Origin: Acidobacteriota bacterium
Lineage (GTDB): Bacteria > Acidobacteriota > Terriglobia > Terriglobales > Acidobacteriaceae
Length of the DNA: 52,019 nucleotides
NCBI GenBank assembly: GCA_021790995.1
Contig: JAJYFA010000009.1
Location: forward strand, 1-52,019
Direction of reading: 5' to 3'
Position 1 is the stretch's first letter. Each line of letters starts with the position of its first letter. Below, in pieces: positions 1 through 52,019 of the stretch. A program made the translations under genes and the position numbers. The notes beneath the pieces were generated by a model that ran no database searches, had not been told where the DNA came from, and worked only from the letters and a program-made list of their open reading frames with translations.

Positions 1-3000
1 CCCAAGACATCGACGGGTGTGGGCATCATGGGCTACGGCAAGCTGGACGGCCGCGGCGGCGATCCGCTGATCAATGCAGTGGCGCCTTACCAGGGCTACA
101 GCTGGTGGGGCCTGTCAGCGGCTTATTCGAGCCCCAACAGCCAGGACAACCCGCGCTTTATCCAGATGGAAAGCGGCGCGAGCAACATCACGCTTTATAA
201 GATCGCCATCCGCAACTCGCCGCTGTTCCATGTTTCCACCACGGGCGCCGTATCGAACGTCACCATCTGGGATGTGAAGGTGGTTACGCCTACCAGTTCG
301 CGCAATACCGACGGCATTGATCCGGGCAACGTAACGAACTGGACCGTGACACGCTCGTGGGTCTCCGACGGCGACGACGACATCGCCGTGGGTGCTTCCG
401 GCTCGAATCCGGCCACCAACATCTCCATCACCAACAACCACTTCTTCGCAGGACACGGCGAGTCCATCGGCAGCATTACCGAAGCGGGCGTGAGTAACGT
501 GCTGTTTGATGGCAACATGTCGGCGGGCAACGGATTCGCCGGCGCCGGCAGCGCGGTGAGCGCGACGGGAACCTTTGCCGGAGGCGTTTCCGACAGCAAT
601 TCGACGGCCATCCGCATCAAGTCGGCAAACGACCGCGGCGGAATTGTCGCCAATATTCAGTACTCAAACTCCTGCTTCCTTGACCACAAGAGCGACGTGC
701 AGTTCACGCCGTTGTACAACACCAACAGCGGGACGCTGACGCCGAACTTCAATAACATCCTGATGCAGAACCTCGTCTTTTTGAACGGCGCTTCAAGCGC
801 GGGAGGTCTGCAATTCACCGGCGCCGTGAACGGGACTACCGTCAATCCGCTGATGGTGACGCTCGACAACGTGAGCTTCCCGAGCGCAGTGTCGAGTTCC
901 ACTTTCACGACCAGCGGCAGCGCGGGCACGGAGACCAATGCACATCTCACCTACGGGCCGGGACAGGTTTCCTCGAACTTCATATCGGCGTGGGCCACGT
1001 TTGCGGGTTCGAACGGCGACACCGCGACCAACAACATTACGGCGAGCAGCCTTGAGCCGCCGGCTTGCAACTTTACCTACATCGCTCCGGAACTGACCGG
1101 TCCCATGGGCTTGCCGCAGACCATTACGGAAGGCCAGAATGCGACCGCGGTCATGATTCTGACGCCTGCTGTGGGCGGAGCCGCATACCCCACAGGAACG
1201 GTGACGCTCACCGATGCGCTGACCGGAAGCACCTACCCGGCTACACTGCCCGGAAACACCGACACAATCTTCATCCCGTTGAGCGGGCTCACGGTGGGAA
1301 CGCACACCTTCACCGCGACCTATTCGGGCGACAGTAACTACGCGCCACCCAGCGGCGCAGCCTACTACACGTCCGCGGGACCGTACACGATCACGGTGAA
1401 TGCGGGCAGCCTGGGATCGAGTTCGACCACGATTTCACTTGGGTCTGCTTCGGGCGCATACGGCACAGCGGTCACGGCAAAGGCCACCGTTACCGGCACC
1501 AATCCCACCGGAACCGTGCAGTTTGTGGTGAGCGGGGGCGGACTTGCGGGCAGCTACACTTACGCTACCGTCGCGCTGACAGCGGCCAGCAGCAGCACTG
1601 CAACCGCTTCCACCAGTCTGAATCTGCCCATGAGCGCGACGGCTTACAGCGTGGTTGCGATCTATAGCGGTGATGGCGCCAACTCCGGCTCGACTTCGGT
1701 CGGATCGCCTCTGACGGTTGGCGCGGCGCTGAGCACAACGGCGCTTTCCGTCAATTCCACGACAGTGACTCTCGGCACTCCGGCGCTTGTCACTGTCACG
1801 GTCAGCTCGGCCGGCGGAGTTCCGCTGGGAACGGTTTCGCTCAGTTACACCACTGCCGCGAGCAGCACGCCGGTTCCGCTTGGATCGGTGGCGCTGATCA
1901 ACGGCTCGGCGTCTTTCTCTGCCGAGCTTCCCGCAGGCAGCGACTCTCTGACTGCTTCCTATGCGGGCTCAGGCAGTTTTGCCGCCTCGAGTTCCGCGCC
2001 GATGACGGTTACCGTCAACGGCTTCACCCCGGCCGCGCTGCCAGTCCGCCCCATGGCGCTCGCCAACACCATGACGACGCTCGTAGGCGGCGCCAGCTCC
2101 AACTGCGCCGGGACGGCGGATGCCTACGGTGATGGCTGCCTGGGAACCGCCATCGCGCTGTCGCCGGGTGACGATCTGCGAGGCATCGCAGCCGACCCGT
2201 TCGGTAATGTCTACTTCACCGACAGCAAGGCCAAGCTGATCCGGCGCGTTGCGCCGAATGGAATGGTCGCCAACTTTGCCGGCCGCGTTGCGGGCTCAGC
2301 CTGCATTGCTCCTGCCTCGACCTCAGCCAACGGGGCCGGTTGCACGCCCACGCTCGTCAGCCTGAACGAGGCGCGCGGCGTTTCCTCGGATGCGGCAGGG
2401 AACATCTTCATCGCTGGCTACAACGACAACAAAGTGTATGAGGTGCGCGCGGCCGACGGGCTGATGTACACCGTCGCCGGCACAGGCACGGGAACTTCAA
2501 CCGGCGACGGAGGACTGGCGGCTTCGGCCACGGTGGCTTCGCCGCGCAGCGCATGGGCCGACTCGCTGGGCAACATTTATATTGCCGATACCGGAGGCAA
2601 CCGCATCCGGGTGGTCGACAGCTCCGGCTACATCCATGCCTTCGCCGGCAACGGAACCGCGGGATCCACGGGCGATGGAGGGCCTGCCCTTGCGGCCGAG
2701 ATCAACAATCCGCAGGGCGTGATGGTCGACAACAACCTCAACGTCTATATCGCCGACAATGCAACCGTCCGCGTGGTGTGTGTCACCTGCGGTACCAGTT
2801 CGCCGCTCGACAATCTCCTCGGCAAGCTGGGTATCGCCTCGCCGGTCAACGGTGATATCTACACCATCGCTGGCGGAGGCGTCACGACGGCAGCCAAAGC
2901 TTTGCAGCCCGTGTCGCCGACCAGTGTCACCATGCAGCCGCAGAAGCTTGGTATTGACCGGAACGGAAACATCTATATCTCCGACGGCTACGGAGCGATC

Positions 3001-5310
3001 TGGTTCCTGGATGCACAGTCGGGTTCCATCCGCGCGCTTGCAGCCAGCGCCACCACGGTCTGCACAGGTTCGACCGACTCTGTCGGCGACGGCTGTCCAG
3101 CGACGCAGGCAAGCTTCGGCGATGCAGGCAACGGCATTGGCGTGGCGGTGGATCCGCTCGGAAACGTCTATATCGGTGACACACTCAACCTGCGTATCCG
3201 CGAGGCCGCAACCAATCTGGCCTCTGCCGGCGGCGCGACTGGAAGCAAGACAACCGAGCCGGTCGAGCTGCATTTCATCCCTGGCGACAACCTGGCCACA
3301 ACAAACGGCCTGGTTTCCTCCTCGGGCGAGTGGTCGCTGTCGACACCCTCCTGCACCACCAATGCCGACGCAACTGCCGACTGTATGTTCACGTCGAGTT
3401 TCACGCCAGCAGTTCCCGGCGCGCGTTCGACGCCGATCACCGTGACAAGCTCCAAGGGCAATATCGCGAATCTTGCGCTCACGGGCATGGGCCTGGGCGC
3501 TGGAGCCACGGTCGATCCGGCGAGCCAAATCAGCTTCGGCGCCGGCCTTGCGGTTGCGGGCCTCGCCACGGATGATGCCGGAAACATCTACGTCTCCGAT
3601 TCCAACAGCAAGCAGCTCTTCCGCTTTAACCCGAAGTCGGCCTCGCAGGGATCGAGCGCCACCGGAACCGCGCTGGCCACGCTCGGTGCGCCGGGAGCGA
3701 TTGCACTGGATGCGCGCGGCTACGTGTATGTCGCCGACACCGCGGCTGGAACCATCACCCGAATCTCGCCCACGGGAAGCGCCGTTGCGCTGCCTTATAC
3801 CTTCACCAAACCGGCAGGTCTCGCCGTGGATAGCGTGAACAATCTCTACGTGTCGGACTCCGCCGCCAAGGCTGTTTATCTCATCAATCCAGCGGCCGGC
3901 GCAAAGACAACCCTCGCGCTGGGAACTCTGGTTGCGCCTTCCGGTCTGGCCGTCGATCCCAATGGCAACCTGCTGGTTGCCGATCCGGGCGCGCCGGCAA
4001 TCTACCGCTTTAACCTGCTCACCGGCGCCAGGAGCACGGTGAAAACATCGGCGACGGCTCCGTCTCAGATCGTCACCGATGCTGCCGGAAACCTGCTGAT
4101 CGCCGACGCGGCGGCAATCCTCGCCGTACCGGCCAGCAGCAACAGCAACGCATTTACGGTGGCCGGCATTGCGCCTGCCGCGCTGGCGATCGACGCGGCC
4201 GGCAATCTCTACACCGGTTCCTCGGGTGGTGTGCTCAAGCTCGCGCGTACGCTGGGCGCGGTGCAATTCGCGGCCGCCGGCGCCTCGCAAAATGTCTATC
4301 TGCTTGCATCCGGCAACCAGACTTACACCGCGACGGCCTGGACCCAGACCGACACAACGGACTATGGCCTGGCTCCCACTGCTTCGACGGATTGCTCCCT
4401 GAGTTCGACCGGGGCCGGCACTCTGGCCGTCGGCGGACTTTGCGCGCTCACAGCCACTTACCCGACCGCAACCACCGCCGCAACCACCGACGCGGTCACG
4501 TTCAACGGCAATCTCACCAATGCCGCGTTGTCCACGCCGTCCTCAGTGCAGTTGACGCTTACCGGGCAGCCGGCGATTCCTCCACCTGCCCCCGGAGCGC
4601 CGGCGATTTCCGCTATCTCTCCGGGGTTTGTTTCGGCCGGAACTGCGGCCTTTACGCTGACCGTTAATGGTTCTGGTTTTGTCTCCAATTCCACGATCAA
4701 TTGGGGTTCCACCGCGCTCGCCACGACTTTCGTCAGCAGCACGGAACTGACGGCGCAGGTTCCTTCGTCCGCCGTTTCGACCTCAGGCATTTACACCATC
4801 GCAGTGCAAACACCGGCGCCAGGCGGAGGCACATCGAACGCCATGCAATTCGAGGTGGATTCGCCGGGAAGCGGCGGCGGACCAGTGTTCACCACTCTCA
4901 CGGCTACGGTGACTCCGGGCTCAACGGTCACCTATGCTCTCACCTTGCCTTCTGGCGCCACGAATGTCAGCGTACAGTGCTTGAATCTTCCTGCCGGCGC
5001 GGCGTGCAGCTATTCGAGCACCAGCAGCATGTTGACAATTTCAACCACGTCGTCGACGCCGTCCGGTACTTACCAGATCACCGTCGTCATTACGGAGACG
5101 CTGCCGGGCAGCGCCACCGCGCTGATCTTCCTTCCGTTCCTGCTGCTGCCGCTGGCAGCCTTCAGGACCAGATGGGCCAAACAACGCGTGTGGCTGACGA
5201 TCGTTCTGACGATCGCAGTCGCTGCGGGCGCCACCATGATGGGCTGCGGAGGAAGCTCGCAGACTCACACCGTCACCCGATCCGCTACGGTCACCCTGGT
5301 CGTCAAGTAG
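1..5310 (+). CDS. Giant secreted beta-helix / Ig-like / NHL-repeat protein, 5' end outside window
   Basis: The frame is open to the left edge, so the first GTG/ATG (19/28) is probably not the real start and the signal peptide is missing. Residues 1-350 (numbered from 19) resemble the right-handed beta-helix of GH28/pectin-lyase-like proteins (GYGKLDGRGGDPL near the start, SDGDDDIAVG near 120). Three Ig-like domains follow (about 360-670, each ending in a TYSGD or similar strand). A first NHL propeller with GNVYFTD/GNIYIADT repeats spans about 690-1080, and a second about 1175-1410. An IPT/TIG domain lies near 1525-1610. The C-terminus has a hydrophobic helix (about 1695-1705) and a second one ending in MMGCGG. 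The protein is probably exported and surface-associated. The helix resembles polysaccharide-active folds, but I could not verify catalytic residues. Similar mosaic proteins are common in Acidobacteriota. Confidence 0.85.
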   Translation, partial: PKTSTGVGIMGYGKLDGRGGDPLINAVAPYQGYSWWGLSAAYSSPNSQDNPRFIQMESGASNITLYKIAIRNSPLFHVSTTGAVSNVTIWDVKVVTPTSSRNTDGIDPGNVTNWTVTRSWVSDGDDDIAVGASGSNPATNISITNNHFFAGHGESIGSITEAGVSNVLFDGNMSAGNGFAGAGSAVSATGTFAGGVSDSNSTAIRIKSANDRGGIVANIQYSNSCFLDHKSDVQFTPLYNTNSGTLTPNFNNILMQNLVFLNGASSAGGLQFTGAVNGTTVNPLMVTLDNVSFPSAVSSSTFTTSGSAGTETNAHLTYGPGQVSSNFISAWATFAGSNGDTATNNITASSLEPPACNFTYIAPELTGPMGLPQTITEGQNATAVMILTPAVGGAAYPTGTVTLTDALTGSTYPATLPGNTDTIFIPLSGLTVGTHTFTATYSGDSNYAPPSGAAYYTSAGPYTITVNAGSLGSSSTTISLGSASGAYGTAVTAKATVTGTNPTGTVQFVVSGGGLAGSYTYATVALTAASSSTATASTSLNLPMSATAYSVVAIYSGDGANSGSTSVGSPLTVGAALSTTALSVNSTTVTLGTPALVTVTVSSAGGVPLGTVSLSYTTAASSTPVPLGSVALINGSASFSAELPAGSDSLTASYAGSGSFAASSSAPMTVTVNGFTPAALPVRPMALANTMTTLVGGASSNCAGTADAYGDGCLGTAIALSPGDDLRGIAADPFGNVYFTDSKAKLIRRVAPNGMVANFAGRVAGSACIAPASTSANGAGCTPTLVSLNEARGVSSDAAGNIFIAGYNDNKVYEVRAADGLMYTVAGTGTGTSTGDGGLAASATVASPRSAWADSLGNIYIADTGGNRIRVVDSSGYIHAFAGNGTAGSTGDGGPALAAEINNPQGVMVDNNLNVYIADNATVRVVCVTCGTSSPLDNLLGKLGIASPVNGDIYTIAGGGVTTAAKALQPVSPTSVTMQPQKLGIDRNGNIYISDGYGAIWFLDAQSGSIRALAASATTVCTGSTDSVGDGCPATQASFGDAGNGIGVAVDPLGNVYIGDTLNLRIREAATNLASAGGATGSKTTEPVELHFIPGDNLATTNGLVSSSGEWSLSTPSCTTNADATADCMFTSSFTPAVPGARSTPITVTSSKGNIANLALTGMGLGAGATVDPASQISFGAGLAVAGLATDDAGNIYVSDSNSKQLFRFNPKSASQGSSATGTALATLGAPGAIALDARGYVYVADTAAGTITRISPTGSAVALPYTFTKPAGLAVDSVNNLYVSDSAAKAVYLINPAAGAKTTLALGTLVAPSGLAVDPNGNLLVADPGAPAIYRFNLLTGARSTVKTSATAPSQIVTDAAGNLLIADAAAILAVPASSNSNAFTVAGIAPAALAIDAAGNLYTGSSGGVLKLARTLGAVQFAAAGASQNVYLLASGNQTYTATAWTQTDTTDYGLAPTASTDCSLSSTGAGTLAVGGLCALTATYPTATTAATTDAVTFNGNLTNAALSTPSSVQLTLTGQPAIPPPAPGAPAISAISPGFVSAGTAAFTLTVNGSGFVSNSTINWGSTALATTFVSSTELTAQVPSSAVSTSGIYTIAVQTPAPGGGTSNAMQFEVDSPGSGGGPVFTTLTATVTPGSTVTYALTLPSGATNVSVQCLNLPAGAACSYSSTSSMLTISTTSSTPSGTYQITVVITETLPGSATALIFLPFLLLPLAAFRTRWAKQRVWLTIVLTIAVAAGATMMGCGGSSQTHTVTRSATVTLVVK

Positions 5311-5359
5311 CAACATCGCCGGATGTTAACCGGCGGTGGAATCAGTTCAACACAATCTG

Positions 5360-5397
5360 CGGGGAGCCCGAGCCAGTCTTCGGCTCCCCGTTTCTTT
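5360..5397 (+). terminator. Rho-independent terminator of the giant secreted protein gene
   Basis: A perfect 9-bp stem CGGGGAGCC (5360-5368) pairs with GGCTCCCCG (5382-5390) across a 13-nt loop and is followed by TTTCTTT. It lies 50 nt after the stop codon at 5310 and points the same way as that gene. Confidence 0.85.
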
Positions 5398-5537
5398 GGG
5401 TTCAACGGCCTTCCCGTTGGACGGCGGTGACGGGCACCCCCGCATCTGTCACCATTGCCGGTCAATCGACGCTTAACAGCTCGCGCATAAATAAGCTGTG
5501 CGAACGAGAGGTCATTGGGGAAGAAGAGAACAGTTCG

Positions 5538-5568
5538 TCGATCCTGAAAAGTGATTTTTCAAGATCGA
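5538..5568. repeat. Interrupted inverted repeat downstream of maf
   Basis: TCGATC (5538-5543) pairs with GATCGA (5563-5568), and inside it GAAAA (5546-5550) pairs with TTTTC (5556-5560). It lies 30 nt beyond the maf stop in the convergent gap. It could help end maf transcription, but there is no clean T-run on the minus strand after the stem. Confidence 0.5.
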
Positions 5569-5597
5569 CTACACTACGCAGAAAAATTGGAGGGGCT

Positions 5598-6236
<639 letters not shown>

Positions 6237-6332
6237 GTTTGCATTATGGCAGGAGCGGCAGATTGTCCTTGCGCATTTAGACTAAAAAGAGGGCTGGCGC
6301 CTGGATGATGACCGCGCCCGGATAAGGTTCCA

Positions 6333-7124
6333 ATGCACTTCAACTTTGATTTCAGCTCGGCACAGATTCTTTGGACGTTGACGTTCGCGGCGCTGCTGGT
6401 TCTTCTGGTGGTGCTGCTGGGGCGCGATCGCGTGCGCCGTTTCCCCTGGTTCACAACCGCAATGGCGCTGACGGCTCTGCGCATGTTGGCCAGCCGCCTG
6501 CTATACCACCGTGTTTCCCTTGCATTTTCCGAATCGCTCTTTCTCTCACTGGCCGATCTGGCCGCCATTATCACCGTGCTGATGGTGATTGAAATCGCGC
6601 GGCGGGCCTTTGCCGGCGCGGGGCGCAGAGCATGGATTGCCGGAACGCTGGTGCTGGTGGCCGTGGCCGGAACCACAACGGCCTTGTGGGGCCCATGGCC
6701 GTCTTTGAAGACACTCTTCGCCACTTCGCAGCTCGCGGCCTTTCGCTTCATGGAGCTCTTTGCACAAAAGGCCGACATGTTCGGCGATGTGCTTATCGTC
6801 CTGCTCGCACTGCTCATTTTGATCTTCGGCCGCCAGTTCAAGGCGGGCTGGCACAGTCACGCGCAGCAGCTCGTCATCGGCCTCGCCATGGCCTCCATTT
6901 CGCAGTTGACGATTCGCGGCATCTTGCAGCACGTCGCCACGCATGTCACGATTCACAGCCAGAACGACTACAAGCGCGTGATGAACCTGATGAACTCGCT
7001 GAACACAGCGAACAGCGTGATCTTTCTTGCAGCGGTGGTGTGGTGGATCATCTGCTTATGGATTGATGAGCCTGGAGCATCCGCATCCGCGGGCAGCGCT
7101 GAGTCTGAAGCGCACAACGGCTAG
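6333..7124 (+). CDS. Polytopic membrane protein of unknown function
   Basis: 263 residues with about seven hydrophobic segments: near 10-30 (LWTLTFAALLVLLVVLL), 38-55, 70-88, 97-117, 148-168, 180-195 and 230-248. I recognise no catalytic or transport motif. The ATG at 6333 follows AAGG at a usable distance. The C-terminal tail is short and Ala/Ser/Glu rich. It is divergent from maf and ends at the shared terminator at 7235-7309. It looks like a lineage-specific conserved membrane protein; no function can be assigned. Confidence 0.75.
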   Translation: MHFNFDFSSAQILWTLTFAALLVLLVVLLGRDRVRRFPWFTTAMALTALRMLASRLLYHRVSLAFSESLFLSLADLAAIITVLMVIEIARRAFAGAGRRAWIAGTLVLVAVAGTTTALWGPWPSLKTLFATSQLAAFRFMELFAQKADMFGDVLIVLLALLILIFGRQFKAGWHSHAQQLVIGLAMASISQLTIRGILQHVATHVTIHSQNDYKRVMNLMNSLNTANSVIFLAAVVWWIICLWIDEPGASASAGSAESEAHNG

Positions 7125-7234
7125 CAGCTTGTGGCGAAGATTGAACCTGGGAAAATACAGAATGATCCGTTGCTGAAAAACCCAGTGGAGAGCGCTGCCT
7201 GATGGTTTTCGGCGGCAGTTTTCAAAATCCTTGC

Positions 7235-7309
7235 AAAAAAGGCTGCGTCGTCCTCTGAGAGTGAGGTTTCACTGAAACCTCACCTTATTGGGACAACGCA
7301 GTCTTTTTT
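7235..7309. terminator. Bidirectional two-tier terminator or structured RNA
   Basis: An outer stem, 7241-7253 with 7291-7303, has 13 positions with one G-U and one mismatch. It encloses a perfect inner hairpin GTGAGGTTT/AAACCTCAC (7261-7269 with 7275-7283). The outer stem is flanked by AAAAAA (7235-7240) on the left and TTTTTT (7304-7309) on the right, so it can act on both strands. It sits between the convergent genes ending at 7124 (+) and 7357 (-). The nested architecture is more elaborate than a plain terminator. Confidence 0.75.
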
Positions 7310-7356
7310 CGAGCTTCAACCTTCAGGGTTCTTCAGGTTGAGCGAGCACCAGCGTC

Positions 7357-8727
7357 TCAGAAAATAAACCGCATCAACAGATAGGCGGTATTGTTGTCGC
7401 TGGCGTTGCGGCCGCTGCCGTCATAGTTGATGTTACCGCCATTGAAGCGCGTGTAGCCTGTGTACTGGAAGGCCAGGTCGAGGTTTTGCAGCGGCCAGTA
7501 GGAGAAGTTGGCTGAATAGCCTTCGCTTCTCGGACTGCCGTTCGCGCTGCCGGAGATCGCCGCGGGGGCATACAGCGTGGTATCGGCAGTGCCCGAAGTG
7601 AGGAACCAGCCGAAGGCGCCGGAGAGCCGGTTGCCGTAGTGATATTCGACGTTGGCATTGCCGGTGTTGAGGTGATGATTGCCCGGCGACGCCGTCCCGG
7701 CAGCGGAACTCGCGTTGTAGATTTCGTTCTCGCGCAGGTAGGTGCCGCGGACGGAGAGCACATCGCGGCCGATGGTACGGTCGTACTCGAAGTCCGGGCC
7801 AAAGTCTGTGTAGTTATCCGTGGGGCCGGTAAAACTCGTGCTGGTCGCGCCTCCTGGAAATGACGCTACGTGCATCCCATAGAATCCGGCTTCGATGACG
7901 TTGGTTCTTCCGGTTTCCTGGTACGCAACTCGCCAGTACGGGGCCAGGCCGCTGATGTTATAGGAAGCGCCCACGCCGGTATTGGGCTGTGGCGATCCCA
8001 TATGGTCCGAGCGGTAGAAGGTTGCAGCTCCGTACAGGTGGTTGTTCCACATGGTATAGCCGCCGAAGCCTGCCACATCCTGCGCAAGCGCGCCCTGAAT
8101 AATGGCCGAGGCCGCCGGCGTGGGAGCCGAGTCTGACGCGATGAAAGGATAGCCCCAGTTCGGCAGGGTCATATAGACATCTTCAACGGTCGGATTGTTG
8201 TTGAACATCAGGCCCCAGATCAGATCCTTGCCGTTCACTTTGGCCTTTTTGGCGTACCGGATATCCGTGTTATCCATGCTGAAATGGTCGTCCTGCGCGT
8301 TGTAGGTGACCTGGAGAAAGCTTCCCAGGTGATCGGCCCATGCGCCAGCGAGGAACAGGGAGATGTCCTGCGGAAATTCAAAGTTGCCGTTCTGCGTGCC
8401 GGGCTGAGCCTTCTTTGTGCTGGTCGAAGAGGCCTCGAACCATGCGCCCAGAGGCAGCGTCTGGAGCATTTTGAGAGCGGGACGCCGACTGTCGGATGGA
8501 GCCGCAGGCACCGTGCTGTTAGCTGTCCTGTCCGTGAAGGCAAGAAGCTTGAACAGGCGTCCGGCGGGATTCAACTCCGGCGGAGTATAGTGGCAGCCGC
8601 TGCACGGCAGCCCTGTTTGGCGCGCGTAGCTCGGCAGAGCTTTCGCATTGGGAGTGGATGTACAGATCAGGAACGAAAACGCCACAACCGATAGCGCGGC
8701 GCTGGTCCCCAAAGGCAAGAATTTCAT
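7357..8727 (-). CDS. Outer-membrane beta-barrel protein with an N-terminal c-type heme motif
   Basis: 456 residues. A signal peptide (about 1-30) is followed at once by a CxxCH motif (Cys42, Cys45, His46) and then a long Gly/Asn/Tyr-rich region with alternating hydrophobic strands ending in LLMRFIF. A terminal aromatic residue is typical of beta-barrel proteins inserted by BamA. The start follows AAGGAGG five bases upstream. It is the last gene of the cytochrome operon, separated from the preceding cytochrome by 176 bp that include a hairpin at 8874-8892. I infer a barrel with one periplasm-facing heme, possibly passing electrons to or across the outer membrane. A simple porin is the alternative; the MtrB family is not recognisable. 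Confidence 0.75.
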   Translation of the reverse strand: MKFLPLGTSAALSVVAFSFLICTSTPNAKALPSYARQTGLPCSGCHYTPPELNPAGRLFKLLAFTDRTANSTVPAAPSDSRRPALKMLQTLPLGAWFEASSTSTKKAQPGTQNGNFEFPQDISLFLAGAWADHLGSFLQVTYNAQDDHFSMDNTDIRYAKKAKVNGKDLIWGLMFNNNPTVEDVYMTLPNWGYPFIASDSAPTPAASAIIQGALAQDVAGFGGYTMWNNHLYGAATFYRSDHMGSPQPNTGVGASYNISGLAPYWRVAYQETGRTNVIEAGFYGMHVASFPGGATSTSFTGPTDNYTDFGPDFEYDRTIGRDVLSVRGTYLRENEIYNASSAAGTASPGNHHLNTGNANVEYHYGNRLSGAFGWFLTSGTADTTLYAPAAISGSANGSPRSEGYSANFSYWPLQNLDLAFQYTGYTRFNGGNINYDGSGRNASDNNTAYLLMRFIF

Positions 8728-8873
8728 AAGTCCTCCTTAAATTTGAATGAATGAATGAAACCCAAATTCTGAAATTCCCCTGCGTCGTTGCGCGGCATGA
8801 TCGAAACCGGCCGGAGACAGCGGCGCAGATGGAGCTTGTGAACCGGGAGCGCGGAAAATGCACCCCCCACCCA

Positions 8874-8892
8874 GCGCTCCCCTAAGGAGCGC
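8874..8892 (-). other. GC-rich hairpin between two cytochrome operon genes
   Basis: GCGCTCC (8874-8880) and GGAGCGC (8886-8892) form a perfect 7-bp stem with a 5-nt loop, just after the cytochrome stop at 8904 on the minus strand. What follows on that strand is G-rich rather than a T-run, so partial attenuation or mRNA processing is likelier than full termination. Confidence 0.45.
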
Positions 8893-8903
8893 CGGTCCCG
8901 AGT

Positions 8904-9635
8904 TCAATGTTTTCCATACACAACCCCAGGCACCACATAGGGAGGATCGGAGACCAGCCGAATGTAAGCAATCACGGCCTGCATTTCGGCTTTGTCGAGC
9001 GTCCAGCCATAAGGCGGCATCAGGGAAGAGCGGTTCATGGCCGGGCCGCCGTGCGAGATGACGGTCGCCAGATCGGCATCGGAAAACTTGTTATAGACCT
9101 CGCCGCTGGAAAACGAGTGAGGCTTCACGGCGAGATTGTCGTAGTTGGAAACCTGCTCGGTTGTCGAGTCGGGATTGTGGCAGCGAGAGCAGTATTTTTG
9201 ATTCACCTCGTAACCAACTTCCTGCTGGTAGCCGGCGGCAAATTCAGCAACCGTGAGGGTGAAAGTCTTTCCGTGAGCATCCTGCGATGATGCCGTCAAT
9301 TCGTATCGGCCCGAGATTCCGCCGAGGGTTACCTTGAACGTAGCTTGCCCATTGTCGTCGGTGAGAACCTGCGCCGGGTCGAAGACGACGCCCCGCGGGC
9401 CGGAAATCTGCACCTTGGCCCCGGTCACGGTGTTGCCCTGGTCGTCATTTACCTGGAGCACCAGCGGTTGCGGAAGCTGAGAGCCGGGAGATCCCAATTG
9501 CTTGTCGCCGCTGGCCACGACGATGGCCGTGCCGGCCGCCTTTGCCTGCAGTGCAGGAGCAGACGCTTTCCGATGCCCACATCCGGCGCACGCTGCGGCA
9601 ACGAGCATTGCGGAGATCCATAGATTCGCTTTCAT
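8904..9635 (-). CDS. Ig-like domain / monoheme cytochrome c lipoprotein
   Basis: 243 residues counted from the ATG at 9635, which shares its A with the stop of the upstream octaheme cytochrome (TGATG), implying translational coupling. A hydrophobic leader ends in CAGC, a plausible though atypical lipobox, predicting a lipid-anchored periplasmic protein. A Big_1-like Ig domain follows at about 55-130 (DDQGNTVTGAKV, TDDNGQATFKVTL). A cytochrome c domain follows with CSRCH and a C-terminal helix ending in AYIRLVSDPP; a Met in SSLMPPYGW is a likely sixth ligand. Much of the longer open frame upstream of 9635 is out-of-frame overlap with the octaheme gene. The Ig module may position the heme domain near its partner; that role is inferred. 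Confidence 0.85.
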   Translation of the reverse strand: MKANLWISAMLVAAACAGCGHRKASAPALQAKAAGTAIVVASGDKQLGSPGSQLPQPLVLQVNDDQGNTVTGAKVQISGPRGVVFDPAQVLTDDNGQATFKVTLGGISGRYELTASSQDAHGKTFTLTVAEFAAGYQQEVGYEVNQKYCSRCHNPDSTTEQVSNYDNLAVKPHSFSSGEVYNKFSDADLATVISHGGPAMNRSSLMPPYGWTLDKAEMQAVIAYIRLVSDPPYVVPGVVYGKH

Positions 9636-11692
9636 CACTTTGCCCCCTGCCCGGCGCCGGTCTTCTGCGCCATGAGGAATGCCGTCAGCGCGCGAGCGTC
9701 GTCGTCGCTCATGTGCTGGTTGGGCTCGATGGTTCCGGGACGCAGCGCCTGAGGATCTTTCAGATAGTGGAAGATCCACGCAGCGTTCAGGCGCGCGCCG
9801 ACCTTCGTCAATGTAGGCCCGATGTATCCCTTGTCCTGGTTGGGATTCACCATGTGGCAAGACTGGCAGTCGTACTTGGAATAAAAGAGCTGGCGCCCCT
9901 TTTCGACGAGATCGGGCGAGTAGCCGCTGAGCGGCATCTCGTCGCGTACGAACGCGGGTGTCTGGTAGACGGTCATGATGTAGTTGGTCAGCACAGTGCG
10001 CTCGGCATCCGTAAGGTTGAACTTCGGCATGCGCCGAATCAGGGCCGGACGCAACGTGTTGGGATCCTTCAGGAAGCCATCGAGCCACTGGCTCTGGACC
10101 GAGGATCCTTCCCAGCTCAGGTCGGGAGCCATGGTGCCTCCGTGGCCGTTGATGCGGTGGCAACTCAGGCAGTTGAGGTTCGCCATCAGTTGACCTGCCT
10201 GGCCCGCAGGCTGGTAGTTCGTCTCGCGCGCCGCGGGAACCTGCAGGCTGGAGGGCAGGGCGAAACTGCGATCGGTAAGTGAAAGCAGCGCGGTGGTAAC
10301 GTCCGCCACCTGGCTGGAGGTGAAGTTGTAGCGAGGCATGTGGAGCGAGGGTCCAAAGGACCGCGGCTGCCGGATCTTCTCCGAGAGGTAAGCAGGCAGG
10401 CTGTGCTCCATGCCCGGCAGGAAGACAAGCTGAACCAGCGGCTTGCTGCCGATGCGGCTCAGGTCCGGTCCGAAGTTGTCCGGCTTGGGAACGCCTGTGA
10501 TGGCATGGCAGGAGGCGCAGCCATACTCGATGACCAGCTTCTTGCCGTGCTCAATCTGCGCCTTTGTCGCCGGCTGCAGATGGACGTTGGCGAGAAGGTC
10601 GGAATCGGTTTTGCTGGCGACGTAGGCAGTGATCGTCTTGAGCTGCTGATCGGTCCAGCGGTATTGCGGCATCAGCGTGCTCGGATCGTACTTTTGCGGA
10701 TCGCGCATCCAGGCCATGAGCCAGTCGGGCTTGACCTTGGTGCCTACGTTGGTCAGCTCCGGTCCCAGGTCTCCGCCGACCAGATTGCCGGCTTCATTCT
10801 GGGTTGCGTGGCAGGAGGCGCAGAAGGACTCGCCATAGAGGCTGGCTCCGGCCGTAGGATCGGGCGCCGGCCCATGCGATGCGGCCGAAGACGCCATCGT
10901 GTCGCCGGGCTGAGGTGTGCTGTTGGCGATGAGGAACGCCGAGATGTCGCTGGCGTCCGCGTCGCTCAACTGGAAGTTTGGCATTGTGGCCGAGGCTGAA
11001 TAGCTCGTTGGATCCTTGAGCCATGCATAGATCCACTCGCGGCTGGTTTTGTCGGCGATGTGGGTCAACGGCGGCGGATTGTCGGTGGCCTGCATCGTGC
11101 TGCCATCGGGAAGTGTGACGGTATGGCAGTTCACGCAGCCGTAGCGGGCAAGCATCACGCGGCCATTGTTCAGCTTGGGCGTGCCTTCGAGCGGCTCGTG
11201 GTGGCACTGCCCGCAGGAAGATTCGACATAGCGCGCGGGCAGGATTGGCTCTTCGCCTGCCATCTTGCTATGGTGTGCCTCTTCGACGGTGGTCGCCGCG
11301 CCCTGGCCGCGATGGCACATCACGCAGCCGAACTGGGTAAGCTTGTGCGGAATCGGCGGATGGGCGCGAAACGGCTGCTCCTTGATATTGGAAAGGCTGG
11401 CCTCGGTCAGGCCGACATGGCAGGTCTGGCAGCGATCGACAACGCCCAGTTCGGGAATCCAGATTTGCTGGATCCCACCCTGAAAGTGGCGGCGCAGCGT
11501 GACCGCATCGCCACGATTGCGGATGAGGTTCAGATACTGCTTCTGGTAGCCGTGCCACTGGCTGAAGTAATCCTTCGCCGGCGCCACAGTCAGCAGAAGA
11601 AGCAGAACCACGCTGACAATTCCAAACATGCGGAACGGATCGCGGATGAAAGCCTTGATTGAGGAGATAAAGCCAGTATTATGCGTTTGCAT
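9635..11692 (-). CDS. Membrane-anchored octaheme cytochrome c of the Rieske/cytochrome b complex
   Basis: 685 residues with one N-terminal membrane helix (about 22-36) and eight CxxCH motifs in order: CQTCH, CVMCH, CGQCH, CVNCH, CASCH, CASCH, CLSCH, CQSCH. The first three are packed in the N-terminal part. The last five each sit in a roughly 100-residue monoheme domain with a later Met that may be an axial ligand (ATMPNF, TLMPQY, LHMPRY, RRMPKF, QHMSDD). It is encoded immediately after the cytochrome b subunits, so it likely takes the place of cytochrome c1 or f and carries electrons from the Rieske centre to soluble or outer-membrane acceptors. Location should be periplasmic and membrane-tethered. 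Confidence 0.92.
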   Translation of the reverse strand: MQTHNTGFISSIKAFIRDPFRMFGIVSVVLLLLLTVAPAKDYFSQWHGYQKQYLNLIRNRGDAVTLRRHFQGGIQQIWIPELGVVDRCQTCHVGLTEASLSNIKEQPFRAHPPIPHKLTQFGCVMCHRGQGAATTVEEAHHSKMAGEEPILPARYVESSCGQCHHEPLEGTPKLNNGRVMLARYGCVNCHTVTLPDGSTMQATDNPPPLTHIADKTSREWIYAWLKDPTSYSASATMPNFQLSDADASDISAFLIANSTPQPGDTMASSAASHGPAPDPTAGASLYGESFCASCHATQNEAGNLVGGDLGPELTNVGTKVKPDWLMAWMRDPQKYDPSTLMPQYRWTDQQLKTITAYVASKTDSDLLANVHLQPATKAQIEHGKKLVIEYGCASCHAITGVPKPDNFGPDLSRIGSKPLVQLVFLPGMEHSLPAYLSEKIRQPRSFGPSLHMPRYNFTSSQVADVTTALLSLTDRSFALPSSLQVPAARETNYQPAGQAGQLMANLNCLSCHRINGHGGTMAPDLSWEGSSVQSQWLDGFLKDPNTLRPALIRRMPKFNLTDAERTVLTNYIMTVYQTPAFVRDEMPLSGYSPDLVEKGRQLFYSKYDCQSCHMVNPNQDKGYIGPTLTKVGARLNAAWIFHYLKDPQALRPGTIEPNQHMSDDDARALTAFLMAQKTGAGQGAK

Positions 11693-12397
11693 TTAGCTCC
11701 TCCATGGCCATACCCACGACCAGCCGGGGCCGCGGAAGAACGTGCCCACCGCCGTGAGGACAATAAGTTCGAAAAGAAACCACGTCATGATCCACCAGAA
11801 AATGGGTCTTAATGCTAGATATCGCCGCAAACGGCCCGGCGATTGCGGAGAACTGAAGGCGGCCAGCAGCATGAGCGCGGCAATGATCACCGTCGGCGCC
11901 AGCGCCACATATACATCGAAGAACCAGAGGAAAATGCTCAGCGATCCCGCCACGATCATCGACAGCATCAGGCGTTGCTGGCGATTCTTGAGAAAGAAGC
12001 CCTCGGCCTCAATGTTGATGTCGAAATAAGGAATAACGATAAGTGCAATGATCAGCAAGCCAGGGATCAAGACCCCGGCGACGACCGGCGGGAAATAATG
12101 CAGCATCTCCTGCAGGCCGAGGAAGTACCAAGGCGCCTTGGCCGGATTGGGCGTGTTGGTAGGGTTGGCAATGCCCTCAAGCGGAGCATTGAAAAAGAGC
12201 GACATGAGCACCAGGCCGATGAGCAGGCACTCGACCGCCAGCAGAGCCCTGATCAAAACCTCGGAAAAGGTCTGCACTCTCTCCTCGTCGTAGACCTTTA
12301 CCTGCGGAGAGGTGCGCCGTGTCACGAAAAGCACACGCCTTTGCGAAGCGCGCATGTCCGATCCGACTGCAGCCGTGAAGTCTTTGGGAGGTGTCAT
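11693..12397 (-). CDS. Cytochrome b C-terminal (subunit IV-like) subunit
   Basis: 234 residues with four hydrophobic segments (about 48-68, 105-125, 142-165 and 200-222), matching the C-terminal half of cytochrome b, or subunit IV of b6f. The quinol-site PEWY motif appears as APWY in [16 protein letters not shown] (about 80-95), so the usual Glu is absent. The ATG at 12397 overlaps the stop of the cytochrome b6-like gene by four bases (ATGA), so the two halves are translationally coupled. With its partner it should form the quinol-oxidising core in the inner membrane. Confidence 0.92.
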
Positions 12398-13185
12398 CGT
12401 GTTTTTTGCTCCTCGTTGGATGACTGCTGCTCATGGCTTGCCGCGCCGGGTTCACTTTCCCGCACGTACAGGCCGCCGTCCTTGCGAATCCGCCAGAAAT
12501 GCACGGCCAGAAACACAACCGCGGTGAGGGGCAGAATCACGCAGTGCAGCACGTAGAAGCGAAGCAGCGCATTGGCGTTCACCAGATGGCCGCCCAGCAG
12601 AAGAAAGCGGATCTTGTCGCCGATGAGCGGCACAGCGGAGGAGATGTTCGTTCCGACCGTGATCGCCCAGTAGGCGAGCTGATCCCAGGGCAACAGGTAG
12701 CCCGTGTAGCTGAGCAGAAGCGTCACCAGCAGCAGGAAGACGCCGACCACCCAGTTGAACTCCCGCGGGGCGCGGTACGCGCCACGATAGAAGACGCGAA
12801 ACATGTGCGCAAAGGCGAGAAAGACCATCGCGTGCGCCGACCAGCGATGAAGATTGCGCAGAAAAAGACCCGATGAAACGGCAAACTGAAGATCCTTGAC
12901 ATCGGAATAGGCGCGCGGCACGGAAGGATGGTAGTAAAGCATCAGCAGAATGCCGGTGACGACCAGAACAATGAATGTACCGAGCGTGAGCGTTCCCAGA
13001 TACCAGGTAGCGCCCAGGCCAAGCATTCGCTTGCGAACTTTGGTGGGGAACAGGTGCAGGAACACGTTCTGCTGAATCGCCAGCGCGTTGTGAAGCGTGC
13101 TCGTGCCCTTCCCGCTGCGGAAGATCGATCGCCAGACCCGCGTGCGCTCGAGCTTGTCGAAGTAGGTTTCGATGGTACCCGGCAT
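12394..13185 (-). CDS. Cytochrome b6-like subunit, diheme b
   Basis: 263 residues with four transmembrane helices. Two His pairs 14 residues apart match the ligands for hemes bL and b[20 protein letters not shown] in helix B and [19 protein letters not shown] in helix D. The split b6 plus subunit IV form places the complex in the b6f/menaquinol-type group rather than with mitochondrial bc1. The C-terminal tail is polar and Glu/Gln rich. It is preceded by the Rieske gene with only 3 nt between them and overlaps the downstream subunit by 4 nt. Confidence 0.94.
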
Positions 13186-13188
13186 CTC

Positions 13189-13689
13189 TTATACCCTCAG
13201 AAACTGGAACTGTGGAATGGTTACGGAGCGATCGACCATGAGTTCTCCATCGTCGCTCATCCAGGTTTTCAGCCAGGGAAGCGGCCTGGGCGCCGGACCG
13301 GCCAGCTTTTGCCCCTCTTCGCTGAAGCGGCTGCCGTGACATGGACATGCGATCATGTTCAATTCGGGCTTCCAGGCCGTCATGCATCCCAGGTGGGTGC
13401 AAATCGCACTCAGCGAGAAGTAGCCCTCGGCAAGGTGCACCAGATAGATCGCGGAGTTTACATCGAGCGTGACGGATCCGAGCGGATAGCGATCCAGCGC
13501 GCCCGCATTCACAATGGGGGAGGGCTCGAACAGAACATTGGGAGAAAGATACTGGTAGTAAAAAGCCAGGGTTCCCGCTGTCGCCACCCCCAGCGAGCCG
13601 AGGCCGAGTTTGGTGAAGAACTCCCTGCGATCCAGCTCGGAGCCTTCGCGAACAAGATGGGTTTCCGTTGTCGTGGTCATTGTCGGCAT
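13189..13689 (-). CDS. Rieske [2Fe-2S] protein
   Basis: 166 residues from the ATG at 13689, which overlaps the upstream stop as TGATG. The GTG at 13692 is an alternative, and the ATG at 13680 has better spacing from AGGAAG. A Tat-like signal, RREFFTKLG, precedes a hydrophobic anchor. The Rieske motifs are CTHLGC (about 97-102) and CPCHGS (about 115-120), which supply two Cys and two His for the cluster plus the disulfide pair. The protein should sit in the periplasm, anchored by its uncleaved N-terminus, and shuttle electrons from quinol to the octaheme cytochrome. Confidence 0.94.
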   Translation of the reverse strand: MPTMTTTTETHLVREGSELDRREFFTKLGLGSLGVATAGTLAFYYQYLSPNVLFEPSPIVNAGALDRYPLGSVTLDVNSAIYLVHLAEGYFSLSAICTHLGCMTAWKPELNMIACPCHGSRFSEEGQKLAGPAPRPLPWLKTWMSDDGELMVDRSVTIPQFQFLRV

Positions 13690-15662
13690 CACTTCCTGTC
13701 TGCCACCGGCACGCGCAAAGGCGCTTCGATGGATTCAATGGAGATGAGCCCGGTCGGTTCGGCCGGGATCAGGTTGTAGGCTTCCATGGTGATCGTGCCC
13801 GCCGGGCATCGCGCTGCGCAAAGACCGCAGCGAATGCATCGCGTTTCGTCCTTCAGCATCACCGAACCGGCAATCGTACCCAGTTCTTCTGCCCGCACAT
13901 CGTCCAGTTCCACGTTGAGGAGTTGCTCGTTCTCGACAAGCTGCTCTACAACTCCCGGATCGAAATCGAAACGATCGAGACTTACCAGCTCAAGGCAGTT
14001 CTCCGGGCAGACATCGACGCAGCCGCCGCAGAGGATACATTGGCTGCCGTCCTGCGCGTTGCCCTCGAAGATGGTGTTGACCCAGCAGTGCAGGCATCGC
14101 TGCGCCTCTGCCCGGGCTGTCTCCTCGTCGTAAACTACCTCGACTTCGGTGACTCCCGTACGGCGGTCGAGCGGCAGTACCTGTGGATCCTTGCGGACAA
14201 GGTCAAGCAGATTGAGCGGCATGGTGTGGCGATTCAGAATCTCCACCTCAATCGTTGCCTCGGGATGGCTGGTGCCGCGCAAATACTCGTCAATCCCCAT
14301 CGCCGCGCGTTTGCCGTCGGCAACACTGTCGATAATCAACCGCGGTCCAAATGCGCAGTCTCCGCCGGCGAAAATACCGGGGGCCGAGGTCATCAGAGTG
14401 CGCGGCTCGACCGCGATCAGTCCCCGGCGCGAGATCTCCACGCCGTCTTCCGGCTTCAGGAAGTCCAGCCTGGGGGCCTGACCGATGGCCATGATGATCG
14501 TGTCGCATTCGAGCTGGAATTCGCTGCCCTCGTAAAACGAGGGATTGAACCGGCCGTTGGCGTCGAATACCTGCTTGGTCTTGAGCACTTCGAGCGCGGT
14601 GACGCCATCGGGACCGCCTATGATGCATTTTGGTCCGAGACCGGGATGCAGGATGACGCCTTCCTCCTCGGCCTCGACGATCTCTTCCTGCGCCGCCGGC
14701 ATCTGTGCCCGGGGTTCGAGGCAGACCAGGTGGACCTCCTGGGCGCCGAGGCGCAGCGCGGACAGCGAGATGTCCATCATCTCCTTGCCGGCGACTGCGT
14801 CCACGTTCTCCTGAAGCGGCTCCTGCTCCTGAACCCCCGAGACATGCTGGCGCACCACCTCGCGCGCCGCCGAGCGGGCCACATCCATGGCCACGTTGCC
14901 GCCGCCGATGACAATGACCTTTTTGCCGATCGTGAATTGGTAGCCCAGGTTGACGTTGAGAAGAAAATCAATTCCCTTGTAAACCCCATCCAGATCCACG
15001 CCGGGAATAGAGAGATCGCGGCTGCGATGCGCCCCGACCGCAATCAGGACCGCGTCGAAACCCTGGCTGCGCAATTCGGAGACTTCGAAGTCGCGCCCCG
15101 CCGCATAGTTCAGCTTCAGGGTAATGTCTCCAGTCGCAAGAATCTCCCGCACCTGCGCCTGAATGACGCTGCGCGGCAGCCGGTACTCCGGCACGCCAAG
15201 ATGGAGCATTCCGCCTGCAACCGGGGCGGCCTCGAAGATCGTGACCGAATAGCCCATCAGAGCCAGGTCGTGAGCCGCCGAGAGTCCAACCGGCCCGGCG
15301 CCCACAATGGCAATCTTGAAAGGCAGCTTCTTCTGGCTGCATCCCGCATTCACATCAACAGGCCGTCTCGACTCGGGCCCGTGGCGCTCGGTCAAAAACC
15401 GTTTGAGCGCCCGAATCGAGATAGGACGGTCAATTGCGCCGCGGCGGCAAGCCGTCTCGCAAGGATGCGCGCAAACCCGGCCGCAGATGCTGGCCAGCGG
15501 GTTCGGACCGCGCGCATAGCGGTAGGCCTCTTCGTACTCTCCTTCCGCGATGAGCGCAACATATCTGCCCGCATTGGTATGCGCGGGACAAGCCATCATG
15601 CATGGGAAGTTGCTGTTCAACCACCCTGCGTCGACCGCTTTGTTCTCAAATCGCTTCAACAT
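13689..15662 (-). CDS. GltD-like NAD(P)/FAD oxidoreductase with C-terminal ferredoxin domains
   Basis: Taken from the ATG at 15662, this gives 657 residues beginning MLKRFENKAV. A TTG at 15740, directly after the upstream stop, would add 26 residues but would place a strong hairpin (15703-15726) inside the coding sequence, so I prefer the ATG. The N-terminus has the GltD Fe-S signature (CMMACPAHTNAGRY; CGRVCAHPCETACRR), then FAD binding GAGPVGLSAA, NAD(P) binding GGGNVAMDVARSA and the late FAD motif GIFAGGDCAFGP. The C-terminus has two ferredoxin-like clusters (CILCGGCVDVCPENC; CIRCGLCAARCPAGT). The protein is cytoplasmic or membrane-peripheral. Being encoded first before Rieske and cytochrome b suggests it links NAD(P)H or ferredoxin to that complex. 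Confidence 0.9.
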   Translation of the reverse strand: MLKRFENKAVDAGWLNSNFPCMMACPAHTNAGRYVALIAEGEYEEAYRYARGPNPLASICGRVCAHPCETACRRGAIDRPISIRALKRFLTERHGPESRRPVDVNAGCSQKKLPFKIAIVGAGPVGLSAAHDLALMGYSVTIFEAAPVAGGMLHLGVPEYRLPRSVIQAQVREILATGDITLKLNYAAGRDFEVSELRSQGFDAVLIAVGAHRSRDLSIPGVDLDGVYKGIDFLLNVNLGYQFTIGKKVIVIGGGNVAMDVARSAAREVVRQHVSGVQEQEPLQENVDAVAGKEMMDISLSALRLGAQEVHLVCLEPRAQMPAAQEEIVEAEEEGVILHPGLGPKCIIGGPDGVTALEVLKTKQVFDANGRFNPSFYEGSEFQLECDTIIMAIGQAPRLDFLKPEDGVEISRRGLIAVEPRTLMTSAPGIFAGGDCAFGPRLIIDSVADGKRAAMGIDEYLRGTSHPEATIEVEILNRHTMPLNLLDLVRKDPQVLPLDRRTGVTEVEVVYDEETARAEAQRCLHCWVNTIFEGNAQDGSQCILCGGCVDVCPENCLELVSLDRFDFDPGVVEQLVENEQLLNVELDDVRAEELGTIAGSVMLKDETRCIRCGLCAARCPAGTITMEAYNLIPAEPTGLISIESIEAPLRVPVADRK

Positions 15663-15702
15663 GCCGCCCGCTTCCCTGCCCAGACGCTTTACTCTCGGCT
15701 GT

Positions 15703-15726
15703 GCCGTGGGCGCACGCGCCCACGGC
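15703..15726 (-). other. Perfect 10-bp hairpin between cupredoxin and oxidoreductase genes
   Basis: GCCGTGGGCG (15703-15712) pairs perfectly with CGCCCACGGC (15717-15726) across a 4-nt loop. It begins 15 nt after the cupredoxin stop and ends 41 nt before the ATG at 15662. No T-run follows on the minus strand, so it may set relative mRNA levels by processing or stabilise the upstream mRNA rather than terminate. Confidence 0.6.
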
Positions 15727-15740
15727 TGGTTGCTCGCCAA

Positions 15741-16322
15741 TTACTTCATCGGGATATTCGCGGTGGCGTCGCCCGAAACCGTAATCTGCACGGTGTGGGT
15801 GCGCATCTTGTCCCGCTCGTTCCAGGCCGTCAGCTTATACGTCCCGTTGGGAACATTCGCGATCGTGAAAGCACCCGTCTTGTCGGTCGTTGCGAAATAG
15901 GGCGTCGGTGAAACTACAATGTAGCCCGCCATATCCGGATGCACGTTGCACAAAAGCGGCACAATTCCGGTGGCGTCGAACTTGAAGCTGCGTTGCTGTC
16001 CGCGCGGCCAGGTGCCCATGTTGTGGCCAAGGCTCTTGTTGCCGCTGATCGAGGGCCAGAACACGTTGTGCTCCACGCTGTCCTCGTTCTTGAAGTCCAC
16101 CGTGGTTCCCTTCTGGACCACCAGAAGGTGCGGCATGAACATCAAGCCCTTCTGATTCACCTCCGCATGTTGTGCAGGCGCGGGGAAAGTTTTGCCGGCA
16201 ATTGCGTCGACGTAAACAACGGACTGCCCCTTGGCGCCCGTAACTTTGCCATGGATGGTTCCTGCCTGTGCAGCAACCGCCGCTATCAGCAATACGAAAA
16301 CTGCTGGAACAATGTGCTTCAT
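15741..16322 (-). CDS. Periplasmic cupredoxin (plastocyanin-like) with C-terminal beta-sandwich
   Basis: 193 residues from the ATG at 16322, which has a near-ideal AGGAGG six bases upstream; the longer frame starting at 16382 adds an unlikely N-terminus. A signal peptide covers residues 1-20. The probable type 1 copper ligands are His85 (EHNVFW), Cys125, His128 and Met131 (CNVHPDM). A carboxypeptidase-regulatory-like strand set follows (GAFTIANVPNGTYKLTAWNE). It is the first gene of the respiratory operon, which suggests a soluble electron carrier accepting from the cytochrome chain. Structural, non-redox relatives exist, but all four ligand positions are present here. Confidence 0.88.
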   Translation of the reverse strand: MKHIVPAVFVLLIAAVAAQAGTIHGKVTGAKGQSVVYVDAIAGKTFPAPAQHAEVNQKGLMFMPHLLVVQKGTTVDFKNEDSVEHNVFWPSISGNKSLGHNMGTWPRGQQRSFKFDATGIVPLLCNVHPDMAGYIVVSPTPYFATTDKTGAFTIANVPNGTYKLTAWNERDKMRTHTVQITVSGDATANIPMK

Positions 16323-16471
16323 AGTTCCTCCTTGCATGGATTGTTGTTTGGTGGGGACCAAGTATTGCACGGCACCCTGCATCTTAAACGCCCCGAATAC
16401 ACTCCTCTACCCGCGAGCTCCTTGCAAGCTCACATGCAGTTGAAGCACACCGGATCGTCTTAGTGTCGTTC

Positions 16472-16498
16472 ATTAGAATCAGATCAAGCCGCAGTCAA
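16472..16498 (-). promoter_or_regulatory. Candidate sigma-70 promoter of the respiratory operon
   Basis: On the minus strand TTGACT (16498-16493) and TCTAAT (16477-16472) are separated by 15 bp, each one base from consensus, though the spacer is short. It lies about 150 nt before the cupredoxin ATG and just downstream of the first CRP-like palindrome. Confidence 0.4.
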
Positions 16499-16505
16499 AA
16501 CTGTA

Positions 16506-16521
16506 TGTGATTGCGGTCACA
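16506..16521. promoter_or_regulatory. CRP-type operator 1, perfect TGTGA-N6-TCACA
   Basis: TGTGATTGCGGTCACA matches the CRP half-sites exactly. Its centre is about 40-50 bp upstream of the start inferred from the candidate promoter, near the position used by class II activators. The regulator itself is not encoded in the window. Confidence 0.65.
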
Positions 16522-16546
16522 TTATCACTCAATTAGAAGATTCTAT

Positions 16547-16562
16547 TGTGATCTATCTCACA
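16547..16562. promoter_or_regulatory. CRP-type operator 2, perfect TGTGA-N6-TCACA
   Basis: TGTGATCTATCTCACA is a second exact match, centred 41 bp (about four helical turns) from operator 1, so proteins bound at both sites would lie on the same face of the DNA. Confidence 0.65.
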
Positions 16563-16590
16563 TTCTCACCCCCGAATCGACCTGCTTGTG

Positions 16591-16687
16591 AGTGATCCGC
16601 GTCACGCCATTCTACTAAACAATGACTGCATAAGTCATCGGCGTAAGAATCCGGAAATGCGGCAAAAGTAAAAGTGACGGCCGTCAT
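16591..16687. promoter_or_regulatory. Weaker palindromes extending the operator array
   Basis: Three further dyads follow. GTGA-TCCGCG-TCAC (16592-16605) and GTGA-CGGCCG-TCAT (16674-16687) keep the N6 spacing of the CRP-like sites. ATGACT-GCATA-AGTCAT (16622-16638) has different spacing. Together with operators 1 and 2 they form a cluster of about 180 bp in an otherwise gene-free gap (16323-16683). Confidence 0.4.
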
Positions 16688-16905
16688 CGTGCTGCGGCAG
16701 ATGTTTTCGCCATGTCTGGTGCGTACTCAACTCCGTAGTATTGCAATTCCCAGCACGGCGCATATCCCCTTTGATGCGCCATTTTGAGTACCACTGGAGC
16801 GTTCTGAGAAAAAATGCCCGCCTTTAAGACCGGCAGCTCTCTTTGAGCGGTACCGTCATTGGCGCATTTGAAGATGTTCGAATAAAGAAAGCCCTGTCGA
16901 CGCAT
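16684..16905 (-). CDS. Small hypothetical protein, doubtful
   Basis: A 73-residue frame starting at the ATG 16905. It has a protein-like composition (ELPVLKAGIFSQNAPVVLKM, ending EYAPDMAKTSAAAR) but no motif I recognise and no clear ribosome-binding site. Its stop codon overlaps the last weak palindrome of the operator array. It sits between the respiratory operon and a repeat-rich scar, so it may be a remnant. Confidence 0.35.
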   Translation of the reverse strand: MRRQGFLYSNIFKCANDGTAQRELPVLKAGIFSQNAPVVLKMAHQRGYAPCWELQYYGVEYAPDMAKTSAAAR

Positions 16906-16967
16906 AAGGCAGGTGGCCTATCAGGTCAAGTTCTTTCACGCTCGGTTCTCCCTCGATAGACTGCGCC

Positions 16968-17000
16968 CCACTCAAAACGCGCTCTTTGCGTTTTGAGTGG
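16968..17000. repeat. REP-like hairpin, 13-bp perfect stem
   Basis: CCACTCAAAACGC (16968-16980) and GCGTTTTGAGTGG (16988-17000) pair perfectly across 7 nt. It is directly followed by GAGAGCACGATCCCCACCC, a sequence seen again in similar form after the hairpin at 17155-17183. Confidence 0.7.
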
Positions 17001-17026
17001 GAGAGCACGATCCCCACCCGCCGCGC

Positions 17027-17326
17027 TCATTCCGCCACCCCGTCCATCGCCTGCGCGCAATCCATGCGCAGCGTCCCGTTGTCGTTGAACACCAGCCCAT
17101 AGAAGCGGACCACGTTGCGATTCCGATCCTCTTCAAAATCAAACTGAGGGTGCCACCGGCCGCTCGCCTTTGGCGACCGGTGAGGAACACGATTCCCACC
17201 CTTTGCTGAGAATTTCTCCCAATCCGCTACCCTGATTCCAGGCGCAATCACGAGCGCCGGGGGCACGCGCCTCGGCCTTCGCGCTTCCGGCGCGGGCCAA
17301 GGTACGCGTAACTCCTTTGCCACCAC
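17027..17326 (-). CDS. Hypothetical protein or decayed gene tail
   Basis: A 99-residue frame. Its last 40 residues (FDFEEDRNRN, then VVRFYGLVFNDNGTLRMDCA) look like real protein sequence, while the first half is Pro/Arg rich and crosses the palindrome at 17155-17183. I recognise no family. The likeliest reading is the 3' end of an older gene with a repeat element inserted or fused upstream. Confidence 0.3.
   Translation of the reverse strand: MVAKELRVPWPAPEARRPRRVPPALVIAPGIRVADWEKFSAKGGNRVPHRSPKASGRWHPQFDFEEDRNRNVVRFYGLVFNDNGTLRMDCAQAMDGVAE
17155..17183. repeat. REP-like hairpin, second copy type
   Basis: CACCGG (17155-17160) pairs with CCGGTG (17178-17183) and TCGCC (17165-17169) with GGCGA (17173-17177), with a 4-nt bulge and TTT loop. 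It is followed by GAGGAACACGATTCCCACCC, clearly related to the sequence after the hairpin at 16968-17000. Confidence 0.65.
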
Positions 17327-17529
17327 GATTCTGGCCGCAGATCATTGAAACAAAGGAACTTGTCTCACTTTGTACTTGCCAGGCGTTTGAAAACAAAGAA
17401 GATCTTTACAGAGACCGTAGAGGGGGGCCCCCACGGCGAAAGTGATACGGACCGGTCACATCTCTGACAGATTCAACCGGGGACATTCCTGACACTGCAA
17501 CTGGGGGCATGAGGGCGTACAACGTGCTT

Positions 17530-17685
17530 ATGCCCTGGAAAACGAGCAGTGTAACGGATGAGAAGTTGCGGTTCATCTTTGACGATGAGCGCGGCGAGCT
17601 GACGATGAGAGAACTGTGTATGCGGCAGGGAATCTCGCGCGGGCCTGCTGGTTTGACCCGGCGAGCGCCAGTGCCTATGGTGTAG
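17530..17685 (+). pseudogene. IS481-family transposase N-terminal remnant
   Basis: Translation from the ATG at 17530 gives MPWKTSSVTDEKLRFIFDDE and continues to MRELCMRQGISR, which matches the start of IS481-type transposases (MPWKE...M.LCR.YGISR). The reading then runs into unrelated residues and stops at 17685, so only the N-terminal helix-turn-helix part survives. The preceding 60-70 bp (about 17455-17529), with its GGACATTCCTGACA motif, resemble the left end of such an element. It lies 33 bp before gcvT. Confidence 0.7.
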
Positions 17686-17718
17686 AGGGGCGGTAAGCCG
17701 CTCCTTGAAGGATCTTCC

Positions 17719-18912
17719 ATGTCCGAATCCGTTTCCGCTGCGCCCCTCAAGAAAACCTCCCTCAACGAAACGCACCGGGCCCTCAAGGCCAAAATGGTCG
17801 ACTTTGGCGGCTGGGATATGCCGGTCGAGTATCCTTGTTTCCCACCCCAGCGACAAGGACCCGTCGCCGGGGGCCCCGGTTCCGGCGGCGGTTTAATCGC
17901 CGAACACATGGCCGTGCGCACCGGCGTCGGCCTCTTCGACGTGAGCCACATGGGCGAGATTCAGTTCCGCGGTCCCGGCGCGCTCGCCGCCGTGCAGCGC
18001 ATCTCCATGAACGACGCCGCCCGGCTCGCCGACGGCCAGGCGCACTACTCCGCGCTGCTCACGCCCTCGGGCACGTTCGTCGATGACATTCTGGTGCACC
18101 GTCTCGGCGCCAACGATTATCTTCTGGTGGTCAACGCCGGCACCACGGAAAAGGACTTTGCCTGGATCAAACAGCAGGTGGGCGGCTGGCCCGGCATTCA
18201 CCTGAGCAACTACTCGAGCTACTACTCGCAGCTCGCCCTGCAGGGGCCACGCTCGCTCGAAACCCTTGCCAAACTCACCAAAGTTGATCTCGCCGCGATC
18301 AAGAATTACTGGTTCACCTGGGGAACAGTCGCTGACATTCCCAACGTGATGATCGCGCGCACCGGCTACTCGGGTGAAGACGGCTTCGAGGTCTACATTC
18401 CCTCCGACGAGCCTACGACCGTCAAGATGTGGAACGCGCTGCTTGATGCCGGGGCCGAGTTCGGCATCCGCCCCTGCGGACTGGGCGCGCGCAACACCTT
18501 GCGCCTCGAAGCCGGCATGAGCCTCTACGGCCACGAGATCTCCGAAGAGATCAATGTGCTGGAAGCCGGCCTCACGCGCTGGCTCAAACTCGACAAAGGC
18601 GACTTTGTTGGCCGGGATGCCTTGCTCGCAGCGCAGGCAGCCGGCGGGCCGAAGCGCAGGATTATTGGCCTGGAAATGGTCGAGCGCGGCATCGCTCGCG
18701 ATGGGTATGCTGTATTTTCGCTCTCGGGAGAACCGGCAGGCACGATCACATCGGGCAGTCCCGCGCCGTTCCTTAAAACCAACATTGCCATGGCGCTTGT
18801 GCCGGCTGCCGTTGCCGATTCCGGCAGCGACGTTCTGGTCGACGTGCGCGGCAACCGCGTCCGCGCCAAACAGGTTCCAATACCCTTCTACAAACGGCCG
18901 AAAAAGGCTTGA
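17719..18912 (+). CDS. gcvT: Glycine cleavage system T protein (aminomethyltransferase)
   Basis: 397 residues. GcvT transfers the methylene group from aminomethyl-lipoyl H protein to tetrahydrofolate, releasing ammonia, in the cytoplasm. Family signatures are KMVDFGGWDMPVEY near 25-38, HMAVRTGVGLFDVSHMGE near 63-80, RTGYSGEDGFEVY near 215 and RLEAGMSLYGHE near 260. Between PVEY and IAEHMAVR there is an extra segment of about 20 residues rich in Pro/Gly, encoded by two palindromes (17832-17879). No other gcv gene is in the window, but lipA lies 0.8 kb away and supplies the lipoyl cofactor needed by the H protein. No glycine riboswitch could be recognised in the short gap before the gene. Confidence 0.95.
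   Translation: MSESVSAAPLKKTSLNETHRALKAKMVDFGGWDMPVEYPCFPPQRQGPVAGGPGSGGGLIAEHMAVRTGVGLFDVSHMGEIQFRGPGALAAVQRISMNDAARLADGQAHYSALLTPSGTFVDDILVHRLGANDYLLVVNAGTTEKDFAWIKQQVGGWPGIHLSNYSSYYSQLALQGPRSLETLAKLTKVDLAAIKNYWFTWGTVADIPNVMIARTGYSGEDGFEVYIPSDEPTTVKMWNALLDAGAEFGIRPCGLGARNTLRLEAGMSLYGHEISEEINVLEAGLTRWLKLDKGDFVGRDALLAAQAAGGPKRRIIGLEMVERGIARDGYAVFSLSGEPAGTITSGSPAPFLKTNIAMALVPAAVADSGSDVLVDVRGNRVRAKQVPIPFYKRPKKA
17832..17879 (+). repeat. Palindromic element inserted in frame in gcvT
   Basis: TCCTTGT (17832-17838) pairs with ACAAGGA (17853-17859), and CCGGGG-G-CCCCGG forms a second palindrome (17867-17879). The segment encodes residues that other GcvT proteins lack at this point and shares TTCCCACCC with the REP-like unit near 17190-17205. 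Confidence 0.6.
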
Positions 18913-18917
18913 TGCCG

Positions 18918-18947
18918 CGCTCTTACGGCGCGAGCGTTTGTTTTTTG
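18918..18947 (+). terminator. Possible gcvT terminator
   Basis: CGCTC (18918-18922) pairs with GAGCG (18932-18936), followed by TTTGTTTTTTG. The stem is short, but the T-rich tract is good and it starts six bases after the gcvT stop. Confidence 0.45.
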
Positions 18948-18962
18948 TTTTCGCATTGGAGT

Positions 18963-19000
18963 CCAGCAGAGTGTGTGTCGTGAAACCCACGCTTTGCTGG
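18963..19000. repeat. Imperfect 13-bp hairpin in the convergent gap gcvT/frr
   Basis: CCAGCAGAGTGTG (18963-18975) pairs with CACGCTTTGCTGG (18988-19000) with two G-T wobbles. No T-run follows on either strand, so it is either an RNA-level insulator or another member of the palindromic repeats. Confidence 0.45.
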
Positions 19001-19046
19001 TCAGGAGAATGGCGCTGCCGGGATCGCTCCGTTACGCCTCGGCTCC

Positions 19047-19631
19047 TCAGACCTGCATCACTTCAGCTTCCTTCTTCTGCGAAAGCTCTTCCATGCGGCG
19101 GATCTCGACGTCGGTTATCTTCTGCACCTCTTCGAGAGCGCGCTTCTCGTCGTCTTCGCTGATCTTCTTGTCTTTGGCGAGCTTCTTGAGGGCCTCGTTG
19201 CCGTCGCGGCGCACATTTCTCACTGCCGTCCGGTGCTCTTCGAGCACCTTGTTCAGGTGCTTGCAGACATCGCGGCGGCGCTCTTCGGTCATGGCCGGCA
19301 CGGGAACGCGGATGACCTTGCCGTCGGACATGGGGTTGAAGCCGAGATCGGCGGATTGGATTGCCTTCTCGATCTCCTTGATAATGCTGGGGTCCCAGGG
19401 AGAAATCGTGATGAGCTGCGGCTCGGGCGCCGATACCTGCGCCATCTGGCTGATGGGTGTCGGCGTGCCATAATAGTCCACCTTCACCTGGTCGAGCATG
19501 TGGACGCTGGCGCGGCCGGTGCGCGTGGCCGCCAGGTTGGCCTGGAAGTCTGCCACGGCGCTGTCCATGCGCCGCTTGAGGTCGTTGTAAAGGTCTTTGA
19601 GCGCCGGATTCCCGGCCATAAAGGCTGTCAT
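19047..19631 (-). CDS. frr: Ribosome recycling factor
   Basis: Counted from the ATG at 19631 (GAGGA about ten bases upstream), the protein has 194 residues; an upstream extension to 19664 is unlikely. Family features are ATRTGRASVHMLDQVKVDYYG near 35-55, the conserved ISPWDPSIIKEIEKAI segment and the C-terminal coiled coil (EERRRDVCKHLNKVLEEHR, then DDEKRALEEVQKITD). RRF and EF-G split the post-termination ribosome in the cytoplasm. Length is slightly above the usual 185. Its common partners tsf, pyrH and rpsB are not adjacent. Confidence 0.96.
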   Translation of the reverse strand: MTAFMAGNPALKDLYNDLKRRMDSAVADFQANLAATRTGRASVHMLDQVKVDYYGTPTPISQMAQVSAPEPQLITISPWDPSIIKEIEKAIQSADLGFNPMSDGKVIRVPVPAMTEERRRDVCKHLNKVLEEHRTAVRNVRRDGNEALKKLAKDKKISEDDEKRALEEVQKITDVEIRRMEELSQKKEAEVMQV

Positions 19632-19710
19632 CGTGATTCGTCCTCGCTCTGGCGAACTTGCCAACCGCTATTCTACAACCCCGCAGGGCCGGTCCGGAGC
19701 TTGCATCGCC

Positions 19711-20616
19711 TCATGCCATGGCGATTGCGCCCGTGGCCGCCGCCTGCTCGTGGGCGTGGTAACTCGACCGCACCAGAGGTCCCGATTCTACGTGCCGAAA
19801 GCCTATCTTGAGCGCCTCAATCTTCAGCTCGGCAAACTCACGCGGCGTGTAGAGGCGCTTCATGGGCAGGTGGTCGCGCGAGGGGCGCAGGTACTGGCCG
19901 ATGGTCAGAATGTCGCAGCCCGTAGCGGCGAGATCGCGGAAGACTTCGAGCAGTTCGCAGGTCTCTTCGCCGAGGCCGACCATCACGCCGGACTTCGTCG
20001 CCCCTTCAGGCCGCAGTTCCTTGGCGTAGCGCAACAACTCAAGGCTGCGCTCGTAGCGTGCGCCCGAGCGCGCCACGCGATAGAGGCGCGGCACCGTTTC
20101 GGTGTTGTGATTCAGCACTTCAGGCTGCGCTTCGACTACCGTGCGGATCGCCTCGTGATCGCCCTGGAAGTCGGGGATAAGGACTTCGACGCGGCAGCCG
20201 GGTGCCTGGCGGCGAATCTCATCGATCACCATGGCGAAGACGCGCGCTCCGCCCATGAGGTCGTCGTCGCGATTGACGCTTGTGATCACGGCGAATTCGA
20301 GCCCGAGCGCGGAAACGGCCTGCGCCACGCGGCGCGGCTCGTCAAAGTCGATCGGCTCGGGCCGTCCCTTGGGCACGGCGCAGAATCCACAGCGCCGTGT
20401 GCACAGGTTGCCGAGCAGCATGAAGGTCGCGGTCTTGTGGTGCCAGCACTCGCCGATGTTGGGGCATTGCGCGCTTTCGCACACCGTATGCAAATCAAGT
20501 GAGCGGGCCAGACGCTTGAGTGAGTGATAGTTCTCGCCCACCGGCGCGCGGGCCTTCAGCCACTCCGGCTTGGGCGCGGGCAGGCGGCGCATAGGCTCAA
20601 TCTGCACCAGATCCAT
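19711..20616 (-). CDS. lipA: Lipoyl synthase
   Basis: 301 residues from the ATG at 20616 ([13 protein letters not shown]); the longer frame to 20862 has a non-homologous Pro/Arg-rich leader. It has the LipA-specific auxiliary cluster motif [12 protein letters not shown] and the radical-SAM motif CTRRCGFC, plus the C-terminal RSSYHA that ligates the auxiliary cluster. It inserts two sulfurs into octanoyl-lysine of lipoyl domains, including the H protein that works with GcvT. Ribosome-binding site is weak. lipB is not in the window. Confidence 0.96.
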
Positions 20617-20705
20617 CACGTCTTTATTGTAGAAGCCAGGGCCGGCAAAGACAGGAAACGAGGGAGCAAGAAGCCAAATGAGCAAAGAGGCCGGCGTGGA
20701 CGAAC

Positions 20706-21107
20706 TTAGCGCAGATTCCGGCGTACCTCGCCGCGCACCAGGTAGAGGAACAAGACCAGATTGATCAGGCCATGCACGAGGTAATAGGGGAGATGCTGCG
20801 CCACGCTGATCCAGAAGAACAGGCCTGAGAGGATCGCGACCGCGGCCAGCGTTAGCGCCCATGCCCAGCGCAGTAGCATCATCAGGCCCAGTCCGCCGGC
20901 GATGAACATTGCAGAGAAGACAAGAAAGAAGGGCCCCACCCAGCCTCGCACGACGTAGACCACGACCACCCCGGCGAGCAGGAACATATATAAGCCGATA
21001 GCGACAACGCCGGGGTGTCTGACGAGCTTTGTCCGCGCTTCTTTCGGCACAGATGATGAGCCAGGAAGGTCCATCGAGGGAGGTTTCGAGTTGGATTCGT
21101 CTGTCAT
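20706..21107 (-). CDS. Small membrane protein coupled to a cytochrome c
   Basis: 133 residues: a polar N-terminus of about 33 residues, then four hydrophobic segments (about 35-52, 60-78, 82-100, 108-124). Its ATG overlaps the stop of the upstream cytochrome gene by four bases (ATGA), so both are made from one mRNA. I recognise no family. The coupling suggests a membrane partner for the cytochrome, or simply an operon-mate. Confidence 0.7.
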
Positions 21108-21457
21108 AGCGTGTGCAGATAGGCGAGCAGATCGTTCAGTTGATCGTCGCTGAGAGAGGTAGCGGGCATCATCTGTCGTCCGTGCAGAATGACTTCTGTG
21201 ATGCGCTCATCGGTCGGCGGCGCGCCGGAAGGCATGGCCTTCAGCTTCGTGAGCGCCTGCAAACCGGGTCCGTGAAGCGGACGCGTCGACGTGGGATAGT
21301 GACAGCGCGCGCACTTGGCCTCAAAAACAGCCGCGCCGCGCGCTTCCTGCGGCGTCCACTCCGAAGACGGCTTGGATGGAGGCAGCGAGCGGCAACCAGC
21401 GAAGCCGAGCGCGAACAGGGAAACGGCTGAAATCAAAAGAAAACCGCGCGAGTGCAT
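21104..21457 (-). CDS. Monoheme cytochrome c lipoprotein
   Basis: 117 residues from the ATG at 21457, which follows a GGGGG tract; the frame extends upstream to 21538 without a convincing start. The signal sequence ends in FAGC, a reasonable lipobox. A single CARCH heme motif lies in a short cytochrome c domain, and the Met in [20 protein letters not shown] is the likely sixth ligand. It should be a periplasmic, lipid-anchored electron carrier and could accept electrons from the 7357-16322 complex, though nothing in the sequence proves that. Confidence 0.85.
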
Positions 21458-21512
21458 GTGCCCCCATGATACAGCGCACGGTCCCGCGCATCGAATCGCA
21501 GGTCGCGCGCGT

Positions 21513-21680
21513 TCACTCGTTGATTTGACCGGCAGCAAGCGGCATCATCGTTCCCTGGATCGGAAGGATTTCCTTGAGCTGGAACACGGCATGACGTTCC
21601 TTGCCTCGCCTTCGATAACAGACATCGAACCGTGCGCCGGCCTTCGCGTCAAACACGCTATCCAGTCGATCCTGAAAAAG
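21513..21680 (-). pseudogene. C-terminal gene fragment cut off by an IS remnant
   Basis: A protein-like reading frame (QDRLDSVFDAKAGARFDVCY, later VFQLKEILPIQG) ends at a stop at 21513. Upstream it hits an in-frame stop close to the IS5-type remnant and has no start codon. It looks like the tail of a gene whose 5' part was lost when the element arrived. Family unknown. Confidence 0.4.
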
Positions 21681-21686
21681 TAGATT

Positions 21687-22031
21687 TCAGGCATCTGCAG
21701 ACTGCGTTTGGAGGAGGAGTCGCTCTTGTAGGGCCTGAATCCAGCCCCAGGTGCATCCCAGGCAGAGCAGAAAAATGCGCCAAAAAGCTCCCTGGAGCTT
21801 CTGGAAGTTCATCGCCTCAGCGCTCAGGATGGCATTGAGCGCATCGCCGGCAACGCCCTTCAAGCGGTTGCGCTCCAACCCATGTTCCATCTTGAGATGT
21901 CCGATGCTGGGTTCGACTGCGGCGCGGCGTTTCATCCATTGCCAGAGCGCTCGCGGTGTACGGCCTCTTCTTCGTTTGCCCACATGCACCGTTGCTCGGC
22001 CCGTGTCATCGTGGCCGCGATAGCTCGGCAA
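21687..22031 (-). pseudogene. IS5-type transposase C-terminal remnant
   Basis: The frame contains YRGHDD near its start and RRAAVEPSIGHLKMEHGLER, then RLKGVAGDALNAILSAEAMNF. This is the C-terminal DDE-domain end of IS5/IS4-type transposases (the catalytic Glu lies in the VEPSIGHLK segment). An in-frame stop lies just upstream and the N-terminal two thirds are absent, so the element is dead. Confidence 0.75.
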
Positions 22032-22160
22032 GAGTGCTCACTTTTCAGCAGCATAATGCGGATATGCTTCGCATCCGAGTGACCATGTCGATACGTTTAT
22101 TTATTTACGAATTCTTAGGACGCAAGCTCTGCGACATCCCAGTACCAAAAGGTCTATTCA

Positions 22161-22182
22161 AGCGTGAGGTATACCTCACGCT
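22161..22182. promoter_or_regulatory. Perfect 22-bp palindrome
   Basis: AGCGTGAGGTA is followed directly by its exact reverse complement, with GTATAC at the centre. It sits in a relatively AT-rich stretch (about 22040-22270) with no convincing gene, between the IS5 remnant and a HicB-like remnant. The form is that of an operator for a dimeric repressor; it may be all that is left of a lost toxin-antitoxin or regulatory locus. Confidence 0.55.
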
Positions 22183-22326
22183 CGGACGTTCTATGCGCAA
22201 GCGTGTCCAAATGGACGGCCGTAGTCTCGAAGAGCGCGAAGTTTCCGATCGGCTGTTGCTTTCATATTGATCGCTCAGCCGGCTTGAGCATGTCGATAGC
22301 AGAGGGTGCGTGTTCAGGCGCTTGTC

Positions 22327-22449
22327 CTACGGCGCACTTTCAATCTGCCGCGAGATCCAGCGGCTCAGACTCACGCCTTCGGCTGCCGCGCGCAGAGCCG
22401 CCTTGCGATGCAACTCTGGCTCGGTGCGCAGCAGAATCTTGCCGTTGGC
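22327..22449 (-). pseudogene. HicB-like antitoxin C-terminal remnant
   Basis: The minus-strand frame reads NGKILLRTEPELHRKAALRA and then EGVSLSRWISRQIESAP before the stop, which matches the ribbon-helix-helix tail of HicB-type antitoxins (SGK..LR.P.ELH..AA..A..EG.SLN.WI). An in-frame TGA sits two codons upstream, no start codon exists, and no hicA is visible. It ends 22 bp before the methyltransferase stop. Confidence 0.6.
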
Positions 22450-22470
22450 TATTCAATTCTGCACTGCTCC

Positions 22471-23496
22471 TCACGCCCTTCCCATCACCACCGTGTGCGG
22501 GCTCATCGGAATCGGATGCGCCTTCACATCGCAAAACCCCGCCGCCGCGTACATCTCGCTTAGATCGCTAAAGGTGTAGGCGTCGCCGGCGGGCGTCGCC
22601 GCCAGCATCGTCATGGCGAAGGCTGCCGGCGTGGGTGGCGAGACGCGGTCCTCGTTGGGCACGAACTCGAGCGTCGCCGCGCGGCCGCCGGGCTTGAGCG
22701 CGGCGCGCACCTTCTTGAGCAAACCCGTGCAGGTAGGCTTGTCGAAGTGGTGGAGGAAATTTGTGAGCAGCACTGCGTCGTAGGGCCCGCCGAACTCTAC
22801 TTCAAAGGCGCTGCCGGGCAGCATGTCGTAGCGGCCGTGCACGCCGGCCCGTTCAGCGTTCCTGAGCGCCACACGCAGTACCGGCGCCCAGTCGAGGCCC
22901 GTCACGTGCGCCTGCGGATTCTGCTTGGCGATCTCGATGCCGAAGAGACCGTGGCCGGCGGCAATATCGAGCACCCGCATCGGTCCGTTATGGCCATCGA
23001 GCACCACTTTGCCCAAGGGCGCGGCCATGGGCGCCATCATGGGCGCCATGGTCTCAGCAAATTGCACCCAGATGGGATTCTCCGGCTCCACGCTACCCTC
23101 GCCATCGAGGATCGTACGTCCCGTGCGCACCACGTCGGCCAGCCGGTCAAAGGGTACGTGGTTGGCCGGATTGCCCAGGAATTGCGCAACTGAAGCCAGG
23201 CACGCGGGCGAACGCGGATCGAGGAACGCCGCGCTTGAAGGCGTGTGCTTGTAGTGACCATCGTCTTTCGCCAGCACGCCATTGATAACGAGGAAGTCGC
23301 AGAGGATGCGGATGCCTCGCTCAGAAGCCGCGCAGTGTCGCGCGATCGACGCCACATCCCCCGGCCCTTCGCCAACGGCCCGAAACACATCAAGTTCAAT
23401 CGCGGCCTTCAATGCCGCCGTGCGCTGGTACGCATGGAGCATTTCAAAGACAATCCCTGGATTCAGGGGAGCCTGCGCGGAATCTTCTGCTTGCAT
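22471..23496 (-). CDS. SAM-dependent O-methyltransferase (dimerisation plus Methyltransf_2-like)
   Basis: 341 residues from the ATG at 23496, which has AGGAGG six bases upstream; the longer frame to 23796 is not used. The N-terminal helical dimerisation domain (FEMLHAYQRTAALKAAIELDVF) and an HTH-like segment precede the SAM-binding fold with VLDIAAGHGLFGIEIAKQNP (motif I), TNFLHHFDKP and KPGGRAATLEF. This layout resembles hydroxyneurosporene or acetylserotonin-type O-methyltransferases. The substrate cannot be read from the sequence, and no biosynthetic neighbours help. Confidence 0.88.
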   Translation of the reverse strand: MQAEDSAQAPLNPGIVFEMLHAYQRTAALKAAIELDVFRAVGEGPGDVASIARHCAASERGIRILCDFLVINGVLAKDDGHYKHTPSSAAFLDPRSPACLASVAQFLGNPANHVPFDRLADVVRTGRTILDGEGSVEPENPIWVQFAETMAPMMAPMAAPLGKVVLDGHNGPMRVLDIAAGHGLFGIEIAKQNPQAHVTGLDWAPVLRVALRNAERAGVHGRYDMLPGSAFEVEFGGPYDAVLLTNFLHHFDKPTCTGLLKKVRAALKPGGRAATLEFVPNEDRVSPPTPAAFAMTMLAATPAGDAYTFSDLSEMYAAAGFCDVKAHPIPMSPHTVVMGRA

Positions 23497-23687
23497 TGTC
23501 AACCTCCTGACATGCCTATTGGGAATTTGAATTGCCCGGGGGAAGTGGGGAAATAGGCTCACCGAGTATATCGCACGCCGCGACCTGTTGTGCTGGCCAA
23601 CTCTTTCGGTCACGTGCTGGCGGGCGTCAGCCGCTTGTCGGCAGGGCACTGCGCTTCTCCCGCGCCGCCGCGATACAGTGAAAGGTT

Positions 23688-23981
23688 GTGCGGCTTCGCT
23701 CCAACATCTTCCGTTTACGGCAACGATCGCTGGCGCGCGCCACTCTCCTTTCGCTCGGCGCCTTTGCCGCCAGCCTGCGCCTGGCCGGCTTTCCACACAT
23801 CGAGAATCTGCATGGCTCGGATTGGCAGTTTCTTGCGCTTCTGGTTGCGGGATTGGGCATGGCGGAGACGGCCCGCTGCCTGCAGCGCAAATGGAACCTT
23901 TACCATGCCGGCGTCCTCATTCTGCTTTACACCGATCTCCTGATCCTCGCCGGGATCGTGGTTCTGCTTGCCGTTCCGTAG
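23688..23981 (+). CDS. Small membrane protein of unknown function
   Basis: 97 residues from a GTG at 23688 with AAAGG close upstream. It has a basic N-terminus (RLRSNIFRLRQR) and three hydrophobic stretches (about 17-35, 47-60, 73-96). No known motif. It stands alone between the methyltransferase (divergent) and mscL. Confidence 0.55.
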   Translation: MRLRSNIFRLRQRSLARATLLSLGAFAASLRLAGFPHIENLHGSDWQFLALLVAGLGMAETARCLQRKWNLYHAGVLILLYTDLLILAGIVVLLAVP

Positions 23982-24155
23982 CTGTTTGGCGCGCCCGCAC
24001 TGGAGAGCCGTCGATCGCTCTCAAAAATCCCGCTGCCAACTGCGTCTTCTCTCGTGTAGCATGGGGCGAAGTGCAGATCAGCCCTGGATTCCTGCTGTGG
24101 AGGGTTCACAACTTTCTGTGGCGCAGGGCAAAAATGGAATGCACTGGAGGAAGCG

Positions 24156-24560
24156 ATGTTGAAGGGATTTCGTGATTTCATCCTGCGCGGGAACGTCATG
24201 GACCTGGCGGTCGCTGTCATTATCGGCGGCGCGTTTGGCAAGATCGTGAGTTCACTGGTGGCCGACATCATCAACCCGCTGATCGGCGCTACATTGGGCA
24301 AACCAAACTTCGGCTATATCGTTCTGCACATCGGCAGCGGCGCAATCACCATCGGCAACTTCATCAACGCCGTGATTGAATTCCTGATGGTTGCGTCGGT
24401 CATTTATTTCGTATTTGTGCTGCCCATGAACCACTTGATGGCGCGCATGAAGAAGCCCGATGCTCCTGCCGCGCCCGCCACCAAGACCTGCCCGGAGTGC
24501 CTCAGCGAGATTCCGCTGGCTGCCAGGCGTTGCGCCCACTGCGCTCAGCCAGTTGCCTGA
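24156..24560 (+). CDS. mscL: Large-conductance mechanosensitive channel with zinc-ribbon tail
   Basis: 134 residues. Residues 1-45 (MLKGFRDFILRGNVMDLAVA, then VIIGGAFGKIVSSLV) are a textbook MscL N-terminus and first pore helix; the second helix spans about 72-95. MscL is a homopentameric tension valve that releases solutes on hypo-osmotic shock. The usual C-terminal helical bundle is followed or replaced by CPECLSEIPLAARRCAHC (about 112-130), a two-CxxC zinc-ribbon-like motif on the cytoplasmic side. GGAGGAAG lies four bases before the ATG. Confidence 0.95.
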   Translation: MLKGFRDFILRGNVMDLAVAVIIGGAFGKIVSSLVADIINPLIGATLGKPNFGYIVLHIGSGAITIGNFINAVIEFLMVASVIYFVFVLPMNHLMARMKKPDAPAAPATKTCPECLSEIPLAARRCAHCAQPVA

Positions 24561-24593
24561 GTTCAGTTCAATTGAGTTGCAAGGATTCCATTG

Positions 24594-26744
24594 ATGAAGG
24601 TCCGTACTGCGCTTGTCTTTTTCTTTTTGCCGGCTCTTGTCCTCGTCATTTTTTCTTCCAGCCGGCTTGCAGCGCAAGCCATCGAGCAGCAACAACATTC
24701 GTTTGGCTATGCAGATTTCGGCGCCGAAGCCCGGCTCGAAGAGACGTTTCTGGCAGTTCCCAGCGCGAAACTCGCGGGCAAAGAGCTGAAAATCCTCACA
24801 GCCGAGCCGCATCTTGCCGCGACGCCTGAGGATCACAAGACTGCGGAGTACGTGGCCGAGCAATTCCGAGCGGCCGGGCTTGAGACCCAGATCGTTCCCT
24901 ACCGCGTGCTGCTCAATCGGCCCAGGATGGAGCGCGTGGAAGCCTGGGACGCCCACGGCCACCTTCTGATGAGCGGTCCCACGCGCGAGCATGTCGACGG
25001 CGACCCGGCCCCGGACAATCCCCGCGTCGTCATGCCCTTCAACGGATCCTCCGCGTCGGGAGATGTGACCGCCGAAGTTGTCTACGCGAACTACGGCCGG
25101 CTTGAAGACTTCAACGAACTGGCGGATCGCCATATCGACCTGCACGGCAAGATCGTCATCTGCCGTTACGGCTCGAACTTTCGCGGCGTCAAAGTTTACC
25201 TGGCCGAGCAGCGCGGCGCAGCCGGCGTAATTCTCTACTCCGATCCGCAAGACGACGGATTCGCCAAAGGCAATGTTTGGCCCGGCGGACCCTGGCGGCC
25301 TGATACCGCGGTGCAAAGCGGCTCGGTGCAATATCTCTTCAAGTATCCCGGCGATCCCGAGACGCCTGGCGTCGCTTCCACTCCCAACCTGCCCGATTCC
25401 GCGCGCACCGCGCACCCCGACGGCCCCGACGGAAACGAGCCGCACATCGTCTCGATCCCGCTCAGTTACCACGACGCCGCGCCGATTCTCGAGGCGCTCA
25501 AAGGCCCCCGGGCACCCGAAAGCTGGCAGGGCGCGCTGCCTTTCCACTATCGCATGGGTCCCGGCGGAGTCAGAGTTCATCTTGTCTCCAGACAGGATTA
25601 CCAGCGCCGAATCATCTGGGACGTAATCGGAAAGATTGAAGGCTCGCAGGATCCCGGCTCATGGGTCATTGTTGGCAATCACCGCGACGCCTGGGTCTAC
25701 GGCGCCGTGGATCCCTCCAGCGGTACGGCTGCCATGCTCGAAGCGGTTCACGGCGTCGGCGCGCTGCTGCACCAGGGATGGCGGCCCAAGCGCACGATTC
25801 TCTTTTGCAGTTGGGACGCCGAAGAGGAGGGCCTGATAGGCTCGACCGAGTGGGTCGAGCAGCAGGGCCGCGCCCTCGATCGCGCTGTTGCCTACTTCAA
25901 CGTCGACGTGGCTGTCTCCGGCCCGGACTTTTCGGCTTCCGCCGTTCCCTCGCTCAAGAAGTTCATTCGCGGCATCGCGCGTTCGGTTCCCAGCCCGCTC
26001 GGCGGCACGGTGTACATGTCGTGGCGCAGCGAGTCGCTGGACAAAACGAAACATCGCCAGGCGAATGTGCCGCTTGCCGCAGGAGAAGAAGTACGCGTCG
26101 GTGATCTCGGCTCCGGGTCGGATTTCACGCCTTTCCTGCAGCACGCAGGCGTGCCCTCCACCGACATTGGATCCAGCGGACCTTATGGGGTCTATCATTC
26201 GGCGTTCGACGATTTTGCGTGGTTTGTGCACAACGCCGATGGACAATTTCTCTACTTGCAGGAGATGGCGCGCGTGCTGGGCCTTGAGGCGGTCCGCATG
26301 GCCGATGCCGACGTGCTGCCCTACGACTATGTCGCCTACGCACGCGAGATTTCAGCCTATCTTGAAACCGCCAAACACCGCGCCTCCGATGCCGGGCTCG
26401 GGGAGATAGATTTCGCTCCGGCTGAGGCGGCAGCCGCGCGCTTTGCCGCAGCCGCGCAACACGCCTATACGCTGGAATCCTCGCCCGCAGGGGATCTGGC
26501 CCACCTGAACTTGGCCTTACGGCAGACCGAAACGGCGTTTCTTTCCGATTCGGGACTTCCCAATCGACCGTGGTACCGGCACACGATCTTCGCTCCCGGT
26601 GAGGTGACAGGCTACGCGGCAGTTGTGATTCCCGGCGTCAATGAGGCGATCGACGCCCAGGATCGAAACCTGGTGGCGCAGCAACTCAAAGTTCTGACCG
26701 ACGCGATCAACCGGGCGGCCAGTGTCCTCGAATCCGCTCATTGA
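24594..26744 (+). CDS. M28 family metallopeptidase, glutamate carboxypeptidase II-like
   Basis: 716 residues from the ATG at 24594 (AAGGA nine bases upstream), with a signal peptide (about 1-29). A PA domain lies near 150-320 (GKIVICRYGSNFRGVK). The M28B peptidase domain follows, with metal ligands in NHRDAWVYGAVDPSSG (His, Asp), DAEEEGLIGSTEW (catalytic and ligand Glu), YFNVDVAVSG (Asp) and GVYHSAFDDFAW (His). A TFR-like dimerisation domain ends the protein. The architecture matches GCPII/PSMA-type carboxypeptidases that release C-terminal Glu or other residues. It should work in the periplasm or outside the cell. Confidence 0.93.
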   Translation: MKVRTALVFFFLPALVLVIFSSSRLAAQAIEQQQHSFGYADFGAEARLEETFLAVPSAKLAGKELKILTAEPHLAATPEDHKTAEYVAEQFRAAGLETQIVPYRVLLNRPRMERVEAWDAHGHLLMSGPTREHVDGDPAPDNPRVVMPFNGSSASGDVTAEVVYANYGRLEDFNELADRHIDLHGKIVICRYGSNFRGVKVYLAEQRGAAGVILYSDPQDDGFAKGNVWPGGPWRPDTAVQSGSVQYLFKYPGDPETPGVASTPNLPDSARTAHPDGPDGNEPHIVSIPLSYHDAAPILEALKGPRAPESWQGALPFHYRMGPGGVRVHLVSRQDYQRRIIWDVIGKIEGSQDPGSWVIVGNHRDAWVYGAVDPSSGTAAMLEAVHGVGALLHQGWRPKRTILFCSWDAEEEGLIGSTEWVEQQGRALDRAVAYFNVDVAVSGPDFSASAVPSLKKFIRGIARSVPSPLGGTVYMSWRSESLDKTKHRQANVPLAAGEEVRVGDLGSGSDFTPFLQHAGVPSTDIGSSGPYGVYHSAFDDFAWFVHNADGQFLYLQEMARVLGLEAVRMADADVLPYDYVAYAREISAYLETAKHRASDAGLGEIDFAPAEAAAARFAAAAQHAYTLESSPAGDLAHLNLALRQTETAFLSDSGLPNRPWYRHTIFAPGEVTGYAAVVIPGVNEAIDAQDRNLVAQQLKVLTDAINRAASVLESAH

Positions 26745-27021
26745 ATGGCTCTTACAGCTACCGATACTTACTTAAGTAACCACCATTCATCGAGCTGCGG
26801 CATCCGAGCCAATCGTGTATTCACCCTTTAGTTGTAGGAGATTTGACGCTATTTTCCCTTGAAATCCGCTGAATTCGGTTGCAGTTTTCTCTGCATCGAC
26901 ACTAAGATCGGTAACAGACCTGAGTTACTTTGGAACGATTTTGGAGTTACTCTTGCTTCGGCTTCGATCCTGATCTGATCTTCAGGAGCCGATCGGCCAA
27001 CGGATCGGATGGTGCGTGTCC
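26745..27021 (+). promoter_or_regulatory. Intergenic region with palindrome and direct repeats before the micro-protein cluster
   Basis: No gene was found. It holds a perfect 12-bp palindrome TTACTTAAGTAA (26768-26779). It also has two copies of GAGTTACT (26922-26929 and 26944-26951) spaced 22 bp, i.e. two helical turns, and a CCGATC/GATCGG hairpin (26989-27008) just before the first micro-protein. The 22-bp direct repeat spacing is like that of response-regulator sites. Confidence 0.4.
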
Positions 27022-27174
27022 ATGATGGAACTGCTCATCGCTCTCGTGTTTGTTGCATTTGTGGCCTCCCCGGCCATTGTGGCGATGTTGCCTGCAGCCG
27101 GGCGCAAGGAACGCCCTGTGAGCCCGGCGAAGAGCCTGAACGTCCCTGTTCGGCCTCTTTCGGTCAGCCGCTGA
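27022..27174 (+). CDS. Micro-protein A, one membrane helix
   Basis: 50 residues. The N-terminal helix MELLIALVFVAFVASPAIV is followed by a basic, polar tail (AAGRKERPVSPAKSL). The helix resembles those of the next two ORFs: an acidic residue at position 2-3, then LLI/FLI/LVI, then an Ala and a Pro at fixed spacing. Two ATGs in a row (27022, 27025) could start it; no strong ribosome-binding site is visible. Function unknown. Confidence 0.55.
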   Translation: MMELLIALVFVAFVASPAIVAMLPAAGRKERPVSPAKSLNVPVRPLSVSR

Positions 27175-27343
27175 CGGCGCGCCGAAGCCGATAGAAGTCT
27201 CCGTCACAAGCGCTGCCGAATCCCCCCTGTGCCTCCAACGGATCAGGCCCGATCCCACTCCGGGGTGATTCCCTTTCATGCCTCGATCAGCTAATGTCCG
27301 ATCTCAGAAATGCACGCCTGTCAGGGTGCGGGGTGAAAATTCA

Positions 27344-27442
27344 ATGACTGACTTTCTGATTGGCCTCGCCTTCGTCGCCATGATCATGGCGCCGGTGATT
27401 GTTGCCACCATCGAGCGGGCGCACGACGAACAAGACCAATAG
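27344..27442 (+). CDS. Micro-protein B, one membrane helix
   Basis: 32 residues: helix MTDFLIGLAFVAMIMAPVIV and a short charged tail (ERAHDEQDQ). An in-frame ATG at 27278 would add 22 polar residues, but alignment with its neighbours supports 27344, which follows a GGGGTG stretch. Function unknown; the predicted orientation has the charged tail outside the helix. Confidence 0.6.
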   Translation: MTDFLIGLAFVAMIMAPVIVATIERAHDEQDQ

Positions 27443-27465
27443 GACACGTTCAAACGGAGGCTCTC

Positions 27466-27600
27466 ATGAGTGATCTCGTGATCGAACTGATCCTGATTGC
27501 GATGTTTGTTGTTCCGCTGGTTGCAAGTACGCCCGTGCCCGCCAGGAGCATAGATCGCAATCGTAACGAGGCTTTGCGCAGGCTGTGGCGAAGCCACTGA
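27466..27600 (+). CDS. Micro-protein C, one membrane helix
   Basis: 44 residues with GGAGG five bases before the ATG, 23 bp after micro-protein B. Helix MSDLVIELILIAMFVVPLVA is followed by a strongly basic tail (RSIDRNRNEALRRLWRSH). It aligns without gaps with A and B through the helix, including the conserved Pro near position 16. Function unknown. Confidence 0.65.
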   Translation: MSDLVIELILIAMFVVPLVASTPVPARSIDRNRNEALRRLWRSH

Positions 27601-27634
27601 TGTGGCGAGAGGGCGCGGGAATCAGCCTTCAACT

Positions 27635-27653
27635 TTACCTTGCGGCAAGGTAA
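27635..27653. promoter_or_regulatory. 19-bp palindrome upstream of ccmE
   Basis: TTACCTTGC-G-GCAAGGTAA is perfect about a single central base. It lies 126 bp before the ccmE ATG and 35 bp after micro-protein C, and could be an operator for the ccm cluster or a terminator-like stem for the micro-protein transcript (no T-run follows). Confidence 0.4.
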
Positions 27654-27778
27654 CATCTGCGCCCGGCAGACGCATTTCCCCGCACGAAGCTCTCTCGCCT
27701 CCCTGATTGCCCAATCGCAGGCTCCCAACCCTCTTGTTCCCTTGTTGCCTGCTTTCTTGTATCGTTAAAGAAGGCGTC

Positions 27779-28297
27779 ATGAAGTCTTCTCCCCAATCTC
27801 TGCGTATTGGGATCGCGGTTGTCGTGATCCTTGGCACTGTCGGTTGGCTGGCCTACACGGGCTATGCCTCGAACAAGAGTTACTTTGTCAAGGTTCCGGA
27901 ACTGCTCTCGATGGGCAACAAAGCTTACACACGCAATCTACGCGTGGATGGCTTTGTTGTGCCCGGCTCCATTGTGCGCGACGGGCCGCACGTAGACTTC
28001 AAGCTCAACGAGTACGAGAGCCACATGGCGAGCGCCGCAAGCGGGCGCACAATCGAGGTCAGCTACAAGGGATCGGAGCCGCCGCCAGATACCTTCAAGG
28101 ACGATTCCGAGGCAGTAGCCTCGGGAACCTACGGCCGCGACGGCGTCTTCCACGCGACCGAACTGCAGGCAAAGTGCGCCAGCAAGTATGCACCGGCCCA
28201 GCCCGGCGCACAACCGCAGGCTCCAGATGCGTCCAAGCCGGCCAACACAGCCAACGCCGCGCCTGCACCGTCCTCAACCCGCTCCACCGCCAACTGA
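27779..28297 (+). CDS. ccmE: Cytochrome c maturation heme chaperone CcmE, CxxxY type
   Basis: 172 residues from the ATG at 27779. One N-terminal membrane anchor (about 9-30) is followed by the OB-fold periplasmic domain (RVDGFVVPGSIVRDG, YKGSEPPPDTFKDDSEAVASG). In the heme-attachment motif the usual HxxxY is CASKY (Cys133, Tyr137), the variant known from some other bacteria and archaea. The C-terminal 30 residues are Ala/Pro rich. CcmE receives heme exported with the help of CcmABCD and passes it to the CcmF/H ligase. It heads the cluster ccmE-ccmA-ybaK-ccmB. Confidence 0.92.
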   Translation: MKSSPQSLRIGIAVVVILGTVGWLAYTGYASNKSYFVKVPELLSMGNKAYTRNLRVDGFVVPGSIVRDGPHVDFKLNEYESHMASAASGRTIEVSYKGSEPPPDTFKDDSEAVASGTYGRDGVFHATELQAKCASKYAPAQPGAQPQAPDASKPANTANAAPAPSSTRSTAN

Positions 28298-28301
28298 GTG
28301 C

Positions 28302-29027
28302 ATGACCGTGAACGCTAGCGGCGCCGAACCCGCAAGGCATTGCGCCCAGCTTCTCCAAGTGTCGAAGCTCTTCGGCAGCTTTGCCGCGTTGCGTCAAGTC
28401 ACCGTCGATCTCGAACCCGGCCGCTGCTACGTGCTGCTGGGCGAGAACGGCGCGGGCAAGTCGACGCTGCTGCGCATTCTGGCCGGCCTGTTGCGTCCGA
28501 CCTACGGCAAGGTACGCGTCTTTGGCGCGGCCGAGCCGCACCAGGAGCGCGCCCGCATCGGCTACATGAGCCACGCGCCGATGCTTTACGACGAGCTGAC
28601 CGCGCAAGAGAACCTGCGCTACTTTGCCAGTCTCTATCCAGGCCGCAACTGTCTGACGCCGGCCGACGCACTGCGCCAGGTGGGCCTCGACCCGAACCTC
28701 AACCGCCCCTTCGGTCACTACTCGCAGGGCATGCGCCAGCGCACCTCGCTGGCCCGCGTGCTGATTGCCTCGCCGGATCTGCTGCTACTCGACGAGCCCT
28801 TCTCGAACATGGACGTGGAGAGCGCGCGGCAGATGGTGGACCTGCTGGCCCGTTTTCGCCAGAGCGACCGCACCATCGTCCTGACCACGCATCAGCGGGA
28901 GCTGGCCGCGCCCATCGCCGACTGGGTGCTCACGCTGCACGCCGGCCGCGTGGCATCGTTTGAGCCGGGGTCCCCACGGACAGGTCCTGGTCCGTGGGGC
29001 ACTGAGCCGGGGAGTCCTACACGATGA
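28302..29027 (+). CDS. ccmA: CcmA-type ABC transporter ATPase (heme/CcmE release)
   Basis: 241 residues from the ATG at 28302, four bases after ccmE; longer frames upstream overlap ccmE. Walker A is GENGAGKST, the ABC signature is YSQGMRQRTSLAR, Walker B LLLLDEP, and the switch His is in LTTHQREL. CcmA with CcmB powers release of heme-loaded CcmE. The C-terminal tail (FEPGSPRTGPGPWGTEPGSP) is longer than usual and contains a short near-repeat. Its stop overlaps the ybaK start (ATGA). Confidence 0.88.
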   Translation: MTVNASGAEPARHCAQLLQVSKLFGSFAALRQVTVDLEPGRCYVLLGENGAGKSTLLRILAGLLRPTYGKVRVFGAAEPHQERARIGYMSHAPMLYDELTAQENLRYFASLYPGRNCLTPADALRQVGLDPNLNRPFGHYSQGMRQRTSLARVLIASPDLLLLDEPFSNMDVESARQMVDLLARFRQSDRTIVLTTHQRELAAPIADWVLTLHAGRVASFEPGSPRTGPGPWGTEPGSPTR

Positions 29028-29560
29028 AGACCAACGGTGCACGCTTCCTCGAATCGATCGGCATCGCCTTCGAGCTGCGCGAGTACGAGGTCGACCCCAA
29101 CGACCTGACCGCGATTACGGTGGCGAAAAAGATCGGGATGCCGCCCGAGCAGGTCTTCAAGACGTTGCTCACCACCGACGGTCATGCCAGTTATGCCTTT
29201 GCCGTGATTCCCGGCGACGGCGAGCTGGACTTCAAGAAACTGGCGCGCGCCACCGGCTGGCGCAAGGCCGAGATGTCGCCACTCAAGGACGTGCAGCCGC
29301 TTACGGGCTACATTCGCGGCGGCGTTACCATCTTTGGCGCAAAGAAGCCGTACCCGGTCTTCGTCGATGAGACTGTGATTCTCTTTGAGAAGATCAGCGT
29401 TTCGGCTGGCACACGAGGGACGCAGCTGATCCTCGCTCCGGACGATTATCTTCGCGCCGCCGGCGCAATCGGCGAGCCGGTGGAGACCGTCGACCTGACG
29501 AAGGACGCAAAAACCGGCAGCCCGGAGGGACACGCAAGACCACCGGAGGAACAGAATTGA
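29024..29560 (+). CDS. ybaK: YbaK/EbsC-type aminoacyl-tRNA deacylase
   Basis: 178 residues, overlapping ccmA by four bases and ccmB by three, so it is translationally embedded in the ccm operon. Motifs are VAKKIGMPPEQVFKTLL, the conserved Lys region, and GYIRGGVTIFGAKKPYPVFVD, followed by SAGTRGTQLILAP. YbaK proteins hydrolyse mischarged Cys-tRNA(Pro). The link with heme transport is not obvious; co-transcription could reflect shared Cys/heme stress or chance. Confidence 0.9.
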   Translation: MKTNGARFLESIGIAFELREYEVDPNDLTAITVAKKIGMPPEQVFKTLLTTDGHASYAFAVIPGDGELDFKKLARATGWRKAEMSPLKDVQPLTGYIRGGVTIFGAKKPYPVFVDETVILFEKISVSAGTRGTQLILAPDDYLRAAGAIGEPVETVDLTKDAKTGSPEGHARPPEEQN

Positions 29561-30225
29561 CTCGCGCTCTCTGGACGCATCTCATGAAGGATCTGCGCAT
29601 CGAGTGGCGCACGCTCGATGCCATGATCTCCATGCTGTTCTTCTCGGGCCTGGTGGTCGTGCTCTTCTCGATCGCCTTCGATCCCCAGGGGCAGTTCGCG
29701 CAGCAGATCGCGGGCGGCGTGCTCTGCGTGGCCACCATGTTCGCCTCAGTGAGCGCGCTCAATCAGGCGTGGTCGCGCGAGATTCGCCATCAGGTGATGG
29801 ACGCGCAACGCACGGCGCCCTCGCCCGGCGCCGAGCTTTATCTGGCCAAGGCCATCGCCAACTTTCTCTTTGTCACGATCGTGCAGGTGATCCTGGCGCC
29901 ATTCTTCTTTATCTTCTACAACCTGCACGTGGCGGGGAATGCCTGGCTGCTGGCGCTGGTGCTGCCGCTGGGCACATGGGCGCTGGTGGGGAACGGCGTT
30001 TTCTTCGCCGCGCTGGCCATGAGCAGCCGCAACCGGGAACTGTTGCTCTCGCTCATTCTGTTTCCGATCTTCATTCCCGCGCTTCTCGCGATGGTGCAGG
30101 CAACCACGGGCATCTTCACCGGAGAGAGCGACCCTACTCTGTGGATCAAGATGCTCTTCGGCTACGACATCATCTTCACGACAGCCAGCCTGCTGCTCTT
30201 CGATGTCGTGTTTCACGCGGAGTAG
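29557..30225 (+). CDS. ccmB: CcmB heme exporter permease
   Basis: 222 residues from a TTG at 29557 with GGAGGA seven bases upstream; the TTG overlaps the ybaK stop (TTGA). Six hydrophobic segments match CcmB, and the N-terminus (LMKDLRIEWRTLDAMISMLFF) is characteristic of the family. It forms the inner-membrane part of the CcmAB transporter. ccmC, ccmD and ccmF-H do not follow and must lie elsewhere. Confidence 0.9.
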   Translation: MTRALWTHLMKDLRIEWRTLDAMISMLFFSGLVVVLFSIAFDPQGQFAQQIAGGVLCVATMFASVSALNQAWSREIRHQVMDAQRTAPSPGAELYLAKAIANFLFVTIVQVILAPFFFIFYNLHVAGNAWLLALVLPLGTWALVGNGVFFAALAMSSRNRELLLSLILFPIFIPALLAMVQATTGIFTGESDPTLWIKMLFGYDIIFTTASLLLFDVVFHAE

Positions 30226-30247
30226 CTCACCCGCCACGTGCACCCTG

Positions 30248-31177
30248 CTACATCTCGGGCGGTTGCCCCTGTTGCACTGGTCTTTGCTTGAGCGTGGGCT
30301 CTTGAGGCGTGCCTGTCGCCTGATCCGGGTGCACAATGTCGCCATCGCTTTGGCCCGAGTTTGCCGCCTGCGTCTGAGTGGAGGCTCCGTTTGCTCCGCC
30401 GCCATTGGCCATCGCCGCCAGTTCCGACTTTTTGTACCTGGGCGCGCTCACGTAGCCGTGAATGTGATTCTTTGAGATTTCGTTGATCACGATTTCGATG
30501 GGCTGTGGACTGTCGGGCTGATAAAACATCGCCGGCTGGTAGAGATTCACGTGCTTCTGCTGCAGGCTGCGGTCGTCGACCATCAACATCAAGTCAGCAT
30601 ATTGATGTTTGACGTTGGCTTTGCGCAGGCTGACGCCAAGCGGTCCTTCGCGCTTGAATTGTTTGGCTTTGGTGAGGTCGAATTCAAAGTAGCTGCGCTG
30701 GCCGCGCTTCTCCAGAACCACCAGTTCGTTGTGCGTTTTGGCGATCGACCCACCCAATTCAGTGCGGGTGTTCACCAGGTCGCTGCGTGTCTGGTCGATC
30801 TCCTTGCCCTGCGCGTTCACCTGCGATTCAAGTTTTCTGTAGCGCGAATCCTGGACGCTGCCATGACGAGTCACCCGGCGGGGACGGACCGCTGTTGCAG
30901 CAGGCGCCGCCGTCTTCTCGACCGGCATATTCGACGGGCTGGGTTTGGCTTCCTCAGAGAGCGTATTGACTTTTGCCGTCAATGCTTCGACCTGGGTACG
31001 CGTGACAGCGAGCTGACCCGTCATCTGTTCATTTTTAGCCGCCAGAAGTTGCGCGCTGTGGTGTGCCCGCACGCCATAGCCAATGCCCGCGACGGCGATC
31101 AGGGCGGCGACAAGGAACGGGCCCACGCGCTTTGCGATCGGCGAAAGCTCGGGGAATTGGGAACCTTCCATTTGCAT
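30248..31177 (-). CDS. Single-pass membrane protein with periplasmic coiled coil, unknown function
   Basis: 309 residues. GGAGG lies six bases before the ATG at 31177. A membrane helix (about 19-35) is followed by coiled-coil heptads (about 40-80 and again 110-160), then a compact beta-rich domain (YFEFDLTKAKQFKREGPLGV, YADLMLMVDD) and a Gln/Asn/Gly-rich tail. I recognise no named family. It is convergent with ccmB, 22 bp apart. A role in envelope organisation is a guess only. Confidence 0.75.
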   Translation of the reverse strand: MQMEGSQFPELSPIAKRVGPFLVAALIAVAGIGYGVRAHHSAQLLAAKNEQMTGQLAVTRTQVEALTAKVNTLSEEAKPSPSNMPVEKTAAPAATAVRPRRVTRHGSVQDSRYRKLESQVNAQGKEIDQTRSDLVNTRTELGGSIAKTHNELVVLEKRGQRSYFEFDLTKAKQFKREGPLGVSLRKANVKHQYADLMLMVDDRSLQQKHVNLYQPAMFYQPDSPQPIEIVINEISKNHIHGYVSAPRYKKSELAAMANGGGANGASTQTQAANSGQSDGDIVHPDQATGTPQEPTLKQRPVQQGQPPEM

Positions 31178-31315
31178 AAAGAACCTCCACGGGCCTGTCT
31201 CAATGTGTCGACAGATCCCATTCGAGGGTCATGCAGGTTCGCTTCCAAAGGAGGGAAAGCCGTATCTTGCTGACAGCTCATAGGTTCCATGCTGAACAAT
31301 TCTGTGTTTGCAGGC

Positions 31316-31348
31316 AAAAATTTCACGGCGATGGTAATTTTTACCGTG
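31316..31348 (-). terminator. Terminator of the moeA-moaC operon
   Basis: On the minus strand CACGG (31348-31344) pairs with CCGTG (31328-31324), enclosing an inner GGTAA/TTACC option, and is followed by AAATTTTT (31323-31316). It begins 15 nt after the moaC stop. Confidence 0.6.
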
Positions 31349-31362
31349 TAAATCGAGCATTC

Positions 31363-31854
31363 CTACTTTGAATTCCGCTTGAAATCGCCGCTTTTGCCGC
31401 CGGTTTTGGATTCCAGACGGATCTCGCGGATGACGATGGCTTTGTCGAGGGCTTTGGTCATGTCGTAGACGGTGAGGGCTGCTGCTGCGGCGGCGGTGAG
31501 GGCTTCCATCTCAACGCCCGTGGGGCCAACGGTGGCGGCCGTGGCCCTGATTCGGACTCCGCTGCGCACGCCGCCGGCGGCGATCTCGGTCTCGACATCG
31601 ACGTGCGTGAGCGCGAGCGGGTGGCACATGGGAATCAGCTCATAGGTGCGCTTGGCGGCCTGGATGCCGGCGATGCGTGCGACTTCGAGGGGATTACCTT
31701 TGGGGTTCGAGGGCAGCGCGGCGAGGACCTCACGCGAAAGCTCGACGAAAGCCGAGGCGGTTGCGGTGCGGCGGGTGAGCCGCTTTGCGCTGACGTCGAC
31801 CATGGAGGCCTGGCCGGCTGCGTCGAAATGCGAGAGTTGCGTGGGCTTGGGCAT
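31363..31854 (-). CDS. moaC: Cyclic pyranopterin monophosphate synthase
   Basis: 163 residues from the ATG at 31854 (GAGGAA five bases upstream); a GTG at 31866 overlapping the moeA stop is the alternative. Family motifs are [28 protein letters not shown] near 75, [13 protein letters not shown] near 110 and [11 protein letters not shown] near 130. MoaC converts the product of MoaA (3',8-cH2GTP) to cPMP in molybdenum cofactor synthesis. It is the second gene of a moeA-moaC pair. Confidence 0.96.
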
Positions 31855-31862
31855 GGGATTCC

Positions 31863-33167
31863 TCACGGGAGCAGAATGCGGACCGTCGAGCCCGCTTCGA
31901 GATGGTCGCAGTCTTCCGGCACAACCAGATAGCAGTTCGACCGCGCCATGGCGGCGATGTCGCCCGAACTCTGCCAGGGAACACGGTCGACTTCAGGGAT
32001 GGGCAAGGCGAAGGTACAGGCCGCGGGCAGAAAGCGCGTGAGGCCGGGCTTCAATTTAACATCGGAGCCGAGGCGCGCAAGTGCGAAGCGCGGGCCGCGA
32101 TCGATGCGGCCTGAAAGCGCGGCGAGAACCGGCGCGGCAAAGAGCAGAAAGGTGACGGCGGATGAGACAGGATTCCCCGGCAGCCCGAAGCACTTCGTGC
32201 CGTTCCGGTTTAGGGCGTGTTTTGTGGAACCACGGGGCCGCTCGCCAAAGACCAGTGGCTTGCCGGGCTGGATGCGCACACCGGTGAAGTGAAAGCGGAC
32301 GCCGGCGCGGGCCAGCGCGGGCTCAACCAGATCGAACTTGCCTGCCGAGACGCCGCCGGTGATGAGCAGCAGATCGGCCGAGGCGGCGCGGGCCAGCGCG
32401 GCGTCGAGAGATTTGGCGGTATCGCGAGCGATAGGCAAGGTCCAGGGCTCGCCGCCGGCCGCGGAGACCATCGCGGCAAGCATGGCGTTGCTGGAGTTGC
32501 GAATCTGGCCAGGCTTTGGGGTGGAGGTGATGGGCACAAGTTCGTCGCCGGTCGAAAGAATGGCGACACGAGGCTTCTTGAAGACCTTGAGTTTTGCGCA
32601 CCCGCAGGCGGCGGCAAGGGCAATCTGCGCAGCGTGAAGCGGCGTTCCCGCAGGAAGCAGCAGAGCGCCTTTGCGAGCCTGTGCGCCGCGCAGCACGACA
32701 TTGTCGCCGGCTTTGATCGTACGTGGAGGCAGGAGGCGGATGGTCGGCGCGGTGGGCGTTCCGGCGGATTCGACGTACTCCAGCATCACAACGGCGTCGG
32801 CGCCGCGAGGGACCGGAGCACCGGTCATGATCTCCCACACGGCGCCGCGCGCCAGCGATCCCGCTGGAGGGTCGCCCGCGCGAATTGCGCCTGTGACTCT
32901 GAGCGGCCTGTGCGTGGAGGCTTCCGCCGCGCGGCAGGCATAGCCGTCGCGCGTGGAGCGGGCAAAGGGCGGCTGGTCGGCGTCGGCGCGAAGGGTTTCG
33001 GCAAGCACGCGCCCTGCCGCCTCGGCCAATGCGATGCTCTCCGTTGCGGGCTTGTTGCGCGCCAAGCTCTGGGCGTAGTTGGCCACCAGGGCTGCCGCCT
33101 CGTGAAAGCTGAGCAATTCGCCGGAAGATCGATCGACCATGGAATGGATTGTAGATGGCGGAGCCAT
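31863..33167 (-). CDS. moeA: Molybdopterin molybdenumtransferase
   Basis: 434 residues from the ATG at 33167; the ATG at 33140 ([10 protein letters not shown]) is also possible, and neither has a strong ribosome-binding site. MoeA signatures are [11 protein letters not shown] near 68, [16 protein letters not shown] near 112, STGDELV near 200, RNSSNAML near 220, and [14 protein letters not shown] and [11 protein letters not shown] in the C-terminal half. It inserts molybdate into adenylylated molybdopterin in the cytoplasm. With moaC downstream it forms a molybdenum cofactor operon; no molybdoenzyme is in the window. Confidence 0.95.
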
Positions 33168-33233
33168 GAGCGATCCCGCCCTTTGGCCTAACTGCTAAAA
33201 TCGAGCTTTAGTCCCCATGAGAGAGAAAAGCCT

Positions 33234-34193
33234 GTGTCCGCTGCCCAAGCCGCACCACATGTGAAGCCTACCTCGCTCACCTTTCAGGATTTGCTGTTTC
33301 GCCTGCAACGTTTCTGGGCGGAGCGCGGCTGCGTGATCCAGCAGCCTTACGACGTGGAGGTGGGCGCGGGAACGATGTCTCCCGAGACGTTTTTGCGCGT
33401 GCTGGGGCCGAAGCCCTGCCGTGTGGGCTACGCGCAGCCTTCGCGGCGGCCGGCTGACGGACGCTACGGCGAGAATCCCAACCGGCTCTTCAAGCATACC
33501 CAGTTCCAACTGATTCTGAAGCCGCCGCCGGTGAATGTGCAGGAGATGTATCTCGAATCGCTGGAAGCGATGGGCATTGACCTGAAGCATCACGATCTGA
33601 AGTTCGAAGAAGACAACTGGGAGTGGCCGGCGGGCGGAGCGTGGGGCGTGGGCTGGCAGGTGATGCTGGACGGACTGGAGATTACGCAGTTCACGTATTT
33701 CCAGCAGTGCGGAGGGCTCGATCTTGACCCCATCTGCGCCGAGCTGACTTACGGCATGGAGCGCATCGCCGCGTTTTTACAAGATGTCGACTCGATCTAC
33801 GACATTGTTTGGGCGCGCGATCCCGAGACGGGGGCGCCCACGACCTACGGCGAGGTGCGGCTGGCCGAGGAGTTGCAGCTCTCGGTCTACAACTTTGAGG
33901 CGGCCGAGGTGCCGCGGCTATGGGAGCACTTCAACAGCTACGAGGCCGAGGCGCAGGCTTTGCTCGCGAAGGCCGGCGCCGTGCTGGCGGACGAAAAGGC
34001 GAGTACGGTGGAGAAACAGCGATTCCCGCTGCTCGCGACCTACGATCTGGCGCTGAAGTGTTCGCACCTGTTTAATCTGCTCGATGCGCGCGGCGCCATC
34101 AGCGTAACGGAGCGCGTGGGCGTGATCGGGAGAATTCGCAACCTGGCCGTGGGCGTGGCCAAAGCGTACGCGTTGCAGCAAGAGGCGAGTTAG
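33234..34193 (+). CDS. glyQ: Glycyl-tRNA synthetase alpha subunit
   Basis: 319 residues from a GTG at 33234. Signatures include [45 protein letters not shown]-like [19 protein letters not shown] and QLILKPPP. GlyQ is the class II catalytic subunit of the bacterial alpha2beta2 enzyme that charges tRNA-Gly with glycine. It is followed 76 bp downstream by glyS; the gap carries short GCAAG-type repeats also seen inside argS. Confidence 0.97.
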
Positions 34194-34269
34194 CAAGCCA
34201 GCAAGTCAGCGGGCCGAATCGTGCCGTCGCAAACTGTGTACTACGAACTGTGAACTGAGAACTACAGAA

Positions 34270-36354
34270 ATGGCAGACTTTCTGATTGAAATCGGTCTCG
34301 AAGAGGTTCCCGCGCGGATGATCGCCGGGGCCGAGGCCGAACTGGGCCGGCGGGTGAGCGAGCTGCTCACGCGCGAGCGGCTCCTTGCTGCAGACGCGAA
34401 GATCGCAACCTTCTCCACGCCGCGCCGGCTCGCCGTGCTCGCCTCGGGTGTGCTTGAAAAACAGGCCGACACCGAGGAGCAGTTGACGGGGCCTTCGTGG
34501 AAGGTGGCCTTCAAGGACGGTGAACCGACTCCGGCGGCGCAGGCCTTCGCGAAGAAGGCTGGCGTGGCTGTCGCCGAGCTCAAGAAGGTGGAAACGCCGA
34601 AGGGCGAGTACGTGGGCGCGCGGGTGTTGCGCGCCGGCCACACCGCGGAGGAGATTCTTGCCGCAGGGCTGCCGAAGGAAGTTCTCGCGATCTACTGGGC
34701 CAAGAACATGTACTGGCGCGCAGGCAAGCCCGAGCGATTTGTGCGCCCGGTGCGCTGGGTTGCCGCGCTCATGGATGCGAGCATTGTGCCGCTTGAAATC
34801 GCCGGCATTGCAGCGGGTAACGTGAGCCGCGGCCATCGCGTGCTGCACGGGGAAGCGCCCGTGACCATTGCTTCGGCCGCTGCGTACAAAGAGACATTGC
34901 GCAAGGCGTTTGTTGCTGTCGATGCTGCCGAGCGCCGGCAAGCGATTCGCAAGGCGCTCGACGCGGCCACGCGCACCGTTGCAGGCGCGCGCTGGCGCGA
35001 GGATGAGCCGCTGGTCGAAACCGTCGTGCATCTGACCGAGTGGCCCACGGTGATCCTGGGCAACTTCGAGCCGGAATACCTGGCGCTACCCGAGGAAGTT
35101 CTGGTCACGGTGATGCGCGATCACCAGAAGTATTTCGCGGTTGAAGATGCGCAGGGAAATCTTGCGCCGCACTTCCTCGCTGTGCTGAATACAGTGGCCG
35201 ACCAGGATGGCGCGGCCATTATTCGTCATGGCAACGCGCGCGTGTTGCGGGCGCGGTTCAAGGATGCGCGGTTCTTCTGGGATGTGGATCAGAAGACGAC
35301 GCTTGCAGAGCGTGTCGAAAGCCTGAAATACGTGACTTTTCAGAAGGAACTGGGCAGCTACGCCTGGAAGACCGAACAGAATCTGGCCGTGGCTCGCGCG
35401 CTGGCGGCCACAGTAACAAATCTCGATGTCGTCTTCAGCGAGCCTGCGCTCGTTAAAGCCGTGGAACTGGCCAAAACTGATTTGACGACCGAACTCGTGA
35501 AGGAGTTCACCGAACTGCAAGGCGTGATTGGCGGGTTGTATGCGCGGGCACAGGGGCTGGGTGAGCGCGTGGCGCTGGCCATCTACGAGCAGTACACGCC
35601 GGCGTCGATGGAAGACGAAATTCCGGTCTCGGTTGAAGGTCAGTTGCTCGGACTAGCCGACCGCATCCAGACGATTGTGGCAATGTTCGGCATCGGCAAC
35701 GCGCCGACGGGTTCGAAGGATCCGTTCGCACTGCGCCGCGCGGCCAATGCCATCGTGAAGATCCTGGCCGAGTCGGAGTTGCCGCTGACATTGAGCGATG
35801 TGCTGAATGCGTCAGGCGCGGAAGGCGCAAACAAGACGCAGGTCGAGGCGTTTCTGCGCGAGCGGTTGCAGTTCTACCTCAAAGACGCGCGCGGCTTTGC
35901 TTACGACGTGGTGAATGCGGTGCTGGCGGCGGGCGCGGACGACGTACGCGACGCGATTGCGCGGGCTGAGGCGCTTACTGCGGCACGCGGTTCGGAGGAT
36001 TTCCTTGCCGTTTCAGCGGCGTTCAAGCGCATCAAGAACATCCTGCGCCAGGCCGAAGAGAAGGGATTCGCGCTGGGCTCGCCCAGGAGCGTAAAGCTTG
36101 CCAGCGAGGCGCAGCGGCTTGCCGATGCGGCAGCGGTACTTGCGCCGCAGGTGGCCGCGCTCCGCGAGCAGCGGGCTTATGGTGAGGCGCTCGGCAGGAT
36201 CGCGACGCTGCGGCCCGCGGTGGACGCCTTCTTCGACAAGGTGATGGTGCTCGATTCCGACGCGACGGTGCGCGGCGCGCACCTGGGCTTGATCGACGAG
36301 GTGCTGCGCAGCTTCTCCACGATCGCGGACTTCAGCGAGATTGTCGCGGGATAG
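34270..36354 (+). CDS. glyS: Glycyl-tRNA synthetase beta subunit
   Basis: 694 residues starting MADFLIEIGLEEVPARM, the family hallmark. The conserved RPVRWVAALMD, DHQKYFAVED and ALRRAANAIVKI segments are present; the C-terminal part is the tRNA-recognition/DALR-like helical domain. Length is typical (about 690). It pairs with glyQ just upstream to form the tetrameric enzyme. Confidence 0.97.
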   Translation: MADFLIEIGLEEVPARMIAGAEAELGRRVSELLTRERLLAADAKIATFSTPRRLAVLASGVLEKQADTEEQLTGPSWKVAFKDGEPTPAAQAFAKKAGVAVAELKKVETPKGEYVGARVLRAGHTAEEILAAGLPKEVLAIYWAKNMYWRAGKPERFVRPVRWVAALMDASIVPLEIAGIAAGNVSRGHRVLHGEAPVTIASAAAYKETLRKAFVAVDAAERRQAIRKALDAATRTVAGARWREDEPLVETVVHLTEWPTVILGNFEPEYLALPEEVLVTVMRDHQKYFAVEDAQGNLAPHFLAVLNTVADQDGAAIIRHGNARVLRARFKDARFFWDVDQKTTLAERVESLKYVTFQKELGSYAWKTEQNLAVARALAATVTNLDVVFSEPALVKAVELAKTDLTTELVKEFTELQGVIGGLYARAQGLGERVALAIYEQYTPASMEDEIPVSVEGQLLGLADRIQTIVAMFGIGNAPTGSKDPFALRRAANAIVKILAESELPLTLSDVLNASGAEGANKTQVEAFLRERLQFYLKDARGFAYDVVNAVLAAGADDVRDAIARAEALTAARGSEDFLAVSAAFKRIKNILRQAEEKGFALGSPRSVKLASEAQRLADAAAVLAPQVAALREQRAYGEALGRIATLRPAVDAFFDKVMVLDSDATVRGAHLGLIDEVLRSFSTIADFSEIVAG

Positions 36355-36450
36355 CGCCGGACCGGTGCGGCGGACGGCCAGGCGGTGGCCGTTGAACTTC
36401 AGCCTGTCGGCGAACGCAGCTCTCTTGCGCCCCGACTACAATCGATAGAG

Positions 36451-37215
36451 ATGTCCGACACGCTTTATCTGAGCCTGTGGTACCCGAATCTGCGTCTGGA
36501 GGCGCTCGGCGAGAAGCTGTGCGCGGTGCTGGGAGCGTTTGCTGCGCATGGCGGCGAGGCGCGCGTCTACTCCGCGACGGTGTGGCCGGTGAGCTGGAGC
36601 GAGACGCCGGTGTTTGAGCGCGTGTATGGCCGCATGGCCGGCGATCCGGGGGCGAATGCTGGAGCTGAGCCGCGTCATGCGGTGGAAGAGGCGCTTGAGC
36701 TGTTGCACGAGGATGATGCATACGAGTTTCAGATCGGGTGGAACTTGTGGGAACTGGAAGCGGGCGATGGCGGAACGCCAGGAGCAGGAAAAGCAACCGC
36801 GGGTTCTTCGACTGCGCAGGAGGCCCAAAGCGCGCCCCGCTCCGTTCAGGATGACAGGCCAAAGTTGGTCGCCCAGGATGACAATTCCAATTTGAGCGAT
36901 CAAAGACTTGCCGGGCGATGGGTGCGTGGAACGCGGCTGGTGCGTGTCACCGGCTACGGACCGCTCTTTGGGGAGGGCGCCTACGAGCAGGATGGTCACA
37001 TCCGCATCGACCTCGGATCGGACGTCCCGTTTCTCGAAGAAGGGGCCGATCTCGACCAGGTGGGTGCACGGCACGTGGAAGAGAACGTGCGGCAACTGAT
37101 TGCACTGGCCGGCGGCGTGGAGAAAGCCTCGGGGGCCACGGCGCGCCTGCTGTGGAGCGAGTTGGGCGAGAGCCTTGCGCAGCGGCTCGCCGAGCGGCTG
37201 GGAATAAGGAACTGA
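36451..37215 (+). CDS. Conserved hypothetical protein with a repeat-derived insert
   Basis: 254 residues from the ATG at 36451 (MSDTLYLSLWYPNLRLEALG). N-terminal and C-terminal parts look like an ordered cytoplasmic domain without membrane segments (YEFQIGWNLWELE; LVRVTGYGPLFGEGAYEQDG). Between them about 40 Ser/Gln/Asp-rich residues are encoded by a stretch resembling a common intergenic repeat (36800-36890). I do not recognise the family. It is four bases upstream of the LptC-like gene, so it may be linked to envelope biogenesis. Confidence 0.7.
   Translation: MSDTLYLSLWYPNLRLEALGEKLCAVLGAFAAHGGEARVYSATVWPVSWSETPVFERVYGRMAGDPGANAGAEPRHAVEEALELLHEDDAYEFQIGWNLWELEAGDGGTPGAGKATAGSSTAQEAQSAPRSVQDDRPKLVAQDDNSNLSDQRLAGRWVRGTRLVRVTGYGPLFGEGAYEQDGHIRIDLGSDVPFLEEGADLDQVGARHVEENVRQLIALAGGVEKASGATARLLWSELGESLAQRLAERLGIRN
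36800..36890 (+). repeat. Repeat element inserted in frame in the 36451 gene
   Basis: The segment contains GGTTCTTCGACTGCGCAGG and CTCCGTTCAGGATGACA, which resemble the two arms of a dispersed bacterial intergenic repeat (GGATCCTTCGACT...CTCAGGATGACA). CAGGATGACA occurs twice (36847-36856, 36874-36883). It keeps the frame open and encodes a low-complexity stretch. Confidence 0.5.
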
Positions 37216-37219
37216 GGCT

Positions 37220-39742
37220 GTGCGCTTCACCATCGAGCGAATCCGGACGCTGGTGCTGGTGGCGGCAGTGCTGCTGCTGGCGGCGCTGGTGATGTTTCTG
37301 GCGCACGCCAAGTGGAAGAACCGGTTTCACCGCAGCGACGTGCCTGCGCGGCTGCCCCTGAATATTACAGAAGAGTCGAACGGCTACAGCTACTCGCACA
37401 ATCTCGGCGCTCATTCGAAGTTCAAGATTCATGCATCGAGAGCCGTGCAGCTCAAGAACGATCGGGTGGAGCTGCACGACGTTGAGATCGAGATCTATGG
37501 CGCGGAGGGAACCGAGGCCGACAAGATTGCGGGCAACAAGTTTGAGTACGACGAGAAAAGTGGCATTGCCTCGGCGCAGGGCGCGGTGGAGATGCTGCTG
37601 ACGCGGCCAGCGGAATCCGGGAGCCAGGGCAAAAATGTAGCTCACCCGCGTACGGCGGCCGGCAAGGCTGCCGAAGCCAGCCAGATCGATGTAAAGACCA
37701 GCGGCGTGAAATTCGATCGCAACACGGGCGTGGTCACGACGGCGCAGGCGGTGAATTTTTCAATGACGCAGGGATCGGGGAGCGCGGTGGGCGCCACCTA
37801 CGACTCCCAGCGCGGCAACCTGACCCTGGCGCAGTCGGTGGAGCTGACCACGCGGCGCGGCAAGGACGAGGTGCGGATTCGAGCACAGCACGCGGAGTTT
37901 GATCGCGATGAGCAGCTTTCCGTATTGCGCGCGGCCACGCTTCAGTTCAGAGACGGCGAGGCAAACGCAGGCCAGGCCAGCATCCAGTTTCGTGACGATG
38001 GATCGACGGAGCACATGGCCGCGACGGGCGGCTTTACGCTAGCCACGGCGGATGGCGGGCGATTGGCGGCGCCCACGGCGACGATGGATTTCGACGAGCA
38101 AAACCAGCCGCGGCACGCGCATCTCGAAGGCGGCGTGAAGATGGATTCGGCGCAGGCCGGCCGTACCGTGCAGGGCGCTTCGCCCACCGCGGATCTGGAC
38201 TTCAATGCACAGGGCCAGTTGCGCCACGCGCACCTGGAACGTGGCGTTACGTTTGAGAGCCAGGAAACCAGGCGGCAGACCACCGGACCGTCCATCAAAG
38301 TGAAGCGGAGCTGGCGCTCGCCGGTCGCGGATGTGAATTTCCGCTCGGTGGAGGTTGCAGGCAAGACCGAGATCGAACCGGAGACAATTCGCGGCTCGGG
38401 CGGCGTGACGCTTGCGAGCGAGAGCCGGCAGGGCAATGCCGCTCCGGCGCCTGCGAAGATGAGCGCCGACCTGGTGACAGGAACGTTTGGTGCAAGTTCC
38501 GCACTGCACAGGCTGGTGGGCACGGGGCACGCAAAGATGGAGCAGACCACGACCACGGGAGCGCGGCAGACGGCGAGCGGGGACAGGCTGATTGTGGAGT
38601 TTGTTGCAGACAGGGGAAAAGAAGACAGGGAGCAGACGACAGGCAACAGCCAACCCGAAGGCCGAGGTGGAACGCAAACTGGGGGTGCGCCAGACGTGCA
38701 GTCCGCAGAGATTGAAGGGCATGTAGTCATCGTCGAGCAGCAGGCGCCGAAACCCGGAGCCGAGCCGCAGCCGCCCTTGCGTGCCACGGCAGGCAAGGCT
38801 GCGTATGAGGGCGCGGGGGAGTGGCTGCACCTCACCATCGAGCCGCGCATTGTGGATGGAGGGCTGGATTTGGCCGCGGAGAAGCTCGACGTTTCCCGGC
38901 GATCGGGTGACGCTTTTGCGCACGGCGACGTAAAAGCCACCTGGATTGGCGGAACAGAGACCAACGGCGCCCCGAACGGCAGCGAAACGCAGCACGGCAC
39001 AGCGCTCGGCGGCAATGGACCTGCGCATGCAGTTGCCGATGAGGCGCAGCTGAACGAATCGACCGGCGAAGCCACATTTCGCGGCCATGCGCGGCTGTGG
39101 CAGCAGGCGAACTCCATTGACGCGCCGGAGATCGTCTTGAACCAGCACATCGAAACCATCACGGCGCGCACCACCGATGCCCGCAATCCGGTGCGTGCGG
39201 TGCTGCAAAATGCGAGTGCGCAGCGCACCGGCAGCGGAACGGCAGGCAGGCATCGACAAGCCGCGGCGGGCGCGACGAGGCCGGCTGCGTCTTCCGTGAT
39301 TCGTATTCGTGGCGGGGACTTGTGGTACTCCGACCCCGAACACCGCGCCATCATGCACGGCGGTGTTGCGGGTGAGGTGGTTGCAGAGACGGCAAACGCA
39401 GCGTCGAGATCCGACACCGTGGAGTTGCAGATGATTCCGGCGGGGAGTCCGGACAACGGGACCGGTCAGGCGCAGGTGGATCGCATGATAGCAGCCGGGC
39501 ACGTGGTGCTGACCTTCGGAGAGCGGCGCGGAACCGGAGCGCGACTGGTTTACTCGGGCGTGACGGGAGACTACGTGCTGACGGGCACGGACACGGCTCC
39601 GCCGCGGCTGACCGATCCCGACCGGGGCAGCGTGACCGGCAAAACTTTGATTTTCCATAGCCGCGATGATAGCGTCAGTATCGAAGGCGGCAGCGGCGAG
39701 ACACGAACCGGAACGATCGCGCCGAAAGCGCACGGAAAATAG
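37220..39742 (+). CDS. LptC-like / LptA (OstA)-like lipopolysaccharide transport protein
   Basis: 840 residues from a GTG at 37220, four bases after the previous stop. One N-terminal membrane helix (about 11-30) precedes an LptC-like region (GYSYSHNLGAHSKFKIHASR, VELHDVEIEIYG). Several beta-jellyroll OstA-like stretches follow (FEYDEKSGIASAQGAVEM; GDLWYSDPEHRAIMHGGVAG). At over four times the length of E. coli LptC, it likely combines the LptC anchor and an LptA-type periplasmic bridge in one chain. lptB follows directly, which supports a role in moving lipopolysaccharide from the inner membrane towards LptD. Low-complexity inserts occur near 465-500. Confidence 0.8.
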   Translation: MRFTIERIRTLVLVAAVLLLAALVMFLAHAKWKNRFHRSDVPARLPLNITEESNGYSYSHNLGAHSKFKIHASRAVQLKNDRVELHDVEIEIYGAEGTEADKIAGNKFEYDEKSGIASAQGAVEMLLTRPAESGSQGKNVAHPRTAAGKAAEASQIDVKTSGVKFDRNTGVVTTAQAVNFSMTQGSGSAVGATYDSQRGNLTLAQSVELTTRRGKDEVRIRAQHAEFDRDEQLSVLRAATLQFRDGEANAGQASIQFRDDGSTEHMAATGGFTLATADGGRLAAPTATMDFDEQNQPRHAHLEGGVKMDSAQAGRTVQGASPTADLDFNAQGQLRHAHLERGVTFESQETRRQTTGPSIKVKRSWRSPVADVNFRSVEVAGKTEIEPETIRGSGGVTLASESRQGNAAPAPAKMSADLVTGTFGASSALHRLVGTGHAKMEQTTTTGARQTASGDRLIVEFVADRGKEDREQTTGNSQPEGRGGTQTGGAPDVQSAEIEGHVVIVEQQAPKPGAEPQPPLRATAGKAAYEGAGEWLHLTIEPRIVDGGLDLAAEKLDVSRRSGDAFAHGDVKATWIGGTETNGAPNGSETQHGTALGGNGPAHAVADEAQLNESTGEATFRGHARLWQQANSIDAPEIVLNQHIETITARTTDARNPVRAVLQNASAQRTGSGTAGRHRQAAAGATRPAASSVIRIRGGDLWYSDPEHRAIMHGGVAGEVVAETANAASRSDTVELQMIPAGSPDNGTGQAQVDRMIAAGHVVLTFGERRGTGARLVYSGVTGDYVLTGTDTAPPRLTDPDRGSVTGKTLIFHSRDDSVSIEGGSGETRTGTIAPKAHGK

Positions 39743-39766
39743 CGGCGGAAGCGAGCCATAGACTGA

Positions 39767-40495
39767 ATGGAAACACTGATTGCCGAAGGAATCGGCAAGA
39801 GCTACAAGGGACGGCAGGTTGTCCGCAACGTCAACCTGAAGATCTCCCGCGGTGAGGTGGTGGGACTGCTGGGCCCAAACGGCGCCGGCAAGACGACCAG
39901 CTTTTACATCATCGTTGGCCTTGTGGTTCCCGAGACAGGCCGCGTGATGGTCGACGACAGCGACATCACGCGCCTGCCTATGTACCTGCGGGCGCGCAAC
40001 TACGGCATCAGCTACCTTCCACAGGAGCCATCGGTCTTTCGCAAGCTTACAGTCGAGGAAAACATTCTGGCGGTGCTGGAGGCGCAGCCCATCGGCAACC
40101 AGGAACGGCGGACGCGCGCCGAGAAGCTGATTAGCCAGCTCAATCTGGGTCACATTCGTTTAACACGCGGCTACGCGCTCTCCGGCGGCGAGCGCCGGCG
40201 CGTGGAGATTGCGCGCGCGCTTTGCATCCAGCCGAATTTCATCCTGCTTGATGAGCCCTTCAGCGGCATCGACCCCATCGCCGTGCTGGAACTGCAGAAG
40301 ATCATCTTCGATCTGAAGGCCAGCGGTATTGGCGTGCTCATCACCGACCACAACGTTCGGGAGACGCTGAGCGTCACCGACCGGGCGTACATTATCGCCG
40401 AGGGCCGCATCTTCCGCTCCGGAACGCCGCATGAGCTCGGCAATGACCTGGAAGTGCGACGGATCTACCTGGGCGAGGGATTTTCACTGGCCTGA
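39767..40495 (+). CDS. lptB: Lipopolysaccharide export ABC ATPase
   Basis: 242 residues. Walker A is [18 protein letters not shown], the signature is [16 protein letters not shown], Walker [21 protein letters not shown] and the switch His is in TDHNVRETL; the D-loop FSGIDPIA is typical of LptB. It powers extraction of lipopolysaccharide by LptFG. The order lptC-like, lptB, rpoN is the classic conserved neighbourhood. Confidence 0.96.
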
Positions 40496-40561
40496 TTGCG
40501 GTTCATGATCGCTTCATGACGGGGGCAATGGACCCCGGATGTCGCCAAATCGCTGTGTAGG

Positions 40562-40579
40562 ACGCGTCTGTTGACGCGT
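40562..40579. repeat. Hairpin in the lptB-rpoN gap
   Basis: ACGCGTC (40562-40568) pairs with GACGCGT (40573-40579) across TGTT. A further TCATGA-N5-TCATGA dyad lies at 40503-40519, just after lptB. Neither is followed by a T-run; the 251-bp gap probably carries the rpoN promoter. Confidence 0.4.
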
Positions 40580-40746
40580 GGATGCGGCGCCAGACGATAA
40601 ACTTCATACAGAGATTCCGGAAATGAGCCGTTACCCATTTTGGGACGGACGGCTCGAAAACGATCCGCTTTCTCCTTTAAGCTTTTTCTCACACGTTCGA
40701 CTTATGGGTACACTCACATTGAGCCGAACAGGGATGGACAGCATCG

Positions 40747-42351
40747 ATGGCGCTGCTCGAACCAAAACTGAATATCAAGGTCGCGCAACGCCAGATCCTG
40801 ACGCCGGGTCTGATGCAGATGGTGAGCGTTCTCGCCCTGAACAAGCTCGAGTTGAAGGAGATGATCGATGCGGAGATGGTGGAGAACCCCGTCCTGGAGG
40901 AGATTAATGAGTCCGTTCCCATGCTGGATGAGGTGGCGGAACGCGAGGAGCGTCTGGAACGAAGTGCGGAAGAAGCGGCCGCGCCGCCCAAGGACGTCTT
41001 TAACGAGATCGATTTTGGCTCCTACTTTCAGGAGTATCTCGATCCTGGCTATCGCACGCAGCCGGAGTATGAGGAGAACGAAAAGCCCTCGTTTGAGAAT
41101 TTTCTCTCTCAACCGACAACTTTGTCCGATCACCTGGCGTGGCAGTTGGGGTCTTTGATTGTCGATGCGAAGCTCGAAGAGGCAGCCGAGTTCGTAATCG
41201 GCAACCTCAATGAAGATGGCTACCTGACGGCAAGTGAAGAGGAGCTGGCCGCGTCTTTCCGTGCGGTTCCGGGCGATGCGCGGCCGGGAAACGGCCACGT
41301 TCCGGATGATTTCGCGCCGGACGAGATGGCGTCGCTCGATCTGATTCGGCGCGCCATTGAACTGGTACAGCGTCTTGACCCGGCAGGCGTAGGCGCACTG
41401 GATCTGCGCCAGTGCCTGGCCCTCCAGATCGCCGCCCAACGGCAAGAGTTTGACCAAATGTACGGCGGGCCCCTGGAGGCGACCGACGCGGACGCCCATG
41501 GCAGCTTTCGCGACGAGGCCGAGGCCCACATCGAGGAGCGGCGGCGCGCCATGGAGGTTGCGGCGCTGATTGTGGACCATCACTTGCCTCTGTTACAGAA
41601 GCGCGATCTTAAGGACCTGGCGCGTGCGGCGCAGGTGAAGCTCGAAGAGGCGCAGGCAGCAGTGGAGTTTATCCGCACGCTCGATCCCCGTCCGGGCCGC
41701 ATGTATAACCGCGAACAGCCGCGGCTGATTGAGCCCGACGTCTACTTTGTGAAGCGCGGCGGCGAATGGGTGGTCAGCATGAACGAGGAGGATATGCCCA
41801 GCCTTCGCCTCAGCCGCCGCTACCGCAACATGCTGGTCTCGGAGAACACGGATAAGGAAGTGAAGGAGTACGTGAAGGAGCGGTTCCGCTCCGCGCTGCA
41901 GTTGATGCGCAACATCGCGCAGCGCAAGAGCACGATCCTGCGGACTTGTGAAGTAATTGTGCGCCGCCAGCAGGAGTTCCTCGATAAGGGTGTGGAGGCG
42001 CTGCGGCCGATGATGATCAAGGAAGTGGCGGAGGAGATCGGCGTTCACCCCTCCACGGTGAGCCGCGCCGTGGCCAACAAGTACGCGCACACGCCGCAGG
42101 GCGTGCTGGATCTGCGCTTTTTCTTTTCGGAGAGCGCCAACGGCCCTGAGGGCGCGGACACGCCGCTGCTGGTTCTCAGGCGCAAGGTGCGCAAGCTCAT
42201 CGAGGACGAAGATCCCCGGAAGCCGGTCACTGACGAGCAGCTTGCGGCAATTCTGCAATCGCAGGGCATCCAGATCACGCGCCGCACGGTCGCCAAATAC
42301 CGCGAGGACATGAACATCCCTTCCACGCACCAGCGGCGGAGGCGGGAGTAA
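40747..42351 (+). CDS. rpoN: RNA polymerase sigma-54 factor
   Basis: 534 residues. Region I (NIKVAQRQILTPGLMQMVSV, then LALNKLELKEMI) is Gln/Leu rich and binds activators. An acidic linker follows, then the core-binding domain. The HTH is at about 425-450 (EIGVHPSTVSRAVANKYAHT), and the RpoN box appears as TRRTVAKYRE near 516. Sigma-54 directs transcription from -24/-12 promoters with AAA+ activators. The hpf gene that often follows is missing; argS lies convergent 9 bp downstream. Confidence 0.97.
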   Translation: MALLEPKLNIKVAQRQILTPGLMQMVSVLALNKLELKEMIDAEMVENPVLEEINESVPMLDEVAEREERLERSAEEAAAPPKDVFNEIDFGSYFQEYLDPGYRTQPEYEENEKPSFENFLSQPTTLSDHLAWQLGSLIVDAKLEEAAEFVIGNLNEDGYLTASEEELAASFRAVPGDARPGNGHVPDDFAPDEMASLDLIRRAIELVQRLDPAGVGALDLRQCLALQIAAQRQEFDQMYGGPLEATDADAHGSFRDEAEAHIEERRRAMEVAALIVDHHLPLLQKRDLKDLARAAQVKLEEAQAAVEFIRTLDPRPGRMYNREQPRLIEPDVYFVKRGGEWVVSMNEEDMPSLRLSRRYRNMLVSENTDKEVKEYVKERFRSALQLMRNIAQRKSTILRTCEVIVRRQQEFLDKGVEALRPMMIKEVAEEIGVHPSTVSRAVANKYAHTPQGVLDLRFFFSESANGPEGADTPLLVLRRKVRKLIEDEDPRKPVTDEQLAAILQSQGIQITRRTVAKYREDMNIPSTHQRRRRE

Positions 42352-42360
42352 AATCCGCTC

Positions 42361-44565
42361 TTACATTGCCTCCGGGCTTTCAATGCCAAGCAGAGCAAGG
42401 GCGCGGACGAGTTCGCGCAGAGCGACCGCTGCGCTGGCGAGCAGGAATGTCTTGCGCGCCGGGTCTTCTTCCGTGAGGATGTGGTGGCGGTGATAGAAGT
42501 TGGCGAACTCCTGCGCGAGCTGGAAGGCGTGCTTGGCGAGATAGGCCGGCTCAGAGGTGTTGATGCACTGCTCCAAAACCTGCGAGAAGCGGCCGGCGCG
42601 CAGCCAGAGCGACCAGATGTCTTCATTCTCCTCGCCGCTGAGGTAGGAGACGAGCGCAGATTCTTCAGGGGCTAAAGCCCCGTCATTTTTCTCTGCGTTT
42701 GCGGCACGACTCAAGTCGCGCCCTTTCAGAACCTCGGCAGCGGCAGCGGCATCTGGAACGCTTTCTTGCTGACTTGCCGGCTTGCCGACTTGCCGACTTG
42801 CTTGCTTGGCAAACTCCGCCAGTATGGCTTCCGGTGTCGTCCCGCCCTTGCGGAAGATATTGCGGATGCGCACGACGGCGTACTGGATGTAGGGGCCGGT
42901 TTCGCCCTCAAAGCTCAGCGCGTCTTTGAAGTCGAAGGCGATGACGGAGTTGCGCGTCACCTTGAGCATGAAGTAGCGCAGAGCGCCGATGGCGATCTGG
43001 CGGGCGATCTGGCGGCGGACGGGTTCGGGGCTTGCGGCCTGCTTTTCGTCAACCAGCGGCTGAACGGTGGCGATGAGCTTGTCAATCAGGTCGTCGGCCT
43101 TCACGCCAAAGCCCTTGCGGCCGCTCACTTCGATGTAGGCTTTCTTCTTGTCCTCATCGGAGACGCTGTATCCAAGCTCCTCGGCGCAACGCGGCGTGAG
43201 CGCGACCATCTCGTAGCTGAAGTGCGTGTAGTGCTCAGCCTGATCCGCGTGGCCCATGCCGCGCAGCGCCTGGATCACGTTTGCCTGCGGATCGGACTGG
43301 CGCGAATCGATGACGTTATAAATCGCCGTCGCCCCGCCGAAGTGGGGGTGGTCTGCTTCGCCGTGTTCGGCTGAGATCCAGCACTCATGATTCCGATAAG
43401 TGAAGAATCGCTTGTAACCGAAGTCGCGGCCCAGGAGGCCAAACTTCCAGAGGTGATAGGCGATGTCCTTGCCGACGTAGGTAACGGTGCCGTTGGAGCG
43501 GACGATGACCTTCGCGTCTTCATCAGTCTCACCGGATGCTTGCGATCCAGATAAATCTCCAGAAGCAGTTGAACCAGATCTACCACCGGAAGCAGTAGAA
43601 GCCAGCGTCCCGGGCCGCGTCATGACCCAGCAGCCTCTGTTCTTGCCTTCGTTCTCAAAATAAAGCACGCCCGTCTGCTTGAGCTTTTCGAAGGCCGCTT
43701 CCCAGAATTTGAGGTGCAGAATCTCGCTCTCGCGCGGGAGTAAGTCATATTCGATGCCGAGGCGCAGCATGGTTTCAAGATGGCGGCGCAGGACGGCGGT
43801 CGAGATCAGTTCGGCAACCTCGGCGGTTTCGTTGCCGCCGTGTTCAAGCAGGTGCAGCGTATCGAGGCGGATCTTCTTCCGCTCGGCCTGATCCTCGGTG
43901 GTCCCTTCGGCGTACCAGCTCGATGTGCGCGCGTAGAGATCCCAGCAGTAGTAATCGATACCCGCCGCGTGTCCGCCCACGCCCGCGCAGCGTTTTTCGC
44001 AGTCGGCGATGAGAGTGCGCACTTCGGCTAGCGATTTCTTTTCGAGATGCAGAAAGCCGACGACAACATCGGCAACCTGCACACCGGTGTTGTCGATGTA
44101 GTTCTGCACATCGACTTTGTATCCGGCCGCGCGGAGCAGGCGCACAAACGTGTCGCCAAGGATGGCGTTGCGCAGGTGGCCGATGTGGGCGGCCTTGTTG
44201 GGATTGATGCTGGTGTGCTCGACCATTGCATGGAGCGGCCCTTGGGACGGGCGCGACGACTGAGGAGCAGCCACCATCCGCGCCGCCGCAGCACGATCAA
44301 GGTACGCATTGATGTACCCCGCCCCGGCCACTTCGAACCGCGCAAAGCCTTCGACGGAACCAAGCGCGGCGACGATCTCCTGCGCGATGATTTTGGGCGC
44401 CTTGCGTAGCGTCCGCGCCAGTTGCAGAGCGATGGGCGTCGCGATCTCGCCCAGATGCAGGTCGGGCGGCGTCTCCAGAGGAACATTTGCCACGTCGAGC
44501 GAGTATTTTTCTTTCAGGACAGCACGCACGCGAGCGTCGAGCCGCTTTTCCAGTTCCAGAACCAC
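42361..44565 (-). CDS. argS: Arginyl-tRNA synthetase with in-frame repeat inserts
   Basis: 734 residues from a GTG at 44565 with GAGG eight bases upstream, versus about 560-650 in most homologues. The N-terminal additional domain, HIGHLRN near 127, and VSGRKGFGVKADDL in the KMSKS position (common in ArgS) are present, as are NGTVTYVGKDIAYHLWKFG and the DALR anticodon-binding domain at the C-terminus. Two low-complexity inserts account for much of the extra length: three 9-residue repeats (43519-43599), and a Gln/Ser/Ala-rich segment (about 42665-42810) that contains the palindrome GGGGCTAAAGCCCC. Conserved motifs are intact, so the gene is probably functional. Confidence 0.95.
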   Translation of the reverse strand: MVLELEKRLDARVRAVLKEKYSLDVANVPLETPPDLHLGEIATPIALQLARTLRKAPKIIAQEIVAALGSVEGFARFEVAGAGYINAYLDRAAAARMVAAPQSSRPSQGPLHAMVEHTSINPNKAAHIGHLRNAILGDTFVRLLRAAGYKVDVQNYIDNTGVQVADVVVGFLHLEKKSLAEVRTLIADCEKRCAGVGGHAAGIDYYCWDLYARTSSWYAEGTTEDQAERKKIRLDTLHLLEHGGNETAEVAELISTAVLRRHLETMLRLGIEYDLLPRESEILHLKFWEAAFEKLKQTGVLYFENEGKNRGCWVMTRPGTLASTASGGRSGSTASGDLSGSQASGETDEDAKVIVRSNGTVTYVGKDIAYHLWKFGLLGRDFGYKRFFTYRNHECWISAEHGEADHPHFGGATAIYNVIDSRQSDPQANVIQALRGMGHADQAEHYTHFSYEMVALTPRCAEELGYSVSDEDKKKAYIEVSGRKGFGVKADDLIDKLIATVQPLVDEKQAASPEPVRRQIARQIAIGALRYFMLKVTRNSVIAFDFKDALSFEGETGPYIQYAVVRIRNIFRKGGTTPEAILAEFAKQASRQVGKPASQQESVPDAAAAAEVLKGRDLSRAANAEKNDGALAPEESALVSYLSGEENEDIWSLWLRAGRFSQVLEQCINTSEPAYLAKHAFQLAQEFANFYHRHHILTEEDPARKTFLLASAAVALRELVRALALLGIESPEAM
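42668..42681. repeat. GGGGCT-AA-AGCCCC palindrome inside argS
   Basis: The palindrome encodes part of the segment DGALAPEES, which interrupts the ArgS helical region. A nearby run of GACTTGCC-type repeats (about 42769-42810) encodes QASRQVGKPASQQ, and the reverse-complement word GCAAGTCAGC occurs in the glyQ-glyS gap. Confidence 0.5.
43519..43599 (-). repeat. Three 27-bp tandem repeats inside argS
   Basis: The units at 43573-43599, 43546-43572 and 43519-43545 encode STASGGRSG, STASGDLSG and SQASGETDE. The third has drifted. The insert lies between MTRPGT and DAKVIVRSNGT, which are adjacent in ordinary ArgS. Confidence 0.75.
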
Positions 44566-44740
44566 GCGAAGGCCTCGAAAATCCTTGATTTACAAGCTGA
44601 TTTTAGCATTTGCGGCGCGGCGGTCTGCCACTCCGCGGTGCGCTGAGGCCCTTCTTTGTGCGGTCGAAAGAGGCGCCGCGCGATACCGTAAGATGGAAAT
44701 AGTTCGCTGTGCATGCAGATGCGAACAGAATGCACTTTCC

Positions 44741-46930
44741 ATGACCGATTCAGGCTCGCAACCAAGCCGTTTCTACCTGACCACGCCGATCTACTACGTG
44801 AACGCGCGGCCGCACCTGGGCCACGCCTACTCGACCATTGTGTGCGACGCCATAGCGCGGCGCAAGCGGGCGCTGGGCGTCGAAACGTGGTTTCTGACCG
44901 GCACCGACGAGCATGGGCAGAAGATTGAGCGATCGGCGAAGCTGGCCGGCTGCTCGCCGCAGGAGTTCGCGGACAGGATTGCCGGCGAATTTCGCGGCCT
45001 GTGGGACCGGCTCGGCCTCACCTACGACGACTTCATCCGCACCACGGAAGAGCGGCACATCCGCCGCGTGCAGCACCTGTTTGCGACACTGCGCGACCGC
45101 GGCTACATTTACAAGGGCTCGTACACGGGGCAGTATTGCGTTTCGGACGAAGCATACGTAGACGGACCTCCGGGCACGATCTGCCCGGACTGCGGACGCG
45201 CGACCGAGACGGTGAGCGAAGAGAATTATTTCTTCAAGCTCTCGGCCTTCGAGCGCAAATTGCTGGAGTTTTACGAGGCGAACTCTGGGTTTATGGGGCC
45301 GGAGTCGACGCGGCGCGAGGTCATCAGCTTTGTGCGCAGCGGCCTCAAGGATCTCTCGGTGAGCCGCACCACATTCGACTGGGGCATTCCCGTGCCCGGC
45401 GACGAGAAGCACGTGGTCTACGTGTGGCTCGACGCGCTGGCCAACTACATTACCGCGCTTGGCTACGGCTCGGACGACGCGAAGGATCAGGAGAGATTCA
45501 AGAAGTTCTGGCCGGCGGACATTCACCTGATCGGCAAGGAGATCAGCCGCTTCCACTGCGTGTATTGGCCGGCATTTTTGATGGCGGCGGGAATTCCGCT
45601 GCCACGCTCGGTCAAGGCCAATGGCTGGCTGCTCTTTGACCAAGGCAAGATGTCGAAGTCGCGGGGAAACATCGTGCGCGCCGAGACGGTGCACGAGGTG
45701 CTGGGCGCGGACGCTCTTCGCTACTTCCTGCTCAGGGAGATTCCCTTCGGGCAGGACGGAAACTTCTCGTTCGACGCGCTGGTGCAGCGCTACAACGGCG
45801 ATCTGGCCAACGGCTACGGCAATCTGGTCAGCCGCGTGGTGAACATGGTGCACAAGTACTTTGGCGGCGTTGTGCCGGAAGCAGGCGCTGCCACGCAGGC
45901 CGAGGCCGCGCTGCGAGCAAGCGCCGAGAATGCACTTGCATCGTTCGGGCCGGCATTCGACGATCTGAACTTCTCCGAAGCGTTAAAAGGACTGTGGCTC
46001 TTGGTCGCGGAGACCGACGGCTATCTGACCGCCAATGCACCGTGGAAGAAACCGCCAGAACGCAGCGATGCGGACCATGCGGCGCTGCAGGCACGCGTGC
46101 TTGCAACGGCTGCCGAAGCCATCCGCTTGATCACGGCGTTGGTGTATCCCATCCTGCCTGACGCGACCGCAAAGGTCTGGCGGCAGCTAGGACAGGGAGA
46201 GCTGGCGGATGCGGCAAGGAACGGATTCTTGAAAGATCTCGCATGGGGCGGATTGAAGCCGGGCACGAAGTTCGGCGAGCCAGCGCCGCTGTTTCCCCGC
46301 GCGGAGAAGGATGCAGTGGAACGTATGCAGAAGCTTGAAGAAGAGAACAATCGCACGGCTGTGGAAGCAGTCAGCGCGAACGACGCAAACGAAGCCAAGA
46401 GTGCGCCAGCCGCAACTCCAGCTGCCCCTGCGATAAAGTACGCCGCAGCTCCGGCCCCAGCGCCCGCAGTGGCTGCAAAGCCTGTTGCGCGGGCAGCCGC
46501 AAAAGCTCCAGCCGAAACAGCCGCACCACAGGCGACGGCCAGCGCGCCCGCAACTGCACCCGCGCCAGCCGCCGAAACGCCCGCAACTCCAACCCAGGAA
46601 CGCTCGCACATCACGATCGACGACTTCACCAAGGTGGAGTTGCGCGTGGCGCAGATTCTGGTGGCTGAGCGCGTGCCGAAGGCCGACAAGCTGCTGCGCC
46701 TCGAAGTCGATCTGGGCTACGAGAAGCGGCAGATTCTGGCCGGTATTGCGCAGTACTACGAGCCGGAAAAGCTCATTGGTCGCAAGATCGTGATTGTGGC
46801 TAACCTCGCGCCGCGCAAGATGCGCGGACTGGAATCGAACGGCATGTTGCTGGCGGCTTCGCTCGAGGGAGGAGCGCCGGTGCTGGCCGGATTTCTGGAA
46901 GAGGTTCCGCTGGGCGCGCGGCTCAAGTAG
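44741..46930 (+). CDS. metG: Methionyl-tRNA synthetase with C-terminal tRNA-binding domain
   Basis: 729 residues from the ATG at 44741; the frame extends upstream through argS but without homology. HLGH in YYVNARPHLGHAYSTI is the HIGH motif, GTDEHGQKIERSA and the KMSKSRGN loop are present, and one Cys pair in CPDCG marks the knuckle. After the anticodon-binding helical domain, an 85-residue Ala/Pro linker (about 535-620) leads to an OB-fold EMAP/Trbp111-like domain (TIDDFTKVELRVAQILVAE). It charges tRNA-Met for initiation and elongation. It is divergent from argS across 175 bp. Confidence 0.96.
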   Translation: MTDSGSQPSRFYLTTPIYYVNARPHLGHAYSTIVCDAIARRKRALGVETWFLTGTDEHGQKIERSAKLAGCSPQEFADRIAGEFRGLWDRLGLTYDDFIRTTEERHIRRVQHLFATLRDRGYIYKGSYTGQYCVSDEAYVDGPPGTICPDCGRATETVSEENYFFKLSAFERKLLEFYEANSGFMGPESTRREVISFVRSGLKDLSVSRTTFDWGIPVPGDEKHVVYVWLDALANYITALGYGSDDAKDQERFKKFWPADIHLIGKEISRFHCVYWPAFLMAAGIPLPRSVKANGWLLFDQGKMSKSRGNIVRAETVHEVLGADALRYFLLREIPFGQDGNFSFDALVQRYNGDLANGYGNLVSRVVNMVHKYFGGVVPEAGAATQAEAALRASAENALASFGPAFDDLNFSEALKGLWLLVAETDGYLTANAPWKKPPERSDADHAALQARVLATAAEAIRLITALVYPILPDATAKVWRQLGQGELADAARNGFLKDLAWGGLKPGTKFGEPAPLFPRAEKDAVERMQKLEEENNRTAVEAVSANDANEAKSAPAATPAAPAIKYAAAPAPAPAVAAKPVARAAAKAPAETAAPQATASAPATAPAPAAETPATPTQERSHITIDDFTKVELRVAQILVAERVPKADKLLRLEVDLGYEKRQILAGIAQYYEPEKLIGRKIVIVANLAPRKMRGLESNGMLLAASLEGGAPVLAGFLEEVPLGARLK

Positions 46931-46931
46931 C

Positions 46932-46960
46932 GGTCCATTTTTTAGACCAAAACGGTCCAT
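46932..46960 (+). promoter_or_regulatory. GGTCC inverted/direct repeat operator of the cys operon
   Basis: GGTCCATT occurs at 46932-46939 and, after an intervening TAGACC, again at 46954-46961. TAGACC-AAAAC-GGTCCA (46943-46959) is a 17-bp dyad with one mismatch that abuts the -35 box. The form resembles Rrf2-family (CymR/IscR-like) sites, but the regulator cannot be identified here. Confidence 0.55.
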
Positions 46961-46988
46961 TGCAACGCGGCGCGATTTTTGCTAGGAT
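46960..46988 (+). promoter_or_regulatory. Sigma-70 promoter of the cys operon
   Basis: TTGCAA (46960-46965), an exact 17-bp spacer and TAGGAT (46983-46988). The predicted transcript starts near 46994-46999, at or next to the ATG of the Cys-rich leader ORF. Confidence 0.65.
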
Positions 46989-46998
46989 GACTTTGTTC

Positions 46999-47067
46999 AT
47001 GGTTTGCCTACTGCAAATCTCCTCTTGTTGTCGCCTGTCGCACATTGCCGACGGGTGCGCACACTAG
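46999..47067 (+). CDS. Cysteine-rich leader peptide upstream of cysD
   Basis: A 22-residue ORF beginning MVCLLQISSCC, with Cys at positions 3, 10, 11 and 20 and a C-terminal half that includes RLSHIADGC. Cysteine leader peptides upstream of sulfur-assimilation genes are known in other bacteria and often contain an HID-like motif; here SHIAD is similar. With the promoter at 46960-46988, the ORF would be leaderless or nearly so. Ribosome stalling at the Cys codons when Cys-tRNA is scarce could control access to the cysD start 110 bp downstream. No strong terminator is visible between, so translational control or rho-based attenuation would be likelier. Confidence 0.6.
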   Translation: MVCLLQISSCCRLSHIADGCAH

Positions 47068-47176
47068 TCTCTTCTCCTTCAGAACAATCGAAAGAAGACA
47101 CACCCGCAGTTGAACGCAGGGGCTGTCTCTCTGTCTCCAGCGCCTTCAGCGCCAACCCCGAATCCCCGAGGTCACG

Positions 47177-48148
47177 ATGCCTGTTGTCGAAAGCGCAATC
47201 TCCAATGTCCACCGGGCCGCCAGCGCCATAGCGCCGCCACGCCCAAACCACCTGCGCCTGCTCGAAGCCGAGAGCATTCACATTCTGCGCGAGGTCGCCT
47301 CGGAGTTCGAGCGGCCAGTGATGCTCTACTCGATCGGCAAAGATTCTTCGGTAATGCTGCGACTGGCCGAGAAGGCATTCTATCCGGCGCCGATTCCTTT
47401 TCCATTGCTGCACATTGACACCGGCTTCAAATTTCGCGAGATGATTGCCTTCCGCGACGCGATGGCGCGGCAGGTGGGGGCAGAGTTACTGGTGTGGCGC
47501 AACGAGCCTGCGATCGCAGCAGGAACCAATCCCATTGCGCTCGACACCAGGCGCTGCTGCGGGTTGCTGAAGACACAGGCGCTGCTCGACGGCCTGCGCC
47601 ACTACAACTTCGACGCGGCCTTCGGCGGCGCGCGCCGCGACGAGGAGAAATCGCGCGCCAAGGAGCGCATCTACTCCTTTCGTGACGCTGCCGGGCAGTG
47701 GGATCCGAAGAACCAGCGGCCAGAACTCTGGAACCTCTACAATGCGCGTGTTCATCCCGGCGAGAGCATTCGCGTCTTTCCGCTCTCGAACTGGACGGAG
47801 ATGGACGTCTGGCAGTACATCCACGAAGAGAAAATTCCCGTGGTCGACCTCTACTTCGCAAAGGAGCGGCCAATGTACGTGCGCCGCACGCCCTCGGGCG
47901 AAGACGCGCTGCTGCCGATCGAGCAGGATTTTGTCGCGCGAACGGCCGAGAAGCCGCAAATGGTCAAGTGCCGGCTGCGCTCGCTCGGCTGCAGCCCGTG
48001 CACGGGCGCGATTCGCTCCGATGCCGACACGATTCCGGCCATCATTGCCGAGCTGATTTCCTTCCGTTCCTCCGAGCGCGCCAATCGCGCCATCGACCAC
48101 GACCAGGAAGGCTCGATGGAGATCAAGAAGCGGGAAGGATACTTCTGA
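47177..48148 (+). CDS. cysD: Sulfate adenylyltransferase subunit 2
   Basis: 323 residues from the ATG at 47177 (GAGG six bases upstream). CysD signatures are [20 protein letters not shown], the PP-motif [43 protein letters not shown] and [12 protein letters not shown]. With CysN it makes adenosine 5'-phosphosulfate (APS) from ATP and sulfate. First structural gene of the cys operon. Confidence 0.97.
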
Positions 48149-48209
48149 AAAGCAGGGAATAGGGAATAGAAAACAGGAACTGAACGGATAAGAAGAATCG
48201 GAGGCCACA

Positions 48210-49955
48210 TTGGCAGTCGCAACAGAGTTAGAGAACAGACGATTTGAGATGGATGAGTTTCTCGCCGCGGAGCGCGAGAAGGATTTACTGCGTTTTTCGA
48301 CGGCGGGGAGCGTGGACGACGGCAAGTCGACGCTGATTGGCCGGCTGCTCTACGACACGCAGTCGGTCTACGAGGACCAGGTGCGTTCGATCGAGGGCAA
48401 GGGCACGACGGCGCCGGGACAGATCGATTTCGCGCTGCTGACCGATGGGCTGCGCGCCGAGCGGGAACAGGGCATTACGATCGACGTGGCCTATCGCTAC
48501 TTTTCGACGGCGAAGCGCAAGTTTATCGTGGCCGATACGCCCGGCCACGAGCAGTACACGCGCAACATGGCGACCGGCGCATCGACGGCGGACGCGGCGA
48601 TCGTGCTGGTTGACGCAACGAAGGGCGCACAGATTCAGTCGCGCCGCCATGCGTACATCGCGTCGCTGTTGCGCGTCCGCCATGTGCTGATCGCCGTCAA
48701 TAAGATGGACCTGATCGGCTACGACGAAACCCCCTTTCGCGCCATCGAGGCGGAGTTTCGCGCGATTCTCGATCGCATTGCCGGGGAGACCGGAGCCGCC
48801 GTCGAGGCGCACTTTGTTCCTGTCAGCGCGCTCAAGGGCGACAACGTGGTGCACCGCGCGGGAAAGACTTCGGGCTCGATGCCGTGGTACGGCGGGCCTT
48901 CGCTGCTCGAGTTGCTGGAGGCGCTGCCGGGGCAAGATCGCGCGCACGATGCATCCTTTCGCTTCCCCGTGCAGCGCGTATTGCGCCCCGACCACACCTT
49001 TCGCGGCTTCGCAGGGCAGATCGCTTCTGGCACGGTACACGTGGGCGATCGCCTCGCCGTCTTCCCTTCGCGCCGCGAGGCGAAGGTGGCGCGCATCGCC
49101 ACCTTCGACGGCGATCTCGACGAGGCCGCCGCGCCGCTTTCCGTCGTGCTCGTGCTCGACCGCGAGATCGACATCAGCCGCGGTGATCTGATTGCCGCGA
49201 TCGACGCGGCGCCCATCGTCGCGCGCCGCGTAAAGGCCTCACTGGTGTGGATGGATCGGCGGCCGCTCGATACGGCTCGCCGCTACCTGCTCAAGCACAC
49301 CAGCCACACGGCGCCCGCCGTGGTTTCCACGGTCGAAGATCGCGTGGACCTTGGCGCGCTCGGCCGCGAAGCCGCGTCCACGCTGCACATGAATGAGATA
49401 GGAGCCGTCACGATCGATCTGCTGCGGCCCATCGCCGTCGATCTCTATCGCGAAAACCGCGCGACGGGCGCGCTGATCCTGATTGATCCCGAGACCAACG
49501 CGACCGTGGCCGCGGGCATGGTGACGGCCGCCGAGGGCCAGGCGGTTGACGGCGATCTCGACGAGGCCGCGGCGTGGGGCCGCGTGACCGACGGCGAGCG
49601 CGAGGCGCGGTGGGGGCATCGCGGCGGCGTGCTCGAATTGACCGGGTCTGCCGAGTCGATCGACGCAGTGGAGCGATCGCTCTTTGCCGTGGGCGCGGTG
49701 GCGATTCGCCTCGATGCCGGCGAGCCGGCATTTCGCCAGCATCCACAATTGCTGGCGGCGGCGACAAGCGCCCTGGCGCAGTCCGGATCGATCGCGCTGG
49801 TGGCGCGCGCCGGCGACGAAGTCACACTGACGGCACGCGCCGGTGAAGTTGAAGTCGCGCTCCCAGCCGGCGACGGTATGCACGTCGTGGCAGAGGTGCA
49901 TCGGCTTCTTCGCCGCGCAGGAATCTTCATCTCAACCGAAGGAGCAAACTTGTAA
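48210..49955 (+). CDS. cysN: Sulfate adenylyltransferase subunit 1 with degenerate C-terminal extension
   Basis: 581 residues from a TTG at 48210 with GGAGG six bases upstream (ATG 48249 is the fallback). GTPase motifs are GSVDDGKST (33-41), the DTPGHEQY loop and NKMDL; the EF-Tu-like beta-barrel domains follow. CysN hydrolyses GTP to drive APS formation by CysD. The normal protein is about 470 residues; here 110 more follow (about 468-581) and resemble an APS kinase (CysC) in length and order (LELTGSAESIDAVERSLF, then ALAQSGSIALVARAG). The P-loop Gly-Lys-Ser/Thr is replaced by GSAES, so kinase activity is unlikely. The stop overlaps cysH (TAATG). Confidence 0.95.
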   Translation: MAVATELENRRFEMDEFLAAEREKDLLRFSTAGSVDDGKSTLIGRLLYDTQSVYEDQVRSIEGKGTTAPGQIDFALLTDGLRAEREQGITIDVAYRYFSTAKRKFIVADTPGHEQYTRNMATGASTADAAIVLVDATKGAQIQSRRHAYIASLLRVRHVLIAVNKMDLIGYDETPFRAIEAEFRAILDRIAGETGAAVEAHFVPVSALKGDNVVHRAGKTSGSMPWYGGPSLLELLEALPGQDRAHDASFRFPVQRVLRPDHTFRGFAGQIASGTVHVGDRLAVFPSRREAKVARIATFDGDLDEAAAPLSVVLVLDREIDISRGDLIAAIDAAPIVARRVKASLVWMDRRPLDTARRYLLKHTSHTAPAVVSTVEDRVDLGALGREAASTLHMNEIGAVTIDLLRPIAVDLYRENRATGALILIDPETNATVAAGMVTAAEGQAVDGDLDEAAAWGRVTDGEREARWGHRGGVLELTGSAESIDAVERSLFAVGAVAIRLDAGEPAFRQHPQLLAAATSALAQSGSIALVARAGDEVTLTARAGEVEVALPAGDGMHVVAEVHRLLRRAGIFISTEGANL

Positions 49956-50647
49956 TGAGTCTTCAATCCATTTCCACCGAAGTCAATGCCAAGCTCGACG
50001 CCGTGCGAGCTGTGCTCGCCAGTGAAGTTACCGGAAAGGGCGACGTCTGCCTCACGTGCAGCTTTCAGGCCGAGGACGTGTTGCTGACGAAGCTCGCCAT
50101 CGCGATCGATCCGCGCATCCCGATTCTTTTTCTCGACACCGGCTATCACTTTGCCGAGACCTGCGCCTATCGCGATCGCATGGCGCGCGAGTGGAACCTG
50201 AACCTGATCGAGTTGCTTCCGGAAAAGACCGTTGCCGAGCAGGAGGCTGAACACGGTTTGCTCTATCGCTCGGCGCCTGACCGCTGCTGCGGGTTGCGCA
50301 AGGTTGAGCCGCTCTTCAAGGCGGTGGCCGGGTACCGCGCCTGGCTCACCGGGTTGCGCCGCGAACAGGCTCGCAGCCGCACGGCGCTCGAGGAGCGAGC
50401 GATTTTCGCGCTGCCTGGCGGCAAGCAAGTCCTGAAGCTGGCGCCGCTCGCTGAATGGACCACGCGCGAGGTCTGGCACGCCTGCCAGCAACTTGACATT
50501 CCGCTGCTGCCGCTCTACGAGCGAGGCTACACCTCGATCGGCTGCGAACCATGCACGACGCTGCCGCTCGATCCCAACGATCCGCGATCCGGCCGCTGGG
50601 CCGGGCAGAAGGTGGAGTGCGGGATTCACATTCAGGCGGCGAGTTAG
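49955..50647 (+). CDS. cysH: APS reductase (CysH family, [4Fe-4S] type)
   Basis: 230 residues from the ATG at 49955, sharing a base with the cysN stop. SFQAEDVLLTKLA and FLDTGYHFAETCAYRD mark the PP-loop reductase fold. Cys111-Cys112 (DRCCGLRK) and Cys197/Cys200 (GCEPC) are the iron-sulfur ligands that distinguish APS reductases from PAPS reductases, and Cys222 (VECGIH) is the catalytic residue. It reduces APS to sulfite with thioredoxin. Direct use of APS makes a separate APS kinase unnecessary for this step. Confidence 0.96.
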   Translation: MSLQSISTEVNAKLDAVRAVLASEVTGKGDVCLTCSFQAEDVLLTKLAIAIDPRIPILFLDTGYHFAETCAYRDRMAREWNLNLIELLPEKTVAEQEAEHGLLYRSAPDRCCGLRKVEPLFKAVAGYRAWLTGLRREQARSRTALEERAIFALPGGKQVLKLAPLAEWTTREVWHACQQLDIPLLPLYERGYTSIGCEPCTTLPLDPNDPRSGRWAGQKVECGIHIQAAS

Positions 50648-50768
50648 GGACCGCAAGGGATGAAAGATCTCAACTGTTCGAGTCTCGTTTCTGCATCGAC
50701 GTAAAGGGCGCAGAGTGCTGCCTTCCGTCGGCGACCATTGATCGAACGGAAGGACCGGGAGCGAACAA

Positions 50769-51680
50769 ATGCCGTATCTCGTCGGATTCTTGATTGCGAT
50801 CTTCATCGCGCTGAGCGGCGTCGGCGCGGGCACCATCACCGTGCCCATGCTGGTGCTGTTTCTGGGAGTGCCGGCGCCGGTGGCTGTTGGCATCGGCCTC
50901 ACGTTTTCCGCCGCAGTCAAGTTGATCCTGGCGCCGGCACAGATGGTCAAAGGCAACGTCGCTTGGCGGCAGCTCGGTTCGATGCTGCTGGGTGGAGTGC
51001 CCGGCGTGCTGCTGGGCTCGCTCTTCCTTGGCCATCTTGCAGGCACCGGCTCGGCAAACCTGCTTAACGCGATTCTGGGCGCCGTCCTGGTAGGCACGGC
51101 GGGCTGGCAGATTGTCTACTCCTTCCGGCCCATGCGGCGGAGCGGCCCAGCGCGCGATCGGAGCCGCCTGCTCGCGCTGCCGATGTTTTTCGTTGGCGCC
51201 GAGGTGGGATTTTCTTCTGCAGGAGCGGGCGCGCTGGGCAGTGCGGCTCTGCTCGGCCTCACGTCGCTCGAACCGGCGCAGGTGACCGGCACAGACATCG
51301 TCTTCGGCTTTCTGGTTTCGCTCATCGGCAGCGGCGCGCACGGGTTTGCGCACGCCGCGAATTCCGATCTGCTGCCGCGCATGATCGCCGGCGGCGCCGC
51401 GGGGGCGATCGCCGGAATGCTTTTGAGCGCGCATGTTCCTCGTCGCCCGTTGCGCATGGCGCTCTGGGTATGGCTGTTGATTCTCGGCGGGCAGTTTCTG
51501 CTTGGCAGCTACCTGGCATGGGCCAATGCAGGAGCGCGTAAGAACGCCAAGCCGGCCTTGAGCGGCCAAAATTCACGGCAGAGTTCCGCTCAGGCTACAG
51601 TTGCACCGCCTGCGCCATACAGCCGGGATGGCTGCGCGGCGCCAAGCCGGGAGAGTTCTGGTGCGGAAGGCGGGACTTGA
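50769..51680 (+). CDS. TauE/SafE family sulfite/sulfonate permease
   Basis: 303 residues with eight or so hydrophobic segments between residues 1 and 255 (LSGVGAGTITVPMLVLFLGV near 15-34; FFVGAEVGFSSAGAGALGSA near 138-157). The glycine-rich half-repeat pattern is typical of the UPF0721/TauE family. The gene ends the cys cluster, 121 bp after cysH, and may export or import sulfite or sulfonates. The last 50 residues are Ser/Ala/Pro rich and the final codons lie within the opposite-strand tRNA-Leu gene, so the tail may be readthrough into formerly non-coding DNA. Confidence 0.85.
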   Translation: MPYLVGFLIAIFIALSGVGAGTITVPMLVLFLGVPAPVAVGIGLTFSAAVKLILAPAQMVKGNVAWRQLGSMLLGGVPGVLLGSLFLGHLAGTGSANLLNAILGAVLVGTAGWQIVYSFRPMRRSGPARDRSRLLALPMFFVGAEVGFSSAGAGALGSAALLGLTSLEPAQVTGTDIVFGFLVSLIGSGAHGFAHAANSDLLPRMIAGGAAGAIAGMLLSAHVPRRPLRMALWVWLLILGGQFLLGSYLAWANAGARKNAKPALSGQNSRQSSAQATVAPPAPYSRDGCAAPSRESSGAEGGT

Positions 51681-51743
51681 ACCCGCAAGCCTTTTGGGCG
51701 CCAGCTCCTAAGGCTGGTGTGTTTGCCATTTCACCACTTCCGC
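51659..51743 (-). tRNA. tRNA-Leu, anticodon UAG
   Basis: On the minus strand the acceptor GCGGAAG (51743-51737) pairs with CTTCCGC (51669-51663); the discriminator A is at 51662 and CCA is encoded (51661-51659). The anticodon loop CTTAGGA carries TAG between CCAGC and GCTGG. A long variable arm confirms the class II tRNA-Leu fold, and the T-arm GGTTCAAGTCC is normal. It reads CUA, CUN codons. Its 3' end overlaps the last codons of the TauE/SafE gene on the other strand. Confidence 0.96.
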
Positions 51744-52019
51744 ATGGACGCGGCGGACCTGCCTTCACAAGTCTAGTGGGAAATTGATGCGCGTGGCAAT
51801 GGGTGAGGCCAGTTCCACCAGGGCAAACGCATTTGGATTTTTGCCGTCTTTACCGTGTCGCCGGATGGGCAAAGTGGTCACCAAAAGGTGGATTTCTACC
51901 GTCCCAGAGGCCAATTTCTACAGTCTGAACAGCGCTAACGGTGGAAAATTGGCCACGGTGCGCCCCATATACAAGGTTATTGAGACAATTCGTTGGTCAA
52001 GGAATTCCAAATGCGTTTG
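51744..52019. repeat. IS-like terminal repeat region at window edge
   Basis: No gene is visible. The stretch 51880-51960 has alternating GGTGGA/GGCCAATTT words; GGCCAATTT (51909-51917) faces AAATTGGCC (51946-51954), with TTTCTACCGT and TTTCTACAGT nearby. Such blocks occur at the ends of IS21-like elements. The element body, if any, would lie to the right of the window. Confidence 0.35.

Follow-up and report, generated by a model that had tools for sequence, protein, structure and literature searches.

We describe a block of eight genes on the minus strand (7357..16322) of a 52,019-nucleotide stretch of Acidobacteriota DNA, here called the window, that brings together a Rieske/cytochrome b complex, an octaheme cytochrome c, a FAD/NAD(H) oxidoreductase and a candidate Cyc2-like cytochrome-porin. 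In our favoured reading, to which we assign a probability of about one half, the block encodes a complex that bifurcates menaquinol and reduces NAD+. Its high-potential branch would pass through the octaheme cytochrome, the cupredoxin and the monoheme lipoprotein and end at oxidases or at the cell surface; we infer both the direction of electron flow and the physical association of the subunits from sequence. Fourteen further loci (L044-L057), spread over the window's family and seven more families of Acidobacteriota, have the eight-gene set, which is hence more than a product of chance. In L057 a separate subunit-IV gene was not recognised, and in L046 the contig end falls inside the cupredoxin gene. 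Its conservation as a block in many related bacteria makes a single functional unit probable.

The genes are arranged, 5' to 3', as cupredoxin, FAD/NAD(P) oxidoreductase, Rieske protein, b6-like cytochrome b, subunit-IV-like protein, octaheme cytochrome c, Ig plus monoheme cytochrome c lipoprotein and barrel protein. Neighbours overlap by 1-4 bases or leave gaps of a few bases, with the exception of 176 bases before the barrel gene, in agreement with the original prediction of eight co-directional, mostly overlapping or adjacent genes. Its ten CxxCH sites were found again as well (8 in the octaheme cytochrome, 1 in the lipoprotein, 1 in the barrel; a six-frame count of the whole window gives 13). 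The wording that the operon is 'fused' to a flavoprotein did not stand, as there are eight separate genes and no fusion. Pfam matches in the operon are Copper-bind; Pyr_redox_2, Fer4_20 and Fer4; Rieske; Cytochrome_B; Cytochrom_B_C; and cytochrome c domains.

Among described systems, the nearest are two Rieske/cytochrome b complexes with an NAD(P) oxidoreductase from the anammox bacterium Kuenenia stuttgartiensis, Kuste4569-4574 and Kustd1480-1485 (PMC12954380, here and below as far as the available part of that paper describes them). Like the window they combine Rieske, b6-like cytochrome b, subunit IV and a FAD/Fe-S oxidoreductase in one operon, have a multiheme cytochrome instead of cytochrome f, and share a histidine of cytochrome b (His43 in Kuenenia, His44 in the window) and a hydroxyl-bearing Ser beside the Rieske cluster. 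The Rieske [2Fe-2S] protein of the window (13189..13692, minus strand; CTHLGC...CPCHGS; Pfam Rieske, 34.3 bits) has as its best two PDB matches Kuste4569 and Kustd1480 (9rk4 and 9rk3, respectively; PMC12954380), and homologues of the oxidoreductase, cytochrome b and subunit IV occur in anammox operons, which bears out the likeness to anammox complexes that had been proposed. Its motif CPCHGSRF has the Ser and lacks the Tyr, as does Kustd1480, for which a potential of +335 mV was measured (PMC12954380). There are differences as well. The oxidoreductase gene comes first in the window, whereas in Kuenenia it comes after Rieske or after cytochrome b; the window has an NAD-type rather than an NADP-type site and no heme-cN Cys; and its multiheme protein is a 685-aa octaheme with four Cytochrom_C stretches, compared to a hexaheme plus HAO-like pair or an octaheme of ~950 aa. 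To the Kuenenia plan the window adds the cupredoxin, the monoheme lipoprotein and the Cyc2-like porin, in host genomes that encode terminal oxidases.

The b6-like cytochrome b (12394..13185, minus strand) has heme-b histidines at 113, 127, 214 and 229, all four conserved in 105 of 105 cytochromes b. The heme-cN Cys, replaced by Tyr62 in the window, was absent in the alignment from 38/38 acidobacterial oxidoreductase-linked cytochromes b and present in 34/34 readable anammox sequences, so that the window complex is a variant and not the anammox complex itself. Cytochrome b6f has both cytochrome f and heme cN, in contrast to the window with its octaheme cytochrome and no such Cys. In the alignment, His44 corresponds to His43 of Kuenenia, which has been proposed to bind an additional heme b adjoining the oxidoreductase (PMC12954380). 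In the family of genome G155, 14 of 15 window-type loci have the oxidoreductase together with His44, and G155, where the oxidoreductase is lost, has Glu44. This co-loss is one event, and His44 is not specific: it is also found in 15/15 loci of another acidobacterial type with no oxidoreductase within about 1.5 kb. As a general marker of oxidoreductase binding it was ruled out, because 32/32 cytochromes b without a detected nearby oxidoreductase keep it, which leaves the co-loss in G155. The subunit-IV-like protein (11693..12397, minus strand; Pfam Cytochrom_B_C) has four strong hydrophobic segments and carries KAPWYF, seen in 27/27 aligned rows, in place of PEWY. Against the bifurcating reading, an inner quinone site of the bc1 type that lacks heme cN would still be able to support a conventional Q cycle.

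The octaheme cytochrome c (9635..11692, minus strand) has an N-terminal membrane anchor and eight CxxCH, all kept in an alignment of 14 sequences (A1) that includes other phyla. It is 28-33% identical to octahemes of Rieske/b6/IV operons of other phyla (Nitrospirota, Thermodesulfobacteriota, Myxococcota and others), which share the order Rieske-b6-IV-octaheme but keep the heme-cN Cys and in several cases continue with 9- to 11-heme cytochromes; the loci of this kind that were read contain no oxidoreductase homologue over 200 bits. A model of the octaheme from 14 sequences (pLDDT 66.3, pTM 0.51) had as best Foldseek matches isolated cytochrome c domains and a diheme cytochrome of Kuenenia (TM 0.12, normalised to query length), and it shows nothing beyond a row of cytochrome c domains. 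The cupredoxin (15741..16322, minus strand; Pfam Copper-bind, 26.7 bits, cut-off 21.2) is predicted to be periplasmic from its signal-peptide-like start. Its best start is the ATG at 16322, preceded by GGAGG, and the four ligand positions of the type 1 copper site (His-Cys-His-Met) are kept in 16/16 aligned sequences. The lipoprotein-like monoheme cytochrome c (8904..9635, minus strand; Pfam Cytochrome_CBB3) has an AGC lipobox, with a lipobox-like Cys in the aligned f1 rows, and an Ig-like part that is kept only in the window's family, its Big_1 match lying just under the Pfam cut-off.

By its Pfam and PDB matches the oxidoreductase (13689..15740, minus strand) is of the GltD/Nfn type; it is predicted to be cytoplasmic, and no membrane helix was found in it. 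The gene stops at 13689 and has two candidate starts, TTG 15740 or ATG 15662. Four cysteine groups for Fe-S clusters comprise 16 positions, each conserved in 90-98 of 98 homologues. With the GltD/NfnB/Dpd-type FAD-NAD(P) oxidoreductases it shares an N-terminal Fe-S domain, a GR-type FAD/NAD(P) fold and two further Fe-S motif groups; unlike them it is genetically tied to a Rieske/b complex and has an NAD-domain insertion and an NAD-type Leu-Glu pair. This pair (Leu341-Glu342) stands against the NADP-type Arg-Arg in Kuenenia, and NAD-type sites also occur in Scalindua and some deep Planctomycetota oxidoreductases. The window reads CILCGGC where Kuenenia reads CVLCGRC, so that Kuenenia Arg511 beside the extra heme b is a Gly in the window and this contact to the heme is not conserved.

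Hence a working model can be proposed. Conserved operons strongly suggest a dimeric b6f-like Rieske/cytochrome b/subunit IV core in the inner membrane, in which the octaheme cytochrome would stand in for cytochrome f and the oxidoreductase would dock on the cytoplasmic side, following the plan proposed for Kuste4569-4574 and Kustd1480-1485. Menaquinol would be oxidised at the outer quinone site. The uphill electron might pass hemes bP and bN, probably an additional heme b with His44 from both monomers as ligands, and the four Fe-S clusters to FAD and finally NAD+, and the downhill electron might pass from the Rieske cluster through the octaheme to the periplasmic carriers, cupredoxin and monoheme lipoprotein. 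The last step could be a terminal oxidase, families of which were present in 23/23 genomes checked, or a passage across the outer membrane via the Cyc2-like cytochrome-porin. Taking potentials of about -70 mV for menaquinone, -320 mV for NAD and +200 mV for the c hemes, the reaction comes out close to balance and could be reversed. A wider idea, which we hold only tentatively, is that in Acidobacteriota one operon joins the cell surface to NADH through Cyc2-like cytochrome, cupredoxin and Rieske/b-octaheme-NAD oxidoreductase, so that menaquinol electrons and those exchanged with iron outside the cell would be balanced against NAD+ by quinone-based bifurcation or its reverse.

The protein at the outer-membrane end (7357..8727, minus strand; 456 aa) had been predicted as a barrel with a heme motif; it has one CxxCH and, beyond that, a motif close to that of Cyc2, a cytochrome-porin in the outer membrane of iron oxidisers. 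The Cyc2 motif consists of AXPXFAR[Q/K][T/Y] before one CXXCH, with PXL four residues after, in proteins of >365 aa (PMC8406198, as described in the available part of that paper). Our candidate has ALPSYARQT-GLP-CSGCH-YTP-PEL and a C-terminal Phe. It thus shares AXPX[F/Y]ARQT-x3-CXXCH-x3-PXL, a single heme and a C-terminal aromatic residue with Cyc2 of Acidithiobacillus and Mariprofundus (PMC8406198), but differs from them by one F-to-Y change in the motif and by its partners, a Rieske/b complex and an oxidoreductase, not cyc1, cox and rus. The strict motif is present in 11 of 18 flagged proteins from other loci. A Cyc2-motif protein lies at one operon end in 15/15 window-type operons, compared to 0/23 other oxidoreductase loci of the phylum. 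Cyc2 ends in a C-terminal porin of 16 strands, OprO/OprP-like (PMC8406198). Pfam and NCBIfam profile searches with the window barrel gave no match; in its family one of nine members matched Porin_O_P below threshold (19.6 vs 20.9 bits). A single-sequence AlphaFold model (pLDDT 27.6) in which no barrel was seen was discarded. A second barrel type hardly matches the first in a whole-length search (best coverage 31%), so that common descent rests on the N-terminal motif.

Such a protein might point to iron as the electron source. Fe(II) outside the cell would then deliver electrons through the porin to the cupredoxin, in the role of rusticyanin, from where they would go partly to oxygen and partly, driven backwards by pmf, via octaheme and Rieske/b to quinone, while the oxidoreductase would connect quinol with NADH. 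In Acidithiobacillus, the rus plus petI systems work similarly, though not from one operon. In addition to the motif and size of the barrel, this would fit the position of its gene beside the cupredoxin gene in 12/15 operons (at the far end in 3) and the presence of full-length barrel homologues, listed as 'cytochrome C' or as hypothetical, on Acidiphilium and A. ferrooxidans plasmids. These homologues adjoin c-type cytochrome genes in 4/4 contexts read; an FDOR search of plasmids gave no match at E <= 1e-60. The iron route would also fit the oxidoreductase-free locus of G155 (L190), which keeps porin, cupredoxin and Rieske/b-octaheme complex together. However, we consider this route rather unlikely. 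The bc geometry should bar a direct push from the Rieske side to NAD+, and simple reversal would consume NADH. Nor was there a sign of a Calvin cycle: PF00016 matched in 4/23 genomes, and the sole RuBisCO-family match in the window's genome looks RuBisCO-like, with KPS in place of KPK, which we take to be the motif of true RuBisCO. Both sequences read have KPS, and RuBisCO was rejected as a sign of autotrophy by the Calvin cycle. Moreover, there are Cyc2-like proteins in bacteria not proven to oxidise iron, among them the highly sampled genera Burkholderia, Ralstonia and Xanthomonas (PMC8406198).

The reverse direction, an NAD(P)H-to-surface path that the original prediction also raised, is not the likeliest reading and in our view improbable. 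NADH would then reduce the b hemes and the quinone/octaheme chain, and the porin would pass the electrons on to Fe(III) or a different acceptor outside the cell. The operon does encode an unbroken row of cofactors from the NAD site to the outer membrane, and the Geobacter cluster extHIJKLMNOPQS for selenite and tellurite reduction likewise groups a bc-type core (ExtP cytochrome b, ExtO Rieske), multiheme c-type cytochromes and porin-like ExtI (PMC5877670, available part). That cluster has different multihemes, and the available part of the paper names neither an oxidoreductase nor a cupredoxin for it (PMC5877670); the window b6 and IV proteins have ExtP (266.4, cut-off 290) and ExtQ (49.9, cut-off 150) as best NCBIfam matches, both under the equivalog cut-offs. 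Against an outward path, the energy of NADH would be wasted unless coupled, an objection the anammox authors also make (PMC12954380), Cyc2 family members of tested function oxidise Fe(II), and the barrel has only one heme.

The original prediction had named homologous operons that never pair the oxidoreductase with cytochrome b as evidence against itself, and the opposite was found. In a sample of 149 Acidobacteriota genomes, 35 of the 36 places with a close oxidoreductase homologue (33 genomes) have a homologous cytochrome b gene no more than 6.1 kb away, at 4.8-6.0 kb in 8 of the 36, and in the window's family the pair is kept in 30/30 loci read out of 42. In other phyla it was seen in 7/8 Planctomycetota and 4/8 Nitrospirota places read. 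The oxidoreductase is no chance neighbour of the cytochrome b genes. It is detachable, since octaheme Rieske/b complexes without it occur in many phyla and in G155. Its presence changes at least 7 times on a cytochrome b tree, one change resting on a cut contig (L082); this tree (quick method, 91 rows, without bc1 outgroup, 32 near-duplicate or cut loci left out) served to count changes only, not gain versus loss. In a last reading, the oxidoreductase would be a soluble enzyme of its own, co-regulated with a conventional quinol-cytochrome c oxidoreductase that runs a Q cycle; we hold this to be very doubtful. Such independence would fit the lack of a membrane helix, the many different partners of its relatives GltD and NfnB and the occurrence of complexes that lack it. 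Against it, the oxidoreductase is tightly adjacent over several phyla, was lost together with His44 in G155, and has its counterpart in the anammox complexes, where the Kuste4569-4574 subunits are reported to comigrate (PMC12954380).

We return to menaquinol bifurcation. Anammox bacteria are hard to grow. NAD(P)+ reduction by quinol bifurcation at a Rieske/b complex is a proposal that rests on them, and its authors regard the reduction of quinone at heme cN as the chief difficulty (PMC12954380). The architecture described here is kept in at least 8 families of the sampled Acidobacteriota, in genomes with terminal oxidases and without heme cN, which makes the idea testable outside anammox bacteria, with G155 as a natural oxidoreductase-free control. 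If the wider idea of an operon from cell surface to NADH holds true, this Rieske/cytochrome b complex would be the first that is linked to iron and reduces NAD, and also the cleanest form of the proposed mechanism, because heme cN, which would leak electrons to quinone, is missing. Its constant association with cupredoxin and Cyc2-like porin offers a specific candidate for electron transfer linked to iron in a large phylum of soil bacteria. Our literature search, which covered sources other than subscription papers, found neither a description of this operon in Acidobacteriota nor a report of an oxidoreductase-linked Rieske/b complex outside anammox bacteria. Upstream of the operon, at 16506..16562 (no strand assigned), lie two CRP/FNR-family-like TGTGA-N6-TCACA sites 41 bases apart. 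With one mismatch allowed, two such sites were reached in 24/100 shuffles; the two exact copies compare with 0.03 expected and were reached in 0/100.

In this analysis we found that the eight predicted genes do run in one direction, on the minus strand from 16322 to 7357. Read 5' to 3', they encode a cupredoxin, an FAD/NAD(P) oxidoreductase (13689..15740), a Rieske protein, a b6-like cytochrome b, a subunit-IV-like protein, an octaheme cytochrome c, an Ig and monoheme c lipoprotein and, last, a barrel protein of 456 aa (7357..8727) with a single CxxCH after its signal peptide. The ten CxxCH sites first counted in the operon were recovered, and the whole window holds 13 in six frames. The suggested likeness to the anammox Rieske/b complexes held as well: the overall plan is the same, and the oxidoreductase occurs in anammox operons too. 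Compared with these complexes the window has features of its own, namely an NAD-type site, no heme cN, a cupredoxin and a candidate Cyc2-like porin, and because of them its operon is, judged by sequence, a previously undescribed variant of the anammox plan. No description of this variant was met in the literature searched. The Geobacter ext cluster, which combines a Rieske/b core and a porin of the outer membrane, is a loose parallel in the parts of its description consulted (PMC5877670); the window b6 and IV score below the ExtP and ExtQ cut-offs.

That the oxidoreductase belongs with cytochrome b was supported when this neighbourhood was searched across genomes. In a phylum sample of 149 genomes (Acidobacteriota; E <= 3e-126) the oxidoreductase was found at 36 places in 33 genomes, with a cytochrome b homologue on the same contig at 35 of them; the distance is no more than 1.1 kb in 27 cases and 4.8 to 6.0 kb in 8; the 36th (genome G009, contig C17) is adjoined by a Rieske gene. 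Within the window's family a close cytochrome b (E <= 1e-85) is present in 42 of 150 genomes, and the oxidoreductase adjoins it in all 30 of the 42 loci that were read. Matches also occur in Planctomycetota (11/149 genomes) and Nitrospirota (19/148), where the genes for both Rieske and cytochrome b share the oxidoreductase's contig at 7/8 and 4/8 places read, the remaining places being mostly short contigs. Two Nitrospirota loci (L212, L216) have the oxidoreductase, a 5-heme protein, Rieske, short divergent b6 and IV, and 5- and 11-heme proteins. Anammox operons are ordered Rieske, oxidoreductase, b6, IV, hexaheme and HAO-like (for example L084) or Rieske, b6, oxidoreductase, IV and an octaheme protein of ~950 aa (L184, L186, L187). 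Rieske/b6/IV/octaheme operons without the oxidoreductase are common in other phyla, and the oxidoreductase label changes at least 7 times on the cytochrome b tree. This recurrence across phyla, together with the oxidoreductase-free operons and the tree changes, indicates a genuine association that is either ancient or arose more than once, and that can be broken. A locus in genome G155 (L190, C83:34000-53000) holds a Cyc2-motif barrel, cupredoxin, Rieske, b6, IV, octaheme and monoheme c without the oxidoreductase, to which this genome has no match at E <= 1e-30; by its gene content it is a natural deletion. Another acidobacterial Rieske/b6/IV type (L083, L145, L146, L242-L256) has Gly at the heme-cN Cys position, an octaheme protein of ~1080-1190 codons and no oxidoreductase seen; in the loci that extend far enough (L083, L145, L146), a cupredoxin-like gene follows downstream.

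The last gene product might be a cytochrome-porin. In the part of Keffer et al. 2021 consulted (PMC8406198), Cyc2 is defined by AXPXFAR[Q/K][T/Y] ahead of a single CXXCH, with PXL four residues after; the window's motif, ALPSYARQTGLPCSGCHYTPPEL, departs from this by one conservative change. A Cyc2-motif protein stands at one operon end in all 14 other operons of the window type (L044-L057), namely the 3' end in two (L044, L046), as in the window, and the 5' end in the remaining 12. It is present too in L190 and in L058, where the cupredoxin gene was not recognised. The phylum's 23 other oxidoreductase loci (L059-L081) and a further 74 loci, anammox and other (L084-L157), yielded no such protein, some of these loci being short. 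The strict motif is carried by 11 of 18 flagged proteins, the remaining ones being slightly different. Full-length homologues (30-37% identity) occur in nine plasmid records, including Caballeronia, Acidiphilium and Acidithiobacillus ferrooxidans; a c-type cytochrome gene adjoins in 4/4 contexts read, with a HiPIP gene also in one, and two of these four homologues have the strict motif. We consider the barrel a candidate Cyc2-like cytochrome-porin. Two sequence types of it exist, even inside one family, and the replacement of one by the other within the same operon suggests that selection acts on a Cyc2-like function beside the cupredoxin and the complex. Outside the operon, Cyc2-motif barrel genes lie ahead of Rieske-like and b-type/heme ORFs (L219, G313:C87) and between two cupredoxin-like ORFs (L220, G155:C55).

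Cofactor ligands are well kept: the His, Cys, His and Met of the cupredoxin in 16/16 sequences, the four heme ligands of cytochrome b in 105/105, KAPWYF of subunit IV in 27/27 rows, and 16 Fe-S cysteine positions of the oxidoreductase each in 90 to 98 of 98. Among PDB structures, the oxidoreductase is closest to bifurcating enzymes of the Nfn type and to GltD. Glu at the tip of strand 2 of the NAD(P) domain goes, by the usual Rossmann rule, with NAD(H), so that the window enzyme, with Leu-Glu where NADPH-binding relatives have Arg-Arg, is predicted to have an NAD(H)-type site; among 98 oxidoreductases 59 have Glu and 35 Arg, the latter including the Kuenenia/Brocadia types. An insertion in the NAD domain (residues about 278-326) repeats D-[VI]-[AS]-x-SA-x-R and is seen in many acidobacterial homologues, not in Kuenenia. 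The heme-cN Cys is found in 0/38 acidobacterial oxidoreductase-linked cytochromes b, 34/34 readable anammox ones and 27/32 without detected oxidoreductase.

For Kuenenia, Hauser et al. 2025 (PMC12954380, sections consulted) measured +303 and +335 mV for the Rieske proteins and supported NAD(P)+ reduction through quinol bifurcation. In their proposal, His43 of the two monomers together binds an additional heme b, which links the complex to the oxidoreductase; they saw the main difficulty in heme cN, whose potential is ~250 mV too high and which quinone can reach. Acidobacterial complexes share the His (His44 in the window) but are without heme cN, so the proposed route would be free of the quinone leak there. 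By sequence comparison, the contact that Arg511 makes in Kuenenia has not been retained in the window's complex. The G155 cytochrome b has Glu for His44, the only one among 15 window-type sequences of its family, as if His44 were tied to the oxidoreductase; against such a tie, this co-loss is a single event and the His is kept in other complexes without detected oxidoreductase. We put at about even odds that the operon product is a menaquinol-bifurcating NAD+ reductase. Menaquinol would be bifurcated with NAD+ reduced on one branch, and the high-potential branch would pass via the octaheme, reach the cupredoxin and the lipoprotein, and continue to oxidases or through the Cyc2-like porin candidate. 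Terminal oxidases are encoded in 23/23 genomes checked. The main rival, an iron(II)-fed reverse path through the complex, fits the porin best; however, a bifurcating complex simply run backwards would use up NADH, and a Calvin cycle was not found.

Upstream of the operon lie two exact copies of TGTGA-N6-TCACA (16506-16521 and 16547-16562), where 0.03 were expected and two were reached in 0/100 shuffles; with one mismatch permitted, two sites arose in 24/100. An exact site lies within ~100 bases 5' of the first operon ORF in 3/6 other window-family loci (L044, L045, L047) and in 0/8 loci of other families (L050-L057), a distribution that makes a CRP/FNR-family regulator likely within the window's family. 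Elsewhere in the window's genome, a RuBisCO-family gene (L221, G000:C262:940-1773, open frame of 432 aa) is probably RuBisCO-like. Within the window, 1-5310 encodes a secreted-looking protein of 1763 aa with Ig-like and beta-propeller type repeats by eye and a Cys lipobox-like stretch at its end. A sigma-54 gene lies at 40723-42348, and 47114-51677 holds a sulfate-assimilation set of PAPS reductase, an EF-Tu-like GTPase (CysN-like) and TauE.
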